Shown in pieces: positions 1 through 36,527 of a stretch of DNA of 36,527 nucleotides. Every line of letters starts with the position of its first letter. Positions within the stretch are counted from its first letter, which is position 1. This DNA comes from Myxococcales bacterium SG8_38 (lineage in GTDB: Bacteria > Myxococcota_A > Polyangia > Polyangiales > Houyiibacteriaceae), in the NCBI GenBank assembly GCA_001303415.1, contig LJTN01000027.1:1-36527 (forward strand), written 5' to 3'. A program made the translations under genes and the position numbers. The notes beneath the pieces were generated by a model. That model was not told the DNA's origin, ran no database searches, and saw only the letters and a program-made list of their open reading frames with translations.

Positions 1-2
1 TT

Positions 3-362
3 CCGTTCGCCGACCAGTGCTTCGATGCGACGGTGAGCATCGCCTCGATCAAACACTGGGCCGATCAGAGCAAAGGTCTCGCCGAATGCGTGCGGGTGCT
101 CCGTCCGGGCGGCCAGCTCTTGATAGTGGAAGCCGACCGCGGTTGCCGGTTCAACGATGCGCGGGCCTTCGTCTCGCGCTGGCGGCTCCCGAAGGCGATG
201 CGTCCGCTGAACCTGGCAATGTTTCGCACGTTCGTGGCGGGCCGCTCGATCGATCTCGAGGAGGCGCGCAGCCTCATGAGCGAGCTACCGCTGACGAGCT
301 GGGAGGTCTCCCGCATCCGCGGAACGCCGGCGCTTCTCATGCGCGGTAGACGTCTACGGTGA
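3..362 (+). CDS. Class I SAM-dependent methyltransferase, C-terminal part (cut by window edge)
   Basis: The reading frame is open from the first bases of the window and stops at 360-362, so only the C-terminal 119 or so residues are present. It begins with PFADQCFDATVSIASIKHW, the motif after the SAM-binding region in methyltransferase-11-type proteins (acidic loop, then the strand with the 'S-x-x-xHW' pattern). VLRPGGQLLIVEAD, the typical post-motif-III strand, follows. The Rossmann glycine motif itself lies outside the window. The last 60 residues form a variable helical cap. Substrate cannot be told. Recognition of the family is firm; everything about its role is unknown. Confidence 0.8.
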   Translation, partial: PFADQCFDATVSIASIKHWADQSKGLAECVRVLRPGGQLLIVEADRGCRFNDARAFVSRWRLPKAMRPLNLAMFRTFVAGRSIDLEEARSLMSELPLTSWEVSRIRGTPALLMRGRRLR

Positions 363-504
363 TCGCTGGCACCGATGCGGGCATCTGGTCACCTCACTTC
401 GCGCTTGAAGGGCAAACAGGGACGAGGGAGGATCACGTCCACAGGGTCCCCGTAGCAGCAGCGTCGCTTCGGCGCCCTTCCTGAGAAGCAAGTAGGTCCA
501 CACG

Positions 505-849
505 ATGGAAATTCGCGGAGCAGAGCTTGCGGTCTTTCGTTCGGGAAGCGGCGCGCCGGTCGTCTTCGTGCACGGCTCTGCCAGCGATCATCGGACCTGG
601 AGTCCGCAAGTCGCTCCGCTCTCCGAGCGGTTCGAGGTCATCACCTACAGCCGCCGTTATCACAGGCCCAACGACCACATCGCCTCAGGTGCTGACTATT
701 CGATGAGTCAGCACGCAGACGACCTGGAGGCGCTGATCAAGAAGCTGGACGTCGGCCCGGTTCACCTCGTCGGTCACTCCTACGGCGGGATGAATCGCGA
801 AGTGGAGCTCGACCTCATCACGGGATGCCTGCGCATAGCCGCGCGATGA
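505..849 (+). pseudogene. Alpha/beta-hydrolase, truncated after the nucleophile elbow
   Basis: The ORF encodes 114 residues. The first 95 are a normal alpha/beta-hydrolase N-terminus: an oxyanion-hole HG in FVHGSASDHRTW (residues 21-32) and the nucleophile elbow GHSYGG (residues 90-95, Ser92). Homology then stops at base 789, and the last 19 residues are unrelated to the fold. A full enzyme needs about 150-180 more residues supplying the acid and catalytic His, so this product cannot be a working hydrolase. The 228 bases after the stop contain no recognisable continuation, only a 12-base tandem repeat (GTACCAGCAG at 892-901 and 904-913). The abrupt end suggests a recombination or deletion junction near 789. 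Confidence 0.7.
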
Positions 850-1077
850 CCCGGTCGGCCGCGCCGCGGCTCATGGCAGCGCGTAGCCGAAGTACCAGCA
901 GACGTACCAGCAGGTTTTCGAGGCGGAGCGAGAGAGTGAGTTTCCCCCCGTGTGAAAATAGGGGTGACAACGCGGCTCTCCTCCGGAGGACTCCACGTCC
1001 ACTGGGCGTTGAGGCGACTGAGGTGGTAAGGACTAACGTCGCCCGCTATAAGCGATGCCCTGCGACGGGAGAAGAGG

Positions 1078-3504
1078 ATGCGAGCATCGACTACTTGTCA
1101 GTTCTTGGTGACTCTGTTGGCCGTTTCGTCTTGGGGATGCAAAGACAGACACGAAGCGCGGTCGGCTGAACCTGCCGCAAGCCAGCCGACCGAAGCCATC
1201 ACAGAGTCCGCGGAAACCGAGGCTGGTGACGTGCTGCCGTTTCCTGCGCCACCGATGGGCGGCACCGTTGCGGTCACGATGCAAGAGTCCGTGCACAAGT
1301 GGCGCCAGGAGCCCCGGCACCTCCCCGAAGATGCCCCCAACATCGTGATCGTGATGCTCGATGACGCCGGCTTTGGCCAGCCAAGCACGTTCGGGGGCGA
1401 GATCCAAACGCCGACGCTCTCGCGGCTGGCCGACGAAGGCATCGCCTACAACGCCTTCCACACGACGGCCATGTGCTCACCCACGCGCGCAGCTCTGTTG
1501 ACGGGGCGCAATCACCACCGCGTCGGTGCCGGCCAAATCGCAGAGCTGGCCAACGACTGGGATGGGTATACGGGGATCACCCCCAAGTCCGCGGCGACGA
1601 TGGCCGAAGTGCTCCACTACTACGGTTATGCGACGGCGGCGTTTGGTAAGTGGCACAACACGCCGGTCGATGTGCTTGGGAACGGGCCCTACGATCGGTT
1701 CCCCACTGGACAAGGGTTCGATCATTTCTACGGATTCATCGCCGGGGAGACCTCCCAGTGGGAGCCTACCCTGTGGGAGAACACCACCCCGATTTCCGCC
1801 CCCTACGTCAAGAACTACGAGGACTATCACTTGACGGAAGACATGGCGGATCAGGCGATCGCTTGGATGCGTCGGCACCGCGCGATCAATCCCAACCGCC
1901 CCTTTTTGGTGTACTGGACGCCGGGGGCCGTTCACGGCCCGCACCACGTTGCGAAGGCATGGGCCAAGAAGTACGAGGGTAAGTTCAAGGACGGTTGGGA
2001 CGCGTACCAGGCGCGGGTGTTCGAGCGACAGAAGGCCATGGGCTGGATCCCCGCCGATGCCACGTTGGCGCCGCGCCCCGAGGGCATGCCTGCATGGAAC
2101 GACGTTCCCGAGAACGAGCGCGCATTCCAGGAGCGCCTCATGGAGGTGTATGCGGGCTTTCTCGAGCACACCGACGTCCAGGTGGGCAAGCTCGTGGATG
2201 AGCTCGAGGCGCAAGGCATTCGCGACAACACGCTGTTCATCTACATCTTTTCGGACAACGGTGCTTCGGCGGAAGGGATGCAGGGCAGCATCGCCGAGCT
2301 CAATGCTCAAAACGGGATACCGAGCACCGTCAGCGAGCACATTGCCGTCGCTCGGACCCTCGGAGGAATGTCGGCGATCGGTGGGCCCAGGATGGACAAC
2401 ATGTACCACTCTGCCTGGGCCTGGGCGGGAGATGCTCCTTTTCGCTACACCAAGCTGATCGCCTCGGATTTCGGGGGCACCCGCACCCCGATGGTGATCT
2501 CATGGCCCAAGCGTATCCAGCCGGACAAGATCCCTCGCAGCCAGTTCCATCACGTCAACGACGTCGCGCCTACCCTCTACGAGATTCTCGGCATTCGCCA
2601 CCCGCGCATCGTGGATGGCCACGAGCAGATTCCGATCGACGGAACGAGCTTCGCGTATACGTTCGCCTCGGCCGATGCGCCCGGGCGAAAGCAAACGCAG
2701 TACTTCGACATCATGGGAAGCCGCGGTATCTACCGCGACGGATGGTTTGCGAGCACCTTCGGACCGCGCGTCCCGTGGGTGGCCACAGTCCCCGACATCA
2801 GCCACTGGGACCCGATGAAGGACAAGTGGGAGCTGTTCGATATGCGCGCAGATTTCACGCTGACCCACGACTTGGCGGATGAGCACCCGCAAAAGCTCGA
2901 GGAGCTCAAGGCCCTGTTCATGCGTGAGGCTGAGGCGAATAGAGCCCTACCGATTGGAGGAGGGCTCTTCAGCCCACTTAATCCAAGCCAGATGAAGCGA
3001 AGCACGAACACCGAGTGGACGCTCTACGATGGAATGACTCGAATACCCGAAAGCCAGGCACCCAACGTGAGAAACGGGAACCTCCGAGTGGACATCGACG
3101 CCGAGGTGCCACGCAACGCGAACGGCGTGCTCTTTGCCATGGGAGGCTACGCCGGCGGGGTGACGCTTTACGCCTACGAGGGCGAGCTTCGCTACGAATA
3201 CAGCTCGCTGCTTCTGAGGCGCACCAAGATCAAAGTCGGGAAACTTCCAGCGGGGAATGTGAAGATCGCGCTCGAAATGCGGACGCCAGCGGAGCGGGCC
3301 GCCCCGGCCGAGGTCGTCTTTTGGATCAACGGCAAGGAAGTGGCGACGGGCACCGTCGAGCGAACGATCCCCGGCACCTTCACTGCATCGGAGACGTTCG
3401 ACGTGGGTACCGACACCAACTCCCCGGTCGCAGACGACTACTTTGACAAGGGCCCGTTCGAGTTCAACGGCCAGCTCAAGCGTCTCTACTTCAAGAACCT
3501 CTGA
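1078..3504 (+). CDS. Arylsulfatase (type I sulfatase), probable lipoprotein
   Basis: Hydrolyses sulfate esters; the 808-residue protein is of the large AtsA-like arylsulfatase type. The formylglycine motif CSPTR is at residues 133-137 (Cys133 is the residue modified to formylglycine). Metal ligands are visible as Asp95-Asp96 in IVMLDDAGFG and Asp393-Asn394 in FSDNGAS. GKWH (190-193) and His286 fit the sulfate-binding pocket. A hydrophobic N-terminus ending in Cys21 suggests a lipoprotein, although the lipobox (SSWGC) is imperfect. Residues from about 640 form a beta-rich C-terminal domain of the concanavalin/laminin-G-like kind seen in this subfamily. The start is supported by GGGAG six bases upstream of ATG. 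No sulfatase-maturing enzyme is seen nearby, so a formylglycine-generating enzyme must act from elsewhere. The gene stands alone and converges on the next one. Confidence 0.93.
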   Translation: MRASTTCQFLVTLLAVSSWGCKDRHEARSAEPAASQPTEAITESAETEAGDVLPFPAPPMGGTVAVTMQESVHKWRQEPRHLPEDAPNIVIVMLDDAGFGQPSTFGGEIQTPTLSRLADEGIAYNAFHTTAMCSPTRAALLTGRNHHRVGAGQIAELANDWDGYTGITPKSAATMAEVLHYYGYATAAFGKWHNTPVDVLGNGPYDRFPTGQGFDHFYGFIAGETSQWEPTLWENTTPISAPYVKNYEDYHLTEDMADQAIAWMRRHRAINPNRPFLVYWTPGAVHGPHHVAKAWAKKYEGKFKDGWDAYQARVFERQKAMGWIPADATLAPRPEGMPAWNDVPENERAFQERLMEVYAGFLEHTDVQVGKLVDELEAQGIRDNTLFIYIFSDNGASAEGMQGSIAELNAQNGIPSTVSEHIAVARTLGGMSAIGGPRMDNMYHSAWAWAGDAPFRYTKLIASDFGGTRTPMVISWPKRIQPDKIPRSQFHHVNDVAPTLYEILGIRHPRIVDGHEQIPIDGTSFAYTFASADAPGRKQTQYFDIMGSRGIYRDGWFASTFGPRVPWVATVPDISHWDPMKDKWELFDMRADFTLTHDLADEHPQKLEELKALFMREAEANRALPIGGGLFSPLNPSQMKRSTNTEWTLYDGMTRIPESQAPNVRNGNLRVDIDAEVPRNANGVLFAMGGYAGGVTLYAYEGELRYEYSSLLLRRTKIKVGKLPAGNVKIALEMRTPAERAAPAEVVFWINGKEVATGTVERTIPGTFTASETFDVGTDTNSPVADDYFDKGPFEFNGQLKRLYFKNL

Positions 3505-3681
3505 TTGGTGCCAACCAGGCTGACGGCCACCTAGTTGGTCTTCGCGGACCGCAAGACGTGAACTTGAACGGGAACAATCTCGCCCCGTGCCCCATCACCA
3601 GTACGATGGTGGCCCGGCGCGCCCATGTTGGGGCTTGGTCGGCGGACTGCGTCACACGAACACTCGCTCGTTCGGCTGCTT

Positions 3682-4728
3682 TCACTGTTCGGAGTTGTCT
3701 TGCGTGGGGGGCTGTAGGCAATTGCGCCCTCCGCCGATTTTCACGATGCCCCACCGATAGTGAACTTTGTCGGACTTCACGGCGCTGACCGCCTCAAGGA
3801 CGATGCGACCGAGCAGGCTGCTGACCCCGATCGAATTGGCGGTGAGCTCAACCGGTTGCTTCCGGGCAGGCACCACCGCATGAATGCGCAACTCGCTAAG
3901 ACCGAGGCAGGTGCGGGCGACCATGTCGACCATGGGACGTCCTTTGAGGCGTACGAGTCCCTTTGCAAAGGCAATGCGTACGGGACTCGGCAACGGCCGG
4001 GGCTTGAGCATGGCGCCCTCGATCTGATCGAAGTAAATCGAGGGACCCGAGTCATGAGGGCCGCGGCGAACGCGCATCGTGCCACGATCGATGCGAAATT
4101 CGACCGGGTTCTTCGTGAAGCCAAGAATCAGCCGCACGTCTTTGAGCGTGATGGGACCGGCCTCGATGCGCCAGGCGCCGCCGTCGGATGGTTCTTCGGG
4201 GAGCTCTTCGGGGGCAATCGACGGACTGGCCGTGCGAAACGCATTGGCGAGCGAGATCTTCCCCGTCTCGTCCCGATAGAGCGTGATCTCGGCTCCCTCA
4301 ATGTGTCCTTGCGGCACACGAATGGTGCCTCGTTGCATGTCACGCAGCCGCATCGAGCTCCGCACACGCTTCACCCGGAGCACGTTGCGTCGTTGCTTGT
4401 CGTAGATTGCCAGGTTCTTGATCGACAAACGAGCTAGGCCATCCAAACCGAGCGATAGAGTTTTTTCTTCGACCTCGGTGGTGGCACCTCCGTCCCGCTG
4501 GCCGGCATTTTCCGCGCCAGCATCCGTAACGCCCGCGTCTCCAACCCCAGCATCCGCAATACCCGCATCCAAGAAGGGCCATCGATCCAGGACTCCTGCA
4601 TCGAGCGACGCGGCCTTCTCATCGAGCGTCTCCGGGGAATCGAAGATACCTTCCCGAAAGGCCAGCCAGCCCAAGACCAGGATCGTCAATGCCACCGCGA
4701 GGCCTACGGATTTGAGAAAGCTCTTCAT
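3682..4728 (-). CDS. Membrane-anchored AsmA-like protein with Asp-Ala-Gly linker
   Basis: Starting at ATG 4728 (preceded by a GAAGGGCGAG ribosome site) gives 348 residues; a further 50 in-frame residues upstream have no convincing start. Residues 5-23 are a single membrane helix or uncleaved signal. Residues 43-80 are a low-complexity linker of DAG-type triplets (DAGIADAGVGDAGVTDAGA). The remainder is beta-rich with repeated 'sIknLaiyD' and 'G.i.vpqG.IeGaeitLyRDe' patterns, which resemble AsmA/DUF748-type lipid-transport or envelope proteins, but this is pattern-level similarity only. It probably sits in the inner membrane with its body in the periplasm. It diverges from the DUF481 gene across 125 bases that likely hold both promoters. 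Confidence 0.7.
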   Translation of the reverse strand: MKSFLKSVGLAVALTILVLGWLAFREGIFDSPETLDEKAASLDAGVLDRWPFLDAGIADAGVGDAGVTDAGAENAGQRDGGATTEVEEKTLSLGLDGLARLSIKNLAIYDKQRRNVLRVKRVRSSMRLRDMQRGTIRVPQGHIEGAEITLYRDETGKISLANAFRTASPSIAPEELPEEPSDGGAWRIEAGPITLKDVRLILGFTKNPVEFRIDRGTMRVRRGPHDSGPSIYFDQIEGAMLKPRPLPSPVRIAFAKGLVRLKGRPMVDMVARTCLGLSELRIHAVVPARKQPVELTANSIGVSSLLGRIVLEAVSAVKSDKVHYRWGIVKIGGGRNCLQPPTQDNSEQ

Positions 4729-4853
4729 GGCTCGCCCTTCGAACGACGTCTTGGAGGGTATCCAATCTGATGGGCCGCGAAGCAAAAAAGTTTGCGGCGC
4801 AGTCGCGGAAAAACGTTGAAAAGCGCGATTCGAAGGGCTAGACGAGGCCAGAT

Positions 4854-6032
4854 TTGAGCATTCGAAGAGCCAAAGCAAGGCGCTTTGTCACGCTGACGTT
4901 CTGCGCAATGTCCGGGGCACTGTTCTACCTGCCGCTCTCGGTGCTGGCGCAGGGCGCCGAAGCCGTCCAAGAGCCTTCGGAGCCGGCACCCCCCGAGAAA
5001 CCGGCCGAAGCAGGGCTTCCAGACAATTTCCTGCTCGAGTTCGGGCATCAAAACGACTGGATTCAGTTCAAGGCGGGCGAGTGGCTCAAGGGCGAGCTGA
5101 AGGGAATGCGCCAAAAAGAGGTCGAGTTCAAGAGCAAGAAGCTAAAGCTCATGACCTTCAGGTGGCGCGACATCGCTCAGCTTCAACTGCGGAAAGTCAA
5201 AACGTTCGTCTTCGAGGGAAACGTCGCAGAAACGGGCACGGCGATGATCACGAAAGAAGAGGTCATCATCCAGACCGAGGACGGCTTGAAGACCTACCCG
5301 CGTAGCGCCCTCGTCTCGATCGTTCGAGGCGAGCCTCGGGAGCGGTACTACTGGTCGACACGCCTTCGAGCGGGGTTGTCAGGCGCCGCAGGGAACAGTG
5401 GCAACCTCTCGGTCAATGTCTTTTGGAGATTGATGCGGGCCGACGCCCGTTCGCGCTCTTTGATCAGTTACGAGGGCACGTTTGGGGGTACATCGGAAGG
5501 GCAAACGGTCAATCGCCAAATCGGGAACGCAGAGGTAAATGTGTACATATCCCGGCGGTTCTACGTCACACCGCTGGTCATGCAGCTCCTGAACGACAGG
5601 TTTCAAAATCTACGGCTTCGCGCCACGCCCTCTGCGACTGTGGGCGTCTATCTGTTCGACAAGAGGAAGGTCGAGTGGAACCTCGACGGAGGGCTCGGCT
5701 ACCAGCACACCAACTTGCTGAGCGTCGCGGCCGGCGAGAAAGGCCCGCGGCACGACGGCTTGGCGACTATGGGTACGTTCTTCAAGTGGAGGTTCATCCC
5801 AGACAACAGGATCGAGCTCGAATGGCGCACCAATTTGGTTTACACGCAACTCGGGCTCACGAACCACACCGGCATCGCGAGGTTGAGTCTCAAGGTCACG
5901 AGTATTCTCCGGTTCACGACCGAATTCACTTTTCTGCGCACCGAAAGCCCGCCTTCGAGAGAGGACGGCACCAGGCCAAGAAGCAACGACTACCAACTCG
6001 TCTTCGGCATGACCATCAAGATCAACGAGTAG
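4854..6032 (+). CDS. DUF481 family outer-membrane protein (YdiY-like)
   Basis: A 392-residue exported protein. The TTG start at 4854 is preceded by GACGAGG with six-base spacing and gives a good signal peptide: basic RRAKARRF, a hydrophobic core and cleavage near VLAQG. Residues about 60-150 match the N-terminal region of DUF481 proteins (WIQFKAGEWLKGELKGM, then FVFEGNV). From about 160 to the C-terminus the sequence alternates as in a beta-barrel, with the family hallmark GAAGNSGNLSVNVFW and ISRRFYVTP. DUF481 members are predicted outer-membrane barrels such as the salt-induced YdiY of E. coli; their function is unknown. An internal ATG at 4908 is a possible alternative start but would leave a poorer signal. 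Confidence 0.85.
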   Translation: MSIRRAKARRFVTLTFCAMSGALFYLPLSVLAQGAEAVQEPSEPAPPEKPAEAGLPDNFLLEFGHQNDWIQFKAGEWLKGELKGMRQKEVEFKSKKLKLMTFRWRDIAQLQLRKVKTFVFEGNVAETGTAMITKEEVIIQTEDGLKTYPRSALVSIVRGEPRERYYWSTRLRAGLSGAAGNSGNLSVNVFWRLMRADARSRSLISYEGTFGGTSEGQTVNRQIGNAEVNVYISRRFYVTPLVMQLLNDRFQNLRLRATPSATVGVYLFDKRKVEWNLDGGLGYQHTNLLSVAAGEKGPRHDGLATMGTFFKWRFIPDNRIELEWRTNLVYTQLGLTNHTGIARLSLKVTSILRFTTEFTFLRTESPPSREDGTRPRSNDYQLVFGMTIKINE

Positions 6033-6280
6033 TCATTCAGCCACCTTGACCGCTGGCGGCTTCCACGTGCCGTCGAGGGCGGCCGGCTCAGGCCAGTACA
6101 GACGCAGGTTCATGGTGAAACCGCCTGACTTCGGCGCGGGGAGCCAGTTGCTTTCCTTGTCCTTGCCTGGTGACTCGCGCCGGATGTAGATGGTGAGCGA
6201 TCCATCTTTGTTGAGCTTCAGAGGGTCTCGATCGCCAATGGCATAACAATTGATCGGGTTGTCAATTTTCCATCGCCGGC
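6033..6280 (-). pseudogene. DUF1214/DUF1254 protein, C-terminal fragment
   Basis: Read on the minus strand, the frame ending at the TGA at 6033-6035 encodes NPINCYAIGDRDPLKLNKDG, then SLTIYIRRESPGK, SNWLPAPKSGGF and LRLYWPEPAALDGTWKPPAV. This is the C-terminal half of a DUF1214 domain, well known in DUF1254/DUF1214 proteins of unknown role. The homology begins abruptly near 6280, and the frame reaches a stop at about 6334 without a usable start. The gene is therefore a 5'-deleted remnant of a protein normally 350-500 residues long. It ends next to, and converges on, the intact DUF481 gene. Confidence 0.75.
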
Positions 6281-6339
6281 CGTTCGATCGAATCGCTCGT
6301 TCGTACCCAAGGTATTGGCGACCTCCACCGCGTTATCTC

Positions 6340-6480
6340 GAAACGTGCCGGGACGGTTTGGACTTCAACCTCGCGTACATCCCAGCGGACTTCGATGAGA
6401 AATCGAGGGAAGAGTTTGACCCGAAGTACATGAAGAAGCTGTTCGACATGGCGTTTGATCGGGCTTCGGCTGCGACACAC
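6340..6480 (+). pseudogene. Possible patatin-like phospholipase C-terminal fragment
   Basis: In the plus frame, GLDFNLAYIPADFDEKSREE and then FDPKYMKKLFDMAFDRA resemble the last helices of bacterial patatin-like phospholipases ('...IPadF...FDp.yM..Lfd.Gy..A'). An upstream piece in a shifted frame (IGDLHRVISKRAG) may belong to the same ancestor, which would imply a frameshift near 6345. No nucleophile (GxSxG) or Asp dyad is present, so this is at most a relic. The assignment rests on pattern memory of the family C-terminus and is tentative. Confidence 0.4.
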
Positions 6481-6648
6481 TCGACGAGGACGTCCCCTTC
6501 AAAGTGCCAGCAGGACCTAGTGCTGACCAGGTTCGGGCAGATGCCCCGAGGGGCAGCGCTCCTTGCACGTCTCAGCCTACACTCTGTGGATGATTCGGGG
6601 CGCGATTAGCGTGTCACACGAAATCGCTAGCTCGTTGGGAATCCGTTG

Positions 6649-6678
6649 CGGACACGGCAGGATTCGAACCTGCGACGC
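6649..6678 (-). other. tRNA 3'-end remnant (T-arm plus acceptor strand), possible attachment-site scar
   Basis: The minus strand carries a perfect five-pair T-stem around the canonical loop: GCAGG-TTCGAAT-CCTGC (6673 to 6657). It is preceded by a five-base variable loop ending in C48 and followed by a seven-base acceptor strand CGTGTCC and a discriminator G. The matching 5' acceptor strand (GGACACG), D-arm and anticodon arm are absent from the expected 60-70 bases, and no CCA is encoded. This is the tRNA portion that many integrases use as their attachment core, so it may be the scar of an integrated element. It could also be a tRNA broken by deletion. Confidence 0.6.
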
Positions 6679-6845
6679 ACTCGGCGAACACGATATCTCA
6701 AACGCCATCGTCGTCGAGGACGAGGTCACCGAGTGGACGATTGCCATCTACATGGAGCCTCGGCAATGGAAGCTGAAGTTCGACCTCAAGACCTTCATGA
6801 ACCCAGGTCACGACCACACTCGGTAACCGCTGGCTAGCTGACCTG

Positions 6846-7330
6846 ATGTCACCGTACGCCCGCCACATCCAGGACATACATCAGCTCATCGAGAAACGCC
6901 GTCCACCGCTGGTGAGGTCATTGCCATTCATTGGCCCGCTCCCGCAACTCCTCGGAGATGTTCTCCCCTTCCTCATGGAGAGTCGCGCCACCTGCGGGGA
7001 TGCCTTTCGTATCCGCATGGTGAACGTTGAGATTCCCCGCCTGTTTGGACCAGAGGCAATCGCCCTGCTTGAACCCGGCAGCTGCTTGCGGACGAGCAAG
7101 CCCATGCACGTCCTCGACGGGGAGTTGCACAGCCGTCTCCCAGCACCTTTGACGGCCCGCAGCACCAGATGTTTCGGAAAGTGCATCTCCAGTTCATGAA
7201 TGCGCGCTTGGAGTCGAGCCGCCGCGTGGACATCCAGAGCTGCCTTGCCAAGCACACCGCACGATGGTGCGCCGGAGTCGAGCTGGACGTGCTTCATGAA
7301 GCCCAGGTTCAAACGGTCGACGGGCAGCGG
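6846..7330 (+). pseudogene. Cytochrome P450, N-terminal fragment with frameshift
   Basis: From ATG 6846 the frame encodes a P450 N-terminus: LPFIGPLPQLLGDVLPFL (proline-rich hinge and helix A), GDAFRIRMVNVEI, and LFGPEAIALLEPGSCLRT (helix B region). At about 7140 the homology jumps to another frame, STFDGPQHQMFRKVHLQFM (the helix C 'G.xH...Rk' motif), and continues to VELDVLHEAQVQTVD. Helix I, the ExxR motif and the haem cysteine do not follow. The gene is therefore frameshifted and truncated after roughly 165 codons. The style is that of bacterial CYP51-like or related P450s. Confidence 0.75.
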
Positions 7331-7339
7331 TGGCTGCCG

Positions 7340-7495
7340 CTCCCGAACGGCAATACCCGCCGCTTCAGCTCGGGCGCCTGGAATCGAGTAGCCGGCAAAC
7401 TCGAAGTCCCGATCAGCGAAACGAAGCGAGCTGGTGGTGAGCTTCAGGAAATACACCCGAAAGTCGGGTCGGAGCCTCGGGTGTGCCAGTCATGC
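7340..7495 (-). pseudogene. Cytochrome P450, inverted K-helix/beta fragment
   Basis: The minus strand opposite the tail of the previous relic encodes LRLRPDFRVYFLKL, then SLRFADRDFEFAGYSIP. This matches the P450 segment from the K-helix ('E..LRl.P') through 'DFEfaGYsIPkG', which lies some 130-200 residues downstream of the plus-strand piece in an intact P450. The ExxR glutamate is not preserved, and no haem-binding loop follows. It faces the N-terminal fragment head-to-head, as expected if part of one P450 gene was inverted and its centre lost. Two unrelated P450 genes decaying side by side is the alternative. Confidence 0.65.
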
Positions 7496-7532
7496 GCCGA
7501 ACGTGCTTGAGCGCTCTCGAGTTTGTCGCGGG

Positions 7533-9566
7533 TCACTCCACGAGCTCAACGCCTTGCGGCACCCACGAGCTGACGCCGCTCTCATCGCTGGGGGCGCGGG
7601 CCTTTGCGATTTGCTCCGGCGATGCCGTTCTCGGCTCGCTTAGAACAAATAAATCCACCGCTTCATCGTAGGGCGGCACCGCCAGTGAGCCGCGGTACTG
7701 GTAGTACTTTCGCCGTTCTTCGCTAGAAAAATACTCCTCTACATGTTTCCGATCTGGATCGAAAACCGTTCGGTGGCGTTTGAAGGTGCCGTTCAGAACT
7801 CGATCGATATCCTGGTTCTTCCTACCGTTTCGAAAAAGGACACTGATGATCAGGTACTGCGGCGGATCGTTGACGGATTTGACCGAGGCGACGTTCACCA
7901 CATGCATTTCCATCGGATACCTCATGCCGTCGAGCATGTGGGTCGAAGGCCCGTGAAAATGCACTTGTTCAAACTGGTAGCGTCGTCCGTGGAACATGAT
8001 CGGTGACCCTAGAGCCCACTTGGCGCGAACCGCGGTTCCAATCTCCCGGCCATGAATCGCCCTCTCGAGATCGAAGTAAGGTGCGACGCGGTGGCGTCCC
8101 GTTGGTCCCGTCGTGGTCCAGATGTTCACGGGCGCCTGAACGAATTGACATGCCAAGTCGGCCGCATCTTCATCCTGCGAGTTGCTCGAAGCAGGTGTCG
8201 CCGGAGTCGAATCCTCGACGAGAGCTTCCTCCTCGTGGTCGGTGACCCGCTCGAGCCCGCGAACGGTAGCCCCCGGGAAGAGTCCGCCGATGAGCAGCGT
8301 CGCCATGACCACCGTCAACGTGCCCGCTTCTCTTCTCATGAGATCGCGTTCTCCAATGTGTTGAGCGGACCCGCTGAACAGCACAAAGAACGCTCGCATC
8401 ACGGAGACGCCGTTGAGGGCGGTCGCGATGATGAGGGCGAACGCGAGTGCGGGAAACTCCCGAACCGAGCCCTGGACCAGCAAGTCCTCCGCGATGAAGC
8501 CCAGGGTGAGTGGAAGGCCGACGCTCGCAAAACCCATGAACAAGAAAGCCACGGCCATGCGTGGCGTTTGCGTGAAGCTTCCCGCTGGCGTTTGCAGGGA
8601 GAGGTCGCCGCGCCGCGCCTGGAGCGATGTCAGAGTCATCGCAAAACCAGCCGTTGCGACGCCGATCACCTGCCATGTTAGCAATGCGCCAATCTGAGCA
8701 ACCGAAGAGCTCGTATCGAGGCCAAACGCGACCAGGCCAGTCTGGCTCATTGCGAGGAATGCAAGCGCCCGCCTTGCATCGGTCTGGGCGATGCCAAGCA
8801 TGGCGGCGACGACGGCCGTGATCGCCCCGAGAGACGCCACGCCGTGAGCAAGCTGGTTGGGGAGCTCTCCGCGAAGAAGCTCCAGGTGTGCGTAGACGCC
8901 AAGCTGAGGTGCAAAGAAGGCGACCACGAGCCCCATGGGTGCGTATTGCACAAAAGGCGGGAACCAACTGTGGAGGGGAATCACCGCCTCGCGAATGCCT
9001 ATGCCTATCAGAACGAGCATGACTCCTGCGGCCGTGTGATTCTCAACGAGAAGAACCGCGCCAAGCCCGAAAGCAAAAGCGCTCGGAAAGTGGTAGATCG
9101 CAAACAGCTTTGCGATTCCCGAGGCCGGCTTGGCTGATTTGACATCCCGGAGCTCGAGCCAGGCGACCAGTGCCGAGGCGCCCCAGAGCACGGCCAGCGC
9201 AATTGGGTGGCGAATCGCCAAGAAGAGCAGCGCGATGGCGATGAGCAGCAAGATTCTACGAAATGTCCCCGGCCTGGTCTCGCTAACGGGACTCAGAGCA
9301 ATTGCGGTGAAGCCCATCAGACACGAGATCAGCGAGAATGCGGGAACCCAGGAATGCGGATCGTCCGCGGAGAGCCAAACCGTCGACCATCCGAACCACG
9401 GGAGCTCGAAGGTGTGCCAAACAATCTGCCCGAGTGCGATCAGGCCCGCGAACGCCATCGTGTAGCTGGCTCGATGGCGAGCTGTTCGGGAGGAGGTGGA
9501 ACACCCAACGAGCCATGACATGGGAAGCAGAAGGAGCAGCTCAAGCGCTGCAAAAACAGCGATCAT
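7533..9566 (-). CDS. NuoM/MrpD-like proton-channel subunit fused to alpha-carbonic anhydrase
   Basis: The 677-residue product has two parts. Residues 1-435 form about 14 membrane helices of the proton-conducting (PF00361, NuoL/M/N-MrpA/D) family: AWLEL with Glu137, IREAVIPLHSWFPPFVQYAP at 191-210 and ARRALAFLAMSQTGLVAFG at 264-282. An acidic linker (about 441-470) joins residues 471-677, an alpha-carbonic-anhydrase domain: QAPVNI (477-482), QVHFHGPSTH (534-543) and PMEMH (551-555), giving zinc ligands His536, His538 and His555, then YYQYRGSLAVPP (621-632). The usual Glu of 'SEH' is Thr542, the usual Thr of 'SLTTPP' is Ala629, and the N-terminal WGY region is missing. An even helix number and homology to NuoL/M/N would place the domain in the periplasm. 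The start overlaps dabB by four bases (ATGA), with GAGG seven bases upstream. It is the last gene of the operon. Confidence 0.88.
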   Translation of the reverse strand: MIAVFAALELLLLLPMSWLVGCSTSSRTARHRASYTMAFAGLIALGQIVWHTFELPWFGWSTVWLSADDPHSWVPAFSLISCLMGFTAIALSPVSETRPGTFRRILLLIAIALLFLAIRHPIALAVLWGASALVAWLELRDVKSAKPASGIAKLFAIYHFPSAFAFGLGAVLLVENHTAAGVMLVLIGIGIREAVIPLHSWFPPFVQYAPMGLVVAFFAPQLGVYAHLELLRGELPNQLAHGVASLGAITAVVAAMLGIAQTDARRALAFLAMSQTGLVAFGLDTSSSVAQIGALLTWQVIGVATAGFAMTLTSLQARRGDLSLQTPAGSFTQTPRMAVAFLFMGFASVGLPLTLGFIAEDLLVQGSVREFPALAFALIIATALNGVSVMRAFFVLFSGSAQHIGERDLMRREAGTLTVVMATLLIGGLFPGATVRGLERVTDHEEEALVEDSTPATPASSNSQDEDAADLACQFVQAPVNIWTTTGPTGRHRVAPYFDLERAIHGREIGTAVRAKWALGSPIMFHGRRYQFEQVHFHGPSTHMLDGMRYPMEMHVVNVASVKSVNDPPQYLIISVLFRNGRKNQDIDRVLNGTFKRHRTVFDPDRKHVEEYFSSEERRKYYQYRGSLAVPPYDEAVDLFVLSEPRTASPEQIAKARAPSDESGVSSWVPQGVELVE

Positions 9567-10927
9567 GGCAAGACCTCGTTACCTTGACGTTGCCGATCCC
9601 GAAGCGCGCTGCGATCGGTCAAATAGGCGACCCATGCCCTATCCAATCGGTCGATGCGCGATATGAACCTGAGGGCCGGGGCAACGATTCGATGCTTCAG
9701 CACTGCGTCGAAACCACCACGTTCGAGCGCGACACGATACAGCCAAGGTTGAAGCGCACCCGGAACGAGGCGCTCGATGTGACCGCCCGTTCGAGGCAAC
9801 TGTGCTCCCATCGCCTGTTCCAGATGGTGGTAGTCGTGGAGCAAACTCGGGGAGCGCAGAATCTGAAGTGTTCGAATCGCCGCGTGGCCGACGATGTGAG
9901 CCACTGCGAGGTAGTGGAGCCCCAGGCCGATCTCGACATAGATCAAGCCGACCTGAGTCATTGATGCGTACGCCAGCACACTCTTAATGTCGGTTTGTGT
10001 CCGTCCAACGAAAGTCGCGTGAAGAGCGGTCAACGCGCCGACTGCGATGACCGCGCCCGCGGCAACCCCCGAGGACTGCAGGATCGACTCAGACCGGAGC
10101 AGCAAGTAAGGCCCCAGATGAATCGACAGCGCGCCGTAGAAGATAGCGCTCGATGGCGTCGGTCCCTCCATCGCACGGGGAAGCCAACCGGATAGAGGCA
10201 GCTGGGCCGCCTTTCCGATCGACGCCCAGAGGATCAGCATTCCGACGACGGTCGCGCCTGCCCAGGTCGACGGAACGACGAAGCCCGCCCATGGACCGCC
10301 GGTGAAAGGCCCAACATCCGAGGTGCCGACGGTGAAGTGCAGCGCCACGGCGGCGGCCAGCAATCCGACATCACAGAGCCGATAGGTCCCAAAAGCGAGC
10401 AATCCGTGCTGAACTGGGGCACGCCTTTCGTGAAAGAACGCGATCAGTAAAGCCGAGGTCAATCCGACGAGCTCCCACCCAAGAAACGCCAGATCTAGGC
10501 TGCCCGCCAGCACCACAAACTCAACCCCGGTACCAAAGATGGCGAGGAGCAAGTAGAAGCGAGCGAACCCGGGCTCAAGGTGCAAGTAACGCCTCGAAAA
10601 TGACGCGACGAGACCGAGCAGAACGGAGGCGAACGTCGCAAAAGGGATCGACAAGCGATCGGCGATCAATTTCCATTCGAACGAGTAGTGTCCCACGGAG
10701 AACCAGCTTCCGATGGGGACCCGAACTTCGGTAGCGTCCGCGGCTATCAGGCAGGCCGCTGTGATGGCACAGGCGGCGACCGATACGACGAAACCAGTGC
10801 CGACGATGGCAACCGTGGTTCGTTCGCTCCACGGGTGGTAGAGCCAAGCGCGCAGCCCGAGGAGCAGCACCGTGAGCGCGGGAGACGCAACGATGGCGAG
10901 CACGATCCAGTCGACGACCGATTCCAT
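9563..10927 (-). CDS. dabB: DabB: NuoL-like membrane subunit of inorganic-carbon transporter
   Basis: A 454-residue membrane protein of the NuoL/MrpA family that partners DabA in DAB complexes and is thought to couple cation flow to CO2 hydration. Conserved features are Glu152 in the helix-5 WELVG motif, Lys239 in the IGKAAQLPLSGWLPRAMEGP block (237-256), and TQTDIKSVLAYASMTQVG (310-327). The helix-8 lysine of NuoL is replaced by His270 (ALSIHLGPYLLLR), and the 'HAFFKA' motif reads HAAIRT, as expected for a diverged DabB. The protein ends with a soluble tail soon after the twelfth helix, so it is shorter than NuoL. The ATG at 10927 shares one base with the dabA stop (TGATG). The 65 codons upstream lie inside dabA and are not used. 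Confidence 0.88.
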   Translation of the reverse strand: MESVVDWIVLAIVASPALTVLLLGLRAWLYHPWSERTTVAIVGTGFVVSVAACAITAACLIAADATEVRVPIGSWFSVGHYSFEWKLIADRLSIPFATFASVLLGLVASFSRRYLHLEPGFARFYLLLAIFGTGVEFVVLAGSLDLAFLGWELVGLTSALLIAFFHERRAPVQHGLLAFGTYRLCDVGLLAAAVALHFTVGTSDVGPFTGGPWAGFVVPSTWAGATVVGMLILWASIGKAAQLPLSGWLPRAMEGPTPSSAIFYGALSIHLGPYLLLRSESILQSSGVAAGAVIAVGALTALHATFVGRTQTDIKSVLAYASMTQVGLIYVEIGLGLHYLAVAHIVGHAAIRTLQILRSPSLLHDYHHLEQAMGAQLPRTGGHIERLVPGALQPWLYRVALERGGFDAVLKHRIVAPALRFISRIDRLDRAWVAYLTDRSALRDRQRQGNEVLP

Positions 10928-13917
10928 CACGCACTCCTCTCCGTGAAGGGGCCCGCCTTGACGTGAGCGGGGTTCAAATGACCACGCCTTCCCGCGTAGA
11001 AATCCATCGAGCGATCTACGATCGCGATTGCCAGGTTTTCGGAAACGTAGGGAACGAACCGCCCCTTGTCGTAAACAGCGAGCGCGTCGCCGTCGGGATC
11101 CCACGCCACGAGTTGGATCCACTCGTTTCTCACCAGATTCGCGAGTCCGGCCTCCTGGGCCAGCACACGCTCCAGCATCTGCGTGGTCGCCTCGACGATG
11201 GTCAGCAGCCGGACGGGCTCGTGAATCTCCACCATCTGCCAGGGTAGACCTGTTCTCAAGTCGGAGGCGTGGCCATCCATGATCCCGATGAGCCCGACGA
11301 TATTGTGCGGCAGCTTGGTGCCACAGCCGTACCCCGTCGGATCCACGAAACTAAAATAGTACTCGAGGTTAATTCCTGCGCCGACCGGTCCTACCGACCG
11401 AAGGAGCGCTGCGAGGATCGCGCCGGTTGGGTCTCGTGTAGGGTCGTAAGAAACCAAAAATGCTCGCCGGTCGAGGAACAGTCCGCGCGTGCGTTCTCTC
11501 CGTCCGACGATGCAGACCGCGTTCGTCGCGTGGCCATACTCCGGCCTAGGCTGTGCGAGATCGTAGGCATGCGACTCGGCATGGATGAGCGCGGATTCGG
11601 GGTTGAGGTCCAGCGAAGCCGACTCGAAGCGCCGGCACCGCTCGTGAGCATCGAGGCGACAAGCATCCGACATCGCCCCCTTGACGTCTTCCAACGTGTC
11701 GAGCAGATGCGCCGGCACCAGGTCCTCGTCGTAGTAAGTCATCGAATCATCGCAAGTGTTGTGGTACGCACCGACGAGCCAGGTCGAGTCGGGTATGAAG
11801 AAGCTCCGCGCCTTCAGGCGCTCCCGAACGCCCGCATCGTTTGCCATTTGAGCGAACGTGCGTGCGTTTGGTCCCCCTCGGCCCCCTCCGGTCGCGCCGC
11901 AATCGTGCGCAGCTTCATGCGGGTTGTTGAGACTCGACGAGCCGTGGCCGACAATGAGCACTAAGGGGCACAAGTTCTCCCCCATCCCCATCGTCGTGAG
12001 CACGGTGGCCACAATGTCCGCCATCTCGTCGAGCGTGTATCCCGACCGAAGCCCGTCGGGTCGGACCGCACCGGTTCCCTCCAGGGAGAGACGGGTTGGG
12101 GGAACCGGTGCGGTCCTCTGCAGTGCCCAGTGCGCTAGCCTTTCGGTACGCCGCGGAAACAGACTTCTCCCGATCAAGGGAATTACCGCCAGAAACCCGA
12201 GCAAGGCCGACAGCAGGCCGCCACGGGTCAGCATCTTGCTTCCGAGCGCAATTGAGTGGGTCATCTGTCCCTGACGCCGGCGCTTGCTCGCGAACACGGC
12301 GGCTTCGCTCTCATCGAGCGCCCGTTCGGTCACGTAGTGACTGGGGCGCACAGCTACCGGGCACAGGGGTCTCGGGCGAATGTCTTCCAGGCCCTGATAG
12401 GCCATGGCTATCCCGAAGAAGCCGGCATACCCGTACGTGTCCACGTCCGGCCGAAGCTCCTCGAGATGCCTGCGAAGCGATTCCTCCCGGTCATCGATGC
12501 AAAAGACCGCTTGAAACGAAGCTTTGCTGACGGGAGCGCGACTCAACCGGCAGTGACCCAAGATTCCATCGAGAACACCGATCCGATGTCTTCTTTCGTA
12601 CGCTAGATGCAGCACTCTCCGTCGCTCGTTAGAGTCGAACGCGCGCACTTCGTCGATCCACCGTCTCGCCTCGTTGGTGCTCGTCATTTCAGCCGGCCCC
12701 ACACCGGCCAACTGAGCTGCGATGAAAGCTTCGTAAACCAGCTCGAGGTCTAGCTCGGGTTGCGGCGCCATTTTCGCCAGCCGCCAACGGATTTCCGAAA
12801 GACTGGTCTGGTCATCCGTGCATCGATGAAGCTCGAACCTCGCGGCTTGGAGATCGAGCATCAGCTGTAGTGCGAGGTAGTCCGCCAGTCGGGCGGGTGG
12901 AGGGTGCACTGGAGCCGTATCGGGACGTATCTCCAGTTGGTGAATCATGCCTGCCCAACCCCGCAGTGACAGCAGCGTCGCCTCGATGTAGGCCTGCCAG
13001 TCCGATTTCGGAATTTCCAACTCGGCCAGGGCCCAATGCACGGTGGCCTCCGCATCCCATCCAAGGTCCTGCTGACGCCGCAGCTCCTCGGAGAGGCCCT
13101 TCATCCAGGGGTCCATTGGGCCCGACCCGACGCCATAAAGGGCGCGGAACGCTCGGAGCAAGCCTTGCTCCCGCTTGGGCATTTGCCAGTAGGCGATCCC
13201 CTGATCGACGAAGGCTGCGCAAAACCGAATGAGGAGTGGGTGAACCAGATCGTCCGTGTCGACACCAAACGCGTCGAGAATCTGGTCTCTTGTCCGGATC
13301 CCGGAGCGCTGACGAGAAACCGTTGGCGCCACCGCCATCAGCTGTTTCCAAAGGAGCTCGAGCGCTTGCTCCTCGCGGTCCTTCGGCGACATAGGAGCAC
13401 GGTCGACCGAGATGCGCTCGGCCGATTGCAGGATTGCAGCGCGTGCGAACTCAGGAACGCTTGAATGAAAACGAAACAAAGTCCTCATCTCTTCCAGCAT
13501 CCAGCGCAACGCTGGCCCTTTCGGAATCTCGAAGAGGTTCTGAACCCGGACCCTTCGGAGCTCTCTGCGCGATGGGCCTCCCGGAACGATCGGTGCATCG
13601 CCGCCTGTGGCAAAAGGGCCGAGCACGGCATCGATATCGGACGGTCGAATTCTCGCTGTCTCCAGGCATCTCGCAAACGCTTTTTCGGATTGGTAAGGCT
13701 CGGCGCCGAAGCGTTCCGCTCCCTTGAGGACCGCCTGCTCGAAGTGCAGGTGCTCGAACGCATGAAGGGTGTTGTGGTGCACGAACATGTGCAGGGGAGA
13801 CTGCTGGGGCAGGAGGTCCGCTGCATGCTCCAGCATCTCCAACAGAGAGCGGGGCTCGCTCTTTGATGCCGGCTTGGGCAGTGGAAACCGAAGTAGACTG
13901 TCGGCAGCAGTGGTCAT
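10927..13917 (-). CDS. dabA: DabA: DUF2309 zinc protein of inorganic-carbon transporter
   Basis: The 996-residue DUF2309 (UPF0753) protein is the beta-carbonic-anhydrase-like half of the DAB bicarbonate pump. It acts at the cytoplasmic face of the membrane and is proposed to hydrate CO2 in one direction only. The four zinc-site residues known from Halothiobacillus DabA are all identifiable: Cys473 and Asp475 in VFCIDDREESLRRHL, His658 in LIVGHGSSSLNNPHEAA, and Cys673 in HDCGATGG. The His-to-Cys spacing of 15 is the same as in the described protein. The frame is open 195 codons further upstream, but that stretch is Arg/Pro-rich antisense of sulP; the ATG at 13917 forms a TGATG junction with the sulP stop and gives the family N-terminus. 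It overlaps dabB the same way. Confidence 0.93.
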   Translation of the reverse strand: MTTAADSLLRFPLPKPASKSEPRSLLEMLEHAADLLPQQSPLHMFVHHNTLHAFEHLHFEQAVLKGAERFGAEPYQSEKAFARCLETARIRPSDIDAVLGPFATGGDAPIVPGGPSRRELRRVRVQNLFEIPKGPALRWMLEEMRTLFRFHSSVPEFARAAILQSAERISVDRAPMSPKDREEQALELLWKQLMAVAPTVSRQRSGIRTRDQILDAFGVDTDDLVHPLLIRFCAAFVDQGIAYWQMPKREQGLLRAFRALYGVGSGPMDPWMKGLSEELRRQQDLGWDAEATVHWALAELEIPKSDWQAYIEATLLSLRGWAGMIHQLEIRPDTAPVHPPPARLADYLALQLMLDLQAARFELHRCTDDQTSLSEIRWRLAKMAPQPELDLELVYEAFIAAQLAGVGPAEMTSTNEARRWIDEVRAFDSNERRRVLHLAYERRHRIGVLDGILGHCRLSRAPVSKASFQAVFCIDDREESLRRHLEELRPDVDTYGYAGFFGIAMAYQGLEDIRPRPLCPVAVRPSHYVTERALDESEAAVFASKRRRQGQMTHSIALGSKMLTRGGLLSALLGFLAVIPLIGRSLFPRRTERLAHWALQRTAPVPPTRLSLEGTGAVRPDGLRSGYTLDEMADIVATVLTTMGMGENLCPLVLIVGHGSSSLNNPHEAAHDCGATGGGRGGPNARTFAQMANDAGVRERLKARSFFIPDSTWLVGAYHNTCDDSMTYYDEDLVPAHLLDTLEDVKGAMSDACRLDAHERCRRFESASLDLNPESALIHAESHAYDLAQPRPEYGHATNAVCIVGRRERTRGLFLDRRAFLVSYDPTRDPTGAILAALLRSVGPVGAGINLEYYFSFVDPTGYGCGTKLPHNIVGLIGIMDGHASDLRTGLPWQMVEIHEPVRLLTIVEATTQMLERVLAQEAGLANLVRNEWIQLVAWDPDGDALAVYDKGRFVPYVSENLAIAIVDRSMDFYAGRRGHLNPAHVKAGPFTERSA
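10934..10942 (-). promoter_or_regulatory. Strong ribosome-binding site for dabB inside the end of dabA
   Basis: The minus strand reads GGAGAGGAG six bases before ATG 10927. It lies in the last codons of dabA and supports both the dabB start and translational coupling across the one-base overlap. It is the best Shine-Dalgarno match among the internal junctions of this operon. Confidence 0.7.
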
Positions 13918-15515
13918 CAGGCTGCTCGCCGGCGAGTGGAGTGCCGGTGGGCCGAATGTGGCATCAACTCTTCGATACCTAGAAACTCGAGCTTCGCGTT
14001 TTGCCATTTGGCCGACAGCTCCTCGACGCGGCTCAAGAACGTGTGATCTACGATCGCAACATCGGTCACGTCGATGACGACCCGAGTGAATTTCGGGTCG
14101 AGGTTGGCGACTTGCTTTCGTATGGAAAGAAGGCTCGTGAAGGCAGCCGCGCCGTGTAGAGTGAGACGGAGCTCCGGTTCCTCTTCGGCGCGCTCGACTT
14201 GTGTGCGGAACAGTTGCCGAAAGGTTGCGCCCCGGATGCGGTGCAGAATCAGCTTGAGAGCCAGCCCGGCGGCAACGCCGATCAAGAGGTCCGTGGCAAG
14301 GGTCACGAGCAAGGTGGTGACGAAGAGCAGGAGCTGGTCTGGTCCAATTTGCTTGATGTGGACGAGCTCTCTGGGGGATGCGAGCTTCGCACCAGTGTAG
14401 ACGAGCATGGCAGCCAGCGCCGTAAGCGGAATCTCGCTCAGGAGCCCCGGCGCCAGCGCAACGAAGCTGAGCAAAAATGCGCCGTGAAAGAAGTTCGCCC
14501 ACCGCGACTGCGCGCCGGCGTCCACATTGGCCTTGCTTCGGACGATTTCGGAGATCATCGGCAGACCTCCGACGAGCGCCGAGCCCAAGTTACCCAGCGA
14601 CAACGCGAACAGGTCTTTGTTGAGATTCGACGAACGCTTTTCCGGATCCATCAGGTCGACCGCGATCACGCTGAGGGTTGACTCGATCGTGCCGACGAGC
14701 GCATACATCACGACATACTTGAGCGACGCTGCGGTGAACACCATCGAGAAGTCTGGGAACACGATCGCGTCGGAAAGCGAGCCCGGAAGCTCGACCAAAA
14801 ATTCAGGCCCTACGTGGAACTGGTGCGAAAGGAACTGATAAGCGTGCTCGTGATCCAGGCCGAACCACAGGCTCAAGGGCACGGTGACTGCCAGTACGAC
14901 GATTGGGGCGGGCACGGCCTTTGCCCACTGCTTCCGAATCATCGGCCATCCGAACAAAATCAGGAGTGAGAGTCCTCCGAGCAGGAGGATTTCCGGGTTC
15001 GCGTGCACAACGCTTTGTGGGATCTCGGCGAGAAGCTCCAACGGTTCCTTGGCTTCGGGGGCGACGCCGACGAGAACGTGTGCCTGCTTCGATATGATGA
15101 TCACGCCGATTGCAGCCAGCATTCCGTGTACGACCGATGGAGACATGGCCACGCCGATTGTGGCCGCACGGAGCAGAGCCAGGGCGATTTGCACGCAGGC
15201 CGCGACGACCCCGACCGCTAAGGCTCGACGATAGCCGAGCCATGGATCTCCCTGACCAAGCTCTTGCACCGCGCCGAGCGCGATGACGATGAGGCCTGCC
15301 GCAGGCCCCTTGATCGTAAGCCGTGCGCTGCCCAGCAAAGTGACGACGATTCCCCCGATGATGGCCGTGAGGACACCAGCAATCGCGGGAAAGCCGCTCG
15401 CCATCGCGATTCCCAGACAGAGGGGAAGCGCGATCAGGAAAACTAGGAATCCCGCTTTGAGATCAGCAACCGGAAACGAGCGTCGAGGCTCGCTCGTCAA
15501 TTCGACTTCGGACAT
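13917..15515 (-). CDS. SulP family anion transporter with STAS domain (probable bicarbonate transporter)
   Basis: The 532-residue protein begins with the SulP signature region (DLKAGFLVFLIALPLCLGIAM, residues 19-39, then SGFPAIAGVLTAIIGG) and has 10-12 membrane helices. A STAS domain occupies about residues 440-525 (VVIDVTDVAIVDHTFLSRVE). SulP proteins exchange or co-transport sulfate, bicarbonate or organic anions. Being first gene in an operon with dabA, dabB and a carbonic-anhydrase fusion makes bicarbonate the likely substrate, as for BicA and other CA-linked SulPs; this is inference from context. GGAAGG sits nine bases upstream of the ATG at 15515. The stop overlaps the dabA start by one base. 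Confidence 0.88.
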   Translation of the reverse strand: MSEVELTSEPRRSFPVADLKAGFLVFLIALPLCLGIAMASGFPAIAGVLTAIIGGIVVTLLGSARLTIKGPAAGLIVIALGAVQELGQGDPWLGYRRALAVGVVAACVQIALALLRAATIGVAMSPSVVHGMLAAIGVIIISKQAHVLVGVAPEAKEPLELLAEIPQSVVHANPEILLLGGLSLLILFGWPMIRKQWAKAVPAPIVVLAVTVPLSLWFGLDHEHAYQFLSHQFHVGPEFLVELPGSLSDAIVFPDFSMVFTAASLKYVVMYALVGTIESTLSVIAVDLMDPEKRSSNLNKDLFALSLGNLGSALVGGLPMISEIVRSKANVDAGAQSRWANFFHGAFLLSFVALAPGLLSEIPLTALAAMLVYTGAKLASPRELVHIKQIGPDQLLLFVTTLLVTLATDLLIGVAAGLALKLILHRIRGATFRQLFRTQVERAEEEPELRLTLHGAAAFTSLLSIRKQVANLDPKFTRVVIDVTDVAIVDHTFLSRVEELSAKWQNAKLEFLGIEELMPHSAHRHSTRRRAA

Positions 15516-15608
15516 GACAATTCACCTTCCCGCACAAGACACGGAGGTTCCCCGTGCTCGGGGGACCCACACACACTGGAGACGAAAACCTCCGGCGGGA
15601 GGTCCTCG

Positions 15609-16061
15609 TCAGGCGGAAGGTGGACCGCGTGCCAGATACGAACGAGCGAGCAAATCGTTGACGGGGCGTGTGATCGGCGAGCTCGCAATGAGGACGGTCT
15701 CGGTCCTCTGGGGGCACAGAGAATTGGGTCCACCGCGGCCGGAATCGTCGTCTTCGGACGCGTCGATGGTAGCATCGGCACAACGGTCGGCGCGCGTTGA
15801 GGGCCGCTCCAGCTGCGCGTGGTTGTCCGCGGTGGATGGCGGCGCCAGCGCTAGGTCTGCCCGAATGCAGGTAGTCATTCCTGATGGGGAGGACGCGCCA
15901 GTGGTGAATAGCGCCAGCAAGGCGAACAACGCGACGCGACCGCCTTGCCAGCGGCTTGTCGCAATCTGAAACGCTGCCTGAGTATTCACCACAGCTGCCC
16001 AACCCTTGAGCGCCCGAAGTATTCCCAGAAAAAAAGGAACGCGCAAACTTACCTCCGACAT
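15609..16061 (-). CDS. Hypothetical exported small protein upstream of the sulP operon (doubtful)
   Basis: This frame encodes about 150 residues with one hydrophobic stretch (GRVALFALLALFTTGASS), then a Ser/Pro/Asp-rich tail with three cysteines. If real, it would be exported or anchored and lie 93 bases ahead of sulP in the same direction. No family is recognised and no clear ribosome site precedes any start (16061 and 16088 are both possible). Composition is only partly protein-like. The rest of the 752-base stretch between sulP and the permease shows no other credible gene, and it must contain the divergent promoters. An inverted repeat (ACCTCC and GGAGGT) lies close to 15590. Confidence 0.3.
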   Translation of the reverse strand: MSEVSLRVPFFLGILRALKGWAAVVNTQAAFQIATSRWQGGRVALFALLALFTTGASSPSGMTTCIRADLALAPPSTADNHAQLERPSTRADRCADATIDASEDDDSGRGGPNSLCPQRTETVLIASSPITRPVNDLLARSYLARGPPSA

Positions 16062-16244
16062 GGGTTGGGATGGACCGGACTTTCCCACCCCGAGCAGCTC
16101 GCCTCGATCTACGAGTCAAAGACCGAGAGTCGTTCGACACATTGGGCCGGCGTCGTCGAGGAGCCTCACCCCTGATTCGATCGATCAGGCAGAGACTTGG
16201 ACGACGTATAGGGCTGGAATTTCGGCGCGTGGTGGCTTGGTGCG

Positions 16245-16260
16245 CTACCTTCTGAGGTAG
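16245..16260 (+). promoter_or_regulatory. Short hairpin covering the permease ribosome-binding site
   Basis: CTACCT-TCTG-AGGTAG is a perfect six-pair inverted repeat with a four-base loop, ending seven bases before ATG 16268. The AGG/GAGG Shine-Dalgarno bases lie in the loop and 3' arm, so the structure would hide the ribosome site when folded. A thermosensor-like or other translational control is possible, but chance cannot be excluded for six pairs. Confidence 0.35.
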
Positions 16261-16267
16261 GCCTCGG

Positions 16268-18106
16268 ATGAACGATGTGGAAAACGACAAGCCTTGGGAG
16301 TTTGCCGGCTGGGGACGCGCTGAACGCCTCACGAGCTTATCGGCGAGCCTTCCGCTGACGCGCTTGGATCAACCCGAGAAGCATCTGCTTGGTAGCTGGC
16401 GCGCCACCGCAATCTGCGGCAATGACATCAGTTCCAGCGTTCTTTACGTGTCTGCCTTGTGCGCTGCGCAAGCGGGCGCGCTCGCCCCGGTCGTCTTGGT
16501 CGTCGTCGCAGTGGTCCTCTACCTCTATCGAAACGTTTATGCCGAGGTCGGTAGCGCGTTGCCGTTGAACGGTGGAACCTATACGGTCCTTCTGAACACG
16601 ACAAACAAGCGCATTGCTGCGGCGGCTGCCTGCCTCACTCTACTATCTTACATCGCCACGGCGGTCATCAGCGCGAGCGAAGGCATGCACTATGCTCACC
16701 ACCTTTGGGGAGGGTTGGACGTCTTCGCAGCCACCATCGGCGTCCTCGGCACCTTTGCTCTCCTGGGTATCATCGGGATTGGCGAGTCGGCGATCGTCGC
16801 GCTCGTGATCTTCATTTTGCACATCGCCGTCCTTGCGATCCTCGCAGTCGTTTGCGCTACCGTGGTCGTGCGAAACCCTTCGCTTTTGTTCGAAAATTGG
16901 CATCTCCCGTCGACGACCAGCGTTCCTCACGCGCTCTTCTTTGGATTCGCCGCGGCGATGCTCGGAATTAGCGGCTTCGAAAGCTCCGCCAACTTCATCG
17001 AGGAACAGAAGGAAGGAGTCTTTCCGAAGACGCTCCGCAACATGTGGATCGTGGTTTCGATCTTCAACCCCTTGATGAGTCTCCTTTCGCTGGGCCTTCT
17101 TCCGTTGGCAGATATTCAAAAAGTACCGCCCGATCTGCTCGCCCGCATGGGAGAGGTTGCAATGGGCCGAGAGCTTGGGCTTCTCGTCAGCGTGGATGCG
17201 GTGCTGGTCCTGTCCGGCGCCGTGCTGACGAGCTTCGTCGGGGTCACGGGCCTGGCGCGACGCATGGCGCTCGACCGCATCCTTCCTCAATTCCTGCTTC
17301 GCGAGAACAAGTGGAGAGGCACCAATCACTGGATTCTCCTCGGATTTTTGGCGCTGTGCGTCTCAATTTTGTTCATCACGCGCGGTGAGATCTCGTCTCT
17401 TGCGGGCGTGTATACGCTCGCCTTCTTGAGCGTGATGGCCTTGTTCGCGGTTGGCAACATGCTCCTCAAGGTAAAACGGGCCCGCCTCCCGCGCGCAGTC
17501 CGTGCGAGCTGGCCCGCCGTCACCATTGGCTTGTTCGCCGTTCTGCTCGGACTCTTGGGCAACATCATCCTCGACCCGATTAACGTAGAGATATTCGAAG
17601 TCTATTTCCTGGCAACGGCGGCCGTGGTTGCGTTGATGTTCATGCGTCGCGAGATGCTCAAGGTGGCGCTCTACGTAGTCAGGGCAATCGTCGAAAAGCT
17701 AGGCACGGCGAGCCAATGGATTCACGACCTCATCATGGGAGAGATTCAGCGCATCAGTGAGACTGCGATGGTGTATTTCACTCGCGGTGACAACATGGTC
17801 ACGCTCAATAGAGCTGTCCTCTACGTCCTTTCGAACGAACAGACTTCCCGCCTCAAGGTCATCCACGTTTACGAAGATGAGGCGACGATTCCCTCGGACC
17901 TCGCCGACCAGCTCAGAACCATCGATCATCTGTATCCACAACTGCGAATCGACTTCGTCGCGGTTAAGGGAAAGTTCACGCCCGAGGTCATCGAAGCGAT
18001 CTCTCGCCGCTACAGCATCCCCAAGAATCAGATGTTCATCGGCACCCCCGGCGACCATTTCCCTCATCGCATCGAAGACCTCGGGGGCGTGCGACTCATT
18101 CTCTAG
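16268..18106 (+). CDS. APC-superfamily amino-acid/organocation permease with cytoplasmic C-terminal domain
   Basis: The 612-residue protein has about 12 membrane helices in residues 40-470. The unwound helix-1 region is GSWRATAICGNDISSSV, a typical APC substrate-binding entry, and GFESSANFIEEQKEGVFPK (helix 6 and loop) is also typical. The final 130 residues are soluble and include MVTLNRAVLYVLSNEQTS and VIHVYEDEAT, resembling a universal-stress-protein-like regulatory tail as found in some APC transporters. Substrate is unknown. It is transcribed divergently from the sulP-dab operon across 752 bases, so shared control is possible but not shown. Confidence 0.85.
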   Translation: MNDVENDKPWEFAGWGRAERLTSLSASLPLTRLDQPEKHLLGSWRATAICGNDISSSVLYVSALCAAQAGALAPVVLVVVAVVLYLYRNVYAEVGSALPLNGGTYTVLLNTTNKRIAAAAACLTLLSYIATAVISASEGMHYAHHLWGGLDVFAATIGVLGTFALLGIIGIGESAIVALVIFILHIAVLAILAVVCATVVVRNPSLLFENWHLPSTTSVPHALFFGFAAAMLGISGFESSANFIEEQKEGVFPKTLRNMWIVVSIFNPLMSLLSLGLLPLADIQKVPPDLLARMGEVAMGRELGLLVSVDAVLVLSGAVLTSFVGVTGLARRMALDRILPQFLLRENKWRGTNHWILLGFLALCVSILFITRGEISSLAGVYTLAFLSVMALFAVGNMLLKVKRARLPRAVRASWPAVTIGLFAVLLGLLGNIILDPINVEIFEVYFLATAAVVALMFMRREMLKVALYVVRAIVEKLGTASQWIHDLIMGEIQRISETAMVYFTRGDNMVTLNRAVLYVLSNEQTSRLKVIHVYEDEATIPSDLADQLRTIDHLYPQLRIDFVAVKGKFTPEVIEAISRRYSIPKNQMFIGTPGDHFPHRIEDLGGVRLIL

Positions 18107-18123
18107 CTCGGTCCGCGCTTCCA

Positions 18124-18270
18124 TTAATCGAGCTTCTTGCGAAAACGCAACGAGGCGAAAACGGCGAGCACTGCGAGCGCGCCCAGGGAGGGGCCCTGAT
18201 CACGCTTTCCGAGGTGCGCGTGATGTTTCGAAGCGAAACCTCGGCGACCCGCCGGGAAGGGGACCAACAT
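18124..18270 (-). CDS. Small ORF ending in a membrane anchor plus basic tail (doubtful)
   Basis: A 48-residue minus-strand frame begins at ATG 18270, contains a His/Lys stretch (SKHHAHLGKRD) and ends in LGALAVLAVFASLRFRKKLD: a hydrophobic helix followed by a positively charged tail, stop at 18124. This layout is that of C-terminal sorting or anchor tails on secreted proteins. No ribosome site is evident and no exported body precedes it, so it may be the surviving tail of a deleted surface protein. Chance is a serious alternative. It fills most of the 216-base gap between the permease and the channel. Confidence 0.25.
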   Translation of the reverse strand: MLVPFPAGRRGFASKHHAHLGKRDQGPSLGALAVLAVFASLRFRKKLD

Positions 18271-18322
18271 TTGGAGCTTTCAGCGGCTTCGGCGCTAGCG
18301 GCTCGCCCTGAGGGCTTGTAGC

Positions 18323-19000
18323 ATGCGCCCGGGCTCGATAACCAAGCGCACCCGCAAGATACCGCGCAGCGCTGCCCTGCTGCTGGGAGTGCTCGTGCTG
18401 ATCGTGATCAGCCCGTCGCTCTCCTTCAAGGGTGGACGGCTCGTCGCCGAGCTGATCTTCGACGTCATCTTCATGACTGGCGTGTACGCCGTCGGACTCA
18501 GCCGGCACCGTTGGGCGTTTGCAGGCTTGAGCGCGATCACGCTGGCGGTTCGTTGGACCGAGCTGCTTCACAACGGCGGCGGGCTCGACGTTCTCGCTCT
18601 CGGTCTGACCGCAATTTGGCTCGCCTATGCGGCAAGCGTCATCATCGTCGACTTGTTTCAGCGGAGCGACGTGAACTCGGACACGATCCTCGGCGCCATC
18701 GTCACGTACCTGCCGGTCGGGATCGCCTTCATGATGGTCTTCCAAGTCCTCGAACTGAGATATCCGGGATCGTTCTCCGGATTGCCCGAAGGTGCGCACG
18801 ACCATCGGCACGCCATGGCGTCCTCGATGATGTACTTCAGCTTGGTCTGTCTCACCACCATGGGCTACGGCGACATCGCGCCCGTTACGGATTTTGCAAG
18901 GCCGTTGTCGGTGCTCGAAGGCGTCTTCGGGCAGCTTTACCTCGCGGTCATGATCGCAAGGCTGGTGGGGCTACACATCACGAGGCAGAAAGACGGTTAA
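18323..19000 (+). CDS. Small potassium channel (Ion_trans_2 type)
   Basis: The 225-residue membrane protein carries the potassium selectivity filter TTMGYGD at residues 178-184, preceded by a pore helix (HAMASSMMYFSLVCL) and followed by a last helix (VFGQLYLAVMIARLVGL). Four more hydrophobic segments lie in residues 17-140. It has no RCK/TrkA-N regulatory domain; the C-terminus stops a few residues after the last helix. The channel would pass K+ across the inner membrane. Its stop (TAA) overlaps that of the convergent RND pump gene in the palindrome TTAA at 18997-19000. Confidence 0.88.
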   Translation: MRPGSITKRTRKIPRSAALLLGVLVLIVISPSLSFKGGRLVAELIFDVIFMTGVYAVGLSRHRWAFAGLSAITLAVRWTELLHNGGGLDVLALGLTAIWLAYAASVIIVDLFQRSDVNSDTILGAIVTYLPVGIAFMMVFQVLELRYPGSFSGLPEGAHDHRHAMASSMMYFSLVCLTTMGYGDIAPVTDFARPLSVLEGVFGQLYLAVMIARLVGLHITRQKDG

Positions 19001-22000
19001 GCAGAAGGCGCGGGTGCGCTTGATGCCGACTGGGGGTCGCCAGTCTCGCCCGCTGCAGAGCCATCGTCGTCGATCTTGGCGTTGAAGAAAATAGCGTAAA
19101 GGACGGGCACGACCACCATGGTGAGGATGGTTGCAACCGCCAGGCCGAACACGATGGTGACGGCCATGGCGACGTAGAACGCATCGAGAAAGAGGGGAAC
19201 CAACCCCAAGATGGTGGTGAGCGCAGCCATGGCCACGGGCCGCAAGCGGCTCACGCCACTGTCCATGATGGCCTCGTAGGTGGATTTGCCTTCCTCCCGT
19301 TCGAGGTCGACCTGCTCCACCAGCACGATGGCGTTCTTGATCAGCATGCCCGAAAGGCTCAGGAAGCCGAGCAGCGCCATGAAGCCAAATGGCTGCCCGA
19401 GCAGGAGCAACCCCGCGGTGACGCCGATGATGGCAAGCGGCACGGCGAGCCAAATGACCAACGTTTGGCGGATGGCGTTGAAGAGGCCGACGACGATCAA
19501 GATCATGATGCCGACGAACATGGGAATTGGCGCGAAAAGCGCCGCCTGCGCATCGCGCTGTGATTCGTATTCGCCGCCCCACTCGACGTAGTAGCCCGCA
19601 GGAAAATCCAGCGCTTCCACTTGGGGCGCCAGACGGGCCCAGAGCGTCGGTGCGGAGTCGTTCGTCGGGTCGGTGACGACCGTGAGCGTACGCTTTCGGT
19701 TGCGACGCTCGACGACCTCGTCGGACCACACCGTGTCGAGGCCCGTCACCACGTTGGCCATCGGAATGTACCGTCGAGCAACCGGGCTCCAAATTGGAAT
19801 CTGCCGAAGATTGGCCACATCGACACGCGTGGGTGCGGGCTGACGGAACCGAACCGGGATGATCTCCTCCCCTTCCCGGTAGACCCCGGTCGTCTTTCCC
19901 TGAAACGTTCGAAGAATCGCGTCGGCTACGTTCTGGGTGGTGATGCCGTGAACGTCCACCTGCTCCTCGGAAAGCCGCGGGCGAATCAGTTTGACCCGCT
20001 CGTACCATCGGCCGCGAGAGCCCTTGGTATCCGGGTCGGCTTTGAAGATGGCAAGCACCTGCTCCTCGAGCTCCCGCAGCACGTCCGGGTCGGGGCCTAC
20101 CAAGCGGGCTTCGATCTTGCCAGGCTTGCTGGGTCCAAGATCGAAGGTGCGGCCAAAAACGATCGAGTCGGGAGCCGCCTGACGGACGTATTCTTCCGCG
20201 CGCTCGATGTCGCGAGCAAGCGTCTTGTAGTCTTCGATATCGATCAGGAACTGCGCGTAACCGCTGTGGGGCTTCTCGGGCGTGAACGTCAAAATGAAGC
20301 GAGGGGGTCCCTGCCCGATCGCCGTGGCCACGTGCGTCACGCCTTCGAGCTCGGCCAAGCCCTTCTCGACGACGGCCGCTTTGCGCTCGGTTTCATCGAT
20401 GTGCTGATCGATCGGCCAAAAAACGTCGACCCGGAGCTTCGGCGTCGTAGACGCCGGGAAGAACGCTTTGTCGGTGAACTGAAAGCCATACACGGAAGCC
20501 GCAAACAAGCCCACGACGATACCTACGGTCGCCCAGCGGCGGCGAAGGCAGAGGGCAAGAAACCCTCGGTAACCTCGATAGAACTTGGTGTTGTATGGAT
20601 CTTGGTCTGCGGAGTCGGAGCCTGCCTTGGAACCGCCCAGAAACCAGATCCCGAGCAGGGGCGTGATGGTCATCGCCGTGACCCAACTGAGCGAGAGTGA
20701 AATTCCGATCACGACGAACAACGAGCGACAAAATTCCCCCGTGCTGTCCGGAGACAACCCGATCGCAGCAAACGCGATGATGGCAATCGCCGTCGCTCCG
20801 AGCAGTGGCATCGAGGTCTGATGGGCAACCTCACTCGCTGCGGCTTCCGGGTCCATGCCGCGTTTGACTCGAATCAACATGCCATCGATGATCACGATGG
20901 CATTGTCGACCAGCATCCCGAGCGCGATGATGAGCGCCCCGAGCGAGATGCGCTCGAGCGCTACTCCCGCGGGCGACATGAAGATGAAGGTCATCGCGAT
21001 GGTGAGCACCAGCACGAAGCCGATGATCAAGCCGCTCCGAAGCCCCATGAAGATCAGGAGCACGGCAATCACGATGGCTACGGCCTCGACGAGATTGATC
21101 AAAAAGCCATTGATCGCCGTCGTGACCATGTCCGACTGCATGTAGATGACCTCGAGCTCCATTCCGAGCGGAATCTGCTGCTGCAGCTCCGCGAGGCGCT
21201 TCTTGATGCCTTCGCCCATGACCACTACGTTTCCGCCTTGTTCGGTGGAGACGCCGATTCCGATGGCTCGGTGGCCGTCCATGTGTAGCTTGTTCTCGGC
21301 AGGGTCTTGATAGCCCCGGACGATGGTGGCGATGTCGCGTAGCCGAGCTTGCGATTCGTCGCCTTTGGTGATGAGGATGTCTCCTAGGTCTTGCGAAGAA
21401 TGGATCAGCGAGTCGGGCCGAATCCGTAGATACTCGTTGCCGGCCTGCACCCTGCCCGCATCCACGACCACACCCTCGGCCACGAGCTGACTGCTGATAT
21501 CGTCGGCCGAAATGCCGATTTGCGAAAGCCTCTCTCGGTCGAACTCGACGTAGACCACTTCGTTGACCACGCCGAACAGCGTGACCTTGGCCACGTCCTT
21601 GACGAGCACCAGCTCTCTACGAAGCAGCTTGGCCACGTCATAGAGCTCTCGATAGCTGTACTCGTCTCCGTGTAACGCGAAGAACACCCCGTAGACGTCG
21701 GAATAGTCGTCGATGACGAGCGACGGACCGGCGCCCGGCGGCAGCTTCGATTGCGCATCGCCTACTTTGCGGCGAAGCTCGTCCCAGGCCTGGGGCAACG
21801 CTTTGCTCGGCACGGTCGAGCGCATTTCGACGCTGATGACCGATTTGCCTGGAGTGTTTCGAGATTCGATCTTCTTGATCTTTCCGAGCTGTTGGATCGC
21901 TAGCTCGATCTCGTTGCTCACCTCCTGTTCGACTTCGTACGGGCTCGCGCCGGGGTACGGCGTTACCACCAGCGCCTCTTTGATGGTGAACTCCGGATCC

Positions 22001-22107
22001 TCCAGACGTGGCAGGCTCGAAAAGCTCTGCATGCCCGCGTACAGCGCTACGATCGTCAGCACGACGACTGGCGTACGATTTCGGAGCGAAAAGTCGGTGA
22101 GGTTCAT
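18997..22107 (-). CDS. RND efflux pump, inner-membrane transporter (AcrB/MexB-like)
   Basis: The 1036-residue protein has the two-fold RND architecture: a first helix at 11-30, a porter domain, helices from about 330, a second porter domain, and the final helix block. Typical motifs are LVVTPYPGASPYEVEQEV near residue 50 and LGMLVDNAIVIIDGM around 397-411. The first acid of the AcrB proton-relay pair is Asp401, but the second position is Asn402. A lysine in the late block (GMLIKNAIVLVEQVD) fits AcrB Lys940. It exports drugs or other small molecules using the proton gradient. The ATG at 22107 overlaps the adaptor stop by four bases (ATGA); the 62 in-frame codons further upstream lie within the adaptor gene and are not used. 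Confidence 0.92.
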   Translation of the reverse strand: MNLTDFSLRNRTPVVVLTIVALYAGMQSFSSLPRLEDPEFTIKEALVVTPYPGASPYEVEQEVSNEIELAIQQLGKIKKIESRNTPGKSVISVEMRSTVPSKALPQAWDELRRKVGDAQSKLPPGAGPSLVIDDYSDVYGVFFALHGDEYSYRELYDVAKLLRRELVLVKDVAKVTLFGVVNEVVYVEFDRERLSQIGISADDISSQLVAEGVVVDAGRVQAGNEYLRIRPDSLIHSSQDLGDILITKGDESQARLRDIATIVRGYQDPAENKLHMDGHRAIGIGVSTEQGGNVVVMGEGIKKRLAELQQQIPLGMELEVIYMQSDMVTTAINGFLINLVEAVAIVIAVLLIFMGLRSGLIIGFVLVLTIAMTFIFMSPAGVALERISLGALIIALGMLVDNAIVIIDGMLIRVKRGMDPEAAASEVAHQTSMPLLGATAIAIIAFAAIGLSPDSTGEFCRSLFVVIGISLSLSWVTAMTITPLLGIWFLGGSKAGSDSADQDPYNTKFYRGYRGFLALCLRRRWATVGIVVGLFAASVYGFQFTDKAFFPASTTPKLRVDVFWPIDQHIDETERKAAVVEKGLAELEGVTHVATAIGQGPPRFILTFTPEKPHSGYAQFLIDIEDYKTLARDIERAEEYVRQAAPDSIVFGRTFDLGPSKPGKIEARLVGPDPDVLRELEEQVLAIFKADPDTKGSRGRWYERVKLIRPRLSEEQVDVHGITTQNVADAILRTFQGKTTGVYREGEEIIPVRFRQPAPTRVDVANLRQIPIWSPVARRYIPMANVVTGLDTVWSDEVVERRNRKRTLTVVTDPTNDSAPTLWARLAPQVEALDFPAGYYVEWGGEYESQRDAQAALFAPIPMFVGIMILIVVGLFNAIRQTLVIWLAVPLAIIGVTAGLLLLGQPFGFMALLGFLSLSGMLIKNAIVLVEQVDLEREEGKSTYEAIMDSGVSRLRPVAMAALTTILGLVPLFLDAFYVAMAVTIVFGLAVATILTMVVVPVLYAIFFNAKIDDDGSAAGETGDPQSASSAPAPSA

Positions 22108-23213
22108 CGACGGGTCTCGTCCGATTCTTTCATCTCGGTCACTTGCCGACCTTCGGTCAGCAGGTGGACGCCGCTCATGGCGATGGCCTCGCCCCCTCGA
22201 AGGCCGCTCTTGACCACGATCTTGTCTCCCGTCACCGCACCGACCTCGACCGGCTTCTTGGACACCCGCATCGACTCTGGGTCGACCAACCAAACGAACG
22301 GCTCCCTTTGCGCATCTGCGATCACGGCAGCTACCGGCACCAGGAAATCCTCGGCCTCCGTCGTGCGCAGGCCTGTGAGCACCAGCTTGGCCGTCATTCC
22401 CGCGAGCACGCCAACCTGGTCGGGCTTTCTCATGGTGAACGTCGCCCGGAAGGTCCGGGTGCTCGGATCGGCCGCCGTGGCGAGCTCGGTGAGCTCGACC
22501 GGAAACCCACGGCCCGGCAATGCCGAGAGCTCGACCATGGGCTTGGCCACGTTGTTGAACTTGTCGAAGTCGATGTCGTCTCGGCGCCCGGTGAGATCGC
22601 GCTCGGGAACGTCGACTACGACCTCCATCATCGACTCGTCTTGCAAGAGCAGAACCGGCTCGCGTGCTGCAACGTTGCGAAAGTCGGTCACCAGCTTGCG
22701 CGCGATGACTCCGTCGAAGGTCGCGCGGAGCCGGGTTTCCTCAAGCGCCTTCTTCTGGATTTGCAGCTCTGCGCGAGCCACGTCTCGGGAACGGGTTGCG
22801 ACGTCGAGGTCACGCTGGGTTCCGGACCCCGACGCAAAGAGCTTGCTCTCGCGGCGGTACTCGGCTTCCGCCAAACGCAGCCGTGCGAGCGCGGCATCGA
22901 CCTTGGCTTGATAGTCGCGCGCGTCGAGGCGCGACAGAATCTGTCCCTGCTTGACCCGCTGGCCCTCGTCGACGTTCCAGTCCACGATGCGGCCGGGCAC
23001 CTCGAACGCGAGCTCGACGACCTTGACCGCCTTGATGCGACCCGGGTAGTCGGGCCGAGTGCTCCCAGCCTGCCCTTCCAAGTGATAGATCTTGATTGGC
23101 CTCGTTCCAGGCTCGACTTCGACGACCTTCTCTTTCCCACAGCTCGCAGCCGCGAACGCGGTGGACAGCGAGAACGCCAGCATTAGGTCTCGAATGCGCA
23201 TCATGGAGAACAT
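22104..23213 (-). CDS. RND efflux periplasmic adaptor (HlyD/MFP family) lipoprotein
   Basis: The 369-residue protein carries a lipoprotein signal with Cys25 (AFAAASCGK). It contains the biotinyl-lipoyl half motifs (AFEVPGRIVDWNVDEGQRVK and LRATFDGVIARK), an alpha-helical hairpin between them (LARLRLAEAEYRRESKLFAS), and beta-barrel and membrane-proximal domains after residue 200. It bridges the RND transporter and the TolC-like protein. It is translationally coupled to the downstream pump gene and divergent from the outer-membrane component across about 170 bases. ATGs at codons 4 and 5 are alternative starts; no clear ribosome site decides. Confidence 0.9.
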   Translation of the reverse strand: MFSMMRIRDLMLAFSLSTAFAAASCGKEKVVEVEPGTRPIKIYHLEGQAGSTRPDYPGRIKAVKVVELAFEVPGRIVDWNVDEGQRVKQGQILSRLDARDYQAKVDAALARLRLAEAEYRRESKLFASGSGTQRDLDVATRSRDVARAELQIQKKALEETRLRATFDGVIARKLVTDFRNVAAREPVLLLQDESMMEVVVDVPERDLTGRRDDIDFDKFNNVAKPMVELSALPGRGFPVELTELATAADPSTRTFRATFTMRKPDQVGVLAGMTAKLVLTGLRTTEAEDFLVPVAAVIADAQREPFVWLVDPESMRVSKKPVEVGAVTGDKIVVKSGLRGGEAIAMSGVHLLTEGRQVTEMKESDETRR

Positions 23214-23386
23214 GGTGATGTCCGTCTCGGAAGCTCTTTTCGGGGTTCTTTCGCGGTCGCGGCAGCATAGGCAGCTCGATTCGCCTTGCCAAGGCCAAAG
23301 GCGAGCGCTGCGGCATCATGACGCCGCAAATCCTGGATAAATTCGCCCTACAGAAACCACCCGACGTCGTCTATGCTTCGCGCCCT

Positions 23387-25765
23387 ATGCGGCTGCTTTT
23401 TCTGTGTTTGGTCGTCTCGCTCTTCGGTGCTTCCAGCGTCGATGCGCAGACCCCGCAGCCTAAGATAGGCGTAGCCGCCGTCGTGGACGGACCCTCCCCC
23501 GTCTTCGATCAGATGATCTCCGAGCTCGGGCGAGAGATTAAGACGCAAGTCGGCGACCGTTTCGACGTGGTCTTCGTAGACATCGGAGTCCCAGGCGACT
23601 GGACCCGGGAGGGGGTCAAAGCGCAGTTGAATGGGGCATATGCAGATCCGAAAATCTCCGTGGTTTTTGGCTTGGGACACCTCACCTCCCGCGAAGTCGC
23701 CCAGCGCAACAACCTTCCCAAGCCCACCATTTTGCCTTTGGTCGTCGAAGCGGAGCGCCAAGGCTTGCCGCGCCGCGGGGACGTCAGTGGACGGCGAAAC
23801 CTCACGTACATCACCGAAGACTTCGATGTCTCGCGGGAAGCCGAGCGATTGCATGAGGTAGCGGGGAGTCAGCGGGTGGTCGTGCTCGCCGAGCAATCCG
23901 AAGAGGTGGTCTTGCCCTCGACCACCGAGCGCAAGCGCCTACCCGTCGTGTTTGCCGAACCCAGCGTGGAAGCGCTGCTTTCGGCGATCCCGCAAACTGC
24001 CGACGGCGTGGTGATCTCGTCCGTCCGGCAACTTTCCATCGAGGATCGCGTACGGCTCATGAGCTTCATCACTCAGAAACGTCTTCCAAACGTCGCGGTC
24101 AACCCGGATTGGCTTCAGCAAGGCGCGATGATGTCGATCCGCTCTGCGGACAACATGCCTCGGCGGGCGCAACGCGCCGCACTCAATCTCGATTTGATTT
24201 TGGAAGGCCGGCCGGCAAGCGAGATCCACGTGGAGTTCGAGGAACGGGAAGACCTCCAAATCAACGTGGACGCGGCACTGGCGATCGGGGTGCGGCCGAC
24301 CTTTGAAGTCTTGATCGAGGCCGAGATCGTGGGAGCCGACGCAGTTGATCCCGCGAGCCAGGTGTCGATGGATGGCGTGATGTACGAAGCCGTCTCCAAC
24401 AATCTCGACCTTCTGGTCTCCGAAAAATTCGTCGAAGCTGGAGAGGAGGGTGTTAAGGTCGAGCGAGGGCCCCTTCTCCCTCAAGGCCAGCTCGAGGTGG
24501 GCGCCGTGCTTCGCGATCCGGATCGCGTGCCGCCGGGCGCTCAGATCGCCGAACGGCAAGCCTCGACCTTCGCCCGGGCCAGCCAGAGCATTTACTCCGA
24601 GCAGGCCTGGACTCGATTCAAATCCCGGCGGCTCCTTCAGGAGGGCCGTGAGTACGGATACTTCGTCGACGTCCTCGACGTCATGCTCCAAGCTGGGGTT
24701 GCGTATGTCGCCGTGTTGAGGGCCACCGCGCAGGAACGAATCCAGCGTCGCAACATCCGCCTCACCCGCGATTACCTCGAGCTTGCCCGTCTACGCCTGG
24801 AGGTCGGCGTCGCCAATGCAAGTGAGCTCTATCGCTGGCAAGTTCAGCTTGCCGACAATCAACAATCGGTGGTCGACGCACGGGCGGTGGTGGAGCAAAC
24901 CAAAATCGAGCTCAACCGCGTGCTCAATCGACCCTCGGAGCAGGCCATCACGCCGATCGATCTTCCCACAGACGAACACGGCCTTGCGCTAGCTCCTGAG
25001 GATCCGATTGCCAAGTACATGAACGACCCGTGGTCGTTCGAGGTCTTGCGCGATTTCATGGTCCAGGAAGGCTTCCGAAATTCACCGGAAGCCCGTCAGA
25101 CCGAGGCCCGCAAAGCCGCCGAGGAGCGCGTCAAGGAAGGGCGCGGCCGGCAGCTCTGGCTTCCAGACTTCTTCGTCGAGGGCGGTGTCCAGCATGACTT
25201 CTGGCGCGACGGAAAGGGCTCGACCACTCCCGTCATTCCAGGAGTGCCCGACGGCCTCTTTCCCGAGCCCGACAAGTTTGGTTGGGATGTAGGTCTCTAT
25301 TTGTCGATTCCCGTTTCACGCGGAGGCTCCGGCGTCGCAGCCATGCGCGAGAGCGCCCGCTTGGTGGAGCGGCTCGAGGCGGTGCTCGATCGCGTGGCGC
25401 AACAGATCGATACCGGGGTCCGCACCGAGCTCTACAGCGCCGGCGCGGCGCTGATGGCCGTGACCCTGACCCGCAACGCCGCCGAGGCCGCGCGAAACAA
25501 CCTCGAGCTGGTGACCGACCTCTACCGCCGAGGCAAGGTCGACATCATCACCTTGGTCGACGCCCAAACCCAGAGCTTGGTTTCAAACCTGGCCGCGTCA
25601 GACGCCGCCTACGACTATTTGCTGGCCTTGCTCTTCGTGAATCGAGAAGTCGGCCACTACCGCAACCTCGACACCCTTGAAGCCGTGCAAGACTTCTCGC
25701 GAAGGCTCAACGAATTCGTGATGGCCGCAGAGCGCGGAGAATCGAGCGCGGTTCCGGCGCCGTGA
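23387..25765 (+). CDS. TolC-type outer-membrane efflux protein with N-terminal ABC-substrate-binding-like domain
   Basis: Starting at ATG 23387 gives 792 residues with a clean signal peptide (MRLLFLCLVVSLFGASSVDA, cut before Gln21); the ATG at 23318 would bury it. Residues 25-315 resemble the ABC_sub_bind (PF04392) family: an alternating Rossmann-like pattern, and near the end NLDLILEGRPASEIHVEFE and INVDAALAIGVRPTFEVLIE, which match its 'inlk.AkalGl.iP..ll..Ad' signature. Residues about 325-790 are a TolC/OprM protein: two long coiled helical pairs (NIRLTRDYLELARLRLEVGV and NNLELVTDLYRRGKVDIITL) with barrel strands. TolC proteins are usually 430-500 residues, so the front domain is an extra. 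It is the partner of the divergent RND genes. Confidence 0.85.
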   Translation: MRLLFLCLVVSLFGASSVDAQTPQPKIGVAAVVDGPSPVFDQMISELGREIKTQVGDRFDVVFVDIGVPGDWTREGVKAQLNGAYADPKISVVFGLGHLTSREVAQRNNLPKPTILPLVVEAERQGLPRRGDVSGRRNLTYITEDFDVSREAERLHEVAGSQRVVVLAEQSEEVVLPSTTERKRLPVVFAEPSVEALLSAIPQTADGVVISSVRQLSIEDRVRLMSFITQKRLPNVAVNPDWLQQGAMMSIRSADNMPRRAQRAALNLDLILEGRPASEIHVEFEEREDLQINVDAALAIGVRPTFEVLIEAEIVGADAVDPASQVSMDGVMYEAVSNNLDLLVSEKFVEAGEEGVKVERGPLLPQGQLEVGAVLRDPDRVPPGAQIAERQASTFARASQSIYSEQAWTRFKSRRLLQEGREYGYFVDVLDVMLQAGVAYVAVLRATAQERIQRRNIRLTRDYLELARLRLEVGVANASELYRWQVQLADNQQSVVDARAVVEQTKIELNRVLNRPSEQAITPIDLPTDEHGLALAPEDPIAKYMNDPWSFEVLRDFMVQEGFRNSPEARQTEARKAAEERVKEGRGRQLWLPDFFVEGGVQHDFWRDGKGSTTPVIPGVPDGLFPEPDKFGWDVGLYLSIPVSRGGSGVAAMRESARLVERLEAVLDRVAQQIDTGVRTELYSAGAALMAVTLTRNAAEAARNNLELVTDLYRRGKVDIITLVDAQTQSLVSNLAASDAAYDYLLALLFVNREVGHYRNLDTLEAVQDFSRRLNEFVMAAERGESSAVPAP

Positions 25766-26038
25766 TTGCGAAAGCCACCATCGTCACTCGCACCACCCGT
25801 CCCGTTGGCATTGTGAGCAATATCGGGCAATTGCGCTTCCAAAATGGTCCCTATGGACTAAGAGGCGTCGCCAGCACCAGGGTTGCTTTGTTTCCGGGGA
25901 TGCCGGAATTCGACGCCTATTGCGTCGACCAATGGCCGGAAAAGCGCCGTCGACGCGTTATGCGCGCCTACGCCGATGGGGTTCGTCGCGAGCTTTGTCG
26001 TAGCGAACATTCGTTTGGAGGGCGTCCGGTTGGCCGCG
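25766..26038 (+). other. Intergenic stretch without a convincing gene
   Basis: These 273 bases separate the TolC-like gene from the convergent acetyltransferase gene. A frame starting at GTG 25762 overlaps the TolC stop and stays open to 26211, but it becomes Arg-rich antisense of the acetyltransferase and matches no family. A short inverted repeat (GACGC-CTATT-GCGTC) lies near 25911-25925. No terminator with a T-run was seen. Confidence 0.4.
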
Positions 26039-26554
26039 TCATTCGTCGTCGCTTTGTCGCTCGACGGATCGTGCGGGAATGCCGACGATTTTCGAACGAG
26101 CTGGAAACGACGAAATCACGACCGCATTGGCGCCAATCGTCGAGTGCGCTCCGATGCGCACGTCGCCGAGGATTTTCGCGCCGGCGCCGATGTCGACGTG
26201 CGCGCCGATGACCGGGGGGCCTTTGCCTTCCCGCGTGCCGAGCGTGACCTGCTGGAAGATGAGGCAGTTCGGCCCGACCTGGGTGTCGGGATGGATGACG
26301 ATTCCATTGGGATGAGGGATGAGAAGCCCGCCGCCGATGCGCCCGTTCAGCGGAATTTCCGCACCGGTGACCACCGACCAAAATCGATGCTGCACCACCC
26401 ACACAGCTCGCATCACACGAGCCAACAGACCTGCTCGTTGCGTCCAACGTTGATAGGCCCGCACGGCTTGCAGTAGCCGCCGGCCAGGATCCCATAAGCG
26501 TGTCGGTCGTTCGCGGGACCAATCGGGTTGCTCGGGCGACACATCGGCCATCAT
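26039..26554 (-). CDS. Serine O-acetyltransferase-like hexapeptide-repeat enzyme
   Basis: About 171 residues from the ATG at 26554 (the frame extends to 26626, but the extra residues look non-coding; the adjacent ATG at 26551 is equally possible). The C-terminal half is a left-handed beta-helix of hexapeptide repeats (VIGAHVDIGAGAKILGDVRI). IPHPNGIVIHP carries the catalytic-type histidine of CysE-like acetyltransferases, followed by the family pattern QQVTLGTREGKGPPVIG. Such short CysE relatives act in cysteine synthesis or, inside polysaccharide clusters, acetylate a sugar or serine precursor. The neighbourhood of glycosyltransferase and epimerase genes favours the latter, but the sequence does not decide. 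Confidence 0.82.
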   Translation of the reverse strand: MMADVSPEQPDWSRERPTRLWDPGRRLLQAVRAYQRWTQRAGLLARVMRAVWVVQHRFWSVVTGAEIPLNGRIGGGLLIPHPNGIVIHPDTQVGPNCLIFQQVTLGTREGKGPPVIGAHVDIGAGAKILGDVRIGAHSTIGANAVVISSFPARSKIVGIPARSVERQSDDE

Positions 26555-26912
26555 CCGCGCTAGACTATCACCGGGCTTGCGCCCGCGCGTTGTTTCTGTG
26601 CGCTGGTCCGCGCCCGCTTGCGACACTGGGCGCGGCTCGAGGGGAGGGGTTCGAGCCGGCGATTGGGAGCATGCCCGAAATAGGCAACATCATCAGTATC
26701 ATCGTCCTCTTGGCGTGGGCTGATAGTCGACATAAACGCCCTTTCAGGTTCGCGCGCCAGGCGACATAACATTCAGTACCGGACTGCTGCCAAGCCCGAA
26801 GCTTGCCGATTGAATGATTGAATGGCGCAATCGACTGAAGAGCCCCCGTCGCAGTGGTGTGGGGTGGATCCCCCTTCGAGTCGAGCACAACTTGAGGAAT
26901 TCGCCTGGCGTG

Positions 26913-26937
26913 CTCTGCCGCGAGGATTCAGGCAGAG
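26913..26937. repeat. Perfect 7-bp inverted repeat in a gene-free stretch
   Basis: CTCTGCC and GGCAGAG face each other across an 11-base loop, about 60 bases before the membrane-protein start; there is no T-run. The surrounding gene-free stretch (26627-26995) also holds a tandem octamer (GATTGAAT twice, 26808-26823). It further holds a 32-codon frame at 26671-26769 with one hydrophobic segment (IGNIISIIVLLAWA) and a basic tail, whose ribosome site is too close to its ATG to be convincing. No other gene is seen there. Confidence 0.35.
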
Positions 26938-26995
26938 GCGACGCGATGCGCGGTGAAGACCCGAGCTCCATGACACTTTGGACGTGACGACTGAA

Positions 26996-27973
26996 ATGAC
27001 CGAACGGGGGCGACGACGGAGTACCAGCATTGAGAAACGCCGCCGCGTTTTTCGATGGGCGCGCATCGCGATCACCTTGGCAGCGGTTGCGTACCTGGCC
27101 GCCCGGGTCGATCCCGGCGAAGTCATAGCCGCCTGGCAACGGCTGTCCGCGGGCGCCGCGCTGTTCGCTCTGACCGTCGCGTTCGCGGCTGTCGGAGTGG
27201 GCATCGTGCGATGGAGGCTGCTCTTGCGTGCCTACGGTGCGATCGACGTTCCCTCATGGGCGCGCCTCGGGCATCTCTACTTCGTGGGCCATTTCTACAA
27301 CACCTACGTGCCGGGTGGAGTCGGTGGTGACGTCCTCCGAGGCGTCGCGAGCCGAAAAGCATTTGGGAACCTGAGCTTGGCCGGCGCCACGACCGGCGTC
27401 GCTGTGGTGTTCATCGAGCGCGTTCTAGGGGTGTCGGCTCTGCTCGCGATGGCCGCGTGCGCCTACTTCATTCGGCCGTTGCCGGGACTCGAGAACGTCG
27501 GGCTATGGGCGGGGCTCGGGCTGGGCGCAGGGGTCGGCGCACTCGGGGGGATCGCGCTCGCGCCAGAGCTCGCGCCATGGTTGCCCAAAAAACTCGCCGA
27601 ACCTCTCCGTGCGCTCCCGCGCTTCTACTCGATGTGGCCCTTCATCGGCGCAATCGTTGCATCGTTGATCATCCATTTTCTCAATATCGTCGCAGGACAC
27701 GCCATCATGCATTCGCTCGACCCGGCGGTGCAGCTCTCGTCGTCCGCAGTAGCAATGCCGCTGGTGAGCGCCTCGGGATTCTTTCCATTCACCGTGGGAG
27801 GCGCCGGGGTTCGCGAGGCTGCATTCGCAGCGTTGTACGGCACCGTCAGGGTGCCCGAGGCCACCGCATACGCGGGCTCGCTGAGCTTCTGGGCGATGCA
27901 GTTGGTCACCGCGGGCGTGGGAGGCCTGGTCAATCTCTGTATGCCGGTCTCGGGGGGGGCCGATGACCGCTGA
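26996..27973 (+). CDS. UPF0104 / lysylphosphatidylglycerol-synthase-type integral membrane protein (flippase-like)
   Basis: Eight or so membrane helices in 325 residues. Two hallmark motifs of the LPG_synthase_TM (UPF0104, AglD2-like) family are present: FYNTYVPGGVGGDVLRG and FFPFTVGGAGVREAAFAALY. Members lacking the catalytic lysyl-transfer domain, like this one, are membrane proteins often found beside glycosyltransferases and are suspected of handling lipid-linked sugars. The start is uncertain: ATG 26996, GTG 26984 and TTG 26978 are all in frame without a clear ribosome site. An 80-base gap separates it from the glycosyltransferase fusion, which runs in the same direction, so an operon is likely. 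Confidence 0.85.
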   Translation: MTERGRRRSTSIEKRRRVFRWARIAITLAAVAYLAARVDPGEVIAAWQRLSAGAALFALTVAFAAVGVGIVRWRLLLRAYGAIDVPSWARLGHLYFVGHFYNTYVPGGVGGDVLRGVASRKAFGNLSLAGATTGVAVVFIERVLGVSALLAMAACAYFIRPLPGLENVGLWAGLGLGAGVGALGGIALAPELAPWLPKKLAEPLRALPRFYSMWPFIGAIVASLIIHFLNIVAGHAIMHSLDPAVQLSSSAVAMPLVSASGFFPFTVGGAGVREAAFAALYGTVRVPEATAYAGSLSFWAMQLVTAGVGGLVNLCMPVSGGADDR

Positions 27974-28053
27974 GCGGCGCGCGGGTACCCAGCCCTCGAC
28001 GGGCGTGCTAGAGACCGCGCTCCTATCCAAGCCCCTGGAACGGGTGTGAACCT

Positions 28054-30249
28054 ATGGCAGTCGATCTCTCGGTCATCGTCCCGTGCTTCAACGAGGAAGC
28101 GAACATCAAGGAGCTCACCCGCCGCGTGCTCCATACATTCGAGCGGGGGAAGCTAAAGGGGGAGCTCGTTCTGGTCGACGATGGCAGTGCCGACGCCACT
28201 GCCGAAGCCATCCGGCAAGTCCAGAGCGAGCACCCGACGCAGGTAACCGGCTGCTTCCACAATAGCAATCGCGGGATTGCGGAGGCTTGGAAGACGGGGG
28301 TTTCGGCGGCGGACGGAGCCGTGGTGGGGCTGATCGATGCGGATTTGCAGTATCAACCCGAGGATCTCCTCCGGCTCTATCGCGAGCTGAGAGAGCACAG
28401 CGTCGACGTCATTCAGGGATGGCGGAGCCCCGTGGGTCGCGAACGTGGTGCCCGCTACCACCTCAGTCGCGGATTCAATCATCTACTCAACACGACCTTC
28501 GGGATGAAGCTCCGGGACAACAAGAGCGGCTTTGTTGTCTGCGCCAAGGAAGTGCTCGAGGACCTCCTCACCTACCGTGGGAGCTACTTCTATTGGCAGT
28601 CGTTCATCATGGTTGCCGCCCACGCCAAGGGTTATTCCTACAAAGAAGTCGAAACGCTTTTCGAAAACCGCCGCGCGGGCACGAGCTTCTTGGACGGCAA
28701 CGCCTCCCGCGCCGTGGCACGCTCACTCGTCGACCTTGTTGGCGCTACTTGGGAGTATCGCCTGCGGCAAAGCCCCAAGGATGTGAGTGATCAGTTCCTT
28801 CGTCGGCACCCGGTCATCGCTCGGGGGGCGCCCATGTCGGCTGCGAGGCGCCTCCACTGGAACGCATACCTGTCGGTCTTCGATCAGACGCACTGGATGA
28901 TCACGCGCGACGTGGAACGCTACTACGAGATGCTGCGTCAGACGCAGTGGTTGAAGGCGGACCAGGTGCGTGAGTTGCAAGACGAGAAATTGCGCCGCTT
29001 GATCCGCCACGCCTACCGCAACGTGCCTTTCTACCGCTATCGTATGCAGGCCGCCAAGCTGGGGCCAAGCGACATCCGCGGACAGCGCGATCTTCACAAG
29101 CTGCCGTTCTTATCGAAGGACGATGTCCAGGAGAACCTTCATTTCGATATCCTCAGCGAGAATCACGACAAACGGCAAGTGTTACGCATTGCTACTAGCG
29201 GCTCGACTGGCCAGCCTTTTGTCTGCTACGCAGATCGGGCTCAGCTCGAGTTTCGCTGGGCCGCGACCTTGCGGTCGCAGGAGTGGACGGGCTACCAATT
29301 TGGCGACCCAAGCGTGCGCCTGTGGCATCAAACGATTGGCATGACAAAGACCCAGGCCCGAAAGGAACGCCTCGACGCCGCGCTATTGCGGCGCAAGTTC
29401 ATCCCAGTCTTCGAGATGTCCGAGGCGCGGCTGGACGCCATGGTGCGGGAGATCGCCGACCACAATCCCGTCTTGCTCGACGGGTACGCGGAAGCGCTCG
29501 ATTTCCTCGCATACTACCTGAAGGAACACGGGCAGCTCGCTTTACACCCGAAGGCCATCATGAGCAGCGCACAGAGTCTGCCGGTGGCGAGTCGACAGCG
29601 GATCGAGAGCGCCTTTGACTGCAGAGTTTTCGACAAGTACGGCGCGCGCGAGTTTTCGGGCATCGCCTACGAGTGCGAAGCCCACGTGGGGCATCACGTC
29701 GCAGCCGAGGGTTACATCGTGGAGGTGCTGCGCGATGGCCAGCCAGCCAAGCCCGGCGAGATCGGCGAGGTTGTGATCACGGACTTGAACAACTACTGCC
29801 TTCCGTTCATTCGCTACCGCATTGGTGACCTTGCCGTGGCGATGGACCCCAACCATGAATGTTCATGCGGTCGCGGGTTGCCGCTGGTGGGTGACATCGA
29901 AGGTCGTGTCCAATCGATCATCCAGGGCACTGACGGTCGTTTCGTTCCGGGCACTTTCTTCGCCCACCTACTAAAGGAGTACGACCACGCGGTGCAGCGG
30001 TTCCAGGTAATCCAAGAGCGACGCGGGGCGCTAACCTTCCGCGTCGTCAAAGGCGGGCGCTACACCGAGAGTGCATTGGACGAGATCCTTGCCCATTTTC
30101 ATCATCATTTGGGCGATGACTTACGAATCGACGTTGAGTTCGTCGATCAGATCGACATGATTCGAACCGGAAAGCACTTGGCAAGCGTGTCGAGATTGGG
30201 CGTTGATTTTCAATCAGAGGCGCCTCGGCCAAGTGAGAAGCTACAGTGA
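28054..30249 (+). CDS. Glycosyltransferase family 2 fused to CapK / phenylacetate-CoA-ligase-like adenylating domain
   Basis: The 731-residue product has two enzymes in one chain. Residues 1-240 are a GT2 domain: LSVIVPCFNEEANIKEL, VDDGSAD (41-47) and the DxD-type metal motif in IDADLQYQPEDL (94-105), as in dolichyl-phosphate-mannose-synthase-like enzymes. After a junction of about 40 residues, 280-731 resemble CapK/PaaK-type adenylate-forming proteins: LRRLIRHAYRNVPFYRYRM, the phosphate loop ATSGSTGQPF (380-389), FDKYGAREFSGIAYEC (527-542) and FIRYRIGDLA. CapK-type proteins occur in capsule and exopolysaccharide clusters and activate an acyl or amino-acyl group. ATG 28054 is preceded by GGAACGGG. 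The stop overlaps the next gene by one base (TGATG). Confidence 0.88.
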   Translation: MAVDLSVIVPCFNEEANIKELTRRVLHTFERGKLKGELVLVDDGSADATAEAIRQVQSEHPTQVTGCFHNSNRGIAEAWKTGVSAADGAVVGLIDADLQYQPEDLLRLYRELREHSVDVIQGWRSPVGRERGARYHLSRGFNHLLNTTFGMKLRDNKSGFVVCAKEVLEDLLTYRGSYFYWQSFIMVAAHAKGYSYKEVETLFENRRAGTSFLDGNASRAVARSLVDLVGATWEYRLRQSPKDVSDQFLRRHPVIARGAPMSAARRLHWNAYLSVFDQTHWMITRDVERYYEMLRQTQWLKADQVRELQDEKLRRLIRHAYRNVPFYRYRMQAAKLGPSDIRGQRDLHKLPFLSKDDVQENLHFDILSENHDKRQVLRIATSGSTGQPFVCYADRAQLEFRWAATLRSQEWTGYQFGDPSVRLWHQTIGMTKTQARKERLDAALLRRKFIPVFEMSEARLDAMVREIADHNPVLLDGYAEALDFLAYYLKEHGQLALHPKAIMSSAQSLPVASRQRIESAFDCRVFDKYGAREFSGIAYECEAHVGHHVAAEGYIVEVLRDGQPAKPGEIGEVVITDLNNYCLPFIRYRIGDLAVAMDPNHECSCGRGLPLVGDIEGRVQSIIQGTDGRFVPGTFFAHLLKEYDHAVQRFQVIQERRGALTFRVVKGGRYTESALDEILAHFHHHLGDDLRIDVEFVDQIDMIRTGKHLASVSRLGVDFQSEAPRPSEKLQ

Positions 30250-30941
30250 TGGAAAGTCGTCCTACTCTTGGCGCAACCTCGCAAGAGGTGGCTGACATCA
30301 ACGACCGGCTGGCCCGCGAGCATCCCATCGACGACTACTACGAGAAGTCTTTCTTCGTCGTGAGACTCATCGAGCAGCGGCGACTCGCGATCATTCGGCG
30401 CATGGTAGGACCCGCAGCCGGGCTTCGGATTCTAGAGGTTGGCTCTGGTGGAGGGCACGTCTTGCGTATGTTTCCGGAGGCCCGCCTCACTGCCGTGGAT
30501 GTATCCAAGGTTTTTCTCGATACCGCGAAGCGTAACCTGGAGGGCTACGACGCCGAGTTTAATCTTGGTGAGTTGGGTGATCTCGATCTAGCTGAAGGAA
30601 GTTACGATCGAATTATCTGCACCGAAGTTCTGGAGCACACCAAGGCACCCGAGGAGGTGCTTGCCCAAATCCATCGGCTGCTGAAACCCGATGGCCGTGC
30701 CGTGATCACGGTGCCCGTGGATCCGTTGATCGACGGCCTCAAGAAGGTGGTCCGCCGGACGCCTGCTGGCTGGCTGCTTCGCAATCGCATCAACTGGGGC
30801 GGTGATGAGTATCACCTTCACAAATGGTGGCCACAGCAATTCAGGAAGCTTCTTGAGCGTGACTTCATCATCGAGGAACGCGACGCGTCTCCGAGTACCT
30901 GGTTGCCCCTCAGGGCGTGCTTCGCCTGTCGGAGACGCTAG
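30249..30941 (+). CDS. Class I SAM-dependent methyltransferase
   Basis: 230 residues from ATG 30249, which shares one base with the previous stop (TGATG). Motif I is ILEVGSGGGH at 61-70, the acidic end of strand 2 is Asp84 in TAVDVSK, the motif around strand 4 is YDRIICTEVLEHTKAPEEVL, and the post-motif is RLLKPDGRAVITVPV. It probably methylates a sugar, lipid or acyl intermediate made by the coupled fusion enzyme; the substrate is unknown. The 3' end overlaps the convergent epimerase by four bases in the palindrome CTAG (30938-30941). Confidence 0.88.
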   Translation: MESRPTLGATSQEVADINDRLAREHPIDDYYEKSFFVVRLIEQRRLAIIRRMVGPAAGLRILEVGSGGGHVLRMFPEARLTAVDVSKVFLDTAKRNLEGYDAEFNLGELGDLDLAEGSYDRIICTEVLEHTKAPEEVLAQIHRLLKPDGRAVITVPVDPLIDGLKKVVRRTPAGWLLRNRINWGGDEYHLHKWWPQQFRKLLERDFIIEERDASPSTWLPLRACFACRRR

Positions 30942-31897
30942 CTCGCGTGCCGCCGAATCCAAGCGAACGTGCGTCGGAGACCGACGTCCAAGGGAGTAGT
31001 GGCTCGCCAGCCGAGGACCTCCGCCGCCCGCTCGGCATTCCCGACCCGACAGCTGCCGTGCGTCCAGTCGGCTGGACCGTACGTTGGGCGGAGCGTGCTT
31101 CCACTGATGCGCAACATGGCCTCAGTGAGCGCGTCGATACGCGTTCCGTGACCCGAAGCGATATTGAGGACTTCGCCGGTGACCGGACTCTCCATAGCCT
31201 TCAGCGTGGCCTCGACCACGTCGTCGACAAAGACGTAGTCGAGCTCCTGCGCCCCATCCCCGAGGATCACAGGCGGCTCTCCGCTTAGGATTCGCTCGAA
31301 ATTCTTCATGATGACCGACTTGTAGCCCAGGCCTGCAAACTGCTTCGGTCCATACACGAAGAGGTAGCGCAGCACGTTCCATGCGACGCCTTGCGTGTAC
31401 CCGAAGTGTGCAACGATGTGCTCTCCCGCGAGCTTGCTGATGCCGTACACCGTGCGGGGTTGCGGCACCTCGCTCTCCACGAACGGTGCTCCCGTGATCC
31501 TCCCGTAGGCGTAGAGGGAAGACGTGAACACGATCTTCTTCACACCAGCCTCTACCGCCTTTTCGAATAGCGTATGCGTGCCGACAATATTGCTCTGGAA
31601 CACACGGGCCGGGCTGTCCTTCGACTGGTTGTGCTTCTCCGCCGCTAGGTGAAAGAGGTGGGTCATCCCCTCTAGGGCCGGCTTCAGCGCGTCAGGCGGA
31701 CTCTCTCCGAGTGTGTGCTGAACCACCTCCACCTGTTCCGCCAATGCGCCCAAGTTCTCAGGCTTTCCGTACCGAAGTGAGTCCACCACGACGATGCGCT
31801 TTGCGCCACGCGCGGCCAAGGCATGCACCAAATGGGAGCCGATGAACCCGCATCCGCCGGTGACCATGACCGAAGCATTCCTCAAGACGTCAGACAT
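30938..31897 (-). CDS. NAD-dependent nucleotide-sugar epimerase/dehydratase (extended SDR)
   Basis: 319 residues. The NAD-binding motif is VTGGCGFIGSH (residues 12-22). The active-site Ser is in FTSSLYAYG (126-127), and Tyr151 and Lys155 form YGISK. DGAQELDYVFVDDVVEA is the family's substrate-loop pattern, followed by the typical 'NIasG.g..i..L' motif. The closest general class is UDP-glucose 4-epimerase-like enzymes (GalE/WbpP type), which supply nucleotide sugars to polysaccharide synthesis; exact substrate cannot be read from the sequence. It runs opposite to the glycosyltransferase operon. Confidence 0.9.
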   Translation of the reverse strand: MSDVLRNASVMVTGGCGFIGSHLVHALAARGAKRIVVVDSLRYGKPENLGALAEQVEVVQHTLGESPPDALKPALEGMTHLFHLAAEKHNQSKDSPARVFQSNIVGTHTLFEKAVEAGVKKIVFTSSLYAYGRITGAPFVESEVPQPRTVYGISKLAGEHIVAHFGYTQGVAWNVLRYLFVYGPKQFAGLGYKSVIMKNFERILSGEPPVILGDGAQELDYVFVDDVVEATLKAMESPVTGEVLNIASGHGTRIDALTEAMLRISGSTLRPTYGPADWTHGSCRVGNAERAAEVLGWRATTPLDVGLRRTFAWIRRHAS

Positions 31898-31963
31898 GGC
31901 GGAGGTCTAGCACAGTTGAACGGAGGGACTTTCCTCGCTGGTTGTATCTGCTAGAAAACCTCG

Positions 31964-32470
31964 GTGATTCTTTGCCCACGTTGCTCAGATTCCGTCGGAG
32001 GGCCCGAGCTTTCCTGCGCTAGCTGCGATTTCACTGCCGATAATGGTCGTTGGTTCGATTTCGAGCCTGCTGAGTCGATCGATTCGTTCTTCGACGAGGT
32101 CGAGTTCGACCATCGCTTCGTTACCGAGCCCAGCCACTACTGGTCCCGGGCTCGTCGCGAGTTGCTTCTCGACGTTCTTCGTAAACACGTTTCGACTTTG
32201 AGCCGAGTGCTCGAAGTCGGCCGCGGCAGCATGGGATCGGCTCAAGGGTAGTCGGCAGGGGGCGGAGCGCCGGGCCGGCCAGCATCGAGCCATGTGGACG
32301 CCGGCGCTGATCAGTCAGGTCGCATATCACACGCTCGCGATCGAACGCCGCCTCACACGCCGTTGCCGGGGCTCGGGACATCCTTGCTGGCCGTGGCACG
32401 CCGAATCGAAGACCCCCCGAGGCCACGCACGCGGCCGGCGTTACTCGCTCGGTGCTTAACTGTCGCGGGT
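31964..32470 (+). pseudogene. Methyltransferase with N-terminal zinc ribbon, broken by deletion and frameshift
   Basis: From GTG 31964 the frame encodes a zinc ribbon (CPRCSDSVGGPELSCASC), a linker, then DVLRKHVSTLSRVLEVGRGS, which is the start of a SAM-binding motif I ('VLEVGcG'). The frame then stops at 32249-32251. The sequence downstream looks like a methyltransferase C-terminus in another frame (ALISQVAYHTLAIERRLTRR), then after a further shift near 32360 PLPGLGTSLLAVARRIEDP, the usual end of such enzymes. About 100-150 codons of the catalytic core are missing. The remnant covers the whole gap between the epimerase and the membrane-protein gene. Confidence 0.65.
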
Positions 32471-32491
32471 TGGTAGAGGGGCTGGGGAGAC

Positions 32492-34285
32492 TCAGTCTCG
32501 CAGAAGCACGCGACCGGTAGGCCTGGTCGGCGCCGGTGCCCGAAAGCTCACGTTTGTCTTCGGGTTTGGATTCTCGTAGCCGGGGTGGTCGATTGAGGTC
32601 TCGAACAGTTTTGTCTCCCCCCAACTCAGTATGTCTTTCCGGTCGAAATACGTAGCCTCTCGCCACACTTCGAGATGAACCACGGGTTCCTGATAGTCGT
32701 AGTCGGTCCACACCGGCCACGTCATCAAGTGTTCGGGTTTGCCGACCCAGCCCAGCCATTGGTGCTTCTTTCCGCCCGCCTTGTTGGTGTTGTGTAGGAA
32801 CTGGCGGACGAAATCACCGAAGACGGCGGCCTCCGCCTTGTTGTAGCCATTGCGCCCGCGCTTCTGCCGCAGCTTGGTAGCGTCATCGGCACTATCGAGC
32901 TCGTAGAGCTCTTTGTAGAGCGGGTAGCTGTAACCGGTACCGTAAACGCCCGTGAGATGGGGCTCGGTGCTTAGGTAGTGCATGTCCTCTTGAATGAGGC
33001 GGGTGTCTAACGGCGCGAACTGCTTGGCGGCCATCAAGTACTGCTTGCCGCTGACACCGGTGACATAGATGTTGTAGCTTTCATTGTAGGGCGTATCCCA
33101 CCAAGCAACCCCGATTTGAGGGCGGAAATAGCCCCAGTTTGGGGACAGCATGATGACGAGCACACCGAAGACCTGAACGGCTCTGTGGCGGAACGCTTCG
33201 TCCCATATTTTGCGTCCGCCCTTGCTGACAAACCAAAGCAACATCGCATCGGCGACAATCCACTTCCAGAAAAGGATTCCCGTCATTGCGAAAATGCCGC
33301 AGTGAAGCGCCGCGGCCAAGAACAGCCACACGCGCGTTAGAATTGGGTGCACGAACACCAGCAGAAAACCCAGCTCGATGATCACGGTGAGCAGTTGAAA
33401 GGGAACGTCGAACCAATGCAGGGCGTTCGCGAGCCAGACCACAGTGTCTTTGGGGATGAACCCCACCCATCCGTGTATCCACGAGTTCACGAAGAGATTG
33501 GAGAGCTCATTTTCCCAGAGCCAAGCCTGGTCCGGTCCGAACATCACCTTCGCTTTGCCCGCGTAGTAGTAATACGAGCCGATCAAGCAGATCGCACCGA
33601 AAATGAAGTGCACGGTGCGCATGCCGCGCAGGAACGAAAGCCACACGAATCCCGAGAACAAAACGAGCACGCCTGTGATAGCGCGCCAGTCGAAATCGTC
33701 GTGAAACATGGGAAAGCTCCACTCCCGCATCATGACGATCGCCATCTTGGTGAAGAAAGGAACGAAGAGCGGCGAACGCCACGAAAGAACGCCGAAGATC
33801 AGCAGGAGCGCGCGGTCGAGGAAGTGCCCCTGGTCTAGGTACATGTTGTAGTCAAAGGTGGTGCCGGCCCACACGAAACAGGCGATGAGTGCCATGATCA
33901 CCCACCGAAGCGCGCGGTATCCTTCAAAGTGTTCCCAGGTTAGTCGCTCGCTGCGCAAGAGGTGGAGTCCTGTGGGAACGAGCAGGAACAGAAACGTAGG
34001 TGCCGCGGGCCGCAGTTCGCGGGTCGCTCTTCGCACCGCCGCCCAATCGTCGAGGACCATCTGCCAGGTGATGAACGGTTGCCAGTAAGTCGCCCTCGGC
34101 ACCCAGTAGCTGAAGAGCGGCCGAAGGATAATCATGGATCCGACCAACAGCGAAACGTATGTAGCGAACTGCACATCCCCCCGGCTCCACAGTTTCCGGA
34201 CTAACGAACCAGCGCGCTGCAACACAAACGCTTCATATTCGGTGTATGCAGTCCCGAATCGCTTCAGTCTGGGAAATGCCTCCAT
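32492..34285 (-). CDS. Large integral membrane protein, possibly HTTM (gamma-carboxylase-like) family
   Basis: 597 residues from ATG 34285 (a GTG at 34306 with GAGG three bases upstream is the alternative). There are about 10 membrane helices in residues 45-400, for example VQFATYVSLLVGSMIILRPL and FQLLTVIIELGFLLVFVHP. A soluble C-terminal 190 residues rich in Tyr and charged residues follows. The layout, and HCGIFAMTGILFWKWIVADA, loosely recall HTTM / vitamin-K-dependent gamma-carboxylase-like membrane proteins, but no diagnostic motif is certain. Function is unknown. It diverges from the next membrane protein across about 120 bases, so the two may share a promoter region. Confidence 0.75.
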   Translation of the reverse strand: MEAFPRLKRFGTAYTEYEAFVLQRAGSLVRKLWSRGDVQFATYVSLLVGSMIILRPLFSYWVPRATYWQPFITWQMVLDDWAAVRRATRELRPAAPTFLFLLVPTGLHLLRSERLTWEHFEGYRALRWVIMALIACFVWAGTTFDYNMYLDQGHFLDRALLLIFGVLSWRSPLFVPFFTKMAIVMMREWSFPMFHDDFDWRAITGVLVLFSGFVWLSFLRGMRTVHFIFGAICLIGSYYYYAGKAKVMFGPDQAWLWENELSNLFVNSWIHGWVGFIPKDTVVWLANALHWFDVPFQLLTVIIELGFLLVFVHPILTRVWLFLAAALHCGIFAMTGILFWKWIVADAMLLWFVSKGGRKIWDEAFRHRAVQVFGVLVIMLSPNWGYFRPQIGVAWWDTPYNESYNIYVTGVSGKQYLMAAKQFAPLDTRLIQEDMHYLSTEPHLTGVYGTGYSYPLYKELYELDSADDATKLRQKRGRNGYNKAEAAVFGDFVRQFLHNTNKAGGKKHQWLGWVGKPEHLMTWPVWTDYDYQEPVVHLEVWREATYFDRKDILSWGETKLFETSIDHPGYENPNPKTNVSFRAPAPTRPTGRVLLRD

Positions 34286-34410
34286 CGATACCCACCGCGA
34301 GGCCACCTACCTCAATTCCGGGTCGAAATGCAACAGGAGAGGTGTGTGGCGAGCAGCCTCGGTGCATTGTTGCCTGATCGGCTCAGGTGTCCTATGGCTG
34401 GCCGGCCTTT

Positions 34411-36003
34411 ATGGCGAGCGAGATGACGGTGCTTTCAATGGTTCATCGGTTTGCGGGATGGTGGCTGAATACTCCGACCGTGCGGATGTTTCGCGACGAC
34501 GTGTGGCTTCGGTGGTGGACGGCTGCGCTGTGCGTGAGTGCCCTCGTACCGCTCTGGGTCACGCCGATTCTTCCGCTAGTCGACATGGGCAGCAACATCG
34601 GGGCCGCTGGGCTTCTGGATGATGTGGCATTCGGGAATGGCGTCCTGACGGATTACTACCGCGTGACCTGGTTTCCGATTCCGTACTGGACGATGTATGC
34701 ATTCATCTCGCTAATGGAGCAGTTGGGTGGCGCGCTCTTTGCCGCCAAAGCCAGCGTCGGCCTCGTGATTGTGTTGCTGCCGATATCGGTCATGCGACTC
34801 TTGGTGAGCTTGGATCGCAGTCCACGCCTTGGGCTGTGGGCATTTCTATTGGCCTGGGACACCAACCTGTACTGGGGGTGGACGACCTTTCAACTTGGAA
34901 TGGCCTTAGCACTCTACCTGATCGCCAACATCGCGGAGATTCAGAGTGGCCGAAAGGCCCTAAAGCTGATCCCTGTCGGCGTTTTGATCGCTTTGACCCA
35001 CGTTCACGCCGTGGCGCTCTCCCTCAGCGTGGGACTGGCATTCGGAATCGCACAGCGCCCGATCCTGCCAGCGATTGGGCGAAGCTTCATTGCCTTGCTG
35101 GGGTGTTTCATCGGGGTGGCACCGTGGCTTCTCAGGAGGTCCGCCGGCGAAGGAGCGGTGGGAGCCGGCCTGCACGTGAAATACCCCTCGGTCGCGGAGA
35201 AAATCTCTAGCTTCTTCCGGTACACGCTCGACAATCTGCCCGAAATGCCCGGTGCGGCTCTGACGGCGGCGGCGTTCTTGATGCTCGTATTGGGGCCAGT
35301 TCTCTTCGGGCTGGTCGAACAGAAACGTACTCGTGTCGAGGGCGATCGTCGCGCTTCTTTGTTTCTTCTCGTCACGCTTGGGTTGTACCTGGCCTTGCCG
35401 TTTTCCGTTTGGGGCGTAGTCGGGCATTGGTGGACCTATCCCCGCTTCGCGACCTATGCACTGATCGGCATTCTCTTGATCCCGCGCCCTCTCTTGGATG
35501 GCTGGCGTCGCTGGCTTCTCGCTCCCGGGATCCTCTGCGCTTTCGCTCTGCACGTCGAAGTGGCGAGGCAATTCAGTGCTTACGGAGAGCACGTGGAGCC
35601 GTATCTCGACATCGTCGCGGACATGAAGCCGCAGAGCACGTTCATGCCACTCGACCTGGACAATTCCTACCCGGGGACCCGCGAGCGAACGCTCGGTCAG
35701 CTCCATGGTTACGCGGCCGCGCTCACGTCCAGCTACGATCCTCACCTCTTCAACCATCCAAATTCGCCATTGGTCTTCAGGAACGACCGGATTCCGCCCT
35801 ACCCGAACTGGTTCAACTTGCGGACTTTCAGCATGGAAAAGCACGGTCGATACTACGACTACATCATCGTTCATCCGAAGCACCGCGACCCGTTGTACGA
35901 GCAGCGCGATAGGCTTGGGCTCAGTCTCATTCGCGAAGCAGGGGCATGGCGACTCTATAAGGTGGTGTCCAAGAAAGAGTGGCCCCCATCCGACCAGCGT
36001 TAA
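34411..36003 (+). CDS. Polytopic membrane protein, glycosyltransferase-39/87-like architecture
   Basis: About 530 residues from ATG 34411 (GTG 34387 and ATG 34423 are also in frame, none with a strong ribosome site). The N-terminal 390 residues carry about 10 membrane helices. A short lumenal segment holds LVDMGSNIGAAGLLDD early in the chain, at the position where GT-C enzymes keep their acidic motif, and a periplasmic C-terminal domain of about 150 residues follows (EPYLDIVADMKPQSTFMPLD, then YYDYIIVHPKHRDP). This is the usual plan of lipid-phosphate-sugar-dependent glycosyltransferases, but the catalytic acid is not certain. A role in the surrounding glycan cluster is inferred from position. 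Confidence 0.75.
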   Translation: MASEMTVLSMVHRFAGWWLNTPTVRMFRDDVWLRWWTAALCVSALVPLWVTPILPLVDMGSNIGAAGLLDDVAFGNGVLTDYYRVTWFPIPYWTMYAFISLMEQLGGALFAAKASVGLVIVLLPISVMRLLVSLDRSPRLGLWAFLLAWDTNLYWGWTTFQLGMALALYLIANIAEIQSGRKALKLIPVGVLIALTHVHAVALSLSVGLAFGIAQRPILPAIGRSFIALLGCFIGVAPWLLRRSAGEGAVGAGLHVKYPSVAEKISSFFRYTLDNLPEMPGAALTAAAFLMLVLGPVLFGLVEQKRTRVEGDRRASLFLLVTLGLYLALPFSVWGVVGHWWTYPRFATYALIGILLIPRPLLDGWRRWLLAPGILCAFALHVEVARQFSAYGEHVEPYLDIVADMKPQSTFMPLDLDNSYPGTRERTLGQLHGYAAALTSSYDPHLFNHPNSPLVFRNDRIPPYPNWFNLRTFSMEKHGRYYDYIIVHPKHRDPLYEQRDRLGLSLIREAGAWRLYKVVSKKEWPPSDQR

Positions 36004-36233
36004 TTAAGCCCTCACGCCGCTCACTTGGTGAACCAGAACGCTGAGCCGGCCTTACCCGCGCTGGTAGACACCGGGGCTTCGTGAATTCGGCGACTGTGCC
36101 GTAGAGCGCGAAAGTGTTCGGTTTTGCGCACTCACGGGATTAGTGGAACACAGTACTCGCCTTTTTCGAAGAAGACGCGGCGGTCTTGGGTGTGGAGATA
36201 GTACGTCTGCGCGATCGCAGCCCATGGGTACAG
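36004..36233. other. Intergenic stretch before the dehydrogenase remnant
   Basis: These 230 bases follow the membrane-protein stop. A minus-strand frame from about 36251 to 36132 encodes DCEHLYPWAAIAQTYYLHTQ and then DRRVFFEKGEYCVPLIP before a stop. It looks protein-like but is not recognised, and it overlaps the dehydrogenase remnant on the other strand. It may be another gene tail brought in by rearrangement. No RNA gene or terminator was identified. Confidence 0.3.
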
Positions 36234-36527
36234 ATGTTCGCAGTCAATCATCTGGGTCATTTCTTGTTGACTACCCTATTGCTCGACCGGCTGAAAGAAG
36301 CCCAGCGTAGTCGGGTCGTCGTCGTGGCGTCAGATGCCTACCGCTTCTGCCGTGCTATTCGCTTCGACGACTTACAGTGGAACAAAGGCTTCAACGCCTT
36401 CCCGACCTATGGACACTCGAAGCCATCGCCGGTGTCGAAGGTCGAGTCTGGTCCGGCTGAGACGGCGACGGCGCAACCGAGTTCGCATTCAATTCGGTGT
36501 GGGGCGCCCCAGGTTTTCGTGCTTGCA
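36234..36527 (+). pseudogene. Short-chain dehydrogenase/reductase, N-terminally truncated, runs off the window
   Basis: From ATG 36234 the frame is open to the last base. It encodes MFAVNHLGHFLLTTLLLDRL, the SDR helix with the conserved 'NhlGhF' asparagine, then SRVVVVASDAYRF with the active-site serine position, then TYGHSK, the Tyr-x-x-x-Lys catalytic pair. This is the retinol-dehydrogenase-like branch of classical SDRs. The NAD(P)-binding first 90 or so residues (TGxxxGxG) should lie upstream but are absent; the preceding 200 bases hold nothing similar. After YGHSK the sequence also stops resembling the family (expected 'SKlaN.l'), so further decay or a frameshift is likely. Confidence 0.65.

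Follow-up and report, generated by a model that had tools for sequence, protein, structure and literature searches.

A DAB-type operon with a second antiporter-like subunit and a carbonic anhydrase-derived tail in Myxococcales bacterium SG8_38

The window analysed here, a stretch of 36,527 nucleotides from Myxococcales bacterium SG8_38 (contig LJTN01000027.1), contains an inorganic-carbon operon of the DAB type in which an antiporter-like membrane subunit ends in an alpha-carbonic anhydrase (CA) domain, raising the question of what such a tail does and how protons would pass through the complex that carries it. On balance, the operon appears to encode a DAB complex with a proton path through two antiporter-like subunits, one of them bearing a CA-derived tail that would most probably be a weak hydratase or none.

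The operon occupies positions 7533-15515 of the minus strand and consists of sulP (13917-15515; SulP-family anion transporter, PF00916), dabA (10927-13917; PF10070, 807.7 bits), dabB (9563-10927; 454 residues, NuoL-like by matches to PF00361 and PF00662) and a nuoM-like gene (7533-9566). The stop codon of each gene overlaps the ATG of the next, at shared position 13917 for sulP and dabA, at shared position 10927 for dabA and dabB and inside 9563-9566 for dabB and the nuoM-like gene. These overlaps and the Pfam matches bear out the preliminary description of the four minus-strand genes as one DAB-type operon. The SulP protein is possibly a bicarbonate carrier; it scores 103.4 bits against the NCBIfam equivalog model for BicA (cut-off 880), which does not support BicA orthology. 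A divergent APC-family permease gene on the plus strand (16268-18106) also adjoins the operon in another genome of the genus (G002), where the protein is 89% identical, and is probably a neighbour with no part in the system. The host genome also has another dab locus, of the ordinary type, and three matches to beta-CAs, so that the operon is not its sole carbon supply; no match to RuBisCO (PF00016) was found in this genome, which is 92% complete.

The nuoM-like gene is a single open reading frame of 677 residues without an internal stop. PF00361 matches residues 172-381 (69.8 bits, cut-off 21.5) and PF00194 matches residues 526-661 (74.6-78.3 bits, cut-off 27) in the same frame, each half also having been searched alone, so that the alpha-CA domain noted previously does lie in the same chain as the PF00361 subunit. 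CA-like sequence begins around residue 469 (about position 8162), roughly 18 residues past the last modelled helix and at the point where the mature part of the short alpha-CAs of the genus also begins. The tail comprises residues about 469-677 (positions 7533-8162). G+C at codon positions 1, 2 and 3 is 0.63, 0.44 and 0.66 over residues 451-677, which is coding-like, compared with 0.65, 0.48 and 0.72 over residues 1-450.

The membrane half (residues 1-450, positions 8217-9566) is NuoM-like in its model, Foldseek matches and conservation. The model has 14 transmembrane (TM) helices by manual count; its top Foldseek match is the subunit M chain of complex I, and chain 6tjv_D of NDH-1MS is match 5. 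The TM12 acid is Glu360/Asp361, and an acid is present in this motif in 46 of 46 aligned NuoM-like sequences (group III and L124 left out). Basic residues lie on the odd loops of the model and the C-terminus is acidic; this positive-inside count predicts that the tail is periplasmic, on the side of the membrane opposite DabA, as the preliminary description had also placed it. The CA part of the model has a pLDDT below 50.

The tail retains the three zinc histidines of the alpha-CA family (His536, His538 and His555) and the second-shell glutamate. In human CA II numbering, assigned by motif, Glu106 is replaced by Thr542, Thr199 by Ala629, Thr200 by Val630 and Trp209 by Leu639. The conserved asparagine at 508 is also altered. 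The Glu106 and Thr199 equivalents are Glu and Thr in all 19 aligned free alpha-CAs (19 of the order's 35 free matches). The closest CAs, with 34-38% identity, include seven short alpha-CAs of the genus (L006-L010, L014 and L025), which share the shortened N-terminus of the tail but differ from it in standing alone, in having an N-terminal signal-like segment and in keeping Glu106 and Thr199; of the 77 positions that are invariant among these seven, the tail keeps 40 and changes 37, catalytic ones being among those changed. In human CA II the T199A substitution slows catalysis about 100 times and makes bicarbonate and other inhibitors bind about 20-fold more tightly (PMC3688778). With the zinc site kept and the Glu106-Thr199 relay and the tryptophan of the CO2 pocket lost, the tail would most likely hydrate CO2 poorly or not at all; the Thr and Ala at the Glu106 and Thr199 equivalents make it a probably weak carbonic anhydrase, and the earlier view of it as a normal carbonic anhydrase is not upheld. 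The best reading of these residues is a lineage-specific pseudo-CA that may bind zinc or bicarbonate, or may be drifting.

The distribution of the fusion was examined in 94 dab loci (90 from Myxococcota and four actinobacterial), comprising the window, 80 regions found from DabA matches and 13 retrieved with the fusion protein or the NuoM-like subunit as query (L022-L024, L027-L031, L045 and L047-L050), which are biased towards having a NuoM-like subunit; five short DabA fragments (G334:C622, G488:C457, G335:C9, G174:C352 and G258:C376) were left out. The fusion occurs in one of the 94, that of the window's genome, so that it does not characterise the DAB system in general; the general feature is the second antiporter-like subunit. 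G002 has the operon, and there the NuoM-like subunit ends at 455 residues without a tail. In the 31 CA loci scanned, no reading frame matched a CA and an antiporter together; there, NuoM-like and DabB profiles were run on frames of at least 400 codons and some frames were also read by eye; shorter frames, only partly covered, are too short for a 450-residue antiporter plus a CA. The CA frames of at least 400 codons hold either CAs in tandem or a CA preceded by a long upstream frame. No relatives of the tail were found in viral contigs, and none of the 140 plasmid records with a match to the query covers 80% of it; the matches in the ten of these that were listed are located in the antiporter half. 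The literature searches brought up no published alpha-CA/PF00361 fusion, in agreement with the earlier statement that no described DAB system with a fused alpha-CA was known.

The presence of the fusion in a single genome of the sets searched, and the shorter subunit of G002, would also fit a rearrangement by-product, in which the nuoM-like gene acquired a CA gene at its 3' end, the addition being tolerated while it drifts without function. Just downstream, positions 6846-7430 hold the disrupted and partly inverted remains of a cytochrome P450 gene, of which the counterpart in another genome of the genus (G004) is an open frame of 461 codons, and G+C at third codon positions is down to 0.58 at the far end of the tail; the 37 changed positions point the same way. 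However, about 209 codons of frame remain intact despite the low identity to the nearest CAs, the codon-position composition is coding-like, and the three zinc ligands and 40 of the 77 invariant positions are kept. This explanation is considered rather unlikely.

If the tail is functional, it might be a periplasmic, zinc-bound domain for sensing or capturing bicarbonate that would gate the periplasmic proton half-channel according to outside bicarbonate, the T199A-type change having made an enzyme into a receptor within a two-antiporter DAB complex; this combined proposal is given a low probability. It is improbable that the tail is an active periplasmic CA converting bicarbonate to CO2 for capture by DabA. 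The retained zinc ligands and the predicted periplasmic side fit this role, and a supply of CO2 would suit a CO2-using pump such as DAB2 (PMC13144422), but the equivalents of Glu106, Thr199, Thr200 and Trp209 and the asparagine at 508 are all changed, and T199A by itself costs human CA II about 100-fold in rate.

The core of the operon can be compared with DAB2 of Halothiobacillus neapolitanus (DabA2-DabB2; 9rd0, 9rd8 and 9rd9), with which it shares the zinc ligands, the Asp-Arg dyad and a NuoL-like DabB, here encoded beside dabA. The window DabA keeps the residues of the Cys-Asp-Arg-His-Cys zinc site (Cys351, Asp353, Arg355, His524 and Cys539 in DabA2 numbering). Unlike DAB2, the window has a second antiporter-like subunit, a shortened DabB with Glu144, a SulP protein and the CA-derived tail, and its DabA lacks Glu444: position 444 is Ala in the MAFFT alignment and Pro in that of phmmer, in a finger region that aligns weakly between the two classes of locus. 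The DabB model has 11 TM helices by manual count followed by a low-confidence tail, so the DAB2-type proton path of DabA Glu444 and DabB TM12-15 is absent. In DAB2, E444A/Q abolishes activity (PMC13144422).

The main counts concern 23 and 45 of the 94 loci. In the 23 with dabB upstream and with neither a NuoM-like nor a SulP gene, Asp or Glu occupies the Glu444 column in 22, DabB Glu144 is present in none and 177-202 residues follow NuoL-342. In the 45 where dabB lies downstream and a single NuoM-like gene is present, an acid lies in this column or at most two columns away in one locus, two of the 45 being without this part of DabA. Outside groups I and III, Glu144 is present in all 51 DabB sequences readable at that position, and 58-127 residues follow NuoL-342 in 45 of the 50 that could be read there. 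Thus, the second antiporter-like subunit goes with a shortened DabB that keeps the complex I Glu144 and with a DabA without Glu444. The DabA tree, from which four fragmentary rows were dropped, splits group I from the rest with a support of 0.963; these differences are at the level of clades, and locus counts are therefore not independent events. Outside the main counts are 12 loci that are cut or are without dabB or dabA, six with dabB downstream and no separate NuoM-like gene, and eight with at least two NuoM-like matches (those of L145 probably being a single gene split over two overlapping frames). Among the six, DabB and the NuoM-like subunit form a single polypeptide in L138 and L141, L123 and L148 are cut by contig ends, and L149 and L152 lack the acid with no convincing NuoM-like gene found downstream. 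Asp or Glu at 444 is kept in seven of the eight multiple-gene loci, and L124, with a NuoM-like gene and no dabB found, has Glu there, so the second subunit alone does not predict loss of the acid. No description of a two-antiporter DAB class was found in the papers searched.

A core complex of this composition could instead be a Na+- or H+-coupled bicarbonate importer, with a tail that binds bicarbonate, rather than a CO2 hydratase. A Na+/HCO3- symporter has been proposed for MpsAB of Staphylococcus aureus, a homologous dissolved inorganic carbon system (PMC13144422) for which no mention of a second antiporter-like subunit or CA was found, and for which PMC8552792 gave no match to a fusion, NuoM, SulP or PF00361; the window DabB is more complex I-like than that of DAB2 at Glu144, and the operon includes SulP. 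DabA nevertheless retains the entire zinc and Asp-Arg site on which DAB2 depends, and an importer is considered improbable. An artefact of assembly or binning is a very improbable source of the fusion, since, although the assembly is a draft of 105 contigs and the fusion was seen once, the frame is kept across a joint at the start of the mature CA domain with no leftover signal peptide seen by eye, the flanking DNA on either side has matches within the genus (positions 6887-7322, beyond the CA, match five other genomes at 78-84%) and PF00194 has no second match in the genome.

In the preferred reading of a two-antiporter DAB complex, DabA would act in the cytoplasm as a zinc-dependent CO2 hydratase, pushed to turn over in one direction by protons entering through the membrane subunits. 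The proton path would consist of two complex I-like subunits, the shortened NuoL-like DabB and the complete NuoM-like subunit, with DabB TM1-11 supplying the cytoplasmic half-channel and the TM12 acid of the NuoM-like subunit standing in for the absent Glu444, and with SulP likely to serve as a bicarbonate or anion carrier within the operon. In one lineage, the periplasmic C-terminus of the NuoM-like subunit would have gained a domain descended from a short alpha-CA like those of the genus; if kept, the tail would serve as an accessory that binds zinc and bicarbonate, not as a source of activity.

Cyanobacterial NDH-1MS (NdhF3/NdhD3/CupA), a vectorial CO2 hydratase, sets its hydratase beside one NuoL-type and one NuoM-type subunit and is thus alike in outline, suggesting a similar role, although the window has DabA rather than CupA as its hydratase and the operon encodes no electron-transfer arm. 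In the 2026 DAB2 structure paper, the finger glutamate of DabA is proposed to complete the proton path in an arrangement called highly conserved (PMC13144422). If the two-antiporter reading is true, a more complex I-like proton route, close in outline to that of NDH-1MS, can drive the same hydratase. A second class of DAB would then offer a direct test of the coupling between proton flow and one-way CO2 hydration, and the fused pseudo-CA could serve as a natural probe of pump regulation from outside.

The minus strand of the window carries, from 15515 to 7533, sulP, dabA, dabB and a NuoM-like gene in this order, and their stop and start codons overlap by 1–4 bases at all three joints. Translational coupling within a single operon, the four-gene DAB operon of the preliminary description, is therefore very probable. 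Its terminal ORF (677 aa) matches PF00361 at residues 172–381 and PF00194 at residues 526–661 in a single frame, so that the proposed alpha-carbonic anhydrase (CA) domain does lie in the same chain as the PF00361 subunit. The window DabA keeps all five zinc-site residues of Halothiobacillus DabA2, the roles of which are taken from PMC13144422. By the NCBIfam cut-off, the SulP does not qualify as a BicA ortholog.

The CA-derived tail retains the zinc residues H536, H538 and H555 and the second-shell residue E553. It has lost the conserved Asn at 508 and carries T542, A629, V630 and L639 in place of what we take, by motif, to be E106, T199, T200 and W209 of human CA II. E106 and T199 are invariant in all 19 stand-alone CAs aligned, out of 35 such matches in the order. 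The carbonic anhydrase domain described earlier is thus upheld in its zinc residues, but with T542 and A629 at the E106 and T199 positions the tail would be expected to have little hydratase activity. The model of the membrane half has 14 counted helices, with TM12 broken, and then a charged helix; the CA part of the model, of very low confidence (pLDDT < 50), was left unused. Because the odd loops are rich in basic residues, and acids are found on the even side and at the C-terminus, the tail is predicted to lie outside, on the side opposite DabA that had been suggested for it.

Within the order, 31 of 183 genomes carry PF00194 matches (36 in all), and so do 53 of 377 genomes in the phylum sample (61 matches), which overlaps with the order set. 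Every CA frame of at least 400 codons from both lists was fetched and scanned, and among these only the window's chain joins a CA to an antiporter. When eight free CAs, seven from the genus and one from the order, were made into a profile, it matched only the window's ORF among ORFs of at least 100 codons in the 94 dab loci, and the eight loci found in genome contigs by NuoM-like alignment gave no CA match. Since none of these sets yielded a second case, the fusion is known from one genome. Four tandem alpha-CA domains occupy one 926-codon frame in genome G246 (contig C143; L166:639–3419, minus strand), and G273 and G354 have two such domains in one frame (L176 and L177).

A genome of the same genus, G002, holds the same block, with an APC permease divergent from sulP–dabA–dabB–NuoM-like and 76–79% DNA identity to the window. 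Its NuoM-like protein is 77% identical to the window's and ends at 455 aa, and DNA similarity stops at window position 8240; the tail was therefore either gained in the window lineage or lost in G002. The tail shares 34–38% identity with short alpha-CAs of the genus (seven genomes), and its start coincides with that of their mature domain. The DNA 3' of the tail (6887–7322) matches five other genus genomes at 78–84% and the host's own contig C88 at 77%, and by these matches is genus DNA. Its counterpart in G004, also of the genus, is a cytochrome P450 gene (L175, PF00067) with an open frame of 461 codons. The window's P450 remnant (6846–7430), directly adjoining the 3' end of the fused gene, is no longer intact, and two of its pieces run in the opposite direction to those of G004; the site has thus undergone rearrangement, which may be how such a fusion arose. 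Because this spot beside the fused gene is rearranged, drift of the tail is an explanation to be taken seriously.

Elsewhere in the window, a single ORF (28054–30249, plus strand) combines a family 2 glycosyltransferase with a PaaK-like AMP-forming CoA ligase. A TolC-like match starts about 350 residues into another ORF (23318–25765, plus strand), opposite which lie an RND efflux permease and adaptor (18997–23213, minus strand).

Group I of the dab loci comprises 23 loci with dabB upstream of dabA and neither a NuoM-like gene nor SulP, and group II comprises 45 with dabB downstream and one NuoM-like gene. According to PMC13144422, DabB2 has 15 TM helices, Glu444 of DabA2 stands in for NuoL Lys399/Asp400 and E444A/Q abolishes DAB2 activity. 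The 444 column holds Asp or Glu in 22 of the 23 group I loci; an acid occurs there or within two columns in one of the 45 group II loci (L086, with a weak NuoM-like match), two of which lack this stretch. SulP lies within the fetched stretch in 29/45 group II loci. Counting against a simple rule linking the NuoM-like subunit to this acid are L124 (NuoM-like gene, no dabB found, Glu at 444), L149 and L152 (no acid, no convincing NuoM-like gene) and the loci with at least two NuoM-like matches (Asp or Glu in 7/8). L104, L105, L107, L108, L130, L031 and L090 show a third layout, in which dabB is accompanied by two or three further antiporter-like genes and Asp/Glu is kept at this column. The group II layout is complete in three actinobacterial loci (L047, L048 and L050; Saccharothrix, Actinokineospora); in a fourth, L049, it is present except for a dabA match. 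The DabA tree splits group I and Halothiobacillus DabA2 from the rest (support 0.963), so the group counts mirror clades, not independent events.

The DabB pattern agrees with this split. Outside groups I and III, every readable DabB (51 of 51) keeps NuoL-Glu144; so do 8/8 of group III (eight DabBs set apart in this comparison), but none of the 23 in group I. Beyond NuoL-342, DabB continues for 177–202 aa in group I and for 58–127 aa in 45 of the 50 readable sequences of the middle set (139, 159, 294, 660 and 663 in the rest). The window DabB model has 11 counted TM helices and then a low-confidence helical tail. In the NuoM-like alignment, the TM12 motif contains an acid in every one of the 46 sequences. 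There is good evidence that DabB and the NuoM-like subunit are partners, since they form a single polypeptide in two loci from two genomes (L138:3681–7172, 1163 codons; L141:88–3900, 1270 codons; both minus strand).

DAB itself is already known. The literature searched, including passages of PMC8552792 and PMC9894237 and thin in subscription papers, described neither a DAB class that has a second antiporter-like subunit nor the fusion of a CA to such a subunit, in line with the earlier statement that no described DAB is known to have an alpha-CA on a PF00361 subunit; as weak evidence of absence, this suggests that both are undescribed. Periplasmic protons would enter via the NuoM-like subunit (TM12 acid), go on to the TM4–11 channel of DabB and drive one-way CO2 hydration by DabA in the cytoplasm, an order of proton steps that we infer only from homology and residue swaps. 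For SulP, transport of bicarbonate or of some other anion is a possible role.

The host draft genome (3.6 Mb, 105 contigs, 92% complete), the window's relatives being Myxococcota, has no PF00194 match besides the window's. It has no RuBisCO match, but it has three beta-CA matches and a further dab locus of the ordinary group I type; the operon therefore likely supplies bicarbonate or controls pH in a host for which no Calvin cycle was found.
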